A DNA stretch of 64,000 bases, taken from positions 858,869-922,868 of the forward strand of contig NZ_LGCI01000010.1 in the NCBI RefSeq assembly GCF_001281525.1, in the 5' to 3' direction. The translations under genes were made by a program, and so were the position numbers. The notes under the pieces were generated by a model. The model was not told where the DNA came from and ran no database searches. It saw only the letters and a program-made list of their open reading frames with translations. Below are positions 1-64,000 of this stretch, one piece after another (the first letter of the stretch is position 1; every line of letters starts with the position of its first letter). This DNA comes from Lysinibacillus macroides. GTDB lineage: Bacteria; Bacillota; Bacilli; Bacillales_A; Planococcaceae.

Positions 1-2
1 TT

Positions 3-674
3 TTTAGTGAATATGAATCCATGTTTATGCAAGTTTTAAAGGAAAAATCACTCTCTATTTTTGATTCTATCCTTGTCTACACAGCCGATCTTTTTCAATT
101 ATTAATGAAGCATGTGATTGAAGTATTTATTTTTTTAGTGGCCTATTATTTTGCTTTATTAGAAACACGTAAATCACGGTACTGGTTTTTTCAATATGTG
201 CCTAAAAAATTTCGACATGAGTGGCAATCCCATTTTGCGAAAATCATGCAGCTTTTTCATTACTTTTTGTTTGTAGAGTTTCAATTATTTACAATTACCC
301 TACTTATTTTATGTGCAGGGTTTATGATCCTTCAGTTTGAACAAGCCATTATCAAAGCGTTTATCGTGGCATTCGCAGATGTGCTCCCGTTTTTCGGTAT
401 CGGTGTGTTTCTTGTACCGATGAGCATTTATTTTTATTTCAATGGCAATACCTTTTTATGTATAGCTATGCTACTTCTCTATTTATTTGTCCAATTAACA
501 AGGCAGCTTGCTGATTCCATGCTGTGGTCAAATACACTTCAATTACGTACATTCCATACATTTTTTATCAGCGCTGCCTCTATTTTATTATTCGGTTTTT
601 ATGGAATTTTACTAAGCCCTATCTTTTTATTTTTAGCGGTCAAGCTTAAGGAAAATGCTATCTTTGAACGATAA
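3..674 (+). CDS. ytvI: YtvI-like AI-2E family membrane protein, C-terminal part
   Basis: The frame is open to the left edge of the window, so this is the last roughly 220 residues of a protein whose family is normally about 350-370 residues; the true start lies outside. Several long hydrophobic helices alternate with short polar loops. The segment around FADVLPFFGIGVFLVPM matches the conserved loop of the AI-2E exporter family. YtvI is a sporulation-associated integral membrane protein of unknown substrate. The gene ends tail to tail with fxsA, overlapping it by 17 bp. Neighbouring fxsA and pyk fit the Bacillus ytvI locus. Confidence 0.75.
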   Translation, partial: FSEYESMFMQVLKEKSLSIFDSILVYTADLFQLLMKHVIEVFIFLVAYYFALLETRKSRYWFFQYVPKKFRHEWQSHFAKIMQLFHYFLFVEFQLFTITLLILCAGFMILQFEQAIIKAFIVAFADVLPFFGIGVFLVPMSIYFYFNGNTFLCIAMLLLYLFVQLTRQLADSMLWSNTLQLRTFHTFFISAASILLFGFYGILLSPIFLFLAVKLKENAIFER

Positions 675-1047
675 TAAATGGACCTTTTTTCATTTGCTTA
701 CGCATCCAATAATAGACAAGTGGTTGAAACATTTTTCGTGAAAAAGGCATAAGTAGCAGTAAACCAATAAGATCTGTTAAAAAACCTGGTAACGCTAAAA
801 GTAATCCGCCGCTAAATGTTAAAAGCGTGTTTACGAGGGCAGCTCCTGGAGCCTCTCCACTTGCCATTGTCTGTTTAACATTTTGAATAGAATTCATACC
901 TTTATTTTTCATTACATAAACACCAATACTACTCGTTGCAATAATAAGTAACAATGTACTGAAAACACCTATATTTTGTCCCACAACTATTAATAACGCT
1001 AATTCGGCTAATGCATAAACAACGAAGCCAAGAAAAATTTTACGCAT
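658..1047 (-). CDS. fxsA: FxsA family cytoplasmic membrane protein
   Basis: A 129-residue protein of the FxsA/YtwI family. It has an N-terminal hydrophobic segment (MRKIFLGFVVYALAELALLI), further membrane segments near residues 25-45 and 75-105, and the family motif GGLLLALPGFLTDLIGLLLL. E. coli FxsA suppresses F-plasmid exclusion of phage T7; in Bacillus the function is unknown. It lies downstream of pyk in the same direction, as in B. subtilis, but a strong terminator separates them, so it probably has its own promoter. Assignment of the family is firm; the role is not. Confidence 0.85.
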   Translation of the reverse strand: MRKIFLGFVVYALAELALLIVVGQNIGVFSTLLLIIATSSIGVYVMKNKGMNSIQNVKQTMASGEAPGAALVNTLLTFSGGLLLALPGFLTDLIGLLLLMPFSRKMFQPLVYYWMRKQMKKGPFIIVQR

Positions 1048-1134
1048 AATTTTCCCCTCTCTACTTGAAAAGCTACACCTTATATACGTTATTATGGCCC
1101 ATTTAGTTTCATTTAAAATAAAAATAGTGGTACA

Positions 1135-1174
1135 AAAGGAGCTGTCTCCACATAACTTTTCCGACAGCTCCTTC
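1135..1174 (-). terminator. Rho-independent terminator of pyk
   Basis: On the minus strand, an 11-bp stem AAGGAGCTGTC/GACAGCTCCTT is followed by TTTT. It begins just past the pyk stop codon and would end the pfkA-pyk transcript before fxsA. Confidence 0.8.
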
Positions 1175-1182
1175 GTTATACA

Positions 1183-2943
1183 TTAAAGAACGCTAGCATG
1201 TCCTTTATAAATAACGCCTGTCTCAGCATCCATTGTAATTTCTTGACCATGACGTATTAATGTAGTGGCTTCTTTAACACCAACAATTACTGGAATGCCA
1301 AGGCTTAAGCCAACAACGGCTGCATGGCTTGTTAGTCCGCCTTCTTCTGTAATCAAACCAACACAATTTTCTAATGCTGGCATCATCTCACGATCTGAGC
1401 CAACCGTGACAAGGATGCAGCCATCTGTATCATAAGCAAGAGCCTCCGCAGCATTTTTGGCGATCACTGTTGTGCCAACAACTGATGCTTTACCAATCCC
1501 TTGACCACGCGCTAATAAATCACCAATAATGTGTACTTTCATTAAGTTTGTAGTACCCGCTTCTCCTACTGGCACACCTGCTGTAATCACAACGGCATCT
1601 CCATGTGTCACATAGCCATATTTTAAGCTTTCATCTACAGCTAGCTCTAAAATTTCATCTGTTGTTGTTACACGTTGACAAACAATTGGGTAAACACCCC
1701 ATACTAATGTTAATGTATTCGCTGTATGAACGGATCCCGTAACAGCAATGACTGGTACACCTGGGCGATATTTAGCAATCATTCTTGCCGTATTGCCACT
1801 TTCTGTTGGTGCTAATACGGCTTTTACACCTAAATTAATGGATGTGTACGCTACTGCTTGCGAAATCGCCTCTGTCATATTGGCTTCTTTTTCACGACTA
1901 CGTGCAGAAACAATGGATTTATATTCTAATGAGTCTTCGGTGCGTTGTGCAATTTTATTCATTGTTTGGACGGATTCCACAGGATACAAACCTGCCGCTG
2001 TTTCTCCTGATAACATAATCGCGTCTGTTCCATCAATAATAGCATTCGCTACATCACTTGCTTCTGCTCGTGTTGGACGTGGATTACGCTGCATAGAATC
2101 TAACATTTGTGTAGCAGTAATAACAGGCTTTCCGACTTGATTACATTTTAAGATTAATTTCTTTTGTACAAGCGGCACTTCTTCTGCTGGAATCTCCACA
2201 CCAAGGTCTCCACGTGCAACCATTAAGCCATCAGACACAAGAATAATTTCATCGATATTATCGACACCTTCTTGGTTCTCGATTTTTGGGATAATTTGAA
2301 TATGACTACCGCCATTTTGCTCAAGCAATTCACGAATTTCTAGTACATCTTTTGCTCGTCGAACAAAGGAAGCAGCGATAAAATCAATATCCTGTTCAAT
2401 ACCAAATAAAATATCTTGCGCATCTTTTTCTGTAATCCCTGGTAGCTGGACAGACACGCCTGGCACATTTACACCTTTTTTATTTTTTAAGACACCAGCA
2501 TTTTCAACAATTGTATGAATTAAACCTTTTTCCATATCCGTTGCTAAAACACGTAATTCAATAAGACCATCATCCAATAAAATAATCGAGTTTTGCTCAA
2601 CATCTTCAATTAAACGATCATACGTAATAGAGAAGCATGTCTCTGTGCCTTCTACTTCTGTCATTGAAATATCAATTACTTGTCCTGCTGTTAGGTGAAG
2701 CTCGCCATTTTTCATATTATGGGTACGAATCTCAGGACCTTTTGTATCGAGTAAAATCCCAACTGGTTTATTTAACTTTTGTGCGACTTCACGTATTAAC
2801 TGAATACGTCCCGCATGTTCTTCATGAGAGCCGTGTGAAAAATTCAAACGGGCAACATTCATACCTGCTTCAATTAGTTGCTCTAATATTTCTGGTGATT
2901 CACTTGCAGGTCCAATTGTACATACGATTTTTGTTTTTCTCAT
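1183..2943 (-). CDS. pyk: Pyruvate kinase with C-terminal PEP-utiliser-like domain
   Basis: Converts phosphoenolpyruvate and ADP to pyruvate and ATP in the cytoplasm. The catalytic barrel starts [15 protein letters not shown] and carries the signature [18 protein letters not shown] (active-site Lys) and the motif TATQMLDSM with [15 protein letters not shown]. At 586 residues it has the Bacillus-type extension of about 110 residues. That extension ends in a mobile-domain-like sequence with [11 protein letters not shown], related to the phosphohistidine domain of PPDK and PEP synthase. The ATG is preceded by GGAGTGGGC. It lies 26 bp downstream of pfkA, so the two are probably cotranscribed. Confidence 0.97.
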
Positions 2944-2969
2944 TTTTGCCCACTCCGTTTTATAACAAA

Positions 2970-3959
<990 letters not shown>

Positions 3960-4035
3960 TCACATTAACATGAAAAAACAAACTATGTAAGGGTTCTGAG
4001 GGCACAAAAACATAACTTTTACATAAAAAATGAAA

Positions 4036-4050
4036 AGAATGCGCTTTCAC
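4036..4050 (-). promoter_or_regulatory. Candidate cre site (CcpA) upstream of pfkA-pyk
   Basis: The minus strand reads GTGAAAGCGCATTCT, matching the Bacillus cre consensus WTGNAANCGNWNNCW at every position but the first. It lies in the 256-bp accA-pfkA gap, which otherwise shows only AT-rich sequence and a weak GGTTAA/TTAACC hairpin near 4150-4175. Carbon control of pfkA by CcpA is inferred from sequence only. Confidence 0.45.
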
Positions 4051-4185
4051 ACACTCTTTCCATTAAAAAACGTCCTAAATTTAACATTTTTTCAAGAAGT
4101 CTGCGTTACTGTTGCGCAATTATCTTCTTTAATTTTGAAAGTTTTTTAGAGGTTAAGATACAAGTTTTAACCCTTTTCGAGCAAA

Positions 4186-5154
4186 TTAAGCTCTCTCTTC
4201 CGTCTCTGTATATTGCCCAATTTTTTTAAATTTGTCATAACGATCTTCTATTAATTGTTCACCACTTAGTGAATTTAATACCTGAAGTGTATCACTTATG
4301 CACTCTTTAATAGAAAGTGCCTGCTTTGCCACATTGCGATGTGCCCCGCCAGTAATTTCAGGAATAATGCCATCAATAATACCAAGCTCCTTTAGATCTG
4401 GTGCTGTGATCCGCATTGCTTCAGCTGCTTGCTTGGCAAGACTCCCATCTCGCCATAGAATTGAAGCAGCTCCTTCCGGTGAAATAACCGAATATGTTGA
4501 GTTCTCTAGCATAAAGACACGATTCGCTACACCTAATGCTAGCGCACCACCACTTCCACCTTCTCCAATCACAATACTAATAACTGGTACTGTTAAACCC
4601 GCCATTTCAACAAGATTTCTAGCAATGGCTTCGCTCTGCCCTCGCTCTTCCGCAGCTTTTCCTGGGTAAGCGCCTTTTGTATCAATAAAGCAAATTATCG
4701 GACGGTTAAATTTTTCAGCCTGCTTCATTAAACGTAATGCTTTACGATAGCCTTCTGGGTGTGGCATCCCAAAATTACGACGTATATTTTCCTTTGTTGA
4801 TTTTCCACGTTGATGGCCAATAACGGTTACTGGCTGCCCTTCAAACATAGCAATTCCACCTAAAATTGCGGCGTCATCGCCAAATGTACGGTCACCATGG
4901 AGTTCAATAAAGTCTTCACACATTGCTTCAATATATTGCAATGTTGTCGGTCTTTCTGGATGTCTTGCAACCTGCACACGATCCCATGGCTTCATATTTG
5001 TATAGATAGATTGCTCTAGCTGCGATAAGCGTGTTTCAAGCTTTTCAATTTCACCTGTCATATCTACATCTGCTTCCGCAGCAATTGTTTTTAATTCATC
5101 AATTTTTTCTCGTAATTGTACGACTGGTTCTTCAAACGCTAAATTTTTAGGCAT
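4186..5154 (-). CDS. accA: Acetyl-CoA carboxylase carboxyltransferase, alpha subunit
   Basis: With AccD it transfers the carboxyl group from biotinylated BCCP to acetyl-CoA, giving malonyl-CoA for fatty-acid synthesis. It starts with a helical segment ([21 protein letters not shown]) and then has the carboxyltransferase core with [44 protein letters not shown] and [13 protein letters not shown]. The length of 322 residues is typical. Its start overlaps the accD end by 8 bp, so the two subunits are translationally coupled in one transcript headed by the GntR gene. Confidence 0.97.
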
Positions 5155-6004
5155 GTTGTACGCCGCCTTTCATATGCATTTTGACAAGTAATGAAACCCT
5201 TTGACGTAAATCCTGACGATGGAAGATTGCATCAAGCTGACCGTGCTCTAATAAAAATTCTGCGGTCTGGAAATCACTCGGCAATTTTTCTCTGACTGTT
5301 TCTTCAATGACACGACGCCCTGCAAAGCCGATTAATGCCTGTGGCTCTGCAATATTAATATCGCCGACAGACGCAAAGCTTGCTGAAACGCCACCTGTTG
5401 TTGGGTGCGTTAAAATCGAAATAAATAATAAACCTTGATCACTATGACGCTTTAAGGCCACGCTCGTTTTTGCCATTTGCATTAAAGAGAGGACACCCTC
5501 TTGCATACGTGCGCCACCACTAGCCGTAAAGATAATAAATGGTACACCTAATGCTGTTGCTTTTTCAACTGCTCGCGTAATTTTTTCGCCCACTACTGAG
5601 CCCATTGAACCCATACGGAAATGCGAGTCCATAATGGCTACCACAATTTCCTCTCCATCTAATGTACCCACACCTGTTAAGACAGCCTCGTTTAAGCCTG
5701 TTTTTTCTTGGTCTGCCGCAATTTTCTCCACATATGCTGGGAAATTAAGTGGATTACTCGTTTGTAAATGATCATCCATTGATACAAAGGAGCCTTCATC
5801 TAAGAAATAGTCTACACGTTCTTGTGCGGTCATTTTGAAATGATGATCACATTTTGTACATACCTTATGGTTCTTTTCAAGTTCCTTTGTTAATTGAATA
5901 TGACGACATTCAGGACATTTTGTCATTAAACCTTCTGGAAATCCCTTTTCCTGTCCATTCTCTTTCTTTTTTCGATTGCCACTAAATAAGCTGCGTATTG
6001 CCAT
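5147..6004 (-). CDS. accD: Acetyl-CoA carboxylase carboxyltransferase, beta subunit
   Basis: Partner of AccA. An N-terminal four-cysteine zinc ribbon (CPECRHIQ... CTKCDHH, around residues 29-55) binds nucleic acid and is needed for activity in characterised homologues. It is followed by the crotonase-fold core with [30 protein letters not shown] and [14 protein letters not shown]. The length of 285 residues is normal. An ATG preceded by GAAGGGGGAG fixes the start, 22 bp after the GntR-family gene, which suggests a regulator-accD-accA operon. Confidence 0.97.
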
Positions 6005-6026
6005 TGTTTGACTCCCCCTTCGTTGT

Positions 6027-6668
6027 CTAAATGCTTGCGACAGTATTCATCCACTGCTCATAAGCTTTTAAGGCTTCTTTTTCGTAACCAAGCTGCATCG
6101 ACTTCAACATGGTTTGGATGATTAATTTTTCATCTTCTGTTGAGCTGCGATTTAAACGGTCACCATCATAAGCTGCTAATTGAAACCAGATTTTTAATGA
6201 AAGGCGATTGCCTGTTGTAATTAACAACTCTCGCAAAATATCTCGGCAATGAACCGCTCCTTCTATTTCTAGTTTCACAAAAAAACTATCCCACACAGGT
6301 AGTGTGCGAAGAATCTCTGTACAACTTATTACGCGAATGGCTTCCTTTTCATGAATTTGCCGCGTTAATTCGACATCTTTTTTTGATTTTTCATCTTCTA
6401 AGATAAACATCGACAGTATTTCTACGAGCTGATGTTTATGTGTGGAGGCAAGAAAAGTACCACCGCCATGTCTTGTTTCAATAAGTCCTAGTAATTCTAA
6501 GCTGCGCAATGCCTCTCTAACAGAAGACCGCCCAACGCCTAGACGCTCTGATAAAACGCGCTCGGAGGGTAGCTTTTCACCTGCTTGAATTTTTTCCATT
6601 TTAATGAGTTGACGTAATTGTTGGACGATTTCTAAAAACACTTTTTTTTGTGCAGTTTTTTTATCCAT
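6027..6668 (-). CDS. GntR/FadR-like transcriptional regulator of the accDA operon
   Basis: An N-terminal winged helix of about 70 residues has the GntR signature [36 protein letters not shown] and the wing RHGGGTF. The C-terminal part is helical and FCD-like, but without clear metal-ligand histidines. The start at 6668 is set by AAGGGGAG nine bases upstream. A 23-bp palindrome lies just upstream of the start and matches the FadR-type operator, which points to autoregulation and hence control of accDA. The effector is unknown; an acyl-CoA is plausible from the family and from the target genes. Confidence 0.85.
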
Positions 6669-6687
6669 ACGACTAACTCCCCTTATC

Positions 6688-6710
6688 AAAAAGTGGTCAG
6701 ACCACTTTTT
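6688..6710. promoter_or_regulatory. GntR operator palindrome
   Basis: Perfect arms AAAAAGTGGT / ACCACTTTTT around CAG. The core TGGTCAGACCA fits the TGGT-N3-ACCA pattern bound by FadR-subfamily proteins. It sits 20 bp upstream of the regulator's ATG, overlapping the expected promoter or leader. Confidence 0.75.
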
Positions 6711-6798
6711 ATATTGATTCTAGCTTACAAAATAACTACACAAAAGTAAAGAAAAAACTGCACAAAATTTCATGCAGTTTGTAAATTTTCCTTTAATT

Positions 6799-9700
6799 TT
6801 ATTGTTTTTTCATCGTTTGTGCATGTTTTACTTTGATCTGCGGCTTGCCAAAGCGTCTCTCTAAAACGCCCTCAATAAAGAGCATTTCATCTTCTATCAG
6901 TAGGTCTTGAACAAGCTGAAATACTTGTGGAAATAACGTGATCGAAACAGTTCCGTATTCGTCCTGAAGCTGCACAAAAGCCATTTGCTCCCCTTTTTTC
7001 GTTCGAATTTTTTTGACCTCGTCAATCATACCGATCATTTTCACATACGTACCATCTCGTGTCTGTTTAAGCTCGTAGCATGTACAATTGATACCCTGCC
7101 AGTACTGTCTTTCTTCCGTTACTGGATGAGCAGAAATATAAAAGCCTAAGCTCTCTTTCTCATGCATTAATTTTTCCTTTTGTGACATGGCTACTGCCTC
7201 CATATATTTTGGCTTCCCAAAGCTATAGGCTGTAGCGGTAGCTATATCAATATCCTCAGTGGGTCGTAGTAGCTCAGCATGCTTCCCAGCAGCATCTACT
7301 GTCATTATAAGAACAGCTCGATCCTTTTCTAAATAATCAAGCGCACCAGCAAAAATTAAAGACTCCATCATTTTTGGCTTAAAATGCTGTGCACTTAAAG
7401 CAACAGCCAAATCAAATAAATTGTTGAATGCCTCTGGATTTGTTTGTCGTAATGTATTTACTTTATCTATAAACGTATGTGGAACACCTTTAATGCCTGT
7501 TAGACTATAGCGAATACCCTGATTTTCTACTGTAAAATATTTTGTACTTTTTTTTAACGAAGGGGGATAAAACGGAATCCCCTTGTCTTTTGCCTCTTGC
7601 ACAAGCTGGACAATTTTATCTATGTTTCCTGTTGCATTTGATAATAATGCCGCATAAAAACTATATGGAAAATGTGCCTTTAAATAAGCCATTTGATAGG
7701 AGATCATACTATAAGCTACGGCATGACTTTTGGCAAAACCATAATCAGCAAAATGGACAATTAATTCATATACTTCTTCTGCTACAGACTGCTCATAGCC
7801 CTGTTTTAATGCCCCATTTACAAAGACAGCACGCTGCTCCTCTAAAATTTGGCGATTTTTTTTACTAACTGCTCGGCGCAGTAAATCAGCCTGTCCCCTT
7901 GTAAAGCCTGCTAGCACAGAAGCAATTTGGATAATTTGCTCCTGATAGACAATCACGCCAAATGTTTCTTGTAAAATAGGCACTAACACCGGATGAGGCA
8001 TAACAACCTGCTCCTTACCTGCTTTTCTCCTTGCATAGATAGGAATGAAATCCATCGGACCTGGACGATATAGTGCATTAACAGCTACAATATCTAAAAA
8101 ATGCGTTGGACGAATATCACGTAAGGCTTGCTTCATTCCCGCTGATTCTAACTGGAAAATACCAAGTGTATCGCCTCTTTGTAGAAGTTGAAACGTTTTA
8201 TCATCATGCAGAGGAATGTGCTCAAATTCAATCCATGGTCCTCCTGCTTTATAAATAGACCAACGCATCTGCTCCAAAATGGTGAGATTACGCAAACCTA
8301 AAAAATCCATTTTCACGAGTCCACATGCCTCAATATCGCCCATTGGCCATTGTGTGCAATAAATGTCGTCATGCCCCTCCTCAATCGGTACTGTATCCAC
8401 TAATGGAGATGGAGCAAGTACAATGCCAGCCGCATGTGTGGATGAATTCCTTGGCAAGCCTTCTAGCTTTAACGCGACCTCAAACCAATGCTGATGATTG
8501 TCATCTGCTGTTAGCCAGCCTTGTAGGTCAGGAGATTCTGCCACTGCCCTTTGTAGGGTCATACCCGGCTTATTTGGAATCATTTTAGAGATTTTTTCTA
8601 AGGTTTCCGCATCAAAGCCAAAAACTCTTGCCACATCTCTCGCCACTGCCTTAGCAGATAATGTACCGAATGTAATAATTTGCGCCACATTCGCCTTACC
8701 ATATTTTTTTGCAACATACTGGATGACTTGCTGTCTTTTACTATCAACAAAATCAATATCAATATCAGGTAAAGTAATACGTTCTGGATTTAAAAAGCGC
8801 TCAAATAATAAGCCGTAAGCCAGTGGATCTACCTGTGTAATAAATAAGCTGTACGCTACAAGTGAGCCTGCCGATGAGCCACGACCGGGTCCTGTTAAAA
8901 TACGATTGTCTTTGGCAAAGCGCATAAAATCAGCGACAACCAAAAAATAATCAGCAAAGCCCATAGAGCAAATAATATCCAACTCATATTGTAATCGCTC
9001 TCGATAACTTAATGGTAGTACTCGCTGCTTAAACCGCTCCTCTAATCCTTTAAATGCCTCTTTTATAAGTAAGCTTTCAGCAGTTTCACCTACTGGCACT
9101 GGAAACTTTGGCATTTGTACAGGCATTTCAGGGATCACTGCCTTACAGCTTGCCAGCATAGCTGTACTAGCTGCTAACCATTCTGGTCGATCAGCAAACC
9201 AGCTTTGCCATTCATCTGCTGTAGGTGCAAAATAGCCTTGCAAGCTAGCAGTTTGCCTCGTTGTGCCAAGCTTTTCACCTGTATCAATTGCTCTCGCAAC
9301 TTCATAAGCAAAATGATCTTCTGGACGTAAAAAATAACAGCTTTGAGTAGCTACTAGCTGGATGTTTTTTTCTTGACACCATGCTACAAGCTCATCCTCG
9401 TTCGCTGATTTTACTCCTCCTGGTCTTGCAATGCCTATATAAAAATAATGTTGAAACAATTGCGCAATAGCAGTGGCCATCGAATACCAGGTATCTACAA
9501 CTAGAGCATCGTCCGTCGTCAACAAGGCGATACAGCCTGCCGCATAACCTTCAAGCCATTTCCATGGCAGCACCTCATCGTCTCTAATCGACAGAGCACT
9601 ACTTATTTTTAATAAATTTTGATAACCCTCCTGAGATTGTGCATACAGTACAAGAGGTATTATTTCCTCCTGCCACTGTACTTTTAGCGAAAGCCCTATA

Positions 9701-9882
9701 ATGGCATGAATATGAGCTTGTTGCATGGCTTTACAAAAAGGCAAAAGCCCGTACAATTTCGTATTGACGATTGCACAGGCCTGTGTCTTTTGCTCTTGTA
9801 AAAAAGGAATCAATTGCTCCAGCCGAATTGTACTTTTCAATAAATCCGCGCTTGTATGCATTTTCGTATATACATGTGCCAA
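6799..9882 (-). CDS. dnaE: DNA polymerase III alpha subunit DnaE
   Basis: Replicative polymerase of the DnaE class; in Bacillus it extends primers on the lagging strand before PolC takes over. The N-terminal PHP domain is degenerate. The palm carries GPGRGSSAGSLVAYSL and the catalytic PDIDIDFVDSKR. A helix-hairpin-helix region follows, and the C-terminal OB fold includes VKMIGMIDEVKKIRTKKGEQ. I place the start at a TTG (9882), where the sequence aligns with known DnaE N-termini and AAGGAAGGG lies upstream. A longer frame to 10008 would overlap nrnA. This gives 1027 residues, slightly short of the B. subtilis protein. Confidence 0.93.
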   Translation of the reverse strand: MAHVYTKMHTSADLLKSTIRLEQLIPFLQEQKTQACAIVNTKLYGLLPFCKAMQQAHIHAIIGLSLKVQWQEEIIPLVLYAQSQEGYQNLLKISSALSIRDDEVLPWKWLEGYAAGCIALLTTDDALVVDTWYSMATAIAQLFQHYFYIGIARPGGVKSANEDELVAWCQEKNIQLVATQSCYFLRPEDHFAYEVARAIDTGEKLGTTRQTASLQGYFAPTADEWQSWFADRPEWLAASTAMLASCKAVIPEMPVQMPKFPVPVGETAESLLIKEAFKGLEERFKQRVLPLSYRERLQYELDIICSMGFADYFLVVADFMRFAKDNRILTGPGRGSSAGSLVAYSLFITQVDPLAYGLLFERFLNPERITLPDIDIDFVDSKRQQVIQYVAKKYGKANVAQIITFGTLSAKAVARDVARVFGFDAETLEKISKMIPNKPGMTLQRAVAESPDLQGWLTADDNHQHWFEVALKLEGLPRNSSTHAAGIVLAPSPLVDTVPIEEGHDDIYCTQWPMGDIEACGLVKMDFLGLRNLTILEQMRWSIYKAGGPWIEFEHIPLHDDKTFQLLQRGDTLGIFQLESAGMKQALRDIRPTHFLDIVAVNALYRPGPMDFIPIYARRKAGKEQVVMPHPVLVPILQETFGVIVYQEQIIQIASVLAGFTRGQADLLRRAVSKKNRQILEEQRAVFVNGALKQGYEQSVAEEVYELIVHFADYGFAKSHAVAYSMISYQMAYLKAHFPYSFYAALLSNATGNIDKIVQLVQEAKDKGIPFYPPSLKKSTKYFTVENQGIRYSLTGIKGVPHTFIDKVNTLRQTNPEAFNNLFDLAVALSAQHFKPKMMESLIFAGALDYLEKDRAVLIMTVDAAGKHAELLRPTEDIDIATATAYSFGKPKYMEAVAMSQKEKLMHEKESLGFYISAHPVTEERQYWQGINCTCYELKQTRDGTYVKMIGMIDEVKKIRTKKGEQMAFVQLQDEYGTVSITLFPQVFQLVQDLLIEDEMLFIEGVLERRFGKPQIKVKHAQTMKKQ

Positions 9883-9901
9883 ATGAATCCCTTCCTTTTC
9901 T

Positions 9902-10849
9902 TTATGAATGATACGTGTTACAAATCTCCTGTAATCTAGCGATAACGCGATCTGCTTCCTCCCATGAATAAGCTGTAGCACCCGCTGCAAGTGGATGCCC
10001 ACCACCATTAAATTCTTTTGCTAATGTATTAATGACTGGACCCTTTGATCGTAAACGCACACGGATTTGATCCTCTTCTTCAATGAAAACAACCCATGCA
10101 CATATTCCCTTGACATTCCCAAGACAACCTACTAAAAGGGAGGCTTCTGATGGTACAGCATCATGTGCTGTCAGCAATTCCTTGGTTAGCTTGATATGTG
10201 CTGCTCCATGCTCATCCATTTGAAAGTTTTGATAAATATAGCCTTGTAAATTTAATAGCTTTTGCTCCATTTCATACATACCATCAAAAATCTGGTTCCG
10301 ATCAAAATCATATGTAATTAATTCTGCAACAATTTTAAATGTTCTAGCTGTTGTACTTGAAAATTGAAATCTTCCTGTATCTCCTACAATACCAGCAAAT
10401 AAAAAACGTGCAGCAGCAGCTGAAAGTCGCCAGTCAACAGTTTTTTGTCCTTCTTCATAAAGCTCATAAATCATTTCACTACAAGAACTTGCTGTAGTGT
10501 CTACCCATAAAAGGTCGCCATATGCATCATCATTTGGATGGTGATCAATCTTAATAACCATCTTACCCTCTGTATAGCGTTGATCGTCAACACGCTCTGT
10601 ATTGGCAGTATCTGTAACAATTACTAATGCATTGTTATAAACATCATCTGTTATTTGATCAGGCTGTGCCATAAACGATAGGGAGGCATCATGCTCACCT
10701 ACAGCAAAAACCTTTTTGTCAGGATAATTCGCTAAAATTAATTCTTTTAACCCTTGCTGGGAGCCATAAGCATCAGGGTCTGGACGTACATGCCGGTGAA
10801 TAATAATCGTGTCATATGCAGCAATTGTGTCGATGATTTGTCTTTTCAA
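9902..10849 (-). CDS. nrnA: NrnA-like oligoribonuclease / pAp phosphatase
   Basis: DHH/DHHA1 phosphoesterase that degrades 2-5 nt RNA (nanoRNase) and dephosphorylates pAp. Motifs in order are HRHVRPDPDAYGS, VTDTANTERVDD, IKIDHHPNDD (the DHH signature), and the C-terminal GGGHPLAAGA of DHHA1. A TTG start at 10849 after GGAGGAATTTATT aligns with the usual NrnA N-terminus and gives 315 residues; a longer frame lacks support. It lies 19 bp upstream of dnaE in the same direction, as in B. subtilis (ytqI-dnaE region). Confidence 0.93.
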   Translation of the reverse strand: MKRQIIDTIAAYDTIIIHRHVRPDPDAYGSQQGLKELILANYPDKKVFAVGEHDASLSFMAQPDQITDDVYNNALVIVTDTANTERVDDQRYTEGKMVIKIDHHPNDDAYGDLLWVDTTASSCSEMIYELYEEGQKTVDWRLSAAAARFLFAGIVGDTGRFQFSSTTARTFKIVAELITYDFDRNQIFDGMYEMEQKLLNLQGYIYQNFQMDEHGAAHIKLTKELLTAHDAVPSEASLLVGCLGNVKGICAWVVFIEEEDQIRVRLRSKGPVINTLAKEFNGGGHPLAAGATAYSWEEADRVIARLQEICNTYHS

Positions 10850-10939
10850 AATAAATTCCTCCAAAATGATAGTAAGAACCGTTAGCATTTTTCGATAATA
10901 ATCGTTACAATAATGTCTAGTTATGCTAGGAGGTTTACT

Positions 10940-11245
10940 ATGCTCAATTTAATATTTGTATTTGTGACTATCGTCTCTTTCGTCTTCTATTTTTATTTTA
11001 AAACAAAACAGTTCCGTTCTCCATTACCCATTGCTAAAAAGTGGTACAAAAGTAAGGCGAATATTGGTTTTGGATCCTTTATTCTGTTTTTTGCGTTAAA
11101 CCAAGCCTACTTATTCCCTGGACTCTATACATTTATTATTGTAACAATTCTTGTCATTTTAGGCATCTATGTAATTGTAGAAAATATAAAAAAAGCACGA
11201 CACTATGGTCAATTTGTTGAAGAAGAATTTCGTATCAATCAATAA
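10940..11245 (+). CDS. ytpI: YtpI family membrane protein
   Basis: A 101-residue protein with three predicted membrane segments (about residues 1-20, 40-60 and 62-82) and a short charged tail. It belongs to the uncharacterised YtpI family and lies beside nrnA and ytoI as in Bacillus. The ATG at 10940 follows TAGGAGGT. It is transcribed divergently from nrnA, leaving 90 bp for both promoters. Confidence 0.85.
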   Translation: MLNLIFVFVTIVSFVFYFYFKTKQFRSPLPIAKKWYKSKANIGFGSFILFFALNQAYLFPGLYTFIIVTILVILGIYVIVENIKKARHYGQFVEEEFRINQ

Positions 11246-11276
11246 AAAAGCACACCATTCCAATATACTTTTTCAC

Positions 11277-11317
11277 AAAAAGGGATATCTCAAATGACGT
11301 CGAGATACCCCTTTTTA
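11277..11317. terminator. Bidirectional terminator between ytpI and ytoI
   Basis: A stem AAAAAGGG-A-TATCTC pairs with GAGATA-CCCCTTTTT and is flanked by A and T runs on both strands. It serves the convergent genes ytpI and ytoI. Confidence 0.8.
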
Positions 11318-11321
11318 CTAT

Positions 11322-12629
11322 TTAGCGTTCTAATAGCTGGAACATCATCATGGCCTTTCCAACAAGTACTTGTTGATTGTATACTTCAAAATCCATTTTC
11401 ACAAACTTACGACTCATATCTAAAATTCGAGGCTTCACCGTTAGTGTGCTTTCCATTTGAACTGGCTTAATAAAGTAAATTGTCATATTCTCTGCCACAG
11501 CGTCTCCACGTTTACGGCGTTTTAACGCAAATGAACCAACCTCTGCTAATAAAGTAGTAAAGGCTCCATAGGAAATCGCCCCATATTGATTGGTCATTTG
11601 AGGTGTGACTTTAAACTCTACGATTAATTCATCATCGCCAAGCACCTTGATTTCATTTTTTACTAAATCATCAATCGTTTCACCATGCTGAGGTTGCCTT
11701 TGTGCTAATTGAAGTGCTTTTAGTACATCCTGACGACTAATCACACCTTGCAGAATATTATCATCATCAACAATTGGTAAGAGATCGATTCCTTCCCAGA
11801 TCATGCGATGCCCTGCAGAGGCCACACTCATTTTCATCGAGCCAGCAATCGGATTTTTCGTCATCACTTTTTCAATAAGCTCATTTTCTTCTCGTCCAAT
11901 AACATCTTTAACCGTAACCATCCCAACAAGTTTATTTTGATGGGTTACAACAGGAAATGCACCATGAGTTGTTTGTTCATTCAGTTTCTGAAAATGATGG
12001 ATTGTTTCATCATTTTTTAGCACAGCTGTGTCTGTCATTGGGATATAGATATCTTCGATAAATAAAATATCTTTTTTAATTAACTGGTCATAGATGGCAC
12101 GATTAATCATCGTGGCTACTGTAAATGTATCATAGCTTGTTGAAATCATCGGTAAATCCAGTGAATCCGCAAGCTGCTTATTATTTTCCGTTGTATCAAA
12201 ACCACCAGTTATTAAAACAGCCGCACCCGCGCGAAGTGCATTTTCATGGGCTTTAATACGATTCCCCACAATCAATAGGCTTCCTGCATCTGTGTAGCGC
12301 ATCATATCTTCTAGTTGCATCGCACCAATCACAAATTTTGTCAATGTTTTATGTAGACCTGATTTCCCACCTAAAACTTGACCATCTACAATATTAACAA
12401 TTTCTGCAAATGTTAAGCGTTCAATATTTTCTTTCTTTTTTTTCTCGATACGAATGGTTCCAACACGTTCGATAGAGCTCACTAAGCGACGATTTTCCGC
12501 TTCTTTTATCGCACGGTAAGCTGTTCCTTCACTCACTTGCATTTCCTTTGCAATTTGACGTACTGAAATTTTATCGCCCACGGGTAGGGATTCGATGTAT
12601 TGTAAAATTTTCTCATGTTTTGTCGACAA
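11322..12629 (-). CDS. ytoI: HTH-DRTGG-CBS-thioesterase multidomain protein YtoI
   Basis: Domains in order: N-terminal winged helix (residues about 1-60, VRQIAKEMQVSEGTAYRAIKEAE), DRTGG domain (about 70-175), a CBS pair (about 190-310, FPVVTHQNKLVGMVTVKDVIG and DLLPIVDDDNILQGVISRQDV), then a hotdog-fold thioesterase-like domain (about 325-435, with NQYGAISYGAFTTLLAEVGSFA). CBS pairs usually bind adenine nucleotides. The combination suggests a nucleotide- or acyl-CoA-sensing regulator, but the role is unknown. Translation starts at TTG after AGGTGAT. Confidence 0.85.
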   Translation of the reverse strand: MSTKHEKILQYIESLPVGDKISVRQIAKEMQVSEGTAYRAIKEAENRRLVSSIERVGTIRIEKKKKENIERLTFAEIVNIVDGQVLGGKSGLHKTLTKFVIGAMQLEDMMRYTDAGSLLIVGNRIKAHENALRAGAAVLITGGFDTTENNKQLADSLDLPMISTSYDTFTVATMINRAIYDQLIKKDILFIEDIYIPMTDTAVLKNDETIHHFQKLNEQTTHGAFPVVTHQNKLVGMVTVKDVIGREENELIEKVMTKNPIAGSMKMSVASAGHRMIWEGIDLLPIVDDDNILQGVISRQDVLKALQLAQRQPQHGETIDDLVKNEIKVLGDDELIVEFKVTPQMTNQYGAISYGAFTTLLAEVGSFALKRRKRGDAVAENMTIYFIKPVQMESTLTVKPRILDMSRKFVKMDFEVYNQQVLVGKAMMMFQLLER

Positions 12630-12780
12630 AATATCACCTATTTCCTAAGCTTCAATTCTGCTCTTAGTGTACCATATTTATTAGAAAAATATTTAATATA
12701 AAGTGATGAAATTGTTTATCAGTCCCCACCATTTCAACTACCAGCGTGGTGTCAATTCATTAGTACAGCATTATCAGTGA

Positions 12781-13464
12781 TTAGAAACAGTTTACTTTTT
12801 CACCAGCTTTTAAAATTTGAACATCTGCATTTTGTACTAACTCTGCAAAAACTTGTGGGTCTTGCTCGATTGGTGGAAATGTATTGTAATGAATCGGTAT
12901 GACAAATTTCGGCTTTAATAAGGATACTGCATAAGCTGCATCCTCTGGTCCCATTGTGAAGTTATCACCAATTGGCAAGAATGCAACATCAATTGGATGA
13001 CGTTCAGCAATTAATTTCATATCACTAAATAAAGCTGTGTCACCTGCATGATAGATCGTTAAGCCCTCTACAAAGATTAAAACACCTGCTGGCATCCCCA
13101 TATAAATAATTTCATTATTATCTGTTACATAAGAAGAGCCGTGGAAAGCCTGTGTAAATTTCACCTTACCAAAATCAAATTCCCTTGCTCCACCGATATG
13201 CATAGGATGTGCCTTTACACCCTGCCAAGAAAGCCAATTCGCTAATTCATTTGGCGCAATAACAAGTGCATCTTTTTTCTTGGCAAGCTCCACGGTATCA
13301 CCAACATGATCATTATGCCCATGTGTCAATATAATAATATCTGGTGCTTCCTCTGCTACTGTTAAATCCGTTTGCCCATTGCCATTAATAAACGGATCAA
13401 TTAAAATTGTGTGCCCATTTGTCTGAATTTTAACAACAGAATGTCCATGATAACTTATTTCCAT
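12781..13464 (-). CDS. ytkL: Metal-dependent hydrolase of the UPF0173 (YtkL) family
   Basis: Metallo-beta-lactamase fold enzyme of 227 residues. The metal-binding motif [12 protein letters not shown] is clear, and further ligands occur in [13 protein letters not shown] and [11 protein letters not shown]. The start [13 protein letters not shown] is the family N-terminus and is preceded by AAGGGGGAC. The substrate is unknown. The 151-bp gap to ytoI holds no gene that I can see. Confidence 0.9.
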
Positions 13465-13623
13465 TTTAAAGTCCCCCTTATATGTCAATCTACGGCTTAT
13501 CATTTTTATTCGCTATTCATGCGCGTTTTCCCTTTTTTTGATATGCTTGTACAGAGAATAATCGTATAGGATTCTCTAACAACTCTATACCCTGTTAGAA
13601 CACAATTATTCAATTTACAAGAT

Positions 13624-13655
13624 AAAGCATCGTCAATAATAGTAGTCGATGCTTT
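13624..13655 (+). promoter_or_regulatory. Hairpin in the ytkL / peptidase divergent gap
   Basis: Nine-base arms AAAGCATCG / CGATGCTTT lie about 40 bp before the peptidase start codon. There is no U run, so it is not a standard terminator. It may be an operator or a leader hairpin. Confidence 0.35.
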
Positions 13656-13695
13656 GTCGTAAAAATTCCCCATGCACTTAAAGGAGGACATATTT

Positions 13696-14796
13696 ATGTC
13701 AAAGGTTGAAGAAATTCAAAATTATTTACAGCAAAACAGCATCGACGCAGCATTTATCACAACACCTGACAATGTTTTTTATGTTTCAGGCTTTAACAGT
13801 AATCCACATGAAAGATTACTAGGTGTGATGATTTTTAAAGAAGCTGAACCTTTTTTAATTTGTCCACAAATGGAGATTCCAGATGCGAAGAATGCAGGTT
13901 GGTCTTATGAGGTGATTGGCCATCAAGACACCGATAATGCCATGGAAATTCTTGCTCAGGCTGTGATCGCACGCCAAGTACAGCCAGCTACATTTGCTAT
14001 TGAAAAAGCACAACTTATCGTAGAACGTTTCGAGGCGTTACAGCAATCTTTCCCACAAGCCAGCTTTGTTCGTCTCGATGAAAAAATAAATGCAATGCGC
14101 GTCATCAAAGATGAAAATGAATTAGATAAATTGCGAAAGGCTGCCGAGCTTGCTGACTACGCTATTGAAATCGGTTGCAAGGAAATTGCTGAGGGGAAAA
14201 CAGAAATGGAAATTCTTACAGCAATTGAAAGGGCTATTCAAGATAAAGGCTGTAAAATGTCCTTTGAAACAATGGTATTGAGTGGCCCAAAAACAGCATC
14301 ACCTCATGGCAAACCAGGTGCTCGTAAAATCGAAAAAGGCGATATGGTGTTATTTGACCTTGGCGTTATTTACAAGGGCTATTGCTCAGATATTACACGT
14401 ACTGTTGCCTTTGGCGAGCCAAGTGAAGCGCAGAAAGAAATCTATCATGCTGTTTTAGCTGCCAATACAAATGCTGTCGCAGCCGTGAAACCAGGTATTC
14501 GTGCGATGGACTTAGATAGAATTGCACGAAATACAATCACAGAAGCAGGCTATGGTGAATATTTCACGCACCGTCTTGGACATGGTCTTGGTATTTCTGT
14601 GCATGAATTCCCGTCCGTTACGGGCGCAAATGAGATGACGATGGAGGAAGGCATGGTCTTTACGATTGAGCCAGGGGTTTATAAAGCTGATATAACAGGA
14701 GTTCGTATCGAGGATGATGTTGTGGTGACAAAAGATGGCGTGGAGGTTCTAACAAAATTCCCAAAAGAATTAATTGTTCTATATAAATTGAACTAA
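13696..14796 (+). CDS. M24 family Xaa-Pro dipeptidase, C-terminus altered by IS insertion
   Basis: Cleaves dipeptides with C-terminal proline. An N-terminal creatinase-like domain (about 1-125) precedes the pita-bread catalytic domain. The metal ligands are visible in FDLGVIYKGYCSDITRT, HRLGHGLGISVHE, TIEPGVYK and VRIEDDVVVT. The start at 13696 follows AAAGGAGGAC. The last four codons, including the stop (K-L-N-stop), come from the end of the adjacent IS630 element. Removing the IS and one TA predicts an original tail ending VLYIYKRIEA. The catalytic region is intact, so activity is probably kept. Confidence 0.9.
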   Translation: MSKVEEIQNYLQQNSIDAAFITTPDNVFYVSGFNSNPHERLLGVMIFKEAEPFLICPQMEIPDAKNAGWSYEVIGHQDTDNAMEILAQAVIARQVQPATFAIEKAQLIVERFEALQQSFPQASFVRLDEKINAMRVIKDENELDKLRKAAELADYAIEIGCKEIAEGKTEMEILTAIERAIQDKGCKMSFETMVLSGPKTASPHGKPGARKIEKGDMVLFDLGVIYKGYCSDITRTVAFGEPSEAQKEIYHAVLAANTNAVAAVKPGIRAMDLDRIARNTITEAGYGEYFTHRLGHGLGISVHEFPSVTGANEMTMEEGMVFTIEPGVYKADITGVRIEDDVVVTKDGVEVLTKFPKELIVLYKLN

Positions 14797-14858
14797 AGCT
14801 TCTATCTCCTTCAAAATGGGTAAAGTATACAAACTTATTGTCGAAAGGATGATCCCAC

Positions 14859-15374
14859 ATGTTACGCAATGAACAACGAGAAGAACTTCAAACGGCGATG
14901 CGACAAACAAAGGATAAGCGACTATTTGAGCGGTATCAGACTGTATTTCTACACCTTGAAGGAAAAAATAACGTTGAAATTGCGATGATCATTCAACGCA
15001 ATCGAGCAACTGTTGGTGAATATATTAAAGCCTATAAAAAAGAAGGCATAACAGGTTTACGCATGGGGATTTCTACAGGTAAACCACATCGTTTGACCAT
15101 CGAACAACGTGCTGAGTTGGCTGAGATTGTCACAACGAAAACGCCTGCTGATGTGGGATTTGCACCGTATACGAATTGGACGCTCGCGTTACTCGTTTCA
15201 CTCGTGAAACGTGAATGGGCTGTGTCCTATTCTTTACGTGGCATGTCTAAATTATTAGAACGCATGCAATTTAGTCATACGCGCCCTACCTATACGTTGG
15301 CGAATGCGGACCCAGAAAAGCAAAAAACATTTAAAGAAGAAACATTTCCTGCTTTAAAAAAAGCTATTGTATGA
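14859..15374 (+). CDS. IS630 transposase, N-terminal frame
   Basis: 171 residues: an HTH DNA-binding region (NNVEIAMIIQRNRATVGEYIKAY) and the linker region of IS630 transposases (LALLVSLVKREWAVSYSLRGMSKLLERM). It ends at a TGA just after an A7 run (15356-15362). The catalytic half is in a frame that needs a +1 shift, or one fewer or two more bases in this run. Whether the product is made by recoding or is dead cannot be decided from sequence. Confidence 0.85.
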   Translation: MLRNEQREELQTAMRQTKDKRLFERYQTVFLHLEGKNNVEIAMIIQRNRATVGEYIKAYKKEGITGLRMGISTGKPHRLTIEQRAELAEIVTTKTPADVGFAPYTNWTLALLVSLVKREWAVSYSLRGMSKLLERMQFSHTRPTYTLANADPEKQKTFKEETFPALKKAIV

Positions 15375-15897
15375 GGAAATCGATCACCTTCTCTTTCAAG
15401 ATGAGTCCATGATTCGTGACTACCAAGCCATTCAAAAGTCATGGTTTCCAAAAGGGAAACAGCGTCAAATCCCCACATACGGTAAGCATCAAGGCGTGAA
15501 ATTAATCGGTACGTTAAATTATGAAACAGGTGAAATCTTCTGCGTCGAAGAAGAGAAATACGATGCAGAAGTCTTCCTGCGTTTCTTAGAAAAAGTCATT
15601 GCTCATTACCCAAATGGAAAAATTGTCATGATCCTCGATAACGCTCGCATTCATCATGCGAAGCTCATTCAGCCTTTTTTAAAGCTGCATCAAAATCGAT
15701 TACAACTGGTGTTTTTACCACCTTACAGCCCGCAATTGAATTTAATTGAGGGGCTATGGAAATGGTTGAAAGACAGCGTCATTCATAATGTCTTTTTTTC
15801 AAGTACATCGCAAATCAAACTCGCTGTTCGTGAATTTATCCGTTGTCAAAGTGAAGATACACAAGGTATAATCGACCGACTTTGTGTTAGGTTCTAA
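15367..15897 (+). CDS. IS630 transposase, catalytic frame (DDE)
   Basis: 176 residues holding the whole DDE domain: FQDESMIRD (first Asp), VMILDNARIHHAK (second Asp) and SPQLNLIEGLWKWLK (Glu). It begins at a possible TTG overlapping the upstream frame by 8 bp. The frame is open upstream only to a stop at 15355, so fusion must occur within the A7 run. All catalytic residues are present. Confidence 0.85.
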   Translation: MYEEIDHLLFQDESMIRDYQAIQKSWFPKGKQRQIPTYGKHQGVKLIGTLNYETGEIFCVEEEKYDAEVFLRFLEKVIAHYPNGKIVMILDNARIHHAKLIQPFLKLHQNRLQLVFLPPYSPQLNLIEGLWKWLKDSVIHNVFFSSTSQIKLAVREFIRCQSEDTQGIIDRLCVRF

Positions 15898-15953
15898 AGT
15901 TCAATCTATATATAAAAGGATTGAAGCCTAACTAGCTGCCTTATTTATAAATA

Positions 15954-16012
15954 GAAAAAACGAACGATCCTAAATACTTTATGAGTGTTTCACATTGGTT
16001 CGTTCGTTTTTT
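15954..16012 (+). terminator. Terminator downstream of the peptidase / IS
   Basis: A stem AAAAACGAACG pairs with CGTTCGTTTTT across a 32-base loop and is followed by T residues. It is probably the peptidase gene's original terminator, displaced by the IS. Confidence 0.65.
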
Positions 16013-16032
16013 TCAAATGCTTGTTTGCTAAT

Positions 16033-16442
16033 TTATCTGCTTTCTAAAACACATGTAAAACGTTCTACGCCAAGGTACTTTTCCCCCAGACTCGAAACTT
16101 TGAAACCATATTTTTTGTAAAAATCTACAGCATCCTTATCAGTTTCAGCAGCAATTACAAGTAGTGCATACTTATCGTTAATGAAATCAATCATTTCACT
16201 CCTATTTCCTCTCCTCTATAGCTTGGAGATACTGCGATATGCTTTATTTCACAACGCTTTGAACCTGAAAATTCTATGCCTATACAGCCGATAACATCCT
16301 CTTTCAAATAACATCCCTATAATTCTCTAACGGGTGATTGCATATATAATCCATATTCATGTTCGATATTCTTGTCCAAAGTTGCAAGGGATAAAAGTTT
16401 TCTTATATCAGCTTGAGTAGGATTTACGTTAATTTTTTTCAT
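16033..16442 (-). pseudogene. GNAT acetyltransferase pseudogene
   Basis: Reading from an ATG at 16442, the protein looks like a small GNAT N-acetyltransferase. MKKINVNPTQADIRKLLSLA begins it, a TAG interrupts after SPVREL, and it continues GCYLKEDVIGCIGIEF and IKHIAVSPSYRG. The frame is then lost in the acetyl-CoA-binding R-G-x-G-x-G region. The rest lies in another frame (MIDFINDKYALLVIAAETD, then AVDFYKKYGFKV). One nonsense and one frameshift change make it non-functional as written. Confidence 0.8.
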
Positions 16443-16529
16443 CAAAATCCTCCTGCTTCATTTAGCTTAAAAAGATACATGAAATATTATGCTTTTACTA
16501 TATATCTACCACCTAAACATTCACAACGT

Positions 16530-16563
16530 AAAAAAGGAAGCACTTTGAACATGCTTCCTTTTT
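16530..16563 (-). terminator. ald terminator
   Basis: Arms AAAAAGGAAGCA / TGCTTCCTTTTT lie directly after the ald stop on the minus strand. The stem is also usable in the opposite direction. Confidence 0.8.
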
Positions 16564-16567
16564 CTAT

Positions 16568-17683
16568 TTATTGAATTAGCTCATCCACACTCACATATGG
16601 TAAACCTTGAGAATCTGCTACTGCCTTATAAACAAGTTGTCCATCCAATGTATTTACACCTTTTTTCAGTGCAGCATTGTCTAGGCAAGCCTGTTTATAG
16701 CCTTTGTTGGCAATTTGCAGGGCATATGGAATTGTATTGTTCGTTAAGGCAATTGTTGATGTACGTGGAACTGCTCCAGGCATATTGGCTACAGCATAGT
16801 GTACAACACCATGTTTTACATATGTTGGATCATCATGCGTTGTCACACGATCAGATGTAGCAAAAATACCGCCTTGGTCAATCGCAATATCGACTACGAC
16901 AGAGCCTGGTTGCATGGACTGAATCATTTCTTCAGATACTAGCTTTGGTGCCTTTGCGCCTGGGATTAAAACAGCGCCAATAACTAAATCTGAGTTTTTC
17001 ACTGATTCTGCAATATTATACGGATTAGACATTAATGTTTGAACATCGCGACCAAACATATCTTCTAATTGACGTAAACGTTCAGCGCTTAAATCAATAA
17101 CTGTTACATCTGCTCCCATACCAACGGCGATTTTCGCAGCATTTGTTCCTGCAATACCACCACCGATAACCGTTACTTTACCGCGTGGTACACCTGACAC
17201 ACCACCTAGTAAAATACCTTTACCATCATGATTTTTCTCTAAGAACTGTGCACCAATTTGTGTAGCCATTTTACCTGCTACTTCACTCATTGGTGTGAGC
17301 AATGGTAGTGAACCATTTGCCAATTGAACCGTTTCGTAGGCAATACCTACAACCTTTTTATTTAAAAGTGCCTGAGTTAACTCAATCTCTGGCGCTAAGT
17401 GTAAATATGTGAATAGGATTTGACCTTCGTGAAAATAATCGTACTCAGAAGCTACAGGCTCTTTTACCTTCATAATCATTTCTTGAGACCATGCTTCTTT
17501 TGCAGTTGGCACAATATGAGCACCAGCTGCGATATAGTCTGCATCTGTAAAGCTTGAACCTAAACCTGCTCCTGTTTCAATAAACACCTCATGACCAGCA
17601 TGTGTTAATGTGACAACTCCTGCTGGTGTCATTGCTACACGATTTTCATTGTTTTTAATTTCTTTTGGAATACCAATCTTCAT
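16568..17683 (-). CDS. ald: Alanine dehydrogenase
   Basis: NAD-dependent, reversible deamination of L-alanine to pyruvate and ammonia; in Bacillus it is needed for growth on alanine and for normal sporulation. It is 371 residues long. Substrate-binding Lys74 (MKVKEP) and catalytic His95 (FTYLHLAPE) are present, as is the NAD-binding [19 protein letters not shown]. The N-terminus [20 protein letters not shown] is classic. The ATG is preceded by AAGGGGATAGG. Confidence 0.97.
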
Positions 17684-18092
17684 TGTTTCCTATCCCCTTC
17701 CATACCTAAGAAATCAGCATTACTTGTCTAACGATGGACTGATGAACCGCTTACAATTCCATATTACCAAACAAATACTAAAAAAGCTTTAACTAAAATC
17801 AAAACATATAAAATTCCTAATATTTTCAAAATACTAAATATTCAAATGATTAAATCTTGATTAAATTATTATATTAAAAAACTAAATAGCAAGCCTAGAG
17901 CAGGAAAGAAGGGAGATCATGAATGGTAGAGTACAACTATAAAAAAGTTTACACACTATAAATAGTGGAAATTAGATAATTATAGTTTTACGTGAAATTA
18001 GTTCACTTTTTTACATTTTTTCTGTCGGAAAGTATTTCCTTTAGAAAATCATTTGGTATAATCAACATATACAAATTAGGGAGGTTATTCAA
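17684..18092. other. AT-rich divergent intergenic region, ald / usp
   Basis: A 409-bp gap with no supportable gene. A TATAAT at 18056-18061 sits upstream of the usp ribosome-binding site and is probably its -10 element, with a poor -35. The remainder is AT-rich and would hold the ald promoter. I see no riboswitch fold. Confidence 0.5.
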
Positions 18093-18542
18093 ATGGCTAA
18101 TCATTATAAAAGCATTGTTGTGGCAGTAGATGGTTCAAAAGAGGCTGAATATGCATTTCGTAAATCAATTGATGTTGCAAAACGTAATGAGGGTTCTGTA
18201 TTAAATTTAGTGAATGTTATCGATACTCGTTCGTTTGCAGCAATTGAGGCATATGACCGCTCCATCGCAGAGCGTGCACAAGCATTTTCTGAGGAACTAT
18301 TAAATGGCTACAAAAAACAAGCTGAGGATGCAGGCTTAACGAATGTTAATCTTGTGATCGAATACGGTTCTCCAAAAAATATCATTACAAAAGAGCTTTC
18401 TAATGTTGTAGACGCAGATTTAATTATTTGTGGTGCAACTGGTTTAAATGCAGTTGAACGCTTCCTAATCGGTTCAGTGTCTGAAGCAATTGTACGTTCA
18501 GCTAAATGTGATGTACTTGTTATCCGTACACCAGAAAACTAA
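18093..18542 (+). CDS. Universal stress protein (UspA family)
   Basis: A 149-residue UspA-fold protein. The N-terminal strand is SIVVAVDGSKEAEYAFRKSI and the C-terminal nucleotide loop is CGATGLNAVERFLIGSVSEAIVRSAKCDVLVI, the G-2x-G-9x-G(S/T) signature of ATP-binding Usp proteins. It is soluble and single-domain. AGGGAGGTT precedes the ATG. It is monocistronic, with a strong terminator after it. Confidence 0.93.
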   Translation: MANHYKSIVVAVDGSKEAEYAFRKSIDVAKRNEGSVLNLVNVIDTRSFAAIEAYDRSIAERAQAFSEELLNGYKKQAEDAGLTNVNLVIEYGSPKNIITKELSNVVDADLIICGATGLNAVERFLIGSVSEAIVRSAKCDVLVIRTPEN

Positions 18543-18554
18543 TAAGCAGTACAT

Positions 18555-18587
18555 AAAAAGGTATCCCATTTATAGGATACCTTTTTT
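18555..18587. terminator. Bidirectional terminator, usp / ytxK
   Basis: Arms AAAAAGGTATCC / GGATACCTTTTTT with an 8-base loop lie between convergent genes. Confidence 0.85.
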
Positions 18588-18610
18588 ATTTATGTTGTTT
18601 TTATAAGCCC

Positions 18611-19540
18611 TCACTTACCTTCTTTCCATAGCCTTACTTTTTCAAAAAATAAGGCTAGTGCCTGTTTATTTTGCATATTCGGCACTTTTGCTAATAGCAC
18701 TTCTTTAGGGGCCTTCAATTCCTTCGCTTGCTTTTGTAAAATCACAATGGACTTTTCTAATGTCTTATTAGCAAATATAGAGTCGGGTAATTGAATAATA
18801 GCCTGAATCCATGCGTGCTTTTGCAAATACTTATGCAACTGCTTAGATTGCTCTGAATCAAAAAGATGTGACGGTGCAAGGAAGAATAGATAGCCGCCCT
18901 CTTTTGTATAATTGAGTGATTGCTCAATAAATAAATGATGTGCATAACTCATTCCCTCTGTCGCACATAACTCATAATTAAGCGAAACATCTTCATTTGG
19001 ATAATAGCCAACCGGTAAATCACACACAACCGCATCAACAGGATTCACCAGTAAATCTTGTAAAGCATCCTGGCGATATAAAGATACAGGCTGCTCTGTT
19101 ACATCCGCAGTTGCAGCAGCTAGGCGAATCAGCAGCTCGTCCACTTCTACACCTGTCGCCTCTACTTTCCCATCTAATAAGTTCATGACTGTTAGTAATA
19201 AATTCCCTGTACCCACTGCTGGGTCCATCATTACAATTTTTTCATGTTCAAGACGCTCTGCAAATATTTGTTCTACAAAATAACCGACCAATAAACCTAA
19301 TGTATCAGGGGTCATTTGATGGTTTGGCTGTGAGCCCTTGCGCATTCCTTTTAAAATAGCAATTTGAATAGCTTTACGAATATCCTCCTTCGTTGCATCT
19401 GGCTGTGAAAAATCAAGCTCACCATCTAGCCACGCCTCTAAGCCATCCAGTACTCCCTCTAACAGTGTAGTATTTTGTTCTTTTTCGATTTTTTCAGCAT
19501 GTTCATTTAACAGTCCAAATAGTTTCTCGATATTTTCCAT
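18611..19540 (-). CDS. ytxK: YtxK-like class I SAM-dependent DNA methylase-fold protein
   Basis: 309 residues related to the N6-adenine methylases of type I restriction systems. The SAM motif MDPAVGTGNLLLTVMN is present. The catalytic NPPY position reads VVCDLPVGYYP, which departs from (N/D)PP(Y/F). There is no specificity or restriction subunit nearby; the family sits beside tpx in Bacillus chromosomes and its substrate is unknown. The start MENIEKLFGLL follows GAAAGGAAG. Confidence 0.85.
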   Translation of the reverse strand: MENIEKLFGLLNEHAEKIEKEQNTTLLEGVLDGLEAWLDGELDFSQPDATKEDIRKAIQIAILKGMRKGSQPNHQMTPDTLGLLVGYFVEQIFAERLEHEKIVMMDPAVGTGNLLLTVMNLLDGKVEATGVEVDELLIRLAAATADVTEQPVSLYRQDALQDLLVNPVDAVVCDLPVGYYPNEDVSLNYELCATEGMSYAHHLFIEQSLNYTKEGGYLFFLAPSHLFDSEQSKQLHKYLQKHAWIQAIIQLPDSIFANKTLEKSIVILQKQAKELKAPKEVLLAKVPNMQNKQALALFFEKVRLWKEGK

Positions 19541-19561
19541 CAATAACTTCCTTTCAAGCAG

Positions 19562-19597
19562 AAAAGAGCCGTGACAAAAACTCGTCACAGCCCCTTT
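19562..19597 (-). terminator. tpx terminator
   Basis: On the minus strand GGGCTGTGACGAG pairs with the TTGTCACGGCTC region and is followed by TTTT. It lies between tpx and ytxK. Confidence 0.75.
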
Positions 19598-19629
19598 GTC
19601 TACTATTATCTTAGCTTAAAAGCGCTCCA

Positions 19630-20133
19630 TTATGCCAGTGCTTTGACAGCTGCAATGGCTGCTTCATAATTTGGATGATCCGTTGCCTCAGCCACATATT
19701 CAGCATATGTCACTTTATTATCCGCATCCACAACAAATACTGCACGTGTCAGAAGACGTAATTCTTGAATGTATACACCATATGCTTCACCAAATGAAAG
19801 GTCGCGGTGATCTGAAACCGTTTGAACAGCCTCAATACCTGCTGCACCACACCAACGTTTTTGAGCAAATGGAAGATCCACAGATACCGTATAGATTACT
19901 ACATTGTCACCTAGATTAGCTGCTTCTTCATTAAAACGACGTGTTTGTGCATCACATACACCCGTATCTAATGATGGTACAACACTGAATAAACGAATTT
20001 TACCCTCTGAATCTTTTAATGTTACAGGTGATAGGTCATTCGCCAATACTGTAAAATCTGGTGCTTGCTCGCCCACCTTTACTTCATTTCCTACTAGTGT
20101 TACTGGACCATTTTTAAATGTTACTTGTGCCAT
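19630..20133 (-). CDS. tpx: Thiol peroxidase (atypical 2-Cys peroxiredoxin)
   Basis: Reduces hydrogen and lipid hydroperoxides using thioredoxin. Of 167 residues, the peroxidatic Cys60 lies in [20 protein letters not shown] and the resolving Cys95 in QKRWCGAAG, as in Tpx. The start follows GGAGGCG. The 207-bp upstream gap contains the terminator of yteJ and the promoter of tpx. Confidence 0.97.
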
Positions 20134-20290
20134 CTAAACGCCTCCTTCTCATCATATGTATTCATATTACTAAATGAAGGGAATTCATTGCAACTCAGAC
20201 AACTCACTGTATAAAAAGATACTGCGTAAAAAAGTTTAGCCAAAAAGTCTCTTTTAGGACAAACTCTTGCTTTGAAGATGATGATAATTT

Positions 20291-20335
20291 AAAGAGGGCT
20301 ATGCAAAAAGATTTTAACTTTTTGCATAGCCCCCT
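20291..20335 (-). terminator. yteJ/sppA terminator
   Basis: A 15-bp stem GGGCTATGCAAAAAG / CTTTTTGCATAGCCC is followed by T residues on the minus strand. Confidence 0.85.
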
Positions 20336-20340
20336 GCTAC

Positions 20341-20967
20341 TTATTGTTCATTTTTTTCTTCTAACTTCACAAGTTCCACTTTTTCCTCTTGTTTATGAGC
20401 TACCGTGATTTCCTCTTGTTGCGGTACTGTTGTCGGCGCTTCGGCTTTTTCAATATAGAGTTTTTCATGTACTACTGTTGTATCGGCAAAATAATCATGT
20501 AAACCTTGATTTTCTGGCATAATAACGACCAATATATAGAGTGGCATAAAAATATTATTGATAACACGGCCAATCCAATCACGGAATAGCACATCTGACC
20601 AAGTAAGCTGATCATGCTTTAAGGAGATAACTCGTAAGCCAAAAACCATTTTCCCCAATGTTTGCCCGAAAAATTTTGTCATCAGTACAAAATAGCTATA
20701 ATAAAGAATCGCTGTAATTATAGAGATCGGTGCATACCACACAGATTCCGATAAGGACCAATCCATGAGATAAAAAATAGGATTTATCAGTATTCCAATG
20801 ACAGCAGAGACAATGAATCCATCTAATAAAAATGCCCAAAATCGAATCCAAAAACCTGCTGTTTTTAGAGTATAGCTTTTAGACTTTATGGAGATGTCTG
20901 ATGGCTCGATCACAGCATTATTTTCCATAGAGGGTGAACCTTGCATAACAATTTCATTGTTTGTCAT
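20341..20967 (-). CDS. yteJ: RDD family membrane protein (YteJ-like)
   Basis: 208 residues. A polar N-terminus of about 40 residues precedes an RDD domain that begins AGFWIRFWAFLLDGFIVSAV and has three membrane helices, with GQTLGKMVFGLRVIS as the family signature. A Glu/Lys-rich cytoplasmic tail of about 50 residues follows. It lies 13 bp after sppA, as yteJ does in B. subtilis, where it is linked to control of SppA. The start at 20967 follows AAGGGGGGAG. Confidence 0.9.
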   Translation of the reverse strand: MTNNEIVMQGSPSMENNAVIEPSDISIKSKSYTLKTAGFWIRFWAFLLDGFIVSAVIGILINPIFYLMDWSLSESVWYAPISIITAILYYSYFVLMTKFFGQTLGKMVFGLRVISLKHDQLTWSDVLFRDWIGRVINNIFMPLYILVVIMPENQGLHDYFADTTVVHEKLYIEKAEAPTTVPQQEEITVAHKQEEKVELVKLEEKNEQ

Positions 20968-20980
20968 CGTACTCCCCCCT

Positions 20981-21994
20981 TTAGTATTCACCATATAAAT
21001 ACATCATTTTAGGTGCGCTATAGTCTGTCATAATCTTCATCAGCATTTTTTCCTCGGCTGATGGGCCAAATATAGAGCCAATTTTCATCCCAACATAGGA
21101 TTGCCAGCCGCCCGTATCATAAGCATATTCAAATAAAGCAGCATCTTCCAATCCATAGTCCGCTCGTAGCGCAGCAATTACTGCCTCTTCATCACCGATT
21201 TCATCAATCAACCCTGCCTCAAGCGCTTTTGTACCACCAAAGATACGACCATCAGCAACTTTCTTAACATCTGCTTCAGACATATTACGTCCCTGTTCTA
21301 CAATATCTACAAATTCCTCATATGTTTCATTAATCATATCTTGCATCATTGCACGTTCCTCTGCTGTCACTTCGCGCATTGGACTTAGCATATCCTTATG
21401 TGCACCTGATTTAAACGTTTCGAATTTAACCCCTACTTTTTCAGCCAATGCTTGATAGTTAATTGATTGCATAATGACACCAATCGAGCCTGTAATTGTA
21501 TCGCGGTGGGCAAATATTTTATCTGCTGGTGCTGCAATATAATAACCACCAGACGCTGCCATTGAATCCATTGATACATAAATTGGAATTTGTCGTTCCT
21601 CTTTAATCTTTACAAGTTTTTTATAAATATCTGCTGATTCTTTTACACCACCACCTGGTGAGTTAACACTTAATACAACACCCTGTATAGAGTCATCATA
21701 TAAAATATTATCCAATTGCTCTAAGAAAAACTGATGGTCATATGCTACTGGCTGCCAAAGTGTACCTGAGCCAATATCTTGAATCGTACCATCTACCTTT
21801 AAATAAGCAATGCGTTTATCAAAATTATTGCCTTCAATGACATTTTCATAAACATCTAAATTATTTCCTGCCATTAGGCTATCAAAATTTCCTAAGAAGT
21901 CTGACTTAAATAGCGCAAAAATAGTGTTAATGCCTAATGAAAACAGCAAAAGAACACCTGCCACTACTAAAGCAACCCATCTTTTTACATTCAT
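20981..21994 (-). CDS. sppA: Signal peptide peptidase SppA
   Basis: Membrane-anchored serine protease that degrades cleaved signal peptides and misfolded membrane proteins. One N-terminal membrane segment (about residues 5-26) precedes an S49 core. The catalytic Ser148 is in MAASGGYYIAAPADKI, and the Lys general base in FKSGAHKDMLSPM is probably Lys200. The spacing matches the Ser-Lys dyad of B. subtilis SppA. It is 337 residues long and the start follows GAGGAGGCGG. Confidence 0.95.
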   Translation of the reverse strand: MNVKRWVALVVAGVLLLFSLGINTIFALFKSDFLGNFDSLMAGNNLDVYENVIEGNNFDKRIAYLKVDGTIQDIGSGTLWQPVAYDHQFFLEQLDNILYDDSIQGVVLSVNSPGGGVKESADIYKKLVKIKEERQIPIYVSMDSMAASGGYYIAAPADKIFAHRDTITGSIGVIMQSINYQALAEKVGVKFETFKSGAHKDMLSPMREVTAEERAMMQDMINETYEEFVDIVEQGRNMSEADVKKVADGRIFGGTKALEAGLIDEIGDEEAVIAALRADYGLEDAALFEYAYDTGGWQSYVGMKIGSIFGPSAEEKMLMKIMTDYSAPKMMYLYGEY

Positions 21995-22200
21995 GTTTTT
22001 CCGCCTCCTCAACATGTAATACGAATGATTACCTTATTTGTTTCATTCTCTTGAAATAATCCGCAAAAATTTAGCTACTCAGCATCGCAAAAGATTGACT
22101 TTACTGTCATGTTCCAATTCCTATACACAATACTTTTAATAAAGAGCTAAAAAGCTTGATACTATTTATTTCCTTATAATACCTTACCAAAATCATAAAA

Positions 22201-22238
22201 AAAATCAAAGTCCATGCACTTACATAAACTTTGATTTT
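22201..22238 (-). terminator. Acyl-CoA synthetase gene terminator
   Basis: AAAATCAAAG pairs with CTTTGATTTT and is followed by a T run on the minus strand. The rest of the 249-bp gap to sppA holds nothing recognisable besides promoter-like AT-rich sequence. Confidence 0.75.
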
Positions 22239-22243
22239 CGATA

Positions 22244-23845
22244 TTATTTCCTAGGAAATGATGTATATTCAAGTTGTTTCGCTTCTTGTTGTCGTAATTC
22301 GACACGGCGAATTTTCCCTGAAGAGGTTTTTGGTAGCTCTTCTACAAATTCAATGGCACGAGGATATTTATAGGGTGCTGTTAATGCTTTTACATGCTGC
22401 TGTAGTGTTTGCATAAGCTGCTGATCACCGATTTCACCCCGATGAAGAACAATAAATGCCTTGACAATATTTCCTCGAACCTTGTCAGGGCTTGCTATAA
22501 CAGCTGCTTCTTTGACAGTTGGATGCTTCATTAAGGCATCCTCCACTTCAAATGGCCCAATTGTATAGCCTGAAGAAATAATGACATCGTCACCTCGCCC
22601 CTCAAACCAAAAATAGCCATCCTTGTCTTTATAGGCACGATCTCCTGTAATATACCAATCACCACGGAATTGTAAATGCGTACGTTCAGGGTCTTTTAAA
22701 TAGTTTTTAAAGAGTGCAGGTGTTTCTCGGTGAACGGCGATATCTCCCACTTCTCCGATGGCAACGGGCTGACCCTCGTCATTAATAATGTCTACTGTAT
22801 TGCCAGGTGTTGGTTTTCCCATCGAACCAGCTCTTGCTTCCATGCCCACCATTGTACCAACAAGCAATGTATTTTCAGTTTGACCATAGCCATCTCGTAT
22901 TTGTACATGACAAACATCTGAAAACACTTTAATCACCTCACTATTTAAAGGCTCACCTGCTGACACAGCCTGACGAATAGCACTTAAATTATATTGCTGT
23001 AAATGATCAAGTGCTGCCATAAAACGATATTCCGTTGGTGTGCAGCATAGAACATTAATATTGAATTTTTCAAGCAATGTGAGGTAAGTAGCTGCATCAA
23101 ATTTCCCTTTATAAACAAATGCTGTTGCACCGCTCCCTAAAGTAGCAAGAAACGGACTCCATATCCATTTTTGCCAGCCGGGAGCTGCTGTAGCCCAAAC
23201 AATATCATTTTCTTGGACACCTAACCAATAAGGTGCTGTTGTACGTAAATGGGCATAGCCCCAGCTATGACTATGGACTGCGGCTTTAGGATTACCTGTT
23301 GTACCACTTGTATAGGCTAAAAAAGCAATATCTGTGCTTTTGGTTGGAGTAGGATTTATGTAAGTTGTTGATTGATATTGCATATTTTCTAATATTGGTT
23401 GCCATGGTTCATGTGCATGTCCAATTACAAATTGCTGTATACCCTGTAAATTTTCCACCTTATCAAACTGTTCAATATAAGGCTCATAGGCAATAATAGC
23501 TTGTACATTTGCATGTTGAATGCGATAGTCAATATCTTTTGTTCTTAACATTTCTGAGCTTGGAATAATTGTTAAACCCGCTTTTAAAGCAGCAATATAA
23601 ACAATATAGGCTTCAACAGAGCGTGGTACCATCACGAGTATCACATCACCTTTCGTTAAGCCCTGCTTTGTAAAAACATGTGCTGCCTGATTCGCCCTTT
23701 CAAGTAAATGCGTGTATGTAATCCATTGCACATCTTGATGTTCATCACAAATAATTAACGCATTTTTGGTTGTATCCTGTGCATATTTTTCAATTTCCTC
23801 TGTAATATTATACCATTCTGGTGCAATCAAATCTTGTCTTTTCAC
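22244..23845 (-). CDS. mbcS: AMP-forming acyl-CoA synthetase (MbcS/YtcI type)
   Basis: ANL-superfamily ligase that activates a carboxylic acid to acyl-AMP and then acyl-CoA. Motifs: P-loop AYTSGTTGNPKAAVHSH, RDGYGQTENTLLVG, the hinge EGRGDDVIISSGYTIGPFEVE and the C-terminal catalytic Lys in LPKTSSGKIRRVELR. The length of 533 residues is that of the acetyl/medium-branched-chain group. Position near thi and SASP genes matches B. subtilis ytcI. Translation begins at GTG after AAAGGGGG. A short branched-chain substrate is suggested by synteny, not by sequence. Confidence 0.85.
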   Translation of the reverse strand: MKRQDLIAPEWYNITEEIEKYAQDTTKNALIICDEHQDVQWITYTHLLERANQAAHVFTKQGLTKGDVILVMVPRSVEAYIVYIAALKAGLTIIPSSEMLRTKDIDYRIQHANVQAIIAYEPYIEQFDKVENLQGIQQFVIGHAHEPWQPILENMQYQSTTYINPTPTKSTDIAFLAYTSGTTGNPKAAVHSHSWGYAHLRTTAPYWLGVQENDIVWATAAPGWQKWIWSPFLATLGSGATAFVYKGKFDAATYLTLLEKFNINVLCCTPTEYRFMAALDHLQQYNLSAIRQAVSAGEPLNSEVIKVFSDVCHVQIRDGYGQTENTLLVGTMVGMEARAGSMGKPTPGNTVDIINDEGQPVAIGEVGDIAVHRETPALFKNYLKDPERTHLQFRGDWYITGDRAYKDKDGYFWFEGRGDDVIISSGYTIGPFEVEDALMKHPTVKEAAVIASPDKVRGNIVKAFIVLHRGEIGDQQLMQTLQQHVKALTAPYKYPRAIEFVEELPKTSSGKIRRVELRQQEAKQLEYTSFPRK

Positions 23846-24033
23846 GGCGGATGCCCCCTTTTGTTATGACACATTATAAATCTCCTTTTTTGTGTTTTTC
23901 AATGCTTTGCGTTCAATTTACAAAAAGTCATGACAATTATCATATTTGGTTATATGGTATCGGTCATATTCATATAAATTCTCTATTGAACAAGCTAAAA
24001 AAATATGGTACATTTTGGACAACTAAAAACAAG

Positions 24034-24116
24034 ATTGCAGGGGGACTCATTACGAGTTGAGAAGGTTAAAACCTGACCCTTTGAACCTGTTAGTTAATAC
24101 TGGCGTAGGGAGCAAT
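24034..24116 (+). promoter_or_regulatory. TPP (THI-box) riboswitch
   Basis: Closing pair ATTGC/GCAAT encloses the conserved thi-box elements GTTGAGA (CTGAGA-like), ACCCTTTGAACCTG and the distal TGGCGTAGGGA. It lies 100 bp upstream of thiM and is followed by a terminator hairpin. TPP binding is expected to favour termination. Confidence 0.95.
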
Positions 24117-24138
24117 ATCCATCTATTTTTACTGATGA

Positions 24139-24180
24139 AGGGCTCTTTTGCGTGTATTTTTGCACAAAAAGAGCCTTTTT
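24139..24180 (+). terminator. Riboswitch expression-platform terminator
   Basis: AAGGGCTCTTTTGCG pairs with GCACAAAAAGAGCC and is followed by TTTTT. It lies between the TPP aptamer and the thiM ribosome-binding site, so it is the likely transcriptional off-switch. Confidence 0.85.
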
Positions 24181-24216
24181 GCATGCTTACGTCCATCCAA
24201 CAAAGGAGGACCAATA

Positions 24217-24972
24217 ATGATTATTCAAAAAATTCGCCAAAAAAATCCATTAATTCATTGCATTACAAATTATGTCGTCGCAAATTTCCAAGCAAATGGA
24301 CTCTTGGCAATCGGTGCTTCGCCTGTTATGGCTGATGGCAACGATGAGGTGGAGGAAATGGTGACAATTGCCTCAGGTCTATTGATTAATATCGGCACAC
24401 TGAATGATACCATGAAAAAATCTATGTTACTGGCTGGTAAAAGGGCTAATGTGCTTGGCATCCCTGTTATATTAGACCCTGTAGGAGCTGGGGCAACAAA
24501 CTACCGCAAAAAAGCTGTACAACATCTACTGGAAGAAATTCAATTTGCTGCTATTCGTTGCAATATTGGAGAACTTGCCGCAATTGCTCATGTAGAATGG
24601 CAGCAAAAAGGGGTAGATAGTGGAACAGGCTCTATTTCTGTAGAAGATGAAGCAAAAAAAGTGGCACAGCTTTATCAATGTATCGTCATTGTTACAGGTG
24701 AAAAGGACTTTATCACAGATGGTACTCAGCAGCAATGGATTACAGGTGGTAATGCCCAAATGACAGAGGTCACTGGAACAGGCTGCCTCTTAAGTGCTGT
24801 TTGTTGTGCTGCTTATGTAGCTGATCAGCAGCCCTATCGTCAATTAGCTGAGGTACTAAAGCTTTATAAACAAATTGCTGAGCAAGCTGCCACTTCTACA
24901 CAATATATTGGTGATTTTCAAATTGCTGTGTTAAATGAACTAGGTCATCTATCCAAGGGCGGTGAGCAATAA
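24217..24972 (+). CDS. thiM: Hydroxyethylthiazole kinase
   Basis: Phosphorylates the thiazole moiety of thiamine for salvage. 251 residues with the ribokinase-like fold. It starts MIIQKIRQKNPLIHCITNYV, carries NGLLAIGASPVMAD and IPVILDPVGAGAT, and has the anion-hole/Cys motif VTGTGCLLSAVCCA. The ATG at 24217 follows AAAGGAGG. It is the first gene of the riboswitch-controlled thiMDE operon, and its stop overlaps the thiD start by one base. Confidence 0.97.
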   Translation: MIIQKIRQKNPLIHCITNYVVANFQANGLLAIGASPVMADGNDEVEEMVTIASGLLINIGTLNDTMKKSMLLAGKRANVLGIPVILDPVGAGATNYRKKAVQHLLEEIQFAAIRCNIGELAAIAHVEWQQKGVDSGTGSISVEDEAKKVAQLYQCIVIVTGEKDFITDGTQQQWITGGNAQMTEVTGTGCLLSAVCCAAYVADQQPYRQLAEVLKLYKQIAEQAATSTQYIGDFQIAVLNELGHLSKGGEQ

Positions 24973-25796
24973 TGCAAGTTGTAACAACAATCGCTGGTTC
25001 TGATAGTGGTGGCGGTGCTGGTATACAGGCTGATTTAAAAACCTTCCAGGAATTAAAAGTATTTGGAACGACCGTTATTACAGCTTTAACTGCTCAAAAT
25101 ACACGAGGTGTTTCAGGGGTTCTGCCAATTGAGGCGGCTTTTGTAAAACAACAACTACAGGCATTGCTTGATGATTTTTCAATAAGTGCTGTCAAAACAG
25201 GCATGTTATTTTCCTCAGCTATTATTCATACAATTGCACAAATAATAGCTGATACAAACATACCACTTATTGTTGATCCTGTGATGATTGCCAAAGGTGG
25301 CGAAAGTTTATTACAGCAAGAGGCCATTGATGCTATTATCCATTATTTACTGCCAATCGCAACCATTGTCACACCAAATATTCCAGAAGCTGAAACATTG
25401 ACAGGCAAAAAAATCAACACAATCGCTGATATAAAAAAAGCTGCTGACCATCTATTAGCAACAGGTGTACACTGTGCGATTATCAAAGGTGGTCATTTAG
25501 CAGATGCAACAAATGCCACTGACTATGTATTTTTCAAAAATGGTCAAGCTTTTTCAATGCAAACACCTCGTATCGCGACCAAAAATACACATGGCACTGG
25601 CTGTACATTTTCCGCAGCATTAACAGCTTTTGTAGGGCGTGGTCTTACGATCAAAGAAGCGATAATTGAAGCTAAAAAATTTATTCAATTGGCAATCACA
25701 CATGATTTAGCACTAGGTCACGGACATGGACCAACAAATCATTTTGCTTATCAGAACGACAAAAAATCCTGTGAGGTGACCATTTATGAATCGTAA
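24972..25796 (+). CDS. thiD: Hydroxymethylpyrimidine / phosphomethylpyrimidine kinase
   Basis: Makes HMP pyrophosphate for thiamine synthesis. 274 residues; GSDSGGGAGIQADLKTFQEL is the family N-terminus, with IVDPVMIAKGG and the C-terminal HGTGCTFSAALTAF. It overlaps thiM by one base and thiE by 11 bp, so it is strongly coupled. The signature fits ThiD rather than a PdxK-only kinase, an assignment that the operon also supports. Confidence 0.96.
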   Translation: MQVVTTIAGSDSGGGAGIQADLKTFQELKVFGTTVITALTAQNTRGVSGVLPIEAAFVKQQLQALLDDFSISAVKTGMLFSSAIIHTIAQIIADTNIPLIVDPVMIAKGGESLLQQEAIDAIIHYLLPIATIVTPNIPEAETLTGKKINTIADIKKAADHLLATGVHCAIIKGGHLADATNATDYVFFKNGQAFSMQTPRIATKNTHGTGCTFSAALTAFVGRGLTIKEAIIEAKKFIQLAITHDLALGHGHGPTNHFAYQNDKKSCEVTIYES

Positions 25797-26439
25797 GGAT
25801 TTACAGCTCTATTTTATAATGGGAACAGGTAATTGTGTTCATGAGGAGCCAATCTCTGTTCTGGAAAAGGCTTTACAGCACGGCATTACCATGTTTCAAC
25901 TACGTGAGAAAGGTCCTAATGCATTAACAGGGCAAGCCTATGAAGACTTTGCACGCCTTTGTCAAAAGCTATGTCAACAATATCATGTACCCTTTATTAT
26001 CAACGATGATGTAGAGCTTGCGATAAAGATTGGGGCGGACGGAATCCATATTGGTCAAGAGGATTTTCCTGTATGTAAAATTCGAGAAAAAATTGGGCAG
26101 ATGATTCTTGGTGTGTCCGTTCATTCTGAAGCCGAATTACAAACTGCCAAACAATATGGGGTAGATTATGTAGGAATTGGCCCAATTTTTGCTACGACAT
26201 CAAAAAGCGATGCCAATCCACCAAGTGGTACAACATTTTTACAAAGTGTACGTAGTGAAAGCCCTGAACTTCCTATAGTTGCTATTGGGGGCATCAATTG
26301 CTTCAATGCACCATCCGTTCTCCAAGCTGGGGCGGATGGTATTGCTGTTATTTCTGCTCTTTGTGGTAGTAAGGATATTCCCCATACAGTAGCTATGTTT
26401 AAGTCATTGTTTGGAGAGAATAAAAAAAGCTCTATCTAA
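25786..26439 (+). CDS. thiE: Thiamine-phosphate synthase
   Basis: Joins HMP-PP and thiazole phosphate to give thiamine phosphate. 217 residues; TIM-barrel motifs MFQLREKG, FIINDDVELAIKIGADGIHIGQED, YVGIGPIFATTSKSDA (diphosphate loop) and PIVAIGGIN are all intact. It is the last gene of the operon and is followed by a terminator. The operon has no thiazole synthesis genes (thiG/S/O), so locally it encodes salvage plus the final joining step. Confidence 0.97.
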   Translation: MNRKDLQLYFIMGTGNCVHEEPISVLEKALQHGITMFQLREKGPNALTGQAYEDFARLCQKLCQQYHVPFIINDDVELAIKIGADGIHIGQEDFPVCKIREKIGQMILGVSVHSEAELQTAKQYGVDYVGIGPIFATTSKSDANPPSGTTFLQSVRSESPELPIVAIGGINCFNAPSVLQAGADGIAVISALCGSKDIPHTVAMFKSLFGENKKSSI

Positions 26440-26446
26440 ACAAACT

Positions 26447-26477
26447 AAAACCAGTGCCTGTTACGGTCACTGGTTTT
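26447..26477. terminator. thiMDE terminator
   Basis: Arms AAAACCAGTG / CACTGGTTTT, bidirectional. A second hairpin, AATAATTGC / GCAATTATT (26484-26509), overlaps the SASP gene end and probably serves that gene. Confidence 0.8.
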
Positions 26478-26504
26478 ACGTTTAATAATTGCTTATTTTC
26501 GCAA

Positions 26505-26723
26505 TTATTGGTTGTTGTTTGGCATACCTTTTAATTGAGATTCTGCCATTTGTACAAGACGTTTAGTGATTTCACCGCCAACGGAACCGTTAGCACGAGC
26601 TGAAGCTTCAGCTCCTAATTGAACACCAAATTCTTGTGCAATTTCGTATTTCATTTGATCAAGTGCTTGTTGTACACCAGGTACTGCAAGCTGGTTTGAA
26701 TTACGGTTGTTGTTTGAAGTCAT
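26505..26723 (-). CDS. Small acid-soluble spore protein, alpha/beta type
   Basis: A 72-residue DNA-coating spore protein. Its core is [32 protein letters not shown] in the native order of the alpha/beta family, with the EIA site cleaved by germination protease GPR. AAGGAGGTGAG sets the start at 26723. Its presence shows that the host makes endospores; expression is expected in the forespore (sigma G). Confidence 0.95.
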
Positions 26724-26825
26724 GTCTCTCACCTCCTTGTGAATATAGAATGTGCGATATTAGATTTTTAATACGAAAATTTTAGAGGTAAATTGTACCT
26801 CTAATGGAATATCAACAGCCATGCA

Positions 26826-26861
26826 AAAAAGCCGTCTCAAAATGGGCTTTGAGACGGCTTT
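26826..26861 (-). terminator. nifZ-thiI terminator
   Basis: AAAAGCCGTCTCAAA pairs with TTTGAGACGGCTTTTTT on the minus strand, just after the thiI stop. Confidence 0.85.
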
Positions 26862-26868
26862 TAAAACC

Positions 26869-28077
26869 TTATAACAGATCTGCAAATTTATCTTGTTGTT
26901 CTTCTTTCTTAGGGAAAATATAGACCTCGCGATTTTTAACGGCACGTGCAATCAGTTCATCAAAATCGGAGAAGCTTTCATAATGCTCTACCTTTTCAAG
27001 CTTTGGCTTTGTTTTTGGACTAGCAGGTGTAAAGATAGTACAGCAATCTTCAAATGGCTGAATAGATGTTTCATATGTGCCGATTTTTTCTGCAATATCA
27101 ATGATTTCTAATTTGTCTGTTGAAATTAATGGACGTAAAATCGGTGTATTGGTTACAGCATTAATAGCTGTTAAGCTTTCAAGCGTTTGACTTGCTACTT
27201 GTCCAAGACTTTCACCTGTGACAATGGCAAGAGCGTCAATTTCCTTACGTACTTGATCAGCTACTTTTAGCATCATACGACGCGTTGTTGTCATTGAGAC
27301 ATTTGAAGGCACTTTTTCTTTTATTAAAACTTGTATTTCTGTAAACGGAATAACATGTAAACGAATACTTGCACCAAATTTCGTTAATTCATTAGCAAGC
27401 ACCTTTACTTTTTCTAATGAATTTTGGCTTGTGTATGGTGGACTAAAGAAGTGTATCGCTTCTAAACGCACACCTCGCTTCATCATTAAATAACCTGCAA
27501 CAGGGCTATCGATACCACCTGACAACATTAATAATGATTTTCCATTAGACCCTACAGGCATTCCACCTGCGCCATCAATGACTTGTGCCATCATATATGT
27601 GGCATCATGACGCACTTCTACACGTAGTTCAATATCAGGCTGCTTCACTTTGACAGATAAATTTTGAAATTGTGGTAAAACATAGCCACCGATCTCACGC
27701 TGAATGGCATGTGACTCTAAGGGAAATGTTTTATCTGTACGTTTAACTTCTACTTTAAATGAATGTTGTGCCTCTTTAAATGTATCCATAATTGTTACAG
27801 CAAGCTGCTTCATGCTTTCTATATCTTTTTCACATGCAGCTACAGGGCTAAAGGATTGAATACCAAAAATTTTAGGCAATCCTGTTATAAGCGTCTGCAT
27901 TTGTGTTTCATTTTCAATTGCAATAAACATGCGATCTCGCTCTGTACGAATATGCAGATGTCCTAAATCTGCAAAGGCATGACGAATATTTTCACGCAAG
28001 CGGCGGATAAAATCCATTTTATTACGACCCTTTGTTGAAAGTTCGCCATATCGAATTAAAATCTCTTTCCAAATCAT
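26869..28077 (-). CDS. thiI: tRNA 4-thiouridine synthase ThiI
   Basis: Adenylates and thiolates U8 of tRNA. 402 residues: an N-terminal ferredoxin-like and THUMP region (about 1-165), then a PP-loop ATPase with LMLSGGIDSPVAGYLMMKRG and TGESLGQVASQTLESL. There is no C-terminal rhodanese domain, as usual in Bacillus. It overlaps the upstream cysteine desulfurase by 4 bp (ATGA), matching the NifZ-ThiI partnership in which NifZ supplies persulfide sulfur. Confidence 0.96.
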   Translation of the reverse strand: MIWKEILIRYGELSTKGRNKMDFIRRLRENIRHAFADLGHLHIRTERDRMFIAIENETQMQTLITGLPKIFGIQSFSPVAACEKDIESMKQLAVTIMDTFKEAQHSFKVEVKRTDKTFPLESHAIQREIGGYVLPQFQNLSVKVKQPDIELRVEVRHDATYMMAQVIDGAGGMPVGSNGKSLLMLSGGIDSPVAGYLMMKRGVRLEAIHFFSPPYTSQNSLEKVKVLANELTKFGASIRLHVIPFTEIQVLIKEKVPSNVSMTTTRRMMLKVADQVRKEIDALAIVTGESLGQVASQTLESLTAINAVTNTPILRPLISTDKLEIIDIAEKIGTYETSIQPFEDCCTIFTPASPKTKPKLEKVEHYESFSDFDELIARAVKNREVYIFPKKEEQQDKFADLL

Positions 28078-29231
28078 TTGTCTATTTCTCCTTTAAGCTC
28101 CATCATTACTTTTGCTAATACTTGTTTAAACTTTTTAATATCTTCGTTTGTGTTATGTGCACCAAAGCTGATACGAATAACACCTTTTTTATAATGCTCC
28201 TCAAGATGTAAAGCTTCCACAACATGGCTTGTCTTTGTTTGTTTGGATGAACAAGCACTTGATGTAGAAACAATAATGCCTTGCTTTTGCATAGCATTAA
28301 TAATAATCTCTCCTGTTAGATCGCGTACACTAAACGATAAAATATGGGCTGCTCCTTGCAGGTTCGATAAAATATGCACAGCCTCTCCATAGCTCTGTAG
28401 CTGCGCACAAATATCTGCCTGCCATTGTCGATATTTTTTCGTACGTTCTTCCATTATTTCAACTGCTAGCCGTGCTGCTTTTGCTAAAGCAACAGCTTGT
28501 GGGACAGCTACAGTTCCACTTCGCAGCCCAAATTCCTGACCTCCGCCAACTACATAGGGCTGCCATCTCATTGGTTTACGAAATGCTAATACACCTGAGC
28601 CTTTCAAGCCATGAATTTTATGACCAGAAATGGATAGACAATCTGGACCATTTTCTCCTTTAAAGAACACAGCTAATTTGCCAAAGCTTTGTACAACGTC
28701 TACATGAAAAACAGCTCGACTCATTTCATGAATTATGCTCCCTGCGTCAAAAATAGGCTGGATAGCACCCATTTCATTATTGACATGCATAATGCTTACC
28801 AAAATGGTATCCTTACGTATTTTTGCCCGTAGTTCTTCTAATGAAATCACACCACGTTTATCAATATGAAGGTATTCAATCTCAAACCCTTCTTTTTCAA
28901 GCTGTTTCATTGCCTCTAAAACAGAAGGATGTTCAATTTCGGATGTTAAAATATGCTTACCGATATGTGTATTACTACGTGCTACTCCAAAAATAGCTGC
29001 ATTATTCGATTCTGTACCACCTGAAGTAAATAGCACATTTTTTGATTCTGCCTGCAAAATATCTGCTACTTGCTCACGCGCACGCATTAATAAGTCGTTT
29101 GCTTCAACACCCATGGCATGAATGGACGCAGGATTCGCATAATATTGTTCATTGACAGCCATAAAAGTCTGCATCACCTCTTGCAAAGGCTTTGTTGTCG
29201 CACTATTATCTAAATAAATTGCCTTATTCAT
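28074..29231 (-). CDS. nifZ: Cysteine desulfurase, NifZ type
   Basis: PLP enzyme that moves sulfur from cysteine to ThiI. The N-terminus IYLDNSATTKPLQEVM, the motif FTSGGTESNNAAIFGVA, the PLP-lysine SISGHKIHGLKGSG and the catalytic Cys loop STSSACSSK are all present. At 385 residues it has the class I layout but sits beside thiI rather than an isc or suf cluster, so tRNA thiolation is the likely role. Confidence 0.94.
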   Translation of the reverse strand: MNKAIYLDNSATTKPLQEVMQTFMAVNEQYYANPASIHAMGVEANDLLMRAREQVADILQAESKNVLFTSGGTESNNAAIFGVARSNTHIGKHILTSEIEHPSVLEAMKQLEKEGFEIEYLHIDKRGVISLEELRAKIRKDTILVSIMHVNNEMGAIQPIFDAGSIIHEMSRAVFHVDVVQSFGKLAVFFKGENGPDCLSISGHKIHGLKGSGVLAFRKPMRWQPYVVGGGQEFGLRSGTVAVPQAVALAKAARLAVEIMEERTKKYRQWQADICAQLQSYGEAVHILSNLQGAAHILSFSVRDLTGEIIINAMQKQGIIVSTSSACSSKQTKTSHVVEALHLEEHYKKGVIRISFGAHNTNEDIKKFKQVLAKVMMELKGEIDK

Positions 29232-29335
29232 TACTATTCACACACTTTCACCACGTTGATTTAACGGTATTTATCATAACGCAATCTCGGAGGAATGACC
29301 ACTAACTTTCACGATTATTCATATTCAAACTAAAA

Positions 29336-29375
29336 AAACTGTCTAAAAGTAATCGCTATACTTTTAGACAGTTTT
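29336..29375 (-). terminator. ezrA terminator
   Basis: AAAACTGTCTAAAAGT pairs with ACTTTTAGACAGTTTT, with U residues on the minus strand. It lies in the 158-bp ezrA-nifZ gap. Confidence 0.85.
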
Positions 29376-29389
29376 GTATGTTTTTTCAA

Positions 29390-31090
29390 TTATTTTGACA
29401 TAGACTCTTCTGCAACGATTTCTTGAATACGTTTTAAAGCACCTGGCTCCATTTCTTCAACGGCTGTTCCTGCTTCCTCTAATGCCTTTACATAGCGGAA
29501 TTGATGGAATGCCTCCTCCGCTTCTGCTAAACGCATATTCAATTTTGGATTTGTGGCACGATGACGATTACCATACTGAATAATACGTTCAATTAACATC
29601 ACATTTTCGATTAATTCATGTGCCTTTGCATTCACATCCTCTACACAAAGAGTTGCTGCGTTTAAGTTATTATGAACCGTTCCCATATTCAGTGGCACTT
29701 CTTGCAAGCTTTGCATCACTAAATAAATATGTTCTGCCGCTTCATCGAGGCGTGCATCCATCTCCTCAGGGATTCCTGGGATATTTGCCTTATTTAATAT
29801 TCGGTCTGTTTCTTGCAATATTTTCTTTAATTTTTCAACTTGTGTACGTGCCTTATTTTCATCAATCCGAAGCTTCTTCATTGTATTGGATAAATGTTCT
29901 TGTTCCTCATGAATACGTTCAAGCTCTTCACTAATCTCAATTAGCTCTTCCTGTAAGCTTGAGTAAGCAGATTGTTCCTCCCTCACACGCATTGCTAGTA
30001 AATCATAGCGGCGCTGCAATGCCTCTAACTGCTTGAGTGCTATCTTCGGCACTTCAGCATCCTTTTCATTTAGATGATAGCTTTGCTGGACATAAGCTGC
30101 CTCTTCGCCCACTAATTTAGTCGAAGCAATAATATTTGTAATAGAGCTTAATAAGCGATCACAATTTTGATCGACATAATTTTTCGCAATAACCTCTTTT
30201 TCAAGTAAATCATAAAAGTGGTCAATTTCTTCATTTATTTCTACTACGCGAGGCTTCACAATGGCTATCTTCAGCGCTGCTAAGCCATTTTTTAATGAAG
30301 CAAATTCTTTTTCATACTTATTTAATGCTTCTGTTAGCTCTAAATGCTGTAAATAATACGATTGTTCTTCCATTTCACGCTGCCCATTACGCAATTCTTG
30401 CACTGCCCCTGGAAGCTTTACCTGTAATTCTGTTAAGATCGTAGGCACATCGTTAATATAGTCAAATATCTCTTGTGATTCTTGGTTTAAACTAATAACA
30501 ATTTCACGTGCCTGCAGGTAATTCCCTTCATTTGTCAGAACATCAAATTCATCAAATTTTTGAACAAATGTCTCTAGCTTTTTCTCAAGTGCAGGTAATG
30601 CTATCCCAAATGAATGCTGATGAGCAAGCAATGTCTTTCTTGCAGAGCGATAATACTCTTTTAATTGTTCAATTTCAATGCGATTTTTTTCTTCGCTGCC
30701 AATTAATTCATTCAATTCTTCTAAAATTTTATCTTTATCTTGGTCACACTTTTGAATATAATCCTCTATTTCACGCTCTATTAACTTCGCCTTTTTAAAA
30801 CGAAGTCGATTAATTTGTTCTTCAGCATCAAATAGTAATGAGTCAATTTTCGTCATATGTACATCAATGACTTCATCCCAAGTATTGCGCCAGCGTTCAA
30901 ACATTTCTTCGGTTTCACCATTCATGTTTAAAGATTTGACTTTTGAGATTTCCTCATTGATAGGTTTATGTTGAATTTGTAATTTTTCATGTTCGAGTTT
31001 TGCAATAATTGCAACATGTTTTCTTCGCATCATAAATCCTACTATGGCTAAAATTAATAGTAGGATAATCGGAATGATGATATACTCCAT
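29390..31090 (-). CDS. ezrA: Septation ring formation regulator EzrA
   Basis: Negative regulator of FtsZ ring assembly and part of the divisome. 566 residues: one N-terminal membrane anchor (MEYIIIPIILLLILAIVGFM), then a cytoplasmic rod of spectrin-like coiled-coil repeats to the end. The C-terminal patch YGNRHRATNPKLNMRLAEAE is the conserved EzrA QNR-like region. Length and topology are those of the family. Monocistronic. Confidence 0.96.
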   Translation of the reverse strand: MEYIIIPIILLLILAIVGFMMRRKHVAIIAKLEHEKLQIQHKPINEEISKVKSLNMNGETEEMFERWRNTWDEVIDVHMTKIDSLLFDAEEQINRLRFKKAKLIEREIEDYIQKCDQDKDKILEELNELIGSEEKNRIEIEQLKEYYRSARKTLLAHQHSFGIALPALEKKLETFVQKFDEFDVLTNEGNYLQAREIVISLNQESQEIFDYINDVPTILTELQVKLPGAVQELRNGQREMEEQSYYLQHLELTEALNKYEKEFASLKNGLAALKIAIVKPRVVEINEEIDHFYDLLEKEVIAKNYVDQNCDRLLSSITNIIASTKLVGEEAAYVQQSYHLNEKDAEVPKIALKQLEALQRRYDLLAMRVREEQSAYSSLQEELIEISEELERIHEEQEHLSNTMKKLRIDENKARTQVEKLKKILQETDRILNKANIPGIPEEMDARLDEAAEHIYLVMQSLQEVPLNMGTVHNNLNAATLCVEDVNAKAHELIENVMLIERIIQYGNRHRATNPKLNMRLAEAEEAFHQFRYVKALEEAGTAVEEMEPGALKRIQEIVAEESMSK

Positions 31091-31253
31091 CGTAAGCCCC
31101 CTATTCTACAATAAACGAATTGGCTAGTTGTATTTATTATATACTATGTTTTCGCCTTTTGTACTAAAATTTAAGTGTTTTACGGAAATCTGCATTTTTG
31201 CTATTTTGAAAATTTTTAAGAGCGCATCTATAGCGCTAAAGGAGTGGTAAATT

Positions 31254-32051
31254 ATGAAACGCGATGGGCATATACATAGTCCTTATTGTCCACATGGTAG
31301 TTCAGATTCATTTATTCAATATGTTGAAAAAGCAATTTCTTATCATTTCACAGATATCACATTTACAGAGCATGCCCCATTACCCAAAAATTTCGTGGAC
31401 CCTACCCCCCAGCAAGATAGCGGGATGCATCCAAATCACTTGATGCCTTATTTTGAAGAGTTACAGCACCTAAAAAAACAATATGCACAGGATATTCGCA
31501 TACGAATTGGGTTAGAGGTTGACTATATCATAGGCTTTGAACAGGAAACTCGTCAATTCTTGGATACTTATGGGCACTTTTTAGATGATGCCATTTTATC
31601 CGTCCATTTCTTACAATGGCAAGATACTTATACATGCATCGACTTTTCACCTGAAAACTTTATCGATTTTTCAAAAAAAGTGGGCTCTGTTGAACAAACC
31701 TATAACTTATATTATGATACTGTTCTACAATCTATTACGGCAGATCTTGGTCCATATAAACCAAAACGCATTGGGCATCCATCCCTTATTCATAAATTTC
31801 AGCTAGCCCATGGTGAAAAAATAAATGACGCTGTGCGTATTCAAGAAATTTTAACTGTTATGAAGCAAACAGGCTATGAGCTGGACTTAAATAGTGCTGG
31901 ACTTAGCAAACAATATTGTCAGGAGCCTTACCCACCACTATCTTTCATCGCCTATTGTCAAGCCATTGAATTGCCATATGTATTTGGTTCAGATGCTCAT
32001 ACTGTCGATGATTTGCATCAACATTATCATATACTCTACCACCATAAATAA
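31254..32051 (+). CDS. hisJ: Histidinol-phosphatase, PHP family
   Basis: Removes phosphate from histidinol phosphate in histidine synthesis. 265 residues. The metal-binding PHP motifs are RDGHIHSPYCPHGS, FTEHAPLP, IRIGLEVDYI, RIGHPSLIHKF and VFGSDAHTVDDL. AAAGGAGTGG precedes the ATG. It stands alone from other his genes, as hisJ does in Bacillus. It lies 20 bp before ytsP and may be cotranscribed. Confidence 0.93.
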   Translation: MKRDGHIHSPYCPHGSSDSFIQYVEKAISYHFTDITFTEHAPLPKNFVDPTPQQDSGMHPNHLMPYFEELQHLKKQYAQDIRIRIGLEVDYIIGFEQETRQFLDTYGHFLDDAILSVHFLQWQDTYTCIDFSPENFIDFSKKVGSVEQTYNLYYDTVLQSITADLGPYKPKRIGHPSLIHKFQLAHGEKINDAVRIQEILTVMKQTGYELDLNSAGLSKQYCQEPYPPLSFIAYCQAIELPYVFGSDAHTVDDLHQHYHILYHHK

Positions 32052-32071
32052 TAACGAAACGAGGTATCATC

Positions 32072-32551
32072 ATGTTTACACAAATCAATTATAAAGGGTC
32101 TATTGCTGAGCAATATCTTACATTATCTAAACAATTAGATGCACTTCTAGCAGGTGAGACAGATCAGATTGCTAATTTGGGCAATGCTGCTGCCCTATTA
32201 AATCAGTTTTTAACCGATATTAATTGGGTAGGATTTTATCTTTTACAGCAAGATGAGCTCGTTTTAGGACCATTTCAGGGTCTACCTGCCTGTGTGAGAA
32301 TTCCAGTTGGACGTGGGGTGTGTGGAACAGCTGTTGCAGCGCAAGAAACAATTATTGTCAAAGATGTCCATGATTTTCCTGGGCATATTGCATGTGATGC
32401 AGCTTCCCAATCAGAAATTGTTATACCATTAATAAAGCACGGAGAGGTTATTGGTGTTTTAGATATTGATAGCCCACTGGTAAATCGCTTTTCTCTGCAA
32501 GATCGAGAGGGCTTAGAGCAATTTGTAAAAACATTGCTTACTCATATATAA
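32072..32551 (+). CDS. ytsP: Free methionine-(R)-sulfoxide reductase, GAF type
   Basis: 159-residue GAF-domain enzyme that reduces free Met-R-SO. The three conserved cysteines of this family are present at 74 (GLPACVRI), 84 (GVCGTA) and 108 (GHIACDA). The SEIVIPLIKHGEVIGVLDIDS strand closes the GAF fold. The three cysteines separate it from plain sensory GAF proteins. It adds to the redox-repair genes of this region. Confidence 0.93.
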   Translation: MFTQINYKGSIAEQYLTLSKQLDALLAGETDQIANLGNAAALLNQFLTDINWVGFYLLQQDELVLGPFQGLPACVRIPVGRGVCGTAVAAQETIIVKDVHDFPGHIACDAASQSEIVIPLIKHGEVIGVLDIDSPLVNRFSLQDREGLEQFVKTLLTHI

Positions 32552-32573
32552 ATTTATTTTGTCATAAAAAAAT

Positions 32574-32607
32574 TGCCCTGAAATGTTGTTTATTGTCATT
32601 TCAGGGC
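32574..32607. terminator. Bidirectional terminator, ytsP / diguanylate cyclase
   Basis: GCCCTGAAATG pairs with CATTTCAGGGC across an 11-base loop. An A run lies on the left, giving U residues for the leftward transcript. Confidence 0.8.
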
Positions 32608-32646
32608 GCTTCATTTATAGAATTATCATGATTTGGTTTAGCAGTG

Positions 32647-34530
32647 TCAGGAGTTGGTTTGAAAGGAACCGTTATGAATACAAAAACGATTTTTTCCACT
32701 ATTTTTTGCCTCATATAAAGCCGTATCTGCATGTAAAAATACAGATTGGAATGCTGGCCGCTCTCGTTCATCCCACATAATCAGACCTGCTGAAATTGTT
32801 ACTTGAGGATCTGTAGCTTTTGGAATGACTTCTACAATCGCTGCTGCTAATTTTAATGCTTCTTTCTCCACAATATTTGGTACATAGACAGACATTTCTT
32901 CTCCGCCCCATCTTGCACAGATACCACGGTCGCCAATTGTTTTCTTTAGCTGTACCGCAATTTGCACAAGAATATTATCACCAACTTGATGGCCATAAGT
33001 ATCATTAACACGCTTAAAATTATCAATATCAATTAATAAAAACATACCCGATTGATCATATTCGAGTGATTTTTCTACAAATTGATCTAAATAACTACGA
33101 GCGTACAGTTTTGTTAAATGATCTAAATCCACCATTTCCTGAAGCTGTGTTCGTAAAATCGAGTTGGCAAGGGCTAAGGATGAGTGATGAATAAGTGACT
33201 GCATTAATTTAAAGCTATCAAACGAAAAGAAATAGGGTTCTTTGTGTAATACAATACTAAAACCATTTATTTCTTCTTCCATTAAGATAGGAATGGCCAT
33301 AATGGAACGGTAATCAATTGGCTTAGGGGTTAATCGGCTAAAGTCCGCAATAAATAGTGGGTCATCTGTATGTGCAAAATGCTGTTCAACATGCTTGATA
33401 TAGATTTGACCCGCCTCTGAGCTAAACAAGGTTGTACTGGCCTCTGATACTTCAAAGGTATCATTCTTTTTAAATGCAAAACAAACTTCCATTGGCTGAA
33501 AAGATTTTAACAACTGCTTTTGTAAGAAAAGTAACATTTCATAAACATCAATGCGCATATTTAAACGATGTGATGTTTCATTGATAAGCTGTAAGTCACT
33601 AACGAGGCGATGTGATTGATGATATAATTTTGCATTTTCCAGTGCATTTCCTGACGCTTGTGCAAGCATCCGCACAAAATCTTTTTCCGTTGTAGAAAAA
33701 AGGTATGTTGTTGGTGCACTTACCTGCAAGATACCATAAATTGCTTGTCGACCTTTTATAGGCGCATTTAACAAACGGCAATCCAAATCACTCGCAAGCT
33801 CTGTTGTTAACTCTCCTGATACAAATGCTTCAACTGTAGCAGGTCTTTCCGCTAAGTAATCAAAAAGTTTAATATCAATGGTTGTATGCCGGTCTTGATC
33901 ATTCGATAAGATGAGCTCTACATTAAACCCTGGAAAATTATCCTTAATATTTTTTAACACGTTTTCTAAAATTACATCAATATCCATTGTTGAATGAAAT
34001 AAATCCGTCACGTTATATAGCTTTCTGTATTGATCTTCATTTATTTTTAGTTCTAAATTATCTTTCATTGTTTGAAGAACTTTCGTCAGTATTTCTATAC
34101 ATTCTTCACCGTAACTAGAGGTCATAAAGTCTGTCCAGGACTCTGTTGCCTCTACAAGTAATACACCAATAGGATTTTTACCTTCTGCCTGGAAAAGCAC
34201 CATATCTGTCATCGTGGAATAAGCTTGTTTTTCTTTTAATATATACGGAATTTTCACTACTTTTTGTTGATAGAAGCTAGCTTCAACCATTAGCCATGAC
34301 ACAGCATTCAACTTTGTCTCAATTGTTAAAGAAGCTACCTCTTCAATAGGAATTAAAGAATTACTTTCAAAACTAAGAAAAGCAGCATTTTCAATTTTCA
34401 AGTGCTTCTTTAGACACTGTTTAAATGAATAAAAATACCCATTAAAACTAGCTTGTTCTTCATTAGAACTCACCCACAAGCTCAAAACATCAGATTTTAT
34501 ACATTTTAGCGTTTGTAAATGGTCTGTCAT
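32647..34530 (-). CDS. dgcP: GAF-GGDEF diguanylate cyclase (YtrP/DgcP-like)
   Basis: 627 residues: an N-terminal region of about 180 residues, GAF-like segments to about 460, then a GGDEF domain. LDHLTKLYARSYLDQFV begins the cyclase domain and LIDIDNFKRVNDTYGHQVGD is the substrate loop. The signature reads WGGEEM instead of GG(D/E)EF, and I see no RxxD inhibitory site five residues before it. It would make c-di-GMP, subject to this Phe-to-Met change. Synteny with ytsP matches B. subtilis dgcP. The start follows AAAAGGTGAT. Confidence 0.87.
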   Translation of the reverse strand: MTDHLQTLKCIKSDVLSLWVSSNEEQASFNGYFYSFKQCLKKHLKIENAAFLSFESNSLIPIEEVASLTIETKLNAVSWLMVEASFYQQKVVKIPYILKEKQAYSTMTDMVLFQAEGKNPIGVLLVEATESWTDFMTSSYGEECIEILTKVLQTMKDNLELKINEDQYRKLYNVTDLFHSTMDIDVILENVLKNIKDNFPGFNVELILSNDQDRHTTIDIKLFDYLAERPATVEAFVSGELTTELASDLDCRLLNAPIKGRQAIYGILQVSAPTTYLFSTTEKDFVRMLAQASGNALENAKLYHQSHRLVSDLQLINETSHRLNMRIDVYEMLLFLQKQLLKSFQPMEVCFAFKKNDTFEVSEASTTLFSSEAGQIYIKHVEQHFAHTDDPLFIADFSRLTPKPIDYRSIMAIPILMEEEINGFSIVLHKEPYFFSFDSFKLMQSLIHHSSLALANSILRTQLQEMVDLDHLTKLYARSYLDQFVEKSLEYDQSGMFLLIDIDNFKRVNDTYGHQVGDNILVQIAVQLKKTIGDRGICARWGGEEMSVYVPNIVEKEALKLAAAIVEVIPKATDPQVTISAGLIMWDERERPAFQSVFLHADTALYEAKNSGKNRFCIHNGSFQTNS

Positions 34531-34737
34531 GAAATCACCTTTTCTATATAACGTACAAATCAATTACTATTAACTTATAATATATTATACATAATTTGTG
34601 TCATTTTGACTATGTAATTCTGTTCCACTTTTATATTTTAACTTAAAAAACATAGCATTAACCCTATTGAAAATGTATAAATATGAATAATGAGGATTTT
34701 TTTACTATGTATGTTTTAAAAATATTAATTCTAATAA

Positions 34738-34766
34738 TTGACGGACGTATCCTAAACAGTTACAAT
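34738..34766 (+). promoter_or_regulatory. Sigma-A promoter of rpsD
   Basis: TTGACG, a 17-bp spacer, then TACAAT. It lies about 215 bp upstream of the rpsD start, leaving a long 5' leader. Confidence 0.8.
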
Positions 34767-34772
34767 GGAGGT

Positions 34773-34980
34773 TGTGTAAAATAAACGCAGCAGTGGTATA
34801 AGCTTATAATTGTATTTTATTCCTCTATTTGAAAGACAGCAAGATAAAAATAGATGGTGTATTGCGTAACCTAACGGCTGCATAGGCGAAAATACATGAA
34901 AATAAAATGCGTATAAGAATGGGTACTACTGGTTTTTGTTTTACAACAAAAAAACCAAATTTAAAGGAGGAGACAACAAT
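34773..34980 (+). promoter_or_regulatory. Long structured leader of rpsD, candidate S4 autoregulatory element
   Basis: About 200 nt of untranslated leader precede rpsD. Near its end TGGTTTTTGTT pairs with AACAAAAAAACCA (about 34930-34956), just before the AAAGGAGGAG ribosome-binding site. Bacillus rpsD mRNA is known to be repressed by its own product binding the leader. The overall fold was not computed, so this is inferred from position, length and the hairpin. Confidence 0.5.
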
Positions 34981-35583
34981 ATGTCTCGTTATACAGGTCC
35001 ATCTTGGAAATTATCACGTCGTCTTGGTATCTCACTAAGCGGTACAGGTAAAGAAATCGAAAAACGCCCTTATGCACCAGGTCAACACGGTCCAAACCAA
35101 CGTAAAAAATTATCAGAATACGGTTTACAACTTCAAGAAAAGCAAAAACTTCGCCATATGTATGGTATGAATGAACGTCAATTCCGTACACTATTCAACC
35201 GTGCTGGTAAAATGAAAGGTGTTCATGGTGAAAACTTTATGATCCTTCTTGAAACACGCCTTGACAACTTGGTTTACCGTTTAGGTTTAGCTCGTACTCG
35301 TCGTGGCGCTCGTCAATTAGTAAACCATGGTCATGTTTTAGTAGATGGCAAACGCGTTGATATTCCATCATACAGCGTAAAACCAGGTCAAACGATTTCT
35401 CTTCGTGAAAAATCTCAAAACCTTACTGCTGTAGCAGAAGCAATCGAAGTAAACAACTTCGTACCTGACTACTTAGCATTTGACGCTGACAAAAAAGAAG
35501 GCACATTCACTCGCCTTCCAGAGCGTTCTGAATTATCAGCTGAAATCAACGAAGCATTCATCGTAGAGTACTACTCTCGTTAA
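34981..35583 (+). CDS. rpsD: 30S ribosomal protein S4
   Basis: 200 residues; primary 16S rRNA binder that starts small-subunit assembly. [20 protein letters not shown] is the classic start, and the S4 RNA-binding motif [33 protein letters not shown] is complete. AAAGGAGGAG fixes the start at 34981. The last 21 bases of the coding region, including the stop, are part of the att repeat, so the gene is kept whole after element integration. Confidence 0.99.
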
Positions 35584-35584
35584 T
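35563..35584 (+). repeat. Left attachment site (attL) in the rpsD 3' end
   Basis: A 22-bp sequence beginning GTAGAGTACTACT and ending CTCGTTAAT, identical to 51220-51241. It covers the last codons (V-E-Y-Y-S-R-stop) of rpsD. It contains the dyad GAGTA-C-TACTC, a likely integrase core site. Confidence 0.92.
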
Positions 35585-35610
35585 AAAATTGCTCTGTAAA
35601 GAGTGATTAG

Positions 35611-35656
35611 AAAAAGCCTAGAAACGTTGTTAAATCAATGTTTACTAGGCTTTTTT
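35611..35656 (+). terminator. Terminator supplied downstream of rpsD by the element
   Basis: AAAAAGCCTAG pairs with CTAGGCTTTTTT across 23 bases. It lies inside the element's left end and now ends rpsD transcription. Confidence 0.8.
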
Positions 35657-35700
35657 CGTTTTATTAACTTTGCATTAAAATGCATTAAAAACCTTTTCAT

Positions 35701-35740
35701 TAGGGCACAATTAGGGCAATACTAGGGCATATTTAGGGCA
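35701..35740 (+). repeat. Left arm-type integrase sites: four TAGGGCA repeats
   Basis: TAGGGCA at 35701, 35712, 35723 and 35734, spaced exactly 11 bp, i.e. on one helical face. The same motif recurs at the right end near the core. Immediately before lies a direct repeat of TGCATTAAAA (35671 and 35681). Confidence 0.75.
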
Positions 35741-35751
35741 AGACAAAATAC

Positions 35752-35778
35752 GCTTGGCGGCGGTGCACAAGGTCAGAT
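35752..35778 (+). repeat. Left copy of the element's 26/27-bp repeat
   Basis: Starts GCTTGGCGGCG and ends CACAAGGTCAGAT. A nearly identical copy lies inverted at 49903-49928, and its 20-bp core also occurs at 48699-48718. Confidence 0.75.
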
Positions 35779-35791
35779 ACTCAAGCCAAAT

Positions 35792-35820
35792 AAAAAGCCC
35801 CAAAGAATGAACTACGGGGC
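35792..35820 (-). terminator. Terminator of the leftward element operon
   Basis: GCCCC/GGGGC arms with a loop of 14, followed by TTTTTATTT on the minus strand, directly after the last leftward gene. Confidence 0.75.
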
Positions 35821-35829
35821 ATAATCGTC

Positions 35830-36120
35830 TTATCGGATTTCTTGTAACATCTCTTTCGTCGTTCTTTGAATATCCACATTTACACCCTTTAGGGCACGTT
35901 CCACTACACGCATATCATTTTGTAACTCTTCAAATGCCGATTTCGCCATAATGCAACGGTCAAAGAAACCTTCTTCTAGCGACTGATCCATTTTAGCAGC
36001 GATACGTTCTACTGCAATCTGTACTGCACCTAAATCAGCACTATAAACCTTCAAATTATCAATACTGTTCTCAAGTTCTGTAATTACTTCATTTACGTCT
36101 TTATGTTCTACTGCATTCAT
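35830..36120 (-). CDS. Hypothetical helical protein, element left end
   Basis: 96 residues, almost wholly predicted helix with heptad-like spacing (VNEVITELENSIDNLKVYSADLG, then VERIAAKMDQSLEEG). Not recognised. GGAGAATT precedes the ATG. It lies 41 bp downstream of another small gene and before a terminator, so it ends an operon. No membrane segments or zinc ligands. Confidence 0.65.
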   Translation of the reverse strand: MNAVEHKDVNEVITELENSIDNLKVYSADLGAVQIAVERIAAKMDQSLEEGFFDRCIMAKSAFEELQNDMRVVERALKGVNVDIQRTTKEMLQEIR

Positions 36121-36161
36121 TAATATAATTCTCCTTTAATTGTTATTTGTTTAAACTATAT

Positions 36162-36578
36162 TTATAAATCTCTATCCGATGAAATACTCCAATACAGCTC
36201 CATTACTCCAATATTTTCACGATTAAACTGCTCATTATTTAGCATAGGAATATTAAATTCTCGCTCCATTTCACTCATAAGAGCAGATAGTCGGCCCGTT
36301 CTAAACGGCTCTTCTAATAGGTCTAAATACTCAAATATTGATTTATACCTGCTTAACGATACTCCTAACGAAAATTGTTTTTCTAACTCGTAAATGCCGA
36401 CCGTAAATGATTGAAGGTTTTTTACGTCCTTCACAAATTCAATAACATAATCGTACATATACGCAGCTAAGAATTGTTGCACATCTGAAATATCTGTAAC
36501 TATTTCCTCTTGATCCCGCTCAAGTTTCCAAGCATTGTACTGCTGCTGAATTTGAGTAAGTAACTCTTTGACTTCCAT
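36162..36578 (-). CDS. Hypothetical acidic protein
   Basis: 138 residues, soluble, helical, acidic (EVKELLTQIQQQYNAWKLERDQEEIVTDISD at the N-terminus). Not recognised. It pairs with the 96-residue gene downstream. Upstream, 220 bp separate it from the divergent XRE gene, including the inverted repeat TGTACA-CTTCAAAA-TGTAC at 36692-36710, a possible operator. Confidence 0.6.
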   Translation of the reverse strand: MEVKELLTQIQQQYNAWKLERDQEEIVTDISDVQQFLAAYMYDYVIEFVKDVKNLQSFTVGIYELEKQFSLGVSLSRYKSIFEYLDLLEEPFRTGRLSALMSEMEREFNIPMLNNEQFNRENIGVMELYWSISSDRDL

Positions 36579-36798
36579 AACTCTACCCCCTATCTTTAAT
36601 TAACAACGTGCTACACTTTTCTCGTTTTATGAAGCAGTCCGACATATCGCAAGTCGTTTTTGGCACAGTTGCTATTATTAATTGGTTTTATTGTACACTT
36701 CAAAATGTACTTTGTAAACTATTTATTTTACATATTCACTTTTTAGTATATTTAGTAAAGCGTTTAGTGTTATAATCAATAAAAAGGAAGGTGTTATT

Positions 36799-37014
36799 AT
36801 GGAACTAACTACTAGTGAAAAAATCAAAATAATTCTCGGCAGAAAGAATATGTCAATGAGTGATCTAGCCGATGCATTAGGCCAAACTCGCCAAAACTTA
36901 CACAATAAAATGAAGCGAGATAATTTCTCCGAGAAAGAGTTACAAGAAATTGCCGCTGCTTTAAATGTAGGCTTTGAATCATATTTTGTATTAGAAGAAG
37001 GAGAAAAAATTTAA
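36799..37014 (+). CDS. Small XRE-family HTH regulator
   Basis: 71 residues, nearly all a Cro/cI-type helix-turn-helix (MSMSDLADALGQTRQNLHNKMKRDNFSEKELQEIAAAL). AAAGGAAGGTG precedes the ATG, and TATAAT lies just upstream. It is 18 bp before a PemK/MazF-like gene on the same strand, opposite to the rest of the element. It is probably the cognate repressor and possibly the antitoxin of that gene. Confidence 0.8.
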   Translation: MELTTSEKIKIILGRKNMSMSDLADALGQTRQNLHNKMKRDNFSEKELQEIAAALNVGFESYFVLEEGEKI

Positions 37015-37032
37015 TAGTTACGGGGTGGGCTT

Positions 37033-37554
37033 ATGACAATACTTGATACACTAAAAGAAAAATTAGAAGATTTGAAAACTATCGTCCAATCATTCCAAGT
37101 CAAGAAGCAACGAATTTTCATTCATTGGTTAGATCGCCATAACGATTATTTACGCAATGAAGAAACTTACGATTATTCGAAACATCTCGTATATAAGCGA
37201 GGTATGGTTGTAGAAGTTGATTTCGGATTTAATATCGGGGCGGAATATGGCGGACATCATAAAGCCGTCATTCTACATAAAGACAGTGCTCGAGCAAAAT
37301 CCGTCGTTGTTGTGCCTCTTTCATCTGTAAAAGAAGGGCAAACAGTACATAAGCTAGATGCGGATTTAGGCGTCATTGAAAGCTTGAACGATAACAAAGT
37401 AGAGGCATTACTAGGACAGATTACAACGATTAGTAAAATGCGGATTCAACCGAGCACTATTCACCGACTGACAAATGAGCAGCTAGACGAAATTGACAAT
37501 AAAATGGTAGCACGATTTTTAGGGTCAAGCATGAAGAAAAAATTAATGGAATAA
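37033..37554 (+). CDS. PemK/MazF-like toxin-family protein
   Basis: 173 residues. After a helical N-terminus of about 55 residues, the PemK/MazF fold begins YKRGMVVEVDFGFNIGAEYGGHHKAVILHKD, with VVVVPLSS and the C-terminal ALLGQITTISKMRI strand-turn-strand typical of these mRNA interferases. It is paired with an XRE protein rather than a MazE-type AbrB-fold antitoxin. Type II toxin or phage-defence cargo of the satellite is likely; RNase activity is inferred from the family. Confidence 0.75.
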   Translation: MTILDTLKEKLEDLKTIVQSFQVKKQRIFIHWLDRHNDYLRNEETYDYSKHLVYKRGMVVEVDFGFNIGAEYGGHHKAVILHKDSARAKSVVVVPLSSVKEGQTVHKLDADLGVIESLNDNKVEALLGQITTISKMRIQPSTIHRLTNEQLDEIDNKMVARFLGSSMKKKLME

Positions 37555-37687
37555 CTCCGAACAGTTACGCCTATTGACATTTACTTTAATTTTGTTTAAG
37601 ATGTAATAGAAGTAAGCATACTAATACTACCCTTCAAGGTTTCCTTGATTGCGGTCTTTAATTTTATACGGTCACACGACCAAAAAC

Positions 37688-37722
37688 AAAAGCACCCGTT
37701 CATAATTGAGTAGGTGCTTTTG
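37688..37722. terminator. Bidirectional terminator
   Basis: AAAAGCACC pairs with GGTGCTTTT between the rightward toxin-like gene and the leftward small genes. Confidence 0.8.
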
Positions 37723-37733
37723 TCTTGTTCAAT

Positions 37734-37928
37734 TCATTTTTCTTCGTTTAAATACTTGTTAATCTCTTTATATAATTGCCTTATTGGCTTTGTATGCTCT
37801 CCCCAAGCTCGTAAAAGCTCAAGAGCTGCCTCCTCATTCTTATGAGAAAGCTCGGCCAATAAAACGGGTAATCTTGAATGCATTTTCACTAGCTCCGGAT
37901 CAATGGGAAATACTTTCTTATCGTACAT
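37734..37928 (-). CDS. Hypothetical small protein
   Basis: 64 residues starting MYDKKVFPIDPELVKMHSRL after GAGGAGTGG. Helical, charged, no known motif. It lies 20 bp downstream of a small HTH-like gene, with which it is probably cotranscribed. Confidence 0.6.
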   Translation of the reverse strand: MYDKKVFPIDPELVKMHSRLPVLLAELSHKNEEAALELLRAWGEHTKPIRQLYKEINKYLNEEK

Positions 37929-37948
37929 AACACCACTCCTCATACTGT

Positions 37949-38143
37949 TTATTCTTGATTAAGCTTTTCAATGTATGGGTATTTTTCATGGAAGAAGGCA
38001 ATCGGAATCTTGCCTCGCTCCGTCCAATAGCCTTGCTTTTTAAGCTCCTCGTTTAACGCCTGCACTCTCGCTTGAGCTGTTCGTAAAGAGCCTAAACCTA
38101 AAATTTCTTTGACTTCATGCGTCGTATAGAATAGTTTTGACAT
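37949..38143 (-). CDS. Small HTH-like DNA-binding protein
   Basis: 64 residues. FYTTHEVKEILGLGSLRTAQARVQALNEEL resembles the winged helix of MerR/excisionase-like proteins, and GKIPIAFFHEKYPYIEKL could be the wing. AGGAG lies ten bases before ATG 38143. It follows the Rha-like gene by 13 bp. Regulatory role inferred from the fold only. Confidence 0.6.
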   Translation of the reverse strand: MSKLFYTTHEVKEILGLGSLRTAQARVQALNEELKKQGYWTERGKIPIAFFHEKYPYIEKLNQE

Positions 38144-38156
38144 TGCCTTCACGCTC

Positions 38157-38909
38157 CTAGATTAATAGCTTTAGCAGTTCGCTAAATTTAGAAGGATAGT
38201 AGAGAGGTTGCGTTTCTTTTGGGTTGCGAGGACTAATAGCGTTATCGCCGTAATATCGTCCTGCTTCCGTTAAAGATTTGAACTCTCGTAGACCGCCTTT
38301 TGTACTCGGTCGCTCTTTAATTTCAAGTAAGCCTAATTCAATGAGTTTGGTATTTGCTTTGGCTGCCGTTAAAGGTACGTCGTGAGCTTTCAACAGCTCC
38401 GTGAGCGACTTTTTCAACTCTTCCTCAACATACTGCGGTAAATGATTGGTCGGTACGCCATGAGCCTTGTGTACGTCCGTAAGCATTCGTATTTTAGAAG
38501 GCTCGTCCACTCGTAAAATGTCAGCCGAGTATTTCATGCCGATCAAGTGCATTTCAAACTGTTCAATGTTTGGCGTTGTTGGGAACTGCTTGAGTTGCCG
38601 CTCCATTGCGTTGAAGCGTTCAATGTAAGCTACGGCGAACTGCGTACCCTTTTCGCCGGTCATGCGAGTAGCGTAAAGCTCACAACCTTTTTTCGTTAAT
38701 TGGTAGCAAGGTTGTTGTTTGTTTTGACTGTTTGTGTAAGATGTTTCAATGAAATAGGACTGCTCAATTTTGGTCTGTCCTCCTAAATGGCTAATAACAT
38801 TGCGGATGTCACGCAAAACTTCTTTATGTTCACGTCCAACCATCTCTGCAACTTCTAAACTGCTAAAGTAAGAGGACGGCTGAATTTTCAGCTCTCCTAT
38901 AATAGTCAA
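38157..38909 (-). CDS. Rha family phage regulatory protein / antirepressor
   Basis: 250 residues. The N-terminal Rha domain (about 15-100) reads SLEVAEMVGREHKEVLRDIRNVI with SYTNSQNKQQPCYQLTKKG and AYIERFNAME. The C-terminal half resembles the antirepressor-type domain of phage KilAC/Ant proteins (IRMLTDVHKAHGVPTNHLPQYV). Such proteins modulate lysis-lysogeny decisions. The start is uncertain: the TTG at 38909 lacks a clear Shine-Dalgarno, while AGGAGAG lies inside the frame about 13 bases downstream. Confidence 0.75.
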   Translation of the reverse strand: MTIIGELKIQPSSYFSSLEVAEMVGREHKEVLRDIRNVISHLGGQTKIEQSYFIETSYTNSQNKQQPCYQLTKKGCELYATRMTGEKGTQFAVAYIERFNAMERQLKQFPTTPNIEQFEMHLIGMKYSADILRVDEPSKIRMLTDVHKAHGVPTNHLPQYVEEELKKSLTELLKAHDVPLTAAKANTKLIELGLLEIKERPSTKGGLREFKSLTEAGRYYGDNAISPRNPKETQPLYYPSKFSELLKLLI

Positions 38910-39020
38910 TAAAGATTGGAGCTATGAGATATTCGATTCATATAATACGTGCCCACAATTTTGTGGTAGCCTCCTCTCTACTTACTTACTTCTACCCTAT
39001 TACAAAATATCCTGCACAAA

Positions 39021-39056
39021 CTGCTAAAGGACGCCCTTCATTTAGCAGGTACGTCC
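39021..39056. other. Possible H-type RNA pseudoknot upstream of the Rha-like gene
   Basis: CTGCTAAA (39021-39028) pairs with TTTAGCAG (39041-39048), and the enclosed GGACG (39029-39033) pairs with CGTCC (39052-39056). The two stems interlock. They lie in the 154-bp gap between two leftward genes, which holds no gene I can support. Confidence 0.4.
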
Positions 39057-39063
39057 CTTTAAC

Positions 39064-39480
39064 TCATATAGCACATAGTGTTTTTCTTCGCCAATTCTTT
39101 TCCGTAATGACATGATTCAAGCAAGCTGCTAAAACCGGAGCTACCTCCCTATCCATTACAAAGCCGCTTTGCTTCCATTTGTGGTAAGCCTTACGCTCTT
39201 TTGGATAGAGCAGGGAAAGGGCCTCTTTAAAAATTTCCTTATCTTTTTCAACAATTCGCTTGTCATGCTTATATTTAGCCTCAAGCTCTTCCAAGGCAAT
39301 AACGTGTTTTTCCAGGTCCGGAGTCGCTTTATAAATCTTACCTAGCTTTGAGTCAAAAATGGAATGAGCGTATTTAATTTTCGAGTCCAACTCCATGCGA
39401 CGGCTCGCATAATGCTCCTCAATCGCTTTTAGCCTCTGATCCGTGAATAAATAACGTGTCATTTCTTCATAATCGTACAT
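39064..39480 (-). CDS. Hypothetical helical protein
   Basis: 138 residues, highly charged and helical (YASRRMELDSKIKYAHSIF, then HVIALEELEAKYKHDKRIVEKDKEIF), with a basic C-terminus. Not recognised. GAGGACC precedes the ATG. It lies 18 bp downstream of the 127-residue gene in the leftward operon. Confidence 0.6.
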   Translation of the reverse strand: MYDYEEMTRYLFTDQRLKAIEEHYASRRMELDSKIKYAHSIFDSKLGKIYKATPDLEKHVIALEELEAKYKHDKRIVEKDKEIFKEALSLLYPKERKAYHKWKQSGFVMDREVAPVLAACLNHVITEKNWRRKTLCAI

Positions 39481-39498
39481 AGTAAGGTCCTCGCTTTC

Positions 39499-39882
39499 CT
39501 ATTTCCCTCTTTGCTGCAACCTAGCGGAAATATCTATTGCAGGTTTAGGCTTTGGCTCTCGCTCTAGTTCAAAAATTAAATAGTACGGCAGCTTTCCCAA
39601 ACATTCGGCTACTCTGATAAATAGGGCGTTGGTTGATTGACCGTCACGAATGAGGTAATTGTATAGCTCTACTTCGTCCCAAAGCTCCATACGCCCTTGT
39701 ATTAGCTTGAATACATTTACGGCTTTACGGCATACCTTTTGAGCCTCTACAACTTGTAAAAAGCGTTGCTGCTCACCTAATTGAGGAGCTTTCGTCGAGC
39801 CTTTTAAAATGTTACGAGCCTCTTTTAATTGAACGGTAAAAAGCTCGGTCAACTCTTCATTAGTTGGATAGTGAAATTCCAT
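39499..39882 (-). CDS. Hypothetical protein
   Basis: 127 residues starting MEFHYPTNEELTELF, chosen because GGGAGGC lies just upstream; a longer frame to 39945 lacks such a site. Helical and soluble with a Pro-rich C-terminal stretch (LEREPKPKPAID). Not recognised. Part of the leftward operon. Confidence 0.6.
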   Translation of the reverse strand: MEFHYPTNEELTELFTVQLKEARNILKGSTKAPQLGEQQRFLQVVEAQKVCRKAVNVFKLIQGRMELWDEVELYNYLIRDGQSTNALFIRVAECLGKLPYYLIFELEREPKPKPAIDISARLQQRGK

Positions 39883-39945
39883 AGCCCTGCCTCCCAATAA
39901 GCAAAATGAGAGGGGAAAGACTCGAAGCCTCTCCCCCATAAACAA

Positions 39946-40662
39946 CTAGCTCCAAAGTGATTGAGATTCTTGAGGCGTAGAGCCTGCACTCGGTTGCCCG
40001 TGATCGCTGCCCCACGATTCTTTAGTAATTGCTGCTTGAAGGTCTTTTGTATTTCGCTCTAAAGCCATGAATTGAGCAGAAATTGCCCCAAGAGCTTTAG
40101 TCGTTTCTTGCTCTAGCTCACGATAGGCCTTGTCTGCGTCCGTTAAAAGCTCTTTTTCCGCCGCTTGTTGTAAACCACTTAAGAAGCTACGGTAATTTCG
40201 CATATTCATAGCATGTTGGCTTTGAGCGTTATCGCTATCATTAGCAGACGGCTTCCCTTCCATTGCAAGCTCTGTAAATTCGTGAAGGTTATCCATGAAA
40301 GCTTGAAGCATTTGAGTATCGCCCGAAGCTAAAATCTCACCTTTTAGATTTTCCAAAGCTGCACTATTGCCCTTTGCTTGTGAAATACGGCTCTTTAAAA
40401 TGTTCGCCTTGTACGTTAATACTGCAACCTCTTCCGCCGAAATAGTACGGTTTTTCTTTGGTTTAGCTGCTGCAAGCTTTTCTTGAAGAGCCTTAATTTC
40501 TGCTTGTTGCTCCTCCTGCCAATACTTTAATTGAGCGTTTACGTGCTCCGAAGCCTCTTGCATTTTCTTATAAGCTTCTCCTGGCTTGTACACCTCTTTA
40601 TATTTGACGATAGCTCCTTTAACACTGTCTAAATAAGCATTGCCTTCTCGATATGAACGCAT
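39946..40662 (-). CDS. Hypothetical coiled-coil protein
   Basis: 238 residues, mostly coiled coil (QLKYWQEEQQAEIKALQEKLAAA; YRELEQETTKALGAISAQF) with a polar, Gly/Ser/Gln-rich tail (GSDHGQPSAGSTPQESQSLWS region). It is shaped like a phage scaffold or structural accessory protein, but no family is recognised. GGAGAGAGC precedes the ATG. It lies directly after the gene with the GNQNARKHG motif. Confidence 0.6.
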   Translation of the reverse strand: MRSYREGNAYLDSVKGAIVKYKEVYKPGEAYKKMQEASEHVNAQLKYWQEEQQAEIKALQEKLAAAKPKKNRTISAEEVAVLTYKANILKSRISQAKGNSAALENLKGEILASGDTQMLQAFMDNLHEFTELAMEGKPSANDSDNAQSQHAMNMRNYRSFLSGLQQAAEKELLTDADKAYRELEQETTKALGAISAQFMALERNTKDLQAAITKESWGSDHGQPSAGSTPQESQSLWS

Positions 40663-40675
40663 TTCGCTCTCTCCT

Positions 40676-40990
40676 TTATGAATGAATTTTTACTTTTTTT
40701 AATGGTAGGCCGAGTAAATGTGAAGCTGCTTCGGCTTTTGGTCCGATAATAATGAAACCGTCCTCCAAAAGCTCCCACTCGCCTTTAAGGAAACGGATCG
40801 CTACACCTTTGTGGTAAGCGGTCAATATTAAATCGTCGCCTTCGATACGTTGCCCGTGCACAACTTTTGAAAAGAAGCCGTGCTTTCTAGCGTTTTGGTT
40901 GCCGTATTTTGGGTGAGTGTTTCCTTTATTTCCGATTGACTCTGTATTACCTGGTAAAAAACGACCTCGCCCGTCCCGTTGTGCCTTCAT
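40676..40990 (-). CDS. Small protein with GNQNARKHG motif (small-terminase-like N-terminus)
   Basis: 104 residues from ATG 40990, preceded by AAAGAGGTG. The segment GRFLPGNTESIGNKGNTH followed by PKYGNQNARKHGFFSK is seen near the N-terminus of many phage small terminase subunits and related DNA-binding phage proteins. The rest (GQRIEGDDLILTAYHKGVAIRF) is not recognised and no full TerS domain is visible. If it is a packaging protein, it would recruit the helper's large terminase; this is a weak inference. Confidence 0.5.
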   Translation of the reverse strand: MKAQRDGRGRFLPGNTESIGNKGNTHPKYGNQNARKHGFFSKVVHGQRIEGDDLILTAYHKGVAIRFLKGEWELLEDGFIIIGPKAEAASHLLGLPLKKVKIHS

Positions 40991-41025
40991 AATGCCCGAG
41001 CACCTCTTTCCGAGTTGGTTTTGTA

Positions 41026-41162
41026 GCGTTGCGTCGAATGTTAGGGTATGCAAGGGTGCTTGCGTTGCACAATAGCTTATACCTCAAGGGCTCTCACGCT
41101 TTAAAGCATGGGACAAAATGAAGTTTTCTACTATGCAACGCAACGCCCATTTAATGCAACGC
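41026..41162. repeat. Cluster of TGCAACGC / GCGTTGCA motifs
   Basis: Perfect copies at 41062-41069 (inverted), 41134-41141 and 41155-41162. Partial copies lie at 41026-41033 (GCGTTGCG) and 41140-41146. The perfect palindrome ACGCTTAAGCGT (41159-41170) abuts them. They lie upstream of the small-terminase-like gene. Confidence 0.55.
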
Positions 41163-41492
41163 TTAAGCGTCCCGACGTCCCCTAATTTGTACATCAAGCA
41201 AACCGATATTTAAGTGAACGAGATATTTAAGTTGATACAAACATTTTTCCAAATAAAGCTTCTCTGTTAATTCGGTTAACTGCTTTTTCGAATATGTGCT
41301 TGCAAATTCAGCTTTTAAAGGCTTCCCTAGCTTGTGTAAATCATCAAAAATTTGCTTCTGCCAAAGGTTTTTAGAGTAGTCCAATTGGTCAATTGCACGG
41401 CGTAAATCTTTTTCCTTTGGGTGCTTCGGAAGCATATTTAAAACATGGTTAATAAAATTTTCAGCATCTTTATAATGCGTGTCCACAAACAT
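41163..41492 (-). CDS. Hypothetical helical protein
   Basis: 109 residues from ATG 41492 (MFVDTHYKDAENFINHVLNM), with AAAGGGGCG upstream. Helical and basic, ending in an Arg-rich tail. Not recognised. It starts 2 bp after the stop of the zinc-ribbon gene, so it is in the hub-zinc ribbon-hypothetical operon. Confidence 0.6.
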   Translation of the reverse strand: MFVDTHYKDAENFINHVLNMLPKHPKEKDLRRAIDQLDYSKNLWQKQIFDDLHKLGKPLKAEFASTYSKKQLTELTEKLYLEKCLYQLKYLVHLNIGLLDVQIRGRRDA

Positions 41493-41494
41493 AA

Positions 41495-41728
41495 TCAACG
41501 CCCCTTTTCTTTAAACCATTTTTTGATTGATTGAAGTCGACTCTTTTTAGGAGGCACACCTTTTAATCGCTCAAGCTCCTGCTTTACAACTTCTCGAGGC
41601 TTTCCTACAAGGTCCTTAACGCCGTCATAGCAACTAACACATAACAGTAATTGCTTTGTTTCACCTATCATTTTACGGGTGTTATGATCCGTTAGATAAA
41701 GACCACACGCTTCACATTTTTTACTCAA
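41495..41728 (-). CDS. Small zinc-ribbon protein
   Basis: 77 residues with two CxxC knuckles (MSKKCEACGLYLTD and LLCVSCYDGVKDL, about residues 4-7 and 31-34), then a basic helical tail (KSRLQSIKKWFKEKGR). It abuts the hub gene with no gap. Likely a small nucleic-acid- or protein-binding factor; family not recognised. Confidence 0.65.
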   Translation of the reverse strand: MSKKCEACGLYLTDHNTRKMIGETKQLLLCVSCYDGVKDLVGKPREVVKQELERLKGVPPKKSRLQSIKKWFKEKGR

Positions 41729-42697
41729 TTAGCTCACCACTTTCAATTTAAGGTCCATTGTGTGAACGCCGCCGTCCCAATCATGCGTACACTCCTCTAC
41801 TAAAAAAGCTTCACGAACGCCGATTTTCTCAATAACAACGTAAATCATATTGCCGGCTTTAACGCCCCAATGCCCTAAACATTTAATTGAAAGGTCCTTC
41901 GTAGCTTGATTTTTTACCGCAAGCAGGGCTTCAAGTGACGCTTTAATTTGAGCGTCCGTCATGTTCTCGTCAACTTTTTTGAAGTATTGGAGCTGCCCCC
42001 ACTTTGCGATATTGCTAGAATCTTGAGCTATATAGACCTTACGTTTCGAAGTTTCCTCGTCGTCTTTAACGAGCTTAATTCGGTTATAGGTGTCCTTATC
42101 AATGGACTCCGTAAACTCAAAGCCATACATGAGGCTCTCTTCGCCTAAATACCAAGCGGACGGATCAATCAAAAGTTGGTCAATCCGTTTCAAAATTAAG
42201 CTGCCAAATTCATCACGGAGAACGAAGAGTCTATTATTCGCAATTAAAGTTGCGTCTAAATATTGGCACACCACGTCAAAAGCGTTTTTATCGTCCTCCA
42301 CTTTAGCCGGTACAACATAGCCGGTATCTTCAAAAGCTCCTATTTTAGCTCCTGCAAGTCCGGCTATATACTTTATCGCTGCCGTCGCCGTCATGGCTTT
42401 CAAAACAAAAGTGTCTTTATACATCAAGTAACGAAGTTCGTCGTAAGCCTTCACTTTCAACTCGGAGCTCTCGTTAATAACTGATTCAAACACGTAGCCG
42501 TAAAAAATACCCGTTGAGCCGTGCTTTACTCGAATAACTGCCCCTTTTTTAATTGGGTACTTCAACGGCTCCTCTATGATAAAGACGGCTTCAAGAACAC
42601 TAGCTTTTGCTATCCTTGAAGTTTTAAAATTCACGCTGCTAACAGGCATTTCTAAAACATTTCCGTCCCGGTTATCTAGTAAAATCTCTAAACTCAT
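41729..42697 (-). CDS. Satellite-encoded XkdQ-like tail hub (baseplate) protein
   Basis: 322 residues, colinear over the full length with the XkdQ-like protein at 60189-61151. Shared segments include IFYGYVFESV / IFYGFVFTKK, YDELRYLMYKDTFV / YDQLRYFKNKDTYV, DKDTYNRIKLVKDDEE / DENTYNKIKLIREDKK, VYIAQDSS / IYIAQDGS and MDLKL near the end. XkdQ/gpD-type proteins form the central hub beneath the tail tube. It overlaps the tape measure gene by ATGA, with no XkdP-like gene between them, unlike the prophage. Structural role by homology. Confidence 0.85.
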   Translation of the reverse strand: MSLEILLDNRDGNVLEMPVSSVNFKTSRIAKASVLEAVFIIEEPLKYPIKKGAVIRVKHGSTGIFYGYVFESVINESSELKVKAYDELRYLMYKDTFVLKAMTATAAIKYIAGLAGAKIGAFEDTGYVVPAKVEDDKNAFDVVCQYLDATLIANNRLFVLRDEFGSLILKRIDQLLIDPSAWYLGEESLMYGFEFTESIDKDTYNRIKLVKDDEETSKRKVYIAQDSSNIAKWGQLQYFKKVDENMTDAQIKASLEALLAVKNQATKDLSIKCLGHWGVKAGNMIYVVIEKIGVREAFLVEECTHDWDGGVHTMDLKLKVVS

Positions 42698-45375
42698 TGT
42701 GAATACACTCCTTGAGCCGAACGTGCTACCTCTTCACTGATTGAATTTTCAATTTTAGCGATAACATCATGTACGTCCACATCATTATTAATCGTAGTGC
42801 CTTCAAGTCTAACCGTAGGATTCAAGGTAACCTGCACTTGACGAATAGCTTCTCTCGTAGCCATTTCTTTAAATAGCTCAAGGTCCTCGTCTGCAATGTT
42901 AATCTCGTCCTCGATTTTTCCGATTTTATCAAGCTTACCGCCCGTTGGATTGCTCGAGCCTTTCCCTCCTGCACCTTTAGAGGCACCGTCCAAGCCGTCC
43001 GCATTAAATGCCGGTACATTTCCTAGAAGGCTCTCCATATCAAGCCCCGGTGAAGCTCCTGGCTGCTCTTGTCCGTTCTTTTTCGGAATAAGCCCTTGCA
43101 CTTTATCAACCAAGCCATTAAGTGAGTCGCTCACGGCCATAGTGCCCGAGTAAGCCCAATCCATAGCACTATTGACGTTATCCATGTAATTGCCTAGCTC
43201 CATTCGAGGTAGGCTTACAACGCCTCTATCGCTTGTTGGGGCTTCGAGGCTAGACGCCATATTCGCAATTTTATTGCCGACGCTTGAGCCACTCATGGAA
43301 AGCTTTCCGACCTTTCCTAAATCGATTCCAGGAATTTGATTAAGGGCGTCCACAATCCAATTGATTGCTCCAATTGCCATATTGGCACCGGAAACAAAGG
43401 CATTTCCGATTGCATTAGCTACCGAGTCAATTTGCATACCCATAGCAGCCATATTGTTCATAACCATTTGAGCCATATCGTAGAAAAGCTTTTTAATGGC
43501 GTAAACCGGATCAATGAAAAGATTGATTAAAAACTCGGCAAACGAAAGGAAGAAATTCGCTACGTTCGCTACATTGTTATAAATGTAAGTGAATAGAGCC
43601 GCAAAGAGCCCCACAATAAAGCTAATAACCGTTGCCGTTTGCTCTCCCCAAATAATGAGAGCCGTGATAACCGCCACAATCGCAATAATGAAAGCCGCTA
43701 AAATCCAAGTACCTGGGAAAGCCCAAATAGCTGCATTAAGTCCCCATTGAGCCGCCGTTTGTGCAAAAGTAGCTCCCGTTGCAAACATCATGTAAGCCCC
43801 GGTAATCGCTAAAGCTGCTGCACGAATACCCTCAATAGCAACCGTTGCCATGGCGATACCTCGATAAACTGCTAGTACGGTCATGTATGCCGTTAATGCA
43901 GCTGCTGCCGTTAAGAAAATCGGTCCAAGTATGCCCCATGTATCGGCAATAAATTGAGCTCCGCTTGAAACCATGCCGTAGCCCCACTCAACTACATCAA
44001 ATAACATGGTTAAGCCTGCAATACCTACGTTTACGCCTGCCATAATGTTATTGGACATAACGGTGAAGGCGTCCGAGTTCACAAAGTCATTGAATCGACC
44101 GAATAGAGGCTCTAAAGCTCGAAGCCCTTTATCCTTCATAATTTGCATTTGCTGCCCAAACGTCATAGGCATTTCAGCGAATTTACGGTTTGTTTCTTCT
44201 GCTGCTGCAAACATGGAATTTTTAATAATGTCCGCCGTAATTTGCCCCTCGGAAGCGAGCTTCTTAATGGAGCCAACGGGTACACCCATATAGTCCGCAA
44301 TGTTCTGTACAATCGGTTGGGCGTTGTCTAAAATGGCGTTCAACTCTTCACCTTGGAGCTTACCTGCTGCCATTGCTTGCGTTAATTGAAGCATGGCCGA
44401 CTCAACGCCGATAACGCTTGTCCCTGCAATGGAGAAGGTTTTATTCAACTGTTCCGTAAAGGCTATAATCTCGTCATTGGAGCTAAACGCTGCCCCGGCT
44501 TGAGCCGCTAATTTTCCGACGGCGTCTGCCGTAGCCGTATAAGAGCCTCCCGTTGCCTGGGCGGAAGCGAAAATTCTTTCTTGAAGCTCTGCCGTCGTTT
44601 GCATACCGTCATTAATGAGGTTAAGACGAGCCTCAATATTGGTTGCGTTGTCAGCTGCTGCAATAAAACTTTTCATACCATTCGTTAAAGCTTGAATGGA
44701 AAGATAGGCTCCGGCTGCTGCTGCAAACATCTTGAAGAAGCTTGAAACTTTCCCTCCGGCTTGTTGGCTTGCGTTCCCTACCTGCTCAATTTCTTCGCCC
44801 AAGTCGTCAACGTCGCCCTCTGCATTGTTAGCGGATCGCTCTAAACGGTCGACCTCTCCCGTTAAATCTCGGATAAGCTGCTCCGTTCGTTCGATTGAAG
44901 CCGTATCAAACTCCATATCGAATTGAGCTCTTGCGTCCAATGCAGAAAGGCGATACTCGGCTTGTTGCATTAGGTCTTGCATACGCTCGAGGTCTTGCGT
45001 GTTAACGTCCACGTCAATCATGGTAGAGAGCTCTCGAAGTCTGCTTAAATTCTGATTGATAACATTTTGAGCCGATTGTAAAGCTCTCGTATTCAATGTT
45101 GCGTCGACTTCGAGCTGCATATCCGTATTAGTCCGGAGTCGACTCAAATCATTCATGAGCTCTTGGACATTTGCACCGGCACTATTGACGGCCGTGTCGT
45201 TTACTCGAATATGGCTTTGAGTGCTAGTCATAGTTCGCATAGTACTTTCTACATTACTGCTTGCATTGTGAAGTTGCTCCATTACTCGAATGGTGTTATT
45301 CATGGAATTGATAACATTCATCAAAGGACCGGTAACGCCGTCGTGCATGGAGAGCCTTGTATCTACTTCTGACAT
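42694..45375 (-). CDS. Satellite-encoded tail tape measure protein
   Basis: 893 residues. N-terminal coiled coil (about 1-215), then GAYLSIQ, a conserved core with AGKLQGEELNAILDNAQ, IADYMGVPVGSIKKLASEGQ, KNSMFAAAEETNRKF, and hydrophobic segments at about 480-620; the conserved C-terminal tail has EDLELFKEMATREAIR. All but the N-terminus aligns with the prophage tape measure at 61814-64000. The GAYLS motif is at residue 222 here but 93 there, so the extra length is N-terminal coiled coil. Tape measure length sets tail length in phages. AAGGAAGGTG precedes the ATG. Confidence 0.9.
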   Translation of the reverse strand: MSEVDTRLSMHDGVTGPLMNVINSMNNTIRVMEQLHNASSNVESTMRTMTSTQSHIRVNDTAVNSAGANVQELMNDLSRLRTNTDMQLEVDATLNTRALQSAQNVINQNLSRLRELSTMIDVDVNTQDLERMQDLMQQAEYRLSALDARAQFDMEFDTASIERTEQLIRDLTGEVDRLERSANNAEGDVDDLGEEIEQVGNASQQAGGKVSSFFKMFAAAAGAYLSIQALTNGMKSFIAAADNATNIEARLNLINDGMQTTAELQERIFASAQATGGSYTATADAVGKLAAQAGAAFSSNDEIIAFTEQLNKTFSIAGTSVIGVESAMLQLTQAMAAGKLQGEELNAILDNAQPIVQNIADYMGVPVGSIKKLASEGQITADIIKNSMFAAAEETNRKFAEMPMTFGQQMQIMKDKGLRALEPLFGRFNDFVNSDAFTVMSNNIMAGVNVGIAGLTMLFDVVEWGYGMVSSGAQFIADTWGILGPIFLTAAAALTAYMTVLAVYRGIAMATVAIEGIRAAALAITGAYMMFATGATFAQTAAQWGLNAAIWAFPGTWILAAFIIAIVAVITALIIWGEQTATVISFIVGLFAALFTYIYNNVANVANFFLSFAEFLINLFIDPVYAIKKLFYDMAQMVMNNMAAMGMQIDSVANAIGNAFVSGANMAIGAINWIVDALNQIPGIDLGKVGKLSMSGSSVGNKIANMASSLEAPTSDRGVVSLPRMELGNYMDNVNSAMDWAYSGTMAVSDSLNGLVDKVQGLIPKKNGQEQPGASPGLDMESLLGNVPAFNADGLDGASKGAGGKGSSNPTGGKLDKIGKIEDEINIADEDLELFKEMATREAIRQVQVTLNPTVRLEGTTINNDVDVHDVIAKIENSISEEVARSAQGVYSQ

Positions 45376-45449
45376 ATTCTCACCTTCCTTAAATTAAAAT
45401 TCGAAGCTATTTAATGGCTGCAATCGCTGCGTTCATGAGTAGCTTTAAT

Positions 45450-45713
45450 TTAAGCCGATTTCTTTCGCATTTTCGTTATGAACTTTTCAGCTTTAGCACG
45501 GTTGAAAAGTAAAGGGAAAAGTAGGTCATTTTGCTGAAGCATAACGAATACCGGCTCTTTACAGTGAGCGCAATCCTTAACGCCGTTGATCGCCTTACTG
45601 CCTACTCGTAAACTATTTAAAGTTCGGCAGCAAGGACATGTAAAGTTAAGGTGGAACTCTCCTTGTTCTATTGAAAGATGGCTTATTGTTTTATGTTTGA
45701 ATGTTTTTTTCAT
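45450..45713 (-). CDS. Zinc-ribbon protein upstream of the tape measure
   Basis: 87 residues from ATG 45713 (MKKTFKHKTISHLSIEQGEF) after AAAAGGAGCG. Cysteines are in FTCPCCRTLNSL and KDCAHCKEPVF, giving a four-Cys ribbon. Possible nucleic-acid-binding regulator; not recognised further. It sits between the iteron region and the tail cassette. Confidence 0.65.
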   Translation of the reverse strand: MKKTFKHKTISHLSIEQGEFHLNFTCPCCRTLNSLRVGSKAINGVKDCAHCKEPVFVMLQQNDLLFPLLFNRAKAEKFITKMRKKSA

Positions 45714-45794
45714 AGTTTTCGCTCCTTTTATAGGGCGAGGCGTCACCGGCGTTTGCAATTTCCCAAGTACAAATTTTTCTAGTCTTTTTAAGGT

Positions 45795-46044
45795 GGGAAC
45801 TTATAACCCTTTCAAAACTTTATTTATACGATTTAGGCGGTATAGGTAGCGTATATCTTGCCTAATCTTAATAAATATAAATTTATAAGTTTATAAGTTC
45901 CCATGTTCCCAATACACTGTGAATCGTTGATATTACTGTATTCAAAGGTGGGAACTTATACGGGAACTTATAATTTTTACGTGTTCCCGTGTTCCCAATT
46001 TTCTAAGAGCGGGAACTTATTTCTAGTGCGAGTAAGTTCCCACC
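45795..46044. repeat. Iteron cluster, candidate replication origin of the element
   Basis: Direct GGGAACTTAT(A/T) copies at 45795, 45950, 45962 and 46011; inverted copies at 45892-45902 and 46033-46041; GTTCCC half-sites at 45905, 45983 and 45991. The 348-bp gap (45714-46061) has no gene and is AT-rich between repeats. It directly follows the primase-helicase gene. Confidence 0.7.
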
Positions 46045-46061
46045 TAATTCAGTGCAGTTTT

Positions 46062-48653
46062 TTAATGCGTAGGGCGTGAGAATATTTTCACTTGTCCATA
46101 TGCTTTCGTTCGTTTTTTGGCTTGAGAGCTCTCCTGAATCCATCCCGTTTGGCGAATTAATTTTGTGATTTCACGGGCTTCATAAGGACTGATTCGAGAT
46201 TTCGAGTCTAATCCAAGTGCTTCAAACATAATTTCTTGAGAGCTTATACGAGTCGGAATAACTAATTCTTTAAAATCTTCAAATTCGGAATAAGGCACAT
46301 AATCATGATTATTTTTGTACCATTCATAACGCTCCTCACTCGAAAGATCATTATAGTTACCCTCTGCACTGCCATTTATGTGATTTATCCACGCAATACG
46401 CTTTTCTTTAGTCCAAAATGCGTTAGAATCAAAATCTATTGGTCTTGGTTTATTGAGATAGAAGAGTACATCTGTGAGGCGTGAATCCGTCATAGTATGC
46501 TGGCGTTGCTGCTCTTCTGCTAACTCTTTCAATTCCTTACTCATAAAGTGAGGCTTCAATAGATTAGACTTTAACCAATTTTCATAGACTTCCGCCCAAA
46601 CTTGTTGAACATCATCTATTGTTAAATCACCAGGGTGCTTTATCCGTTTACTTTCATCACAGACTATGGGTATGAAACGTCGATTTCCCGTCCCATCTGA
46701 CAAAAACTCACTTTCATTAGTAGTTCCGATAAATCCACAACTACGAGGTACGTCTTTTGCTTTACGTGAATAAGCCCCTCTGTAACTATCAACTTGCGAG
46801 GTAATGAAGCGTTTTACTTCTTCAATTTCTGATTTTCGTAAAGCTGCAAGTTCCCCTAGCTCAATTATCCATTTGGACTCAAGAATCTCGGCTGCTTTTT
46901 TAGTATCAAATGATGTCAGACTATCTGTATGCCATTTGTCTTTTATTGCAAGCTTAGAAGCAATTAAAGACTTTCCTGCACCTTGTTTCCCTACGAGAAT
47001 CAAAGCCTCGTCGAATTTACAACCTGGCTCCCATAACCTCTTCAATAAACCAGTTAAAAAATGTTTTGTTGCTAATCGCACGTATTGGCAGTCTTCTGCA
47101 CCCATATAATGAATGAACAAGCTCTCCGCCCTCTGTATGCCGTCCCAAGGTTTACTTAAAATAATGTCTTTTATAGGATGAAATGTTTGTTCTTGAATTA
47201 ACTTATCTATTACAAGAAGCCCCTTCGAGAACGGCAGACTAATATCAAAAAGCTTTTCAATCTCTAATAGTAAAAAATTCGAATCCTCATCAGTCCACTG
47301 AACAAATTGGTTGGATTGTAACTGTTGATTTTGTCGCCAGGGGACATTTGCCACCCTTATAGCTCGATTACTAAATTCATCAAATCTAAAAGCGTGACTG
47401 TACAAAGTTTTAATAATTCGTTCTATGTTCGAAGTTGTAGGTTCGACTTGCCCTTTTTTGTTACAACTTAAATCATTGAGCAGCTTATCCATACTAGACA
47501 AAGCGTCATCATCATTTGGTAAATCTTCAAAATCGTCAAAAGCCGACGTATTTAGATTGGATTTCTTAAGTTCTAACCTTACCTTTTGACATCGTTCTTC
47601 TTTACAAGAATTCAACCATTCAATGAACGCCACTTGAGAAGGTTTTCGATTGACCGGCGTCCCTTCCTTCGAGTCCTCGTCTAGCTCATGGAATAAGTGC
47701 AAGCGTACAAGGTCGAAACTATTCACAAGTTGACCGCTTACCGGGTCCGTCCCATGATGTGAATAAGCGAAAAGCCCGTCCTCGTAAAGAATAAGTCCGC
47801 CCGTTGTTGAGCCGTGAACGTATGTATAACGTCCTGCCCCTGCCGTCTCGTACTTATCCGATAAGAAAGTTTCGATTGCTTCTTCAATTGTGTAAGTACG
47901 GCAAAATGCTCCAACCATTCCCGGCTTCTCTAAAGGGTTTCCTTGCTTGTCTGCCATTTTCTTACGGCTTTCTTGCTGCCTGCTTGACTCCGGCCATTCG
48001 TGCGGATCACGCCAATCATTATATAAAGAAAGAATGTCGTCCGGATTTAACCATTCTGCGTCCTGGTACTCGAAGAAGTATTCACCGTCGGCACTTGTTG
48101 AAGGCCAATACATTAAACGGTGCGGTTGATAAGTTGTATCGTCAAAGAAGTCAATTCCGAACTGCTCCGCAACTTTTTTACTTACTGCAACGTACTCCTC
48201 CGGCGAAACCGGTCGAGCTAAAGGAATGATTAATCGTAAACGAGGAGTCGAGCTTGAATGCTTATGCGTCGAATAAACTAAACAAGAGTTGTCGAATACA
48301 AGTGAAACGCCGTCCCAAAAGTCGCCTTTAATGAAGTCTGCGTCAAGCGTAAGAGCTTGCCTCCAAGCCACCGAGTCCGCCTTTCGTTTTCCGCCTTTCA
48401 AGCTCCCAAAAACGAATCCGCCAACGTCTTTGATCTCGTCTTGAGTTGCCTTCGTTAAAGCTTTATATTCCGCAACCGTTTCCGGCGTACGAGTTGTTTG
48501 ACTAACTTTTTTGGCGAAGTCCGACCAAAGCATTTCAGTGTTTTTCCAAGTTGTCGCCTTCCTGCTTTGGGCAGTAGCTACGTGAAGCGTACCGTCGTAT
48601 TTAAAGTTCTTGAATGAACTATTTTCCTTTGGTATACTATTGTTATTAATCAA
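46062..48653 (-). CDS. Primase-helicase (AEP-like primase plus VapE/SF3-like ATPase)
   Basis: 863 residues. The N-terminal part looks like an archaeo-eukaryotic primase: LTLDADF (about 102-108), YSTHKHSSSTPRLRL (about 127-141) and QPHRLMYWPS. A VapE/D5-type helicase follows with Walker A VGKQGAGKS (GKQGAGKS at 555-562), the Walker-B-like WIIELGEL and GFIGTTNE sensor. Such proteins drive autonomous replication of satellites and small phages. The iteron cluster next to it is the probable binding site. The only gene upstream in the gap is preceded by a copy of the 20-bp element repeat. Confidence 0.87.
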   Translation of the reverse strand: MINNNSIPKENSSFKNFKYDGTLHVATAQSRKATTWKNTEMLWSDFAKKVSQTTRTPETVAEYKALTKATQDEIKDVGGFVFGSLKGGKRKADSVAWRQALTLDADFIKGDFWDGVSLVFDNSCLVYSTHKHSSSTPRLRLIIPLARPVSPEEYVAVSKKVAEQFGIDFFDDTTYQPHRLMYWPSTSADGEYFFEYQDAEWLNPDDILSLYNDWRDPHEWPESSRQQESRKKMADKQGNPLEKPGMVGAFCRTYTIEEAIETFLSDKYETAGAGRYTYVHGSTTGGLILYEDGLFAYSHHGTDPVSGQLVNSFDLVRLHLFHELDEDSKEGTPVNRKPSQVAFIEWLNSCKEERCQKVRLELKKSNLNTSAFDDFEDLPNDDDALSSMDKLLNDLSCNKKGQVEPTTSNIERIIKTLYSHAFRFDEFSNRAIRVANVPWRQNQQLQSNQFVQWTDEDSNFLLLEIEKLFDISLPFSKGLLVIDKLIQEQTFHPIKDIILSKPWDGIQRAESLFIHYMGAEDCQYVRLATKHFLTGLLKRLWEPGCKFDEALILVGKQGAGKSLIASKLAIKDKWHTDSLTSFDTKKAAEILESKWIIELGELAALRKSEIEEVKRFITSQVDSYRGAYSRKAKDVPRSCGFIGTTNESEFLSDGTGNRRFIPIVCDESKRIKHPGDLTIDDVQQVWAEVYENWLKSNLLKPHFMSKELKELAEEQQRQHTMTDSRLTDVLFYLNKPRPIDFDSNAFWTKEKRIAWINHINGSAEGNYNDLSSEERYEWYKNNHDYVPYSEFEDFKELVIPTRISSQEIMFEALGLDSKSRISPYEAREITKLIRQTGWIQESSQAKKRTKAYGQVKIFSRPTH

Positions 48654-48698
48654 GGTTTTATCCTCCTTTCAATAAACTGCAAAACATATATCTGCAAT

Positions 48699-48718
48699 CC
48701 TTGTACACGCCGCCAAGC
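48699..48718. repeat. Internal copy of the element repeat
   Basis: CCTTGTACACGCCGCCAAGC is identical to bases 49909-49928. It lies between the primase gene and the small gene upstream of it. Confidence 0.75.
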
Positions 48719-48744
48719 CGTGTATTTTTTTTGTCCTTTTTGGG

Positions 48745-49014
48745 CTACCATTCTCTAGTAATCTCGTCTATTACATTTAAAGCGTCGGAAGCCTTGTAGA
48801 ATCGCTTACGGCTTTTTTTACGTTCAATTGCTTTCATGTAAGGATGATTTAGTATGTTCTCCTCCAAAAAACGCTTCGACATTCCCGTTAATAAACTCAA
48901 ACGCTCGACGTCGCAAAACCAAATTTGAGCTGCTAAAGTATCCTCAATTTTTTGCTCAAACTTTTCTTGAATGGCTTTTTCATCAATTTGAATTTCAATT
49001 TTTGACGCGATCAC
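48745..49014 (-). CDS. Hypothetical protein, possible HTH
   Basis: 89 residues from GTG 49014, 2 bp after the excisionase-like stop, with GGAGGTG overlapping that gene's end. ERLSLLTGMSKRFLEENILNHPYMKAIERKKSRKRFYKASDAL resembles a winged-helix/excisionase-like domain with a basic wing. Probably an early regulatory protein. Role not known. Confidence 0.6.
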   Translation of the reverse strand: MIASKIEIQIDEKAIQEKFEQKIEDTLAAQIWFCDVERLSLLTGMSKRFLEENILNHPYMKAIERKKSRKRFYKASDALNVIDEITREW

Positions 49015-49016
49015 TC

Positions 49017-49220
49017 CTAAACACCTCCGTTCTGTTCGCCACGAGTCCATGCCTCAATAACATCACGGTTAAATAAGATTTTTCCACGTACTTTAAAGTG
49101 CGGCACCTCGCCATCACGAACCATTTTATAAATCGTTGCCGTTGATACTCCTAGCAAACTTGAAACCTCTGCAACAGTTAAAGTAATGACTTTTTGGGTT
49201 GTTACGGTTACGCTTGTCAA
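49017..49220 (-). CDS. Excisionase-family HTH protein
   Basis: 67 residues from TTG 49220 after AAAGGAGG. ITLTVAEVSSLLGVSTATIYKMVRDGEVPHFKVRG then FNRDVIEAWTRG is the excisionase (HTH_17/MerR-like) pattern. It is the first leftward gene, divergent from the repressor across the operator region. It could act as Xis and/or as the first lytic-side regulator of the satellite. Confidence 0.8.
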   Translation of the reverse strand: MTSVTVTTQKVITLTVAEVSSLLGVSTATIYKMVRDGEVPHFKVRGKILFNRDVIEAWTRGEQNGGV

Positions 49221-49240
49221 ATTAATTCCTCCTTTACTTA

Positions 49241-49359
49241 TAACTGATAGTTAGCAATAAAATATAATTTCTTACTAACTGTTAGTGAATTATAAAACAA
49301 TTCTTACTAAAAACAATGTATTGTAAACTAAAATATTTAAAACTGTACTAATTGTTAGT
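49241..49359. promoter_or_regulatory. Three-operator switch region
   Basis: Three 13-bp dyads: TAACTGATAGTTA (49241-49253), ACTAACTGTTAGT (49274-49286) and ACTAATTGTTAGT (49347-49359). They lie in the 184-bp gap between the divergent repressor and excisionase-like genes, as in phage immunity regions. Confidence 0.75.
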
Positions 49360-49404
49360 AAAGTAGTACAATTATCAAAAATAATAGTAAAAGGGAGAAA
49401 CTTT

Positions 49405-49887
49405 ATGAACGATGCGAAAAATTTTGGCGTTTTCCTAAAGAATGCTAGGGAAGAGATTGGTCTCACCTTGTCTCAATTAGGAGATTTAATAGGCTATTCA
49501 AATCCTTACTTATCTCAAATCGAAACGGGTAAACGAAAAAACCCACCTTCCCCGGAGCTACTGAAAAAGTTATCCGAGGCAATGGGAAACGTTACTTATG
49601 CAGGTTTGCTTGACGCAGCAGGCTATCACGAATTAGCTAAAAATGAGAGTATGAAACAACTTTATGAAGATTTCGGAGGAGATAATGAATTAAGCGTAAT
49701 TGAATTACGGAAAAAGGTAGAGGATTTACAAAAAACTTCGGATTTAAAAAAATTACTCAGTGAAGAAACTTTATGGAATGAAAAAATAGCACCAAGGTAT
49801 AACGGTCACAAATTAACCGAGCAAGACCGTAAAAGGATTCTCAAAATGTTAGAGATACTTTTCCCGGAGTATCAAGATAAAAAGTAA
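49405..49887 (+). CDS. Repressor with XRE HTH, no peptidase domain
   Basis: 160 residues. The N-terminal cI-type HTH (VFLKNAREEIGLTLSQLGDLIGYSNPYLSQIETGKR) is followed by a helical, charged C-terminus (LSVIELRKKVEDLQKTSDL) with no S24 autocleavage site or Ser-Lys pair. Derepression by RecA-driven self-cleavage is therefore not expected, as in PICI repressors that respond to a phage protein. AAAGGGAGA precedes the ATG. It is oriented toward int and separated from it by 60 bp. Confidence 0.8.
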   Translation: MNDAKNFGVFLKNAREEIGLTLSQLGDLIGYSNPYLSQIETGKRKNPPSPELLKKLSEAMGNVTYAGLLDAAGYHELAKNESMKQLYEDFGGDNELSVIELRKKVEDLQKTSDLKKLLSEETLWNEKIAPRYNGHKLTEQDRKRILKMLEILFPEYQDKK

Positions 49888-49902
49888 ATGCGTTCCAACC
49901 TT

Positions 49903-49928
49903 ATCTGACCTTGTACACGCCGCCAAGC
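49903..49928. repeat. Right inverted copy of the element repeat
   Basis: ATCTGACCTTGTACACGCCG then CCAAGC; this is the inverse complement of 35752-35778 except for one extra base and one substitution. It sits just before int. Confidence 0.75.
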
Positions 49929-49947
49929 ATGAAGGGACGATACAATA

Positions 49948-51168
49948 ATGGAACTGCATAAAACTAAAGAGCAGCACATTTATTATTATTTTAATGCTGC
50001 TAAAGAAAAGTGCTTTATGTACCGTTATCGCTATACGGATGAAATAACGGGCAAGCAAAAAGAAAAGAAAAAAATTGGCTTTAAAACAGAAAAAGCAGCA
50101 CTGAAAGCCCTTTTAGAATTAAAGGCTACAATGCTGCGTGGTGAAACAAAACTTATTGAAAATGATAACTTAACTATATCACAATGGCTAGATACTTGGT
50201 ACGAAACAAATGCTCATAAATGGAAAGCAACTACACGGAAACAACGGGAAATGGCTATTCGATTAAATATGAAGCCATTACTAGGTCATTATAAGCTCCA
50301 AAAGCTAGATCGGTTAACTTATCAGAAAGTATATATTCGAGAATTAGAAAAAACATACAAGTCGAGCACAGTAAAATTACTTCATAACTTATTTAAAATA
50401 GCGATTAATGCAGCAGTTGAAGAAGAGATTTTACAACGGAATCGTTTTACGAAAGTATCTTTCACAACGAATGAAGAGCATGAGGTTGAAGAAATTGAAA
50501 ACTACCTTACGCCTGCCGAGCTTAAGCTTATGCTTGAAACTGCGAAACAGACCGAGCACATCACGAATTATAGCTTCCTTCTTACAATTGCTTATACAGG
50601 TATGCGTAGAGGAGAGGCTTGTGGACTCCAATGGAAAAACATTGACTTCAAAAATAATACGATTACTGTTGAGCGAACTCGTGACAATAAGGGAGCAAGA
50701 CCACCAAAGACTAAAAACAGTTACCGCACTATTTTAGTTGACGAGCTTGTTATGGCTCAACTAAAAAAATATCAAACATGGTGTAAACAGATCATGCTCG
50801 CTTTTGGTATACGTTATTCTGAAAATTCTTTCGTGTTTATTTCTTACCAAACTGCGGAGCCGATTACTGACAGTGGTTTGCTATACATGCTACGACGTGT
50901 ACTTGAAGCAGCAGGGCTAGTTAATATTGTTGAAGAGAACGGCAAGGAAAAAGTTATTCCGAAATGTACGCTCCACGGTTTACGTCACACACACGCTACT
51001 ATCCTTTTAAATAATGGTCAAAATGTTAAGGTTATTGCCGAGCGATTGGGTAACACGCCTGCTATGATTTATGAAATTTATGGTCATGTTTTAAAGGAAT
51101 TAGAGCAGGAATCAGTAGCGGTATTTAGTAACAGTTTAGATGCCAATAGGGCAACTTCTAGGGCATAA
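49948..51168 (+). CDS. int: Tyrosine recombinase (integrase)
   Basis: 406 residues. An N-terminal AP2-like arm-binding domain (about 10-65, YRYTDEITGKQKEKKKIGF) precedes a SAM-like core-binding domain (about 75-170) and the catalytic domain. Arg220 is in TGMRRGEACGL, His343-Arg346 in LHGLRHTHAT, and the Tyr nucleophile is probably 378 in IYEIYGHV. The usual third His/Trp position reads N in RLGNTP. It ends about 50 bp before the right att core and overlaps two arm-type repeats. Confidence 0.93.
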   Translation: MELHKTKEQHIYYYFNAAKEKCFMYRYRYTDEITGKQKEKKKIGFKTEKAALKALLELKATMLRGETKLIENDNLTISQWLDTWYETNAHKWKATTRKQREMAIRLNMKPLLGHYKLQKLDRLTYQKVYIRELEKTYKSSTVKLLHNLFKIAINAAVEEEILQRNRFTKVSFTTNEEHEVEEIENYLTPAELKLMLETAKQTEHITNYSFLLTIAYTGMRRGEACGLQWKNIDFKNNTITVERTRDNKGARPPKTKNSYRTILVDELVMAQLKKYQTWCKQIMLAFGIRYSENSFVFISYQTAEPITDSGLLYMLRRVLEAAGLVNIVEENGKEKVIPKCTLHGLRHTHATILLNNGQNVKVIAERLGNTPAMIYEIYGHVLKELEQESVAVFSNSLDANRATSRA

Positions 51169-51181
51169 AGCTATAAGGGCA
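51147..51181 (+). repeat. Right arm-type integrase sites
   Basis: TAGGGCA at 51147 and 51159 and AAGGGCA at 51175. The first two lie within the end of int. They match the four left-end copies. Confidence 0.75.
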
Positions 51182-51219
51182 CTACTCAAACACTTGATAC
51201 AACTACATTTCAAAGGCTT

Positions 51220-51241
51220 GTAGAGTACTACTCTCGTTAAT
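51220..51241 (+). repeat. Right attachment site of the satellite (shared att copy)
   Basis: Exact 22-bp copy of 35563-35584. It is probably also the left att of the prophage that follows. Confidence 0.9.
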
Positions 51242-51270
51242 TTTTTTGGTCTGTTAATCAACGATTTTAT

Positions 51271-51313
51271 AAAACCTCGAAACAAGGAAAACCCTTTAGT
51301 TTCGGGGTTTTTT
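51271..51313 (+). terminator. Terminator after the middle att copy
   Basis: AAAACCTCGAAA pairs with TTTCGGGGTTTT (one G-T pair) and is followed by TT. Each rpsD-derived att copy is followed by its own terminator. The 242-bp gap to the YolD gene otherwise holds only the repeats and the YolD terminator. Confidence 0.75.
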
Positions 51314-51367
51314 CATGTTTTAAGTAAATCTCTAGCTATAACAATTAATGATTATTTCTAATTTAAA

Positions 51368-51387
51368 TTGGGGGCTTGGTGGGGGCA
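51368..51387 (+). repeat. Candidate arm-type sites of the right-hand prophage
   Basis: TGGGGGC at 51369 and 51380, 11 bp apart and 128-145 bp from the att core. The satellite's left-end TAGGGCA repeats lie 117-156 bp from its core, also at 11-bp spacing. Confidence 0.6.
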
Positions 51388-51443
51388 CTTAAAATGATAT
51401 AATTTATTTCGGGCAGATGTATGTCCCTTTTACAATACAACTA

Positions 51444-51479
51444 AAAGGCCACTCATTGTCGATATGATGAGTGACCTTT
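51444..51479 (-). terminator. YolD gene terminator
   Basis: AAAGG-CCACTCAT pairs with ATGAGTG-ACCTTT just after the YolD stop. Confidence 0.75.
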
Positions 51480-51483
51480 ATAC

Positions 51484-51756
51484 TTAACCCTCTACTAAGG
51501 ATACATTCAAAATATCAAGGAAATGTATCTTGTGAACATTCATAAATTTATCTTTAATATGAATCAATTTAGTGTTCGCATCCATTTTTATAACCATACC
51601 GCTCAATGGTTCATCATGTTTATAAACGGAAAAGGTTTTATATACTTCCTCCTCCATTGCTTCTGTTAATGTGGCGGCAAGTTCTTCTAGCTCAAACTCA
51701 TCACGAGATGGATGTTTAGGTTCCTTTTTCTTTGATGCAATTTCTTTTTTAGCCAT
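51484..51756 (-). CDS. YolD-like protein, SOS-regulated
   Basis: 90 residues. The YolD-like beta-barrel region reads LEELAATLTEAMEEEVYKTF then VIKMDANTKLIHIKDKFMNVHKIHFLDILNV. YolD proteins usually precede a UvrX/DinB-type Y-family polymerase and are thought to modulate it. No polymerase gene is present here, so the gene is an orphan. A LexA (DinR) box lies 47 bp upstream of the start. Confidence 0.75.
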   Translation of the reverse strand: MAKKEIASKKKEPKHPSRDEFELEELAATLTEAMEEEVYKTFSVYKHDEPLSGMVIKMDANTKLIHIKDKFMNVHKIHFLDILNVSLVEG

Positions 51757-51779
51757 CTTGATCTTCCTTTCTTTAAAAA

Positions 51780-51816
51780 GAACGTTTGTTTGTATATATT
51801 ATAGAACTAACGTTCT
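51780..51816. promoter_or_regulatory. LexA/DinR box(es) upstream of the YolD gene
   Basis: AGAACTAACGTTCT (51803-51816) is a perfect GAAC-N4-GTTC box. GAACGTTTGTTT (51780-51791) is one mismatch from a second. Both lie just upstream of the YolD gene. Confidence 0.75.
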
Positions 51817-51954
51817 CTATCTTTCAAGATATTATTTATTCTCCTTTTTACCTTTTTCGATAATTTTTACTAAACTGAACAATTTATTATCATACTATTT
51901 GTATAGTTTTTGGGATATAATTTCATAGAAACTAAATATTACCGGAGGTTTACT

Positions 51955-53019
51955 ATGAATACTTTGAAGTCATTAATTTTTCCTCAAGACCTGAATAGAT
52001 TAAGTAAAAGTATTTTAAAGGACATATGTAATGATCTGACGTTAGAATCAACAGGAAATGTCAATGAATTAACAAATAGAGTATGGTCATCATTTGGACA
52101 AATCGAAGGAAGTACACTTGAAAAAATTTACAAAAATATCTTTGCAGGGGCAATTTCTTTAGCATGGTATCGTACTACAAACGAGGAGGGTTTAGTTGGG
52201 CTTAAACAAAATATTATCCAAAACATGCCGTTTAATCCATTTGAAGAGGTAATTACTCCAAACAGTACAGAAATTCCTAATGAACCATCTATAATTGCTG
52301 CTACCGAAATTGATGGACCTTCTAAATATCTTCTTCGATTCATTCATAGAACAGGTGTAAGCGTTGACTATTATTTAGCTGACAGAAGAGAATACATTAA
52401 ACACGAAATTACTACAGTTTATATTGATGAAGTTAAGGGAATAATCGAAGTAAGAGCAAGTTCTACATCAGCAAAAAAAGTTATTTCTGGATTAGCTGCA
52501 ATTTTGAACGAAACATATGACTTTAAACAGTTTGATTTTTTAGAAAGCTACAATGGTGACTTAGAATTATTAGCTGACGCATTACAAGGCCAATTAATTG
52601 ATGCTATAGGGAGACCAGAAGGTTTGGTAGAAAGTTTTGAAGAAACTCAAGGCCAATCAATTGTGAGCATACTATCTGCCATTGACGAATATTATAATAA
52701 TGGCGAATTAACCCTACTAGAAGAAAATTTAAATAGTGAAGATATTACCGGTATTTAAACTACTCCATTCACTTTACTACTTTTAAGTGGTCTTGAAACG
52801 ATAGGTTTAGGAAGTATTCGAGAACTTAGAGGACTACCTTTATACGATTATTTAGAGCCTTATCTTGCAAAGCAAAAAGGTTCTATATTGTTTGAGCATG
52901 CTGAAAGTGGCGTTGTGCAAGTTTATTCGATTCGAATTGGTGTAAAATCAAAAACATTTAAATTCAACGTATTTGCGTCTGAACACGTATTAGATTATAT
53001 TAGAGAAAAAATCTTTTAA
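51955..53019 (+). pseudogene. Cargo gene with SAP-like N-terminus, interrupted by in-frame TAA
   Basis: ATG 51955 follows CCGGAGG. A 267-residue product ends at TAA 52756-52758, but the same frame continues without stops for 87 more codons to 53019 (GLETIGLGSIRELRGLPLYD onward, then VVQVYSIRIGVKSKTFKFNV). A single AAA-to-TAA change would explain it. The N-terminal LNRLSKSILKDICNDLTLES then TGNVNELTNRVW resembles a SAP domain. The middle part (YLLRFIHRTGVSVDYYLADR) is not recognised. It reads opposite to the phage genes, as lysogenic cargo does. Confidence 0.65.
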
Positions 53020-53044
53020 TTAACTAACTGAGAGGGTGAAATTT

Positions 53045-53886
53045 ATGCGTGATATTAAACCATGGGAAGTAAATAAAATTTTTAATGAAGCACTTGAAAC
53101 AATTGCGGTTAGTCAAGTGAAGAAATTTTACCCAAGTTATATTGCGAAAATGACTGAATTACCTCTCGGTGTAGTTATAAATAAACTGGAAGAATTAGAA
53201 GAACAAGAAGCCCTAAAAATTAAACATGAATTTCTTTGTGAAGAATGTTGTAGAAGCATTTTAACAGTTAATAAGAATGATTTTTTCGATCCTGAAGTTA
53301 CTTGTTTGTATTGCGGTACTGAAAATAACTTTGATCCTTTGGATGCAATACCAATAATTGAATTAGATGACGGTTATAGAGAGAGCTTTTCAAAAAAAAA
53401 GCCTTTAAAAAGAGAACTAATGTTAGTTTAGAAGCTTATAATAAACCTTTAAGTTTAAAAGAAATAATACCTATATTAAAGAGAGAAGGTTTATTAGAAG
53501 AAGTATCGAAGGTTGGGAATGTAAACATTATAATAAATACAGGAGATGCTTATATGAACGAATCTAGTAAATACAGCGGTTTTACTTTTGGAAATAACAA
53601 TGGTAACTTTAACCTTGAGAATAATGGTACTTTAAACCAAGGGGTTGCTAAAACTGATGAGGATATAGCAACTGCACTGAAGCAAATCAATGAAGAAATT
53701 AAAAAACTTTCGGAAGATAAAAGAGAAATAGCTGAACCACATTTTGACCTTCTTCAAACTCATTTAAAAAGTGGAGATAAAGAGAAAGCTAAGAAACCAC
53801 TAGAAAAATTAAACACTTTATTAGGTTCTGTGGGTTCTATTCTGACTATTGCTTCATTTTTAGGATTTGGACTCCCTTTAAAATAG
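53045..53886 (+). CDS. Cargo gene split by a -1 frameshift at an A9 tract
   Basis: Two frames that appear to be one protein. The first (53045-53431, 128 residues) has a winged-helix-like N-terminus and a zinc ribbon (CEECCR and CLYCG). It ends after A9 (53392-53400), which in frame contains the slippery A-AAA-AAG. The -1 frame continues without a stop from there (NVSLEAYNKPLSLKEIIPIL) into the frame starting MNESSKYSGFTFGNNNGNFN (ATG 53554). That part has a helical bundle (KQINEEIKKLSEDKREIAE) and a hydrophobic C-terminal segment (GSVGSILTIASFLGFGL). About 280 residues if joined. 25 bp after the preceding cargo gene. Confidence 0.6.
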
Positions 53887-53904
53887 AATTCTTTATTATC
53901 TAAA

Positions 53905-53942
53905 AAAGCCCAGGCTCATAATTAATTGAGTACCTGGGCTTT
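53905..53942. terminator. Bidirectional terminator between cargo and lysis genes
   Basis: AAAGCCCAGG pairs with CCTGGGCTTT between convergent genes. Confidence 0.85.
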
Positions 53943-53948
53943 GTTGTG

Positions 53949-54644
53949 TCATTTTACTGTATACAATTTTGTGGTTTTGCTCTCGTTGTTATATACAATC
54001 TTTAACCCTAAAAGGTCAGCTAACTCACGGACTTGTACATATGTTCTACCATCTTTAATAATAGCAGGAACTGATTTACTATCATTGAGCATAACTTTCG
54101 CTTCTGTAGTTGATGCCACTTTTACTTCCTCCTTTGATTTCATAGTTTCCTCTATGCGCTTCAAGAAGCTTTCCCAACGCCCTTCACTCAAAATACGATG
54201 TGGACAGTATTTGCCGTTCCAATCTTGGTGTTTTCTAATTCTTTCAATCCCCCAACCAAATTGCTTTAATAGTTTAGCAATGTATTGTACAGCATTCGCC
54301 TCTGCTGCTAGGTATCGTGACCCACCACTTTTACTGTAGCAAATCTCTACTCCGATAGAAATGCGATTACCTTTCTTTAGTGCATTCGGATCACTACTAC
54401 CTCCGCCATCTCCACAATGCCAAGCATTGCGTGTGAATGGGATGGCTTGGATAACCTCTTTATCGTCTACAGCAACATGATACGATACCTGGTTGTTATT
54501 ACTGAGCATATACTTAATCTCGTTTACTGCCGGAGCATCGTTAGCCGTATTGTGTACTGTGATATATTGTGGTGTCATTGCGTACGGTGCTTTAATTGAA
54601 TATTTGCTTGAAGGCAACAAATTTTGTTTGAATGTGTAAACCAT
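53949..54644 (-). CDS. Phage endolysin, N-acetylmuramoyl-L-alanine amidase
   Basis: 231 residues. The amidase_2 (PGRP-like) domain covers about 1-165 with zinc ligands in ITVHNTAND (His31) and RKHQDWNGKYCPHRI. The C-terminal 60 residues resemble a copper-amine-oxidase-N-like cell-wall domain (VPAIIKDGRTYVQVRELADLLGLKIVYN). It cleaves peptidoglycan stem peptides for lysis. No signal peptide; export depends on the holin, whose stop it overlaps by one base. Confidence 0.93.
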   Translation of the reverse strand: MVYTFKQNLLPSSKYSIKAPYAMTPQYITVHNTANDAPAVNEIKYMLSNNNQVSYHVAVDDKEVIQAIPFTRNAWHCGDGGGSSDPNALKKGNRISIGVEICYSKSGGSRYLAAEANAVQYIAKLLKQFGWGIERIRKHQDWNGKYCPHRILSEGRWESFLKRIEETMKSKEEVKVASTTEAKVMLNDSKSVPAIIKDGRTYVQVRELADLLGLKIVYNNESKTTKLYTVK

Positions 54645-54901
54645 TACTCATCATCCTTTGGTTTGTCATATTTTAATGCCTGAGAGCTATCATTAGTACC
54701 ATTGGTTGTAGGGTCAACCACTACCCCAATGAGCACTAAAAAAGCGAGCACAGTGTTAAATAACTCTGTTACTCGCTTGTTATAAATTGTTGTGTCATAT
54801 CCAAATAGTGCTGATACTTGTTGTACTAATAATAGTAGTAATGCAAAGGTAGCCACTAAAAATGGCTTATGTTTCAAACGTACTTTCCAATTAATCTTCA
54901 T
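54644..54901 (-). CDS. Holin, phi-LC3 type
   Basis: 85 residues with two membrane segments (about 13-33 and 48-66), a short loop, and the typical end VDPTTNGTNDSSQALKYDKP, matching the phi-LC3 holin family. Forms the membrane lesion that releases the endolysin. It starts 13 bp after xhlA and ends at the amidase start. Confidence 0.92.
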   Translation of the reverse strand: MKINWKVRLKHKPFLVATFALLLLLVQQVSALFGYDTTIYNKRVTELFNTVLAFLVLIGVVVDPTTNGTNDSSQALKYDKPKDDE

Positions 54902-54914
54902 CTGTATTTTCCTC

Positions 54915-55166
54915 CTATTGATTAATAAAGATCAAGCTTAATACAGCCGTGACAATTGCTAGAATAAGCGTACTGCCAATTGCATACATCCACTTATCAA
55001 TTTTGTCGATACGCTTGTGAGCACTACTTGCCATGTCACGTGCTTTAACTGCTGTATCTTTGACAGCATCGATTTTTTCGGTAGTTTGTGTAATCGTGTC
55101 AACCTTAGTTTCTACCCGTACTACACGCTCTCTAATTTCTGCTAAGATTTCATTTTGATTTTCCAT
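54915..55166 (-). CDS. xhlA: XhlA family haemolysin-like lysis protein
   Basis: 83 residues from ATG 55166 after AAAGGATG. A helical, charged region (VVRVETKVDTITQTTEKIDAVKDTAVKARD) precedes one C-terminal membrane segment (YAIGSTLILAIVTAVLSLIF). It is the PBSX XhlA architecture and acts with holin XhlB in lysis. First gene of the lysis cassette. Confidence 0.9.
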   Translation of the reverse strand: MENQNEILAEIRERVVRVETKVDTITQTTEKIDAVKDTAVKARDMASSAHKRIDKIDKWMYAIGSTLILAIVTAVLSLIFINQ

Positions 55167-55187
55167 GCGACACATCCTTTTCCCAAT

Positions 55188-55203
55188 TCCCAAGCGCTTG
55201 GGA
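55188..55203. repeat. 16-bp perfect palindrome before the lysis cassette
   Basis: TCCCAAGCGCTTGGGA. It lies between the lipoprotein gene's terminator and the xhlA start. It may be an operator for the lysis genes or an extra transcript-end hairpin. Confidence 0.55.
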
Positions 55204-55211
55204 TTATAAAA

Positions 55212-55233
55212 AGCACCCTCAACTGAGAGTGCT
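55212..55233 (-). terminator. Lipoprotein gene terminator
   Basis: AGCACTCTC pairs with GAGGGTGCT (one G-T pair) and is followed by TTTTTAT on the minus strand. It overlaps the stop codon. Confidence 0.7.
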
Positions 55234-55711
55234 ATAGTGTATCTAAACTTTTTATAACTTTAAGTAGTATATCTTCATTTTTTTCAAAAAATGATTTTGA
55301 TACTTCTGCATTTATATTATAAATAACATCATTGTCGATAAAGACTAATTCATAATGTACCTTTTCATCTAAATTTCCTAGTATAAGATCTGCACTCTTA
55401 CCATTATCCAAAGTTATTCTTTGAATATCGAATCCATAATTTTTAGCACTTTCATAAGGGTCAGATATCTCCTCCATATAGTGTGCTGCGTAGGTGAGAA
55501 TACGTACATCTGGATTTCCAACATACAAATTAATACCATCTTCATTATCTGACTCTTCTCCAATATGCCAGTCAGGCGGATAGTTCACTGAAAAACCATA
55601 TTTTGAATTAAGGTATGTTTCCCACTCAGCACTTTTAATTTTGATTTCATCGTCGTTACATGCAACAAGAAAGGTAATGATAAAAATAAAAGACAAAAAT
55701 TTCTTAAGCAT
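55232..55711 (-). CDS. Prophage lipoprotein (moron-like)
   Basis: 159 residues with a signal peptide and lipobox (MLKKFLSFIFIITFLVACND; cleavage before Cys18), then a PsbP/MOG1-like segment (YGFSVNYPPDWHIGEE). It would be anchored on the outer face of the membrane. It stands apart from the tail and lysis operon with its own terminator and a 200-bp AT-rich upstream region, as lysogenic-conversion genes do. Superinfection exclusion is one possibility; no direct evidence. Confidence 0.75.
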   Translation of the reverse strand: MLKKFLSFIFIITFLVACNDDEIKIKSAEWETYLNSKYGFSVNYPPDWHIGEESDNEDGINLYVGNPDVRILTYAAHYMEEISDPYESAKNYGFDIQRITLDNGKSADLILGNLDEKVHYELVFIDNDVIYNINAEVSKSFFEKNEDILLKVIKSLDTL

Positions 55712-55796
55712 TTTTACTCTCCATTTTTTATTGTTTTCATTTATTTATTCTACAGAAAACAGCGTAAACCTTCTAAATATGACAATAAAAATAACG

Positions 55797-55874
55797 CTAA
55801 GCTTCTGCTTGCGTTTTAAAGTAGATGCTTAATAGTAAGCCGTTAAAAACTCCAATGAAAAACCTATTTTCCAC
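55797..55874 (-). CDS. Possible 25-residue membrane peptide
   Basis: GTG start after AAGGAGTGGGG; the product begins ENRFFIGVFNGLLLSIYF, one short hydrophobic helix, and ends KTQAEA. It lies just after the 52-residue gene. Very short, so uncertain. Confidence 0.35.
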   Translation of the reverse strand: MENRFFIGVFNGLLLSIYFKTQAEA

Positions 55875-55917
55875 CTTCCCCACTCCTTACTTACAGGATT
55901 GGTAGAAAGATTATTTA

Positions 55918-56076
55918 TTATACACCTTCAGTAGCTGTTAAGATGTAATCCTCGACTGCTTGACGATAAACTTCATTTGTGATGTCGTCTAAGACATATG
56001 TTTGTCCAGTTTTGGGATTAAGCCCACCTGCTAAAATACGCTCCGCTGCAATACGTACTACTACTTGATTGACCAT
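55918..56076 (-). CDS. Small phage protein, CD1375-like
   Basis: 52 residues (MVNQVVVRIAAERILAGGLN, then NEVYRQAVEDYILT), resembling the short CD1375/XkdX-region proteins found between tail fibre and lysis genes. Its ATG shares one base with the stop of the preceding gene. Function unknown. Confidence 0.65.
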   Translation of the reverse strand: MVNQVVVRIAAERILAGGLNPKTGQTYVLDDITNEVYRQAVEDYILTATEGV

Positions 56077-56453
56077 TATAAAATCCCTCCATTTAGTTTA
56101 TCCACTACTAACAACAATGCATTTTCTAATTCCTCTACTCGCTTTTCTAACGGTAGTTTCAATGCAGATTCACTCTCATTCCGAAAAGCAAATTGTACAT
56201 TTTTGTTGATTGGATTTACTTGATAGTACACACAGTTAGTAAATTCTTCATGATACTGACCATATTCGAGGTCAATGAAATCAATATCATTTTTGCTGTG
56301 TTCATTTAATACAAAAATATTTTCATAGTCTGAATCAAAGGACTGTTCAATTTCAACAGTTCCTTCCCCTTCGCCAGAATCGTAAATAACTTGACCGTTT
56401 TGCTTCAAGAAATATATACGTCTGCCATTTTTATACCAATTGATAACTTCCAC
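56076..56453 (-). CDS. Hypothetical tail-region protein
   Basis: 125 residues, beta-rich (VINWYKNGRRIYFLKQNGQV) with a C-terminal helix (LPLEKRVEELENALLLVVDKL) that may form a short coiled coil. It starts directly after the tail fibre stop. The position suggests a fibre-associated or chaperone protein. Not recognised. Confidence 0.65.
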   Translation of the reverse strand: MEVINWYKNGRRIYFLKQNGQVIYDSGEGEGTVEIEQSFDSDYENIFVLNEHSKNDIDFIDLEYGQYHEEFTNCVYYQVNPINKNVQFAFRNESESALKLPLEKRVEELENALLLVVDKLNGGIL

Positions 56454-57794
56454 TTACATCACCCCCCATGCTTGTACCAAAATGCTTAGTGTTTGTGCTG
56501 ATATATCAGTGTTACTATAAAAAGTTAATCTTATACGAAGATAATTGCCATCAATAACTGTGCCAAAATTCGGGTTGCTATGAAAATAGGGACTTACATC
56601 ACACAAAACAAAACCATTACTGGTCGACCCACCTGCTCTGGTGTAACTTGATGAATTTGGCATAAACCCCAAAGTTACACCAGAGTTTGCTGTACTATTA
56701 TTAAAAAAAATAATTGGACAAAAAATAACAGCATTCTTTATCGGGAACCCAGCATCGAATAAAAATTCTACTTCGTGACGAAGAGCTGAGCCAACGCTAC
56801 GTGTAAAATTTTGTTCACGGTATTTGAATGTTTGGATGGCGCTAATATTTGCCGCCATCGTCGCAAACTCTGCATTGGTGGCTGTTGGCACACCTTTACC
56901 AGTAATGGCGTTTGCGACTTGGGCTTTACCATTACTTACAGATGTAAAAAGCAGATCATATACTTCATCGGCTCTTGATTTTTGGATTGGTATATTTGCA
57001 ATTATTTGTCCAGTTTTTTGAAGTACCACATTATTGACAATATTGTATGCACCTCCTTGCGTCGAATTAATTTTTAGACGTACGTTAAGAGGGTTTTTCC
57101 CAGTTGCTCGCTTTGTTATAGGGATATAAAACCTATTTGGTGATGTTTCCCTTACCGCATCCCCGACGTGGAATTGATAAGCAAAAGCACTAGATATACT
57201 AACGATTGTTTTTTCATTTACATACTGTGTGCCATCAGCCGCTCCTAAATGGTAAATTACATGTGCTCCTCCACCAGCATTACTTTGAGAATAAACCGAT
57301 GTTAAAACTAACTCAATTGACCCCCAAAAATGTTCAGTAGGTATTTGTATCACCAATGTCTCTACACTCGCAACATCTTGCCATTCGTACCAAAAAGGCC
57401 ACACTTTTTCTACTGTTGTTGATGATAAATTTGTAATATCCGCATCATTATAAACACCTTTTTGCCACGCACCATCAATCTTAGCAACATCCCCAGCACG
57501 CATATGCTTACTGGCGTCGTTGATATGCGTTATTACACTCTGCCGTACCTCATTGATAGCAGCCACTAAATTAGTTTTTTGTGTGGTTTCGAGATTATTC
57601 AAGTTGCCGACTTTTGTTTCGAGATTATTCAAACGTACGAGAATGTTATCTCCTGCTTCGCCACTGCCAATCGCATCACTGATGCGCTTTAGTTCAGCGT
57701 CGATAATATCCACGTTACTATTAAAATCTTCTACATTATAAAAATCTGTTTGATCAGGTTTAATCATATTGTAATTTGGTGTTCTTGTTACCAA
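56454..57794 (-). CDS. Tail fibre / receptor-binding protein
   Basis: 446 residues. The N-terminus MVTRTPNYNMIKPDQTDFYN with VEDFNSNVDIIDAELKRISD is typical of fibres attached to the XkdU baseplate. Then come a short coiled coil (LNNLETKVGNLNNLETTQKT) and a central domain. A phage-tail repeat around ITGKGVPTATNAEFATMAAN and a beta-rich C-terminal domain follow, probably for receptor binding. It abuts xkdU with no gap. Confidence 0.85.
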   Translation of the reverse strand: MVTRTPNYNMIKPDQTDFYNVEDFNSNVDIIDAELKRISDAIGSGEAGDNILVRLNNLETKVGNLNNLETTQKTNLVAAINEVRQSVITHINDASKHMRAGDVAKIDGAWQKGVYNDADITNLSSTTVEKVWPFWYEWQDVASVETLVIQIPTEHFWGSIELVLTSVYSQSNAGGGAHVIYHLGAADGTQYVNEKTIVSISSAFAYQFHVGDAVRETSPNRFYIPITKRATGKNPLNVRLKINSTQGGAYNIVNNVVLQKTGQIIANIPIQKSRADEVYDLLFTSVSNGKAQVANAITGKGVPTATNAEFATMAANISAIQTFKYREQNFTRSVGSALRHEVEFLFDAGFPIKNAVIFCPIIFFNNSTANSGVTLGFMPNSSSYTRAGGSTSNGFVLCDVSPYFHSNPNFGTVIDGNYLRIRLTFYSNTDISAQTLSILVQAWGVM

Positions 57795-58340
57795 TTACAT
57801 CACCCCGTTTCTTATTTCATCATGTGTGAATGGTCGTAAATCTATATGTCGATAATCATGTAATACACTGTGTTGGATATAACGTAGCCTCACGGTCAGT
57901 TCCATATTTTGCGGCACAATACGCTCGAGTAAATCCCTGGCTGCATTGAATTGATTTCGTACAGTTAATTCTAATTTTATATCTAATGTTTTATCGGCTT
58001 TATTAATCGTCAGCTCGTAGGAATCATCACCTAGCAGACTGTTTAACAAACGAATTAAAACCTCTTCTGTGAAAGGCGGTTGCTCCTGGTAACGCGTTAA
58101 GATCCGGAAGCGGCGTGTTTCAATTGTGTCGTTATCGGCAGGATGTAGATGTAACATTTGTTCATATCTAGTGGCTCCATCCTTTGATGTTGTGATAACA
58201 AATTGATCATCCAGCGTCCTTTCAATTAAATCCCACAAAGCTGATAGTACAGGATTTTCGGCTTTTGCTATGGCAAGCATTTCTTTAATGTCATACAATA
58301 CTGGTGGCCAATATTGAACAATATCTACCTCTTTAGCCAC
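57795..58340 (-). CDS. xkdU: XkdU-like baseplate protein (YmfQ/DUF2313)
   Basis: 181 residues. VQYWPPVLYDIKEMLAIAKAENPVLSALWDLIERTLDDQFV and MLHLHPADNDTIETRRFRIL are the signatures of the gpI-like baseplate wedge family. Overlaps xkdT by 8 bp. It connects the baseplate to the fibre. Confidence 0.9.
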   Translation of the reverse strand: MAKEVDIVQYWPPVLYDIKEMLAIAKAENPVLSALWDLIERTLDDQFVITTSKDGATRYEQMLHLHPADNDTIETRRFRILTRYQEQPPFTEEVLIRLLNSLLGDDSYELTINKADKTLDIKLELTVRNQFNAARDLLERIVPQNMELTVRLRYIQHSVLHDYRHIDLRPFTHDEIRNGVM

Positions 58341-59406
58341 TCATATCACCTAATTTCGGGATATTTTCTCTTGCTACTATCAAATTGGATTGTGCGCCAT
58401 TTAACCGAGTATCTTTAATATCAAGCACACCTGCCACGCCTAGCAGCCTTGTCTCAATTTGTGAGATACGTACAACCAGCCCCGCATTATCATCATCACT
58501 ATGTGCCCATTCTGCTGCCAATTCGCGAAAATAATCTGTTACAACTGTTCGAGCTGTATTCTCAATAGCAGCCCAATCCCAACCCGTTTGATAAGTGATG
58601 TCCGTAGCTACATGGACCACTGACTCATTTACACCAAAAACGGTAACTTCATGGTCAATGGGGGCTGTACCAATTCCCTCACCTGTCTGATCTAACGGGT
58701 CTACCGCTTCTTGCACATCATCTACTAACGTTTGGGTAGGTTTCTCATACAAAGAATTGATAATGACAAGTTTTACTGTACCACCACCATTCCATGCCCT
58801 GTATACTCGGACACCACCGACACCAGGCAGAGAACCAACCTTTTCCTTATAGTCAGCACGGTTTCCTCCAAATGCCTGCGAATCAAATGAATCAAAGTAG
58901 CGCTTACGAAAAGCTTCTGTACTTTCTTCATCATCCCCTGGAATTAAAACATCTGTTAAAAAAGCCGTTTGCAAGCCATTGATATAATCAATCGGTATCA
59001 ACTGGCCAGAAAATAAATTGCCAACATTACCTGCCGTTTCACATTGCAATATAAATTGACCAAACGAAATACGTTCAATGACTTCATAATTTAACTCATC
59101 TAAACTGAAGCGGCTGCCGATTGGTATATCCATATTAAATAACCCTTTACGTTTTGCAAAAGTTGCTGGCCGTGGCTTTAATCCTCGTTCTGCAGCACGG
59201 CGAATTAGGTATTCTCTTGGAGCTGTATCCGCGAACACAAGATCTATAAAATGCTTCAAAGTCATGAGCATCTGTACAGTTTCTACACTATTGGCAGCCG
59301 TCGCATTAAAAATCATGGAAGTCCCCTCGCGTTTATCTAAAGAATTATCCACGCCAGCAAGCTTTTGAGCCATTAAATCTTCATAGGTTGTATCTAAATT
59401 AAGCAT
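58333..59406 (-). CDS. xkdT: XkdT-like baseplate J protein
   Basis: 357 residues of the gpJ/XkdT family. It carries the LDKREGTSMIFNATAANSVE N-terminus and GDDEESTEAFRKRYFDSFDSQAFGGNRADYKEKVGSLPGVGGVRVYRAWNGGGTV in native order. Baseplate wedge component that triggers sheath contraction. Shares one base with xkdS. Confidence 0.93.
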   Translation of the reverse strand: MLNLDTTYEDLMAQKLAGVDNSLDKREGTSMIFNATAANSVETVQMLMTLKHFIDLVFADTAPREYLIRRAAERGLKPRPATFAKRKGLFNMDIPIGSRFSLDELNYEVIERISFGQFILQCETAGNVGNLFSGQLIPIDYINGLQTAFLTDVLIPGDDEESTEAFRKRYFDSFDSQAFGGNRADYKEKVGSLPGVGGVRVYRAWNGGGTVKLVIINSLYEKPTQTLVDDVQEAVDPLDQTGEGIGTAPIDHEVTVFGVNESVVHVATDITYQTGWDWAAIENTARTVVTDYFRELAAEWAHSDDDNAGLVVRISQIETRLLGVAGVLDIKDTRLNGAQSNLIVARENIPKLGDMSG

Positions 59407-59810
59407 CAGTAGTCCACCTCCTTCGATGCTGTAATATCACCGTATATCGTGTGCGCTGTGTACTCAACATGTACTTTACTTTTGCGTGTAGTGACCACAA
59501 ATGAATCCACTTCATTGATGCGATCATCTTGTAACAAGGCATCCCGTATGCGCCGCTTCACCTCGCTTGCTACATACGAAACAGGCTTGCCGAACAAGTC
59601 CTTAAACTCAGCGCCAAAATTCCATGAATAAATAATATGGTCATACCGCTCAACGGAAAGCATTAAAAAAATCGCTTGTTTCATGGCTTCTAGTTCGTCA
59701 ATATAGCCAACACAGCGATCTTTTGCATAGATTAATTTGTAATTCTTCGTTGGCTCAATAACTTCCTCAAAATCCAGCATCAGCTCATCGTTTTCGATTT
59801 GCGGAATCAT
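59406..59810 (-). CDS. xkdS: XkdS-like baseplate protein (DUF2634, gp25-like)
   Basis: 134 residues. YIDELEAMKQAIFLMLSVERYDHIIYSWNFGAEFKDLFGKP is the XkdS signature; the family relates to the gp25 lysozyme-like baseplate wedge. Overlaps xkdR by 4 bp. Confidence 0.92.
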   Translation of the reverse strand: MIPQIENDELMLDFEEVIEPTKNYKLIYAKDRCVGYIDELEAMKQAIFLMLSVERYDHIIYSWNFGAEFKDLFGKPVSYVASEVKRRIRDALLQDDRINEVDSFVVTTRKSKVHVEYTAHTIYGDITASKEVDY

Positions 59811-60187
59811 TCAACCACCTCTTTGTCGATAATAATATACTGTTGCCCTCCATGTGTGCGAATCATTGTAACCTTATCCCCAACAATTAGAGCGTTATGG
59901 ATTAGAAATTTCTTTCTCCCTTTGTAATCATGATTATGGGAAGCAAAAGCATCGTCCCCAGATCCGCCAGCACGATTTTCTGTTACATGCTCGACTGTCA
60001 TTTCCACTTCATAATCCATCACAGCACGGGTTAACTTCAATTGTTCCTCCTTTAAAGTCAACTTTTGGTCAAGTTGAATCTCTAATGGGCTAATGCTTAT
60101 GACAGTGCCATAGACGACTGTAGAAAGCTTTTGAGCATTAATGACCCCTAACACTATTCGCTGGAACTCTGTTAATATATCCTCCAT
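59807..60187 (-). CDS. xkdR: XkdR-like protein (DUF2577)
   Basis: 126 residues from ATG 60187, 1 bp after the xkdQ stop. VVYGTVISISPLEIQLDQKLTL and GDKVTMIRTHGGQQYIIIDKEV are the DUF2577 OB-fold-like pattern of baseplate spike-associated proteins. A longer frame would begin inside xkdQ without better support. Confidence 0.88.
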   Translation of the reverse strand: MEDILTEFQRIVLGVINAQKLSTVVYGTVISISPLEIQLDQKLTLKEEQLKLTRAVMDYEVEMTVEHVTENRAGGSGDDAFASHNHDYKGRKKFLIHNALIVGDKVTMIRTHGGQQYIIIDKEVVE

Positions 60188-60188
60188 G

Positions 60189-61151
60189 CTACGCAATGAA
60201 ATCACCACCAATTAGCTTCAAATCCATCCTGTGATCGCTCTCTTTAAAAATGTGTTTTACCGTTTCCACCATCATGAAATTTGCTACAGAAAGATCACCA
60301 ACATACAATTGTACGGCCACTTGGCTCCCACCACGGACAATGGGATTACCAAAAACATTTTTAATATGAAGTTTTCTGGATTTACGGTTATAAAGCTTTA
60401 ACATACCGTCCGCTTTAGCTTTACCATTGTCTTTTTCACCTAATTTTTCAGTAAGCTGCAAGACACCCCACTCATTGATTTTGCTACCATCTTGAGCAAT
60501 ATAAATTTCACGTTTACCTTTCTTTTTATCTTCACGTATCAGTTTAATTTTGTTATACGTATTTTCATCAATGGACGTTGTGTATTCAAAGGATTCACCT
60601 GACTCCGCATCAATTAACAAATCTGTTTTAAGCGTTCTGGCTTCTCGCAAATTTAAAGCGCCAAAGTCATCATAGAGCACAAATAAACTCTTCGTATGCA
60701 AAGTCGTTTCTGCCAAAGCATTGTCCATAATCGTGAACAGTTCTTGATCATCCTCCACCCTTGATGGCATGACATGTTTTGTATTATCTACGGTCCCTGT
60801 CTTTAACCTGAAATCTTTTGCGATCATTTGAAGCACCTGAGTAGCCGTTTTATTGGCATAAACATAGGTGTCTTTATTTTTAAAGTAGCGGAGCTGGTCA
60901 TAACAAGTAACTGTAATGATGCGGTTATTTGTACGCTTCTTGGTAAAGACAAACCCATAAAAAATCTTATGACCATCATATTCAAAACGAACTGCAGCAC
61001 CTTCGTGGAAGTTCAACACTTCGTCTTTTATCACACTAAATGTTAGCTTACCTGGTGTGCCTTTACGGTGAACTTCCCACTCTATACCTTCCTCCACTGC
61101 ACATTCATACATTTGTCCACGGCTCATAATATATAGCTTTGATTTAACCAA
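60189..61151 (-). CDS. xkdQ: XkdQ-like tail hub protein
   Basis: 320 residues; the gpD-like central hub of contractile tails. Contains KIFYGFVFTKKRTNN, TCYDQLRYFKNKDTYVY, DENTYNKIKLIREDKKKGKREIYIAQDGS and a C-terminal HRMDLKLIGG. It is the helper-side counterpart of the satellite protein at 41729-42697. It overlaps xkdP by 8 bp. Confidence 0.92.
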   Translation of the reverse strand: MVKSKLYIMSRGQMYECAVEEGIEWEVHRKGTPGKLTFSVIKDEVLNFHEGAAVRFEYDGHKIFYGFVFTKKRTNNRIITVTCYDQLRYFKNKDTYVYANKTATQVLQMIAKDFRLKTGTVDNTKHVMPSRVEDDQELFTIMDNALAETTLHTKSLFVLYDDFGALNLREARTLKTDLLIDAESGESFEYTTSIDENTYNKIKLIREDKKKGKREIYIAQDGSKINEWGVLQLTEKLGEKDNGKAKADGMLKLYNRKSRKLHIKNVFGNPIVRGGSQVAVQLYVGDLSVANFMMVETVKHIFKESDHRMDLKLIGGDFIA

Positions 61152-61821
61152 GTTTAATCACCTGCCCCGCTTTTATGATATTGGGATTGCTAATGTTATT
61201 AAGCTTGGCAAGCTCTGTATATTTAGAGCCATCACCTAAATACTTTTTAGCAATTGCCCAGAGTGTTTCGCCTGATTGCACTGTATGCGTTTTAGGCGTT
61301 TCTTTCCCTGTTGTTGGTCGCTTCTGTTCTACCACTGCTTTAGATGCAGTCTTTGTTGCATTGGCTGCACTAGTTGTAGATGCTTTTAAATTAATTTTTT
61401 TATTACCATACGGCCGATATTGTTTCAATGTAATTCGTACATTAACGTCAAAACCATTGTCTGCAGACTCCAAAATTTCATAATCTTCTATCGTCACCGT
61501 CATATTGGTGTCAAAAAGAAGATTTCCGTTCGGCATCATACGATTCACAATGAATTGAAATGGCTTGTCATCAATCTTTAACTTCTCTAGTTTTTCAAGA
61601 TAATAAGTAGCTGGCTGAAATCCATTCGGGTAAACAGAAAACGGATAGTTGACGTTTGGGAGCAATACCTCAAACTCAATATCCGTTAGTCCTGGTTTCT
61701 TAATAATGTTGACTTCGCCTTCGTTCATCAAAACGATGGTGTCATTTCTTCCATTGATGCGTGTACTTAACTCAGCAGGCGCAACAGGAAGCTGTACACC
61801 ATCGACAAAAAAGTTATACAT
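61144..61821 (-). CDS. xkdP: XkdP-like tail protein with LysM domain
   Basis: 225 residues. The N-terminal part (MYNFFVDGVQLPVAPAELST, then DIEFEVLLPNVNYPF) is the XkdP/gp53-like fold. A C-terminal LysM (HTVQSGETLWAIAKKYLGDG, then ISNPNIIKAGQVIKL) follows a polar linker. It lies between tape measure and hub. The satellite has no equivalent of this gene. Overlaps the tape measure by 8 bp. Confidence 0.92.
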   Translation of the reverse strand: MYNFFVDGVQLPVAPAELSTRINGRNDTIVLMNEGEVNIIKKPGLTDIEFEVLLPNVNYPFSVYPNGFQPATYYLEKLEKLKIDDKPFQFIVNRMMPNGNLLFDTNMTVTIEDYEILESADNGFDVNVRITLKQYRPYGNKKINLKASTTSAANATKTASKAVVEQKRPTTGKETPKTHTVQSGETLWAIAKKYLGDGSKYTELAKLNNISNPNIIKAGQVIKLG

Positions 61822-64000
61822 GTTCTGTTGGCCCCCCTTCTGCTAACATTTCGGCTGCTGCTTCCGCTTTTTCAGCAAAGCGATCGATAATGCCATCAAT
61901 GTCCATTTCATTATTGATATGGTTTTCACTACGAGCATCGATGTTAATTTCAGCCGTTGTATAACGATTAATAGCTTCTCGCTCTGCGATGTCGCGTAGG
62001 TATTTTAAATCCTCATTCAGCATCTTGATTCCGTCTGCTGCCTTTTTGGTGTTTCCAGCAGTTTTCTTGCCATCATCATTGCCCGTGTCAAGCTTGTCAC
62101 TAATACCATCACCCATTGCGAGTGCGTCGTTAATGGATTTCATTAGGGCGTCTGTGTTACCTGTATTTGCTTTTGGCACCGAAAAATCAGTTACTCTTTC
62201 TCCCCAATCGTATCCTTTGCCGTATGCCTCCACAATATCAAACGTTTTAAGTTGCCAATCTTCTGCTACCATTCGTTCAACTTTATGCTTATTTATCCCT
62301 AACTTTTCATCTGTCCATGCTTGTAAGTTTTCACGCCATTGCCCCCACGAATCTGCCATGTTAGTACCTAATACAAAATCCATAGCTTTAGCGATGCTTT
62401 GTAAAATACTTAAAGCGTTATCACCTAGTTGCGCAAACATACGACCAATAGCGCTTAAATCACCGCTAAATATATTAATCAAACCTTCTGCTACCGTTGC
62501 GGATACGTTATAAATATTCGTAAATACTTCGACTGCTATATTCCAGATATAAATAAACGCATTAGCTACGGTAGCACCTAAAGCTAAAAACACACCCGCG
62601 ACTACACCTGTTGCACTAATGGATTTGTTGGCAAAAAGGTTAATTGCTCCAACCGCTACATACAGTATCGTTATCAATGCCACAATCCCCATTACAACTA
62701 AAAAAACGGGATTGGCAGCTAATGCTGCATTTAGTCCCCATGCGGCGGCAACCATTGACCAAGTTGTACCTGTACCTAAACCCGTCACCATAGCGTACCC
62801 CCACAAAGCCGTTGTAGTAATTGCAGCCCATGCCGATACCGCCATTTTAGCAACCACAACAGCTCCTAGAGCACCAACATATCCCATTACAGCAGTAGTT
62901 GCTGCTCCAACAATCGGCGCTATGGCTGACCAATTATCGTAAATTAGCGAACCTAAATTAATTATCATTACTAGAGTTTGTTCTACTGCACCTGCTACTA
63001 CATAAAGCGCTTGCGTTGCACTCGTTGCAAACTGTTTAAATCGGTCACTGTTAGCAATATCATTGATTTTTTGTAGTACAGGTCCAAATGCATGTAATGC
63101 TTCATTTTGGAAAACAATCCACATCTGCCCCCATGTTACAGGCATGCTGTCAAATTTAGCATTAATTTCATCTGTTGCCGCAAACATTGCATTTTTAACT
63201 ATTTCTGCGGTAATTGCTCCATCTGAAGCCAACTCGCGAATTGCGCCAATCGGCTCCCCCATATAATCTGCGATTGTCGCAATTAAATTTGGCGCTTGCT
63301 CAAAAATCGAATTAAGCTCATCACCGCGCAAAACCCCACTTGCCAATGCTTGTGACAATTGGAGAGTTGCATTACTAGCCTCAGTCGCATTTGCTCCTGC
63401 AATGCCGAACTGCTTTTGTACGAGTTCCGTAAATGCTACTACCTCCCCCATACTCCCAAATGCATCACGTGCATTTGTACCAATACGGGCTACCATATTT
63501 GCGGTATCCTTATACGATGAAAAAGACCGTTGAGCAGCATCATGAATCATCTGTTGAGCAAGGTCTATTTCACTCATGTCCCCTAGCCCAAAATCCACTT
63601 CAGAGACTTGGTCTGGCAGAACTGGCATATCATCTACCAGCAATTGCACACGTGCTTTCAAATCGGTCATTTCATCTGACAACTGTATAACCTTGCCTAA
63701 ACCTTGCAACGACAGATATGCACCAATTAAAGTCATTACTTTGCCAATTAATCCATCCATAGCACTTGTACCATCACGTATCCTATTATTAAATCGTTCT
63801 TGCTCATTTTCAGCATCCCTAATTTCGCTTTCGATTCGATTAAACATTTCGTCGACTCTAGCCAACTCTCGTTGCGCTTGTTGCAACCTGGAAATATCCA
63901 CGACTTCACCACTTGCGTTTTGAAGATTTTCAAATCCACTAATTGTTAATTGCAATGCGCTGTTAATCGAGCGGAAAATAGGGCTTAAATTGTCTGTCAT
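61814..64000 (-). CDS. xkdO: Tail tape measure protein, truncated by the window edge
   Basis: At least 728 residues. The first Met seen is at the very edge; alignment with the satellite homologue suggests about ten more residues outside. A short coiled coil (about 35-80), GAYLSLQ (93-99), VLRGDELNSIFEQAPNL, IADYMGEPIGAIRELASDGA, long hydrophobic segments at about 340-500 and the C-terminal tail LKYLRDIAEREAIN. It sets tail length and enters the host membrane on infection. Confidence 0.9.
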   Translation of the reverse strand: MTDNLSPIFRSINSALQLTISGFENLQNASGEVVDISRLQQAQRELARVDEMFNRIESEIRDAENEQERFNNRIRDGTSAMDGLIGKVMTLIGAYLSLQGLGKVIQLSDEMTDLKARVQLLVDDMPVLPDQVSEVDFGLGDMSEIDLAQQMIHDAAQRSFSSYKDTANMVARIGTNARDAFGSMGEVVAFTELVQKQFGIAGANATEASNATLQLSQALASGVLRGDELNSIFEQAPNLIATIADYMGEPIGAIRELASDGAITAEIVKNAMFAATDEINAKFDSMPVTWGQMWIVFQNEALHAFGPVLQKINDIANSDRFKQFATSATQALYVVAGAVEQTLVMIINLGSLIYDNWSAIAPIVGAATTAVMGYVGALGAVVVAKMAVSAWAAITTTALWGYAMVTGLGTGTTWSMVAAAWGLNAALAANPVFLVVMGIVALITILYVAVGAINLFANKSISATGVVAGVFLALGATVANAFIYIWNIAVEVFTNIYNVSATVAEGLINIFSGDLSAIGRMFAQLGDNALSILQSIAKAMDFVLGTNMADSWGQWRENLQAWTDEKLGINKHKVERMVAEDWQLKTFDIVEAYGKGYDWGERVTDFSVPKANTGNTDALMKSINDALAMGDGISDKLDTGNDDGKKTAGNTKKAADGIKMLNEDLKYLRDIAEREAINRYTTAEINIDARSENHINNEMDIDGIIDRFAEKAEAAAEMLAEGGPTEHV

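Follow-up and report, generated by a model that had tools for sequence, protein, structure and literature searches.

A Phage Satellite-like Element of Lysinibacillus macroides Encodes a Tape Measure Protein and a Baseplate Hub

Results

A Satellite-like Element at the 3' End of rpsD

The window analyzed here is a 64,000-nucleotide stretch of Lysinibacillus macroides DNA (contig NZ_LGCI01000010.1), and coordinates are counted from its first nucleotide. The 3' end of rpsD (ORF 34936-35583; Pfam Ribosomal_S4) carries a 22-nt repeat, GTAGAGTACTACTCTCGTTAAT (35563-35584, + strand), the exact partner of which lies at 51220-51241 (+ strand); these are the only two exact copies in the whole genome. 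With 15,657 bp between the two direct repeats, they delimit a phage satellite-like element at 35563-51241. The adjacent prophage is itself flanked by a 16-nt repeat (51231 and 105333), which begins with the last 11 nt of the right attachment repeat.

The element contains 22 non-overlapping ORFs of at least 60 aa, 19 of which were scanned against PHROGs and Pfam, the other three encoding 63-71 aa. Its right end is occupied by a tyrosine integrase (49948-51168, + strand; Pfam PF00589, E = 8.8e-25) and a CI-type repressor (49405-49887, + strand; Pfam HTH_3, E = 3e-13), followed by a helix-turn-helix protein named excisionase-like by eye (49017-49220, - strand), which has a homologue in the sibling element G028 (55% over 47 aa). 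A VapE-like primase/helicase replication protein of 863 aa (46062-48653, - strand; Pfam PF05272, PHROG 256) and a 102-aa ORF, cysteine-rich by eye (45450-45758, - strand; Pfam matches below cut-off), precede the tail genes described below. Directly after these lies a 77-aa ORF, zinc-ribbon-like by eye (41495-41728, - strand; no family match above cut-off), which overlaps by 4 nt a 111-aa ORF (41163-41498, - strand). Next to it, a 125-aa protein (40676-41053, - strand) has a weak match to a small-terminase family over residues 26-65 (PHROG 1889, E = 5.8e-6) and no Pfam match.

In the PHROGs and Pfam scan, a 238-aa ORF (39946-40662, - strand) gave no convincing family, a head-tail adaptor match being at chance level (E = 0.054), and a 148-aa ORF (39499-39945, - strand) gave none. 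Further genes encode a 138-aa homologue of a 209-aa protein of sibling satellites (39064-39480, - strand; 32% over 117 aa, E = 7e-14, and E = 1.2e-11 in a second search), a Rha-type regulator or antirepressor (38157-38909, - strand; Pfam PF09669, E = 2.1e-28), and a PemK/MazF-like protein (37033-37554, + strand; Pfam PF02452, E = 1.5e-11) with a small ORF, HTH-like by eye, upstream of it (36799-37014). When eight window ORFs around the hub were screened for defence functions with PADLOC, two of them had marginal matches (E = 0.0096 and 0.0054) and the others none.

No match to capsid, portal, large terminase, sheath, or tube was found among the 19 of 22 ORFs scanned, and the sole SPP1-type portal of the genome lies inside the adjacent prophage. 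The original prediction of an att-flanked element of ∼15.7 kb without recognizable capsid, portal, and large terminase genes is thus upheld, although the positions that it gave (41729-45375) are those of the tail cassette and not of the element itself. PICIs are typically att-flanked, with the integrase at one end beside the repressor. The size and layout of the element, its VapE-like primase, the weak small-terminase call over 40 residues, and the lack of head-gene matches in the scanned ORFs all agree with this class; the capsid, portal, and terminase that mark cf-PICIs had no match in it. Judged from its genes alone, it is satellite-like, of the capsid-less PICI kind.

An Intact TMP and Hub Pair Lacking XkdP

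Two genes of the element encode tail proteins: a tape measure protein (TMP) of 893 aa (42694-45375, - strand; Pfam PF20155, TMP_3, E = 2.3e-46; PHROG 1068, E = 5e-186) and a YqbQ/XkdQ-type baseplate hub of 322 aa (41729-42697, - strand; Pfam PF24032, YQBQ, E = 4.8e-103; PHROG 400, E = 2.1e-86). As predicted, both ORFs are intact and overlap, by 4 nt; each has a good ribosome-binding site by eye. Also as predicted, the XkdP gene that separates TMP from hub in the adjacent prophage is absent from the cassette. Wherever else in the family a hub matched at 31% identity or more (43 places), the order was TMP-XkdP-hub in all 43, and the pair without XkdP was seen in the window element only, its satellite relatives having a TMP without a hub. 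No tail assembly chaperone was recognized in the element, nor was there any homologue in it of the prophage gene at 70051-70485, which occupies what we take to be the usual chaperone position.

Loss of XkdP and of all other tail genes is what would be expected if the cassette were debris, that is, the remnant of a myophage tail operon carried without selection in a satellite or a decayed prophage. We regard this explanation as improbable, beginning with the full-length ORFs and their neat overlap, which speak against decay; further evidence on both sides is given below.

The Pair Belongs to a Second Myophage Lineage

The adjacent prophage was originally proposed as the counterpart of the cassette. 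It encodes a hub (60189-61151, - strand; PHROG 400), an XkdP-like protein (61144-61821, - strand; PHROG 380), and a TMP (61814-64000, - strand, continuing to 64060), the last assigned from the ORF list and by comparison with the satellite TMP. The predicted homology exists but is distant: the hubs align over 315 columns at 34% identity, and the TMPs over 552 columns at 32%, covering only satellite residues 157-673. By contrast, the satellite hub is 50-58% identical to hubs of a second myophage lineage, present in other genomes of the family, with which both window proteins group. Identity and tree together therefore rule out the adjacent prophage as the source of the cassette. The nearest named relatives are Geobacillus phage phiOH2 (hub 58.6%; TMP 40.7%) and Psychrobacillus phage PVJ1 (hub 55.2%; TMP 42.8%); the records of these two phages run to 38 and 53 kb, the element to 15.7 kb. 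No prophage of this lineage was found in the genome itself.

Sibling Satellites Carry Exchangeable TMPs

Nine elements, from seven genomes and two IMG/VR contigs, share the 138/209-aa protein; G250, where the 209-aa protein matched weakly (E = 5.8e-4) within a 555-aa ORF, is not counted among them. The 209-aa protein itself gave a poor predicted fold (pLDDT 65.5). A TMP is present in five of the nine (G000, G028, G144, L146, and L147), and the flanks fetched for G017, G024, G031, and G241 showed none. The cassette was expected to recur in relatives; the TMP does so, and the TMP and hub pair was not seen again. In all four siblings with a TMP (G028, L146, L147, and G144), the gene follows that for a 277-aa homologue, the TMP being of myophage type in the first three and of siphophage type in G144 (Rummeliibacillus). 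Searched against two local myophage types only, the fetched stretches of these four contain no homologue of tube, sheath, hub, or head proteins, which argues against their being full prophages, a finding that would have counted against the original prediction.

A 111/130-aa protein found beside the TMPs of three siblings is predicted to be three-helical; the model of the 111-aa form is a three-helix bundle (mean pLDDT 86) with no PDB match at E ≤ 0.001. Three loci of other element types, L074/L075 (G007/G009) and L093 (G143), have a TMP with no homologue of sheath, tube, XkdP, or hub, and were excluded from the count of five in nine. A primase search of viral contigs returned one distant contig, L187, with no TMP match.

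Between the sister satellites L146 and L147, TMP identity is as low as 62%, yet the L146 TMP is 84% identical to that of phage contig L168, and the L147 TMP 90% identical to that of phage contig L163. Similarity of satellite to phage contig by blastn is confined to the TMP gene, besides one 48-nt piece shared by L146 and L168. Since the DnaD-like proteins of L146 and L147 have diverged just as far (60% over 189 aa), what singles out the TMP is not its low identity but the phage matches. Comparison of the L146 and L168 TMP genes gave dN 0.109 and dS 0.674 (dN/dS ∼0.16), and on the satellite branch 39 codons changed synonymously and 26 nonsynonymously; for other codon pairs, dS was at least 1.5 or none was computable. 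The L146 satellite TMP evolves under purifying selection, and the sequences of the sibling satellites indicate that TMP alleles are swapped as well as maintained. A single satellite-only TMP clade is unsupported, the tree requiring four changes against a shuffled mean of 4.9 with five labeled rows (G000, G028, L146, and the other element type of G007 and G009); L147, whose copy L160 was not included in this tree, was compared by blastp instead.

At 735 aa, the TMP ORFs of L146 and L147 have about the same length as the closest phage TMPs (729-733 aa). A change of tail length, put forward in the original prediction as a motive, is accordingly not favored as a general purpose. Allele swapping at near-constant length would also fit a role in recognition, in which TMP and hub enter virions and are selected not for assembly but for their effect at DNA ejection, where they would circumvent TMP-specific superinfection exclusion or host membrane factors. 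The TMP of HK97 reportedly acts in genome injection, which lends this idea some support. On the other hand, the need of the Vibrio cholerae satellite PLE11 for its own TMP lies at least partly at assembly (PMC12987554), and we consider selection at ejection the least probable of the explanations weighed here.

Selection on the Window Copy

Ten phage hubs of the lineage share 90 invariant columns, 75 of which the satellite hub retains, at an overall identity of 50-58%. This is 83%, the value also obtained for one of the 10 phage hubs when each was left out in turn, the other nine retaining 96-100%. In a wider hub set, the satellite hub keeps 19 of 23 invariant columns, compared with 96-100% for all 31 phage hubs, so some relaxation or specialization is possible. 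The window TMP sits on a long end branch (0.79). Scanning genome contigs with it gave no relative, and the sole viral contig matched showed no difference over 19,214 bp; the dN/dS given above is that of the sibling L146.

The long TMP branch, the 15 lost hub columns, and the missing TMP in four of nine sibling elements are further points in favor of unselected debris. They are set against siblings that hold a TMP after the same gene, in one case with dN/dS of about 0.16, and whose fetched stretches, searched as above, do not look like full prophages.

Discussion

Remodeling of capsids and of packaging by satellites is well known. Control of the tail was reported in 2026, as the first such case, for the PLE satellites of V. 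cholerae (PLE1, PLE4, and PLE11; Mathur et al., Nature 2026, PMC12987554), which place their own TMP and hub in chimeric tails. Both proteins were detected in virions, and three PLEs deprived of tmp lost 96 to 99.9% of their transduction (PMC12987554). By analogy, the hybrid tails of the original prediction are the best-supported function here, and we think it fairly probable that the satellite supplies its TMP and hub to a chimeric tail built with helper parts. That related satellites also carry a TMP suggests mixed tails of this kind. The satellite-encoded TMP, with a hub as an optional addition, is intact and conserved, conservation being clearest in the siblings and less direct for the window copy.

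Such a tail would start on the satellite hub and be measured by the satellite TMP, with tube, sheath, XkdP, wedge, and fiber proteins coming from the helper, and both satellite proteins would enter virions. The likely helper would be a myophage of the phiOH2/PVJ1 lineage rather than the neighboring prophage. The gain, favored over a change of tail length, may be control over which particle receives a working tail, or escape from interference that targets tails.

Tail assembly is itself a known target of defence, by Tai (PMC11364771) and by Rta of PLE11 (PMC12987554). TMP and hub, made early or in excess, might in the same way poison the tails of helpers or rivals without entering satellite virions, and a distant TMP could seed dead-end tails. 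This is an unlikely use of the cassette: the 80-aa Rta is a dedicated inhibitor and no structural homologue, the PLE TMP is required for transduction (PMC12987554), and conservation together with exchange for alleles 84-90% identical to those of phages fits working parts better than poisons.

A broader version of the chimeric-tail reading is attractive, if at somewhat less than even odds. Bacillota satellites would possess a dedicated TMP slot, overwritten gene for gene by the allele of the current helper, contractile or non-contractile, and attended in three siblings by the predicted three-helix partner, a protein of satellites only. In the window element, the slot would be extended to a TMP and hub initiation pair, such that the satellite controls how the tail begins and thereby which virions are infectious.

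The element resembles the Gram-positive (SaPI-like) PICIs in its ∼15 kb, att-flanked form, integrase beside repressor, primase, small-terminase-like stretch, and lack of recognized head genes, but differs in having a TMP and hub. To our knowledge, and judging mainly from titles and abstracts, these are not among the genes of described PICIs. The PICI size range is given as about 10-15 kb in PMC11364771. Putative tmp genes appear in some cf-PICIs in Extended Data Fig. 10 of PMC12987554; the window element, by contrast, has no recognized capsid, portal, or large terminase. No published description was found of Bacillota satellites that lack a capsid and have a swappable TMP slot, or the pair seen here. 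The original view that no described satellite has just this pair is nearly true, PLE11 having TMP, hub, and a tail chaperone (PMC12987554).

Because PLE TMP and hub function in chimeric tails, the principle is already published (PMC12987554). The likeness to PLEs extends to a satellite-encoded TMP, an optional hub (PLE11), distance from the helper's copies, and several TMP sequence groups (PMC12987554). Compared by description, PLEs differ in residing in Vibrio, in exploiting the lytic helper ICP1, and in encoding a tail chaperone (TAC), whereas the host here belongs to Bacillota; in addition, TMPs of siblings and of phage contigs share 84-90% identity, and the TMP of one sibling is of siphophage type. 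By this analogy, Bacillota satellites probably work as PLEs do, with their own TMP in tails, and they add another bacterial phylum to those whose satellites carry tail genes of the PLE kind. Sister satellites with matching backbones and TMPs that match different phages make selection on the satellite's own TMP testable by deletion in soil bacteria, and the TMP allele may hint at which phage helps an orphan satellite.

Layout of the Satellite and Its Attachment Site

The window (G000:C8:858869-922868, from a genome of 4.87 Mb) contains a satellite-like element (the satellite) bounded by two identical 22-nt repeats, which start at 35563 and 51220; the left copy lies at the 3′ end of rpsD. Its right end carries a tyrosine integrase and a CI-type repressor on the + strand. 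Leftwards of the repressor, on the − strand, come two small genes, of which one looks HTH-like by eye, followed by a VapE-like primase/helicase and an ORF of 102 aa. Next are the tape measure protein (TMP; 893 aa, 42694-45375) and the YqbQ/XkdQ-type hub (322 aa, 41729-42697). ORFs of 77 and 111 aa follow the hub, then a 125-aa protein that resembles a small terminase over part of its length, three ORFs of 238, 148 and 138 aa, a Rha regulator and more small genes. A MazF-like ORF sits on the + strand in the left portion. No match to capsid, portal, large terminase, sheath or tube families was obtained in the 19 ORFs scanned of the 22 that are at least 60 aa long.

A 16-nt repeat bounds the adjacent 54-kb prophage (51231-51246, and 13333-13348 of L005, the locus containing its far end; window coordinate 105333). 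The first 11 nt of this repeat are common to the satellite repeat and the two integrases are 44% identical, so prophage and satellite appear to form a tandem insertion at a single rpsD site, for which they may compete. Only five satellite ORFs have prophage homologues at E ≤ 0.01, namely Rha, hub, TMP, a 101-aa gene and the integrase.

Lineage and Constraint of the TMP-Hub Pair

Both genes of the pair, TMP and hub, are intact; they share a 4-nt overlap, and their family matches lie far above the cut-offs. The original prediction took the proteins of the adjacent prophage as their counterparts, a view that was not supported: identity to the prophage proteins is only 32% for TMP (552 columns) and 34% for the hub (315 columns; 37% in the genus search), whereas the closest relatives of the pair form another myophage lineage, with hubs of 50-58% identity at 11 loci in 11 genomes. 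Named phages of the pair's lineage are phiOH2 and PVJ1, and the search of 32 genomes of the genus placed hubs at 51-53% in G002, G005, G010, G016 and G020. Because that search recovered only the satellite and prophage hubs from the window genome, in which just two TMP_3 domains exceeded the cut-off, a helper of matching lineage was not seen there.

The satellite hub keeps 75 of the 90 columns (83%) that are invariant in ten non-redundant phage hubs of its lineage, and some of its changes are conservative (e.g. W to F, Q to E). Of the phage hubs left out in turn, nine kept 96-100% of invariant columns and one kept 83%. With a wider set of 31 hubs, 19 of 23 invariant columns are conserved in the satellite, against 96-100% in each left-out phage hub. 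At an overall identity of 50-58%, the hub is thus under constraint, though a looser one than in most phage hubs, or has become specialised. A single near relative of the window copy turned up, a contig with which it is identical along 19,214 bp and which therefore yields no dN/dS.

Gene Order at TMP and Hub Loci

Hub matches at E ≤ 1e-15 were present in 50 of 261 family genomes. The order TMP, XkdP, hub was seen at all 43 places in other genomes with hub identity of at least 31% (the weaker matches had 23-28%). XkdP is also the next gene after TMP at 73 of 82 TMP loci (window excluded, L160 omitted because it duplicates L147, minimum ORF length 350 aa with the G144 ORF added), which are not independent, some phages being counted both as genome and as IMG/VR contig. 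Two further loci have a 253- or 137-aa ORF between TMP and hub, and homologues of sheath, tube, XkdP and hub are absent at seven (L058, L074, L075, L093, L118, L146 and L147). Among the places compared, a TMP-hub pair lacking XkdP was thus seen in the window satellite only.

At L044 (G005), a TMP/XkdP/hub tail module was found in 20 kb in which sheath and capsid genes were not recognised; this tail locus may be interrupted or unusual. L074 and L075 (G007 and G009) represent a different type of element, which a direct repeat sizes at about 16 kb in G007; its TMP has 758 or 907 aa; tube, sheath and head homologues were not found in either, and L074 also has a gene resembling HK97 gp10/neck proteins. 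In G143 (L093 8204-10245), a 625-aa TMP is followed by a 54-aa ORF resembling the start of an XkdP-type protein; other genes of this locus look, by eye, replication-relaxation- and FtsK-like.

Sibling Satellites

The satellite integrase matched 40 places in 34 of 261 family genomes at E ≤ 1e-90. Upstream flanks were compared for 37 of these, together with the window's two and that of G028 (L. sphaericus OT4b.31), against proteins of the window and a few relatives; some flanks end at contig ends and most of their genes were beyond naming. A 209-aa homologue of the window 138-aa protein had matches in eight of the 261 genomes (seven counted) and in two IMG/VR contigs. TMP is present in five of the nine elements having the 138/209-aa protein (the window satellite, G028, G144, L146 and L147); in the fetched flanks of G017, G024, G031 and G241 it was not found by blastp, nor was a PhageMin_Tail TMP nearby. 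G028, G017 and G031 share the window's genus, and G144 and G241 its family. TMP recurs in related satellites, but its pairing with the hub was seen in the window satellite only.

The G028 satellite (L058) is flanked by a 21-nt repeat with copies 21.2 kb apart. It shares with L146 and L147 the order integrase, repressor, DnaD-like protein (weak match), ERCC4 nuclease, small-terminase-like HTH protein (weak match), 143-, 209-, 277- and 111/130-aa proteins, and TMP. The 111/130-aa three-helix protein directly upstream of TMP (L146 8752-9087, L147 9697-10032, L058 8724-9116) was not found outside these three at the loci compared and is a candidate chaperone or selector for satellite TMP. In G144, a 1337-aa TMP matching PhageMin_Tail and PHROG 1533 lies directly 3′ of the 277-aa homologue; among the phages listed its best match is Parageobacillus phage vB_PtoS_NIIg3.2 (45%), and from this name and family we take the TMP to be of siphophage type.

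After TMP, the G028 satellite encodes a 611-aa NERD/Mrr-like protein (L058 12409-14244; weak Pfam matches; PADLOC PDC-M29B, E = 8.3e-6 over 60 residues), a possible defence cargo.

Apparent Exchange of TMP Alleles, and Selection

Twelve matched proteins preceding TMP are 60-93% identical between L146 and L147 (integrase 92%, ERCC4 protein 93%, 111-aa protein 85%, 209-aa protein 82%; DnaD-like lowest, 60% over 189 aa), which marks the two as sister satellites by sequence. Their TMPs are only 62% identical, whereas that of L146 is 84% identical to that of phage contig L168 and that of L147 90% identical to that of L163. Blastn similarity between satellite and phage contig covers the TMP gene alone, save one 48-nt piece in L146/L168. 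Homologues of portal, minor head, sheath, tube, XkdP, hub and wedge are all present in L168. The L163 fragment, 9 kb long, has those of XkdP, hub and wedge, and the 40-kb L159, at 88.6%, those of portal, sheath and tube as well. TMP alleles therefore appear to move as single genes between phages and satellites. For the L146-L168 pair, dN is 0.109 and dS 0.674 (NG86), and changed codons polarised with L148 number 39 synonymous and 26 nonsynonymous on the satellite branch and 56 and 24 on the phage branch; the L146 satellite TMP is under purifying selection. Because TMP lengths of L146/L147 and the phages are nearly equal, a satellite TMP is in general unlikely to serve a change of tail length; we infer that allele identity is what counts.

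Comparison with Known Satellites

A full-text literature search, with most subscription papers outside it, returned no paper describing a Bacillota satellite that has both TMP and hub, or a TMP slot whose alleles are exchanged. The concept of satellite-encoded tail parts is already published. As described by Mathur et al. (PMC12987554), satellite TMP and hub replace those of ICP1 in PLE11 virions, the tails of which are ∼10 nm shorter, and tmp deletion lowers transduction by 99.9% in PLE11, 96% in PLE1 and 99% in PLE4; the hub is encoded by some PLEs but not all, and putative tmp genes are noted in other satellites, including cf-PICIs. The window satellite would likewise use its own TMP and hub in tails, and the ORFs of 77 and 111 aa that follow the hub are candidates for favouring its own TMP, as is the 111/130-aa partner in the siblings. 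The window element encodes both of these virion components in a host of another phylum, and a PLE-like tail mechanism is therefore the best explanation for it.
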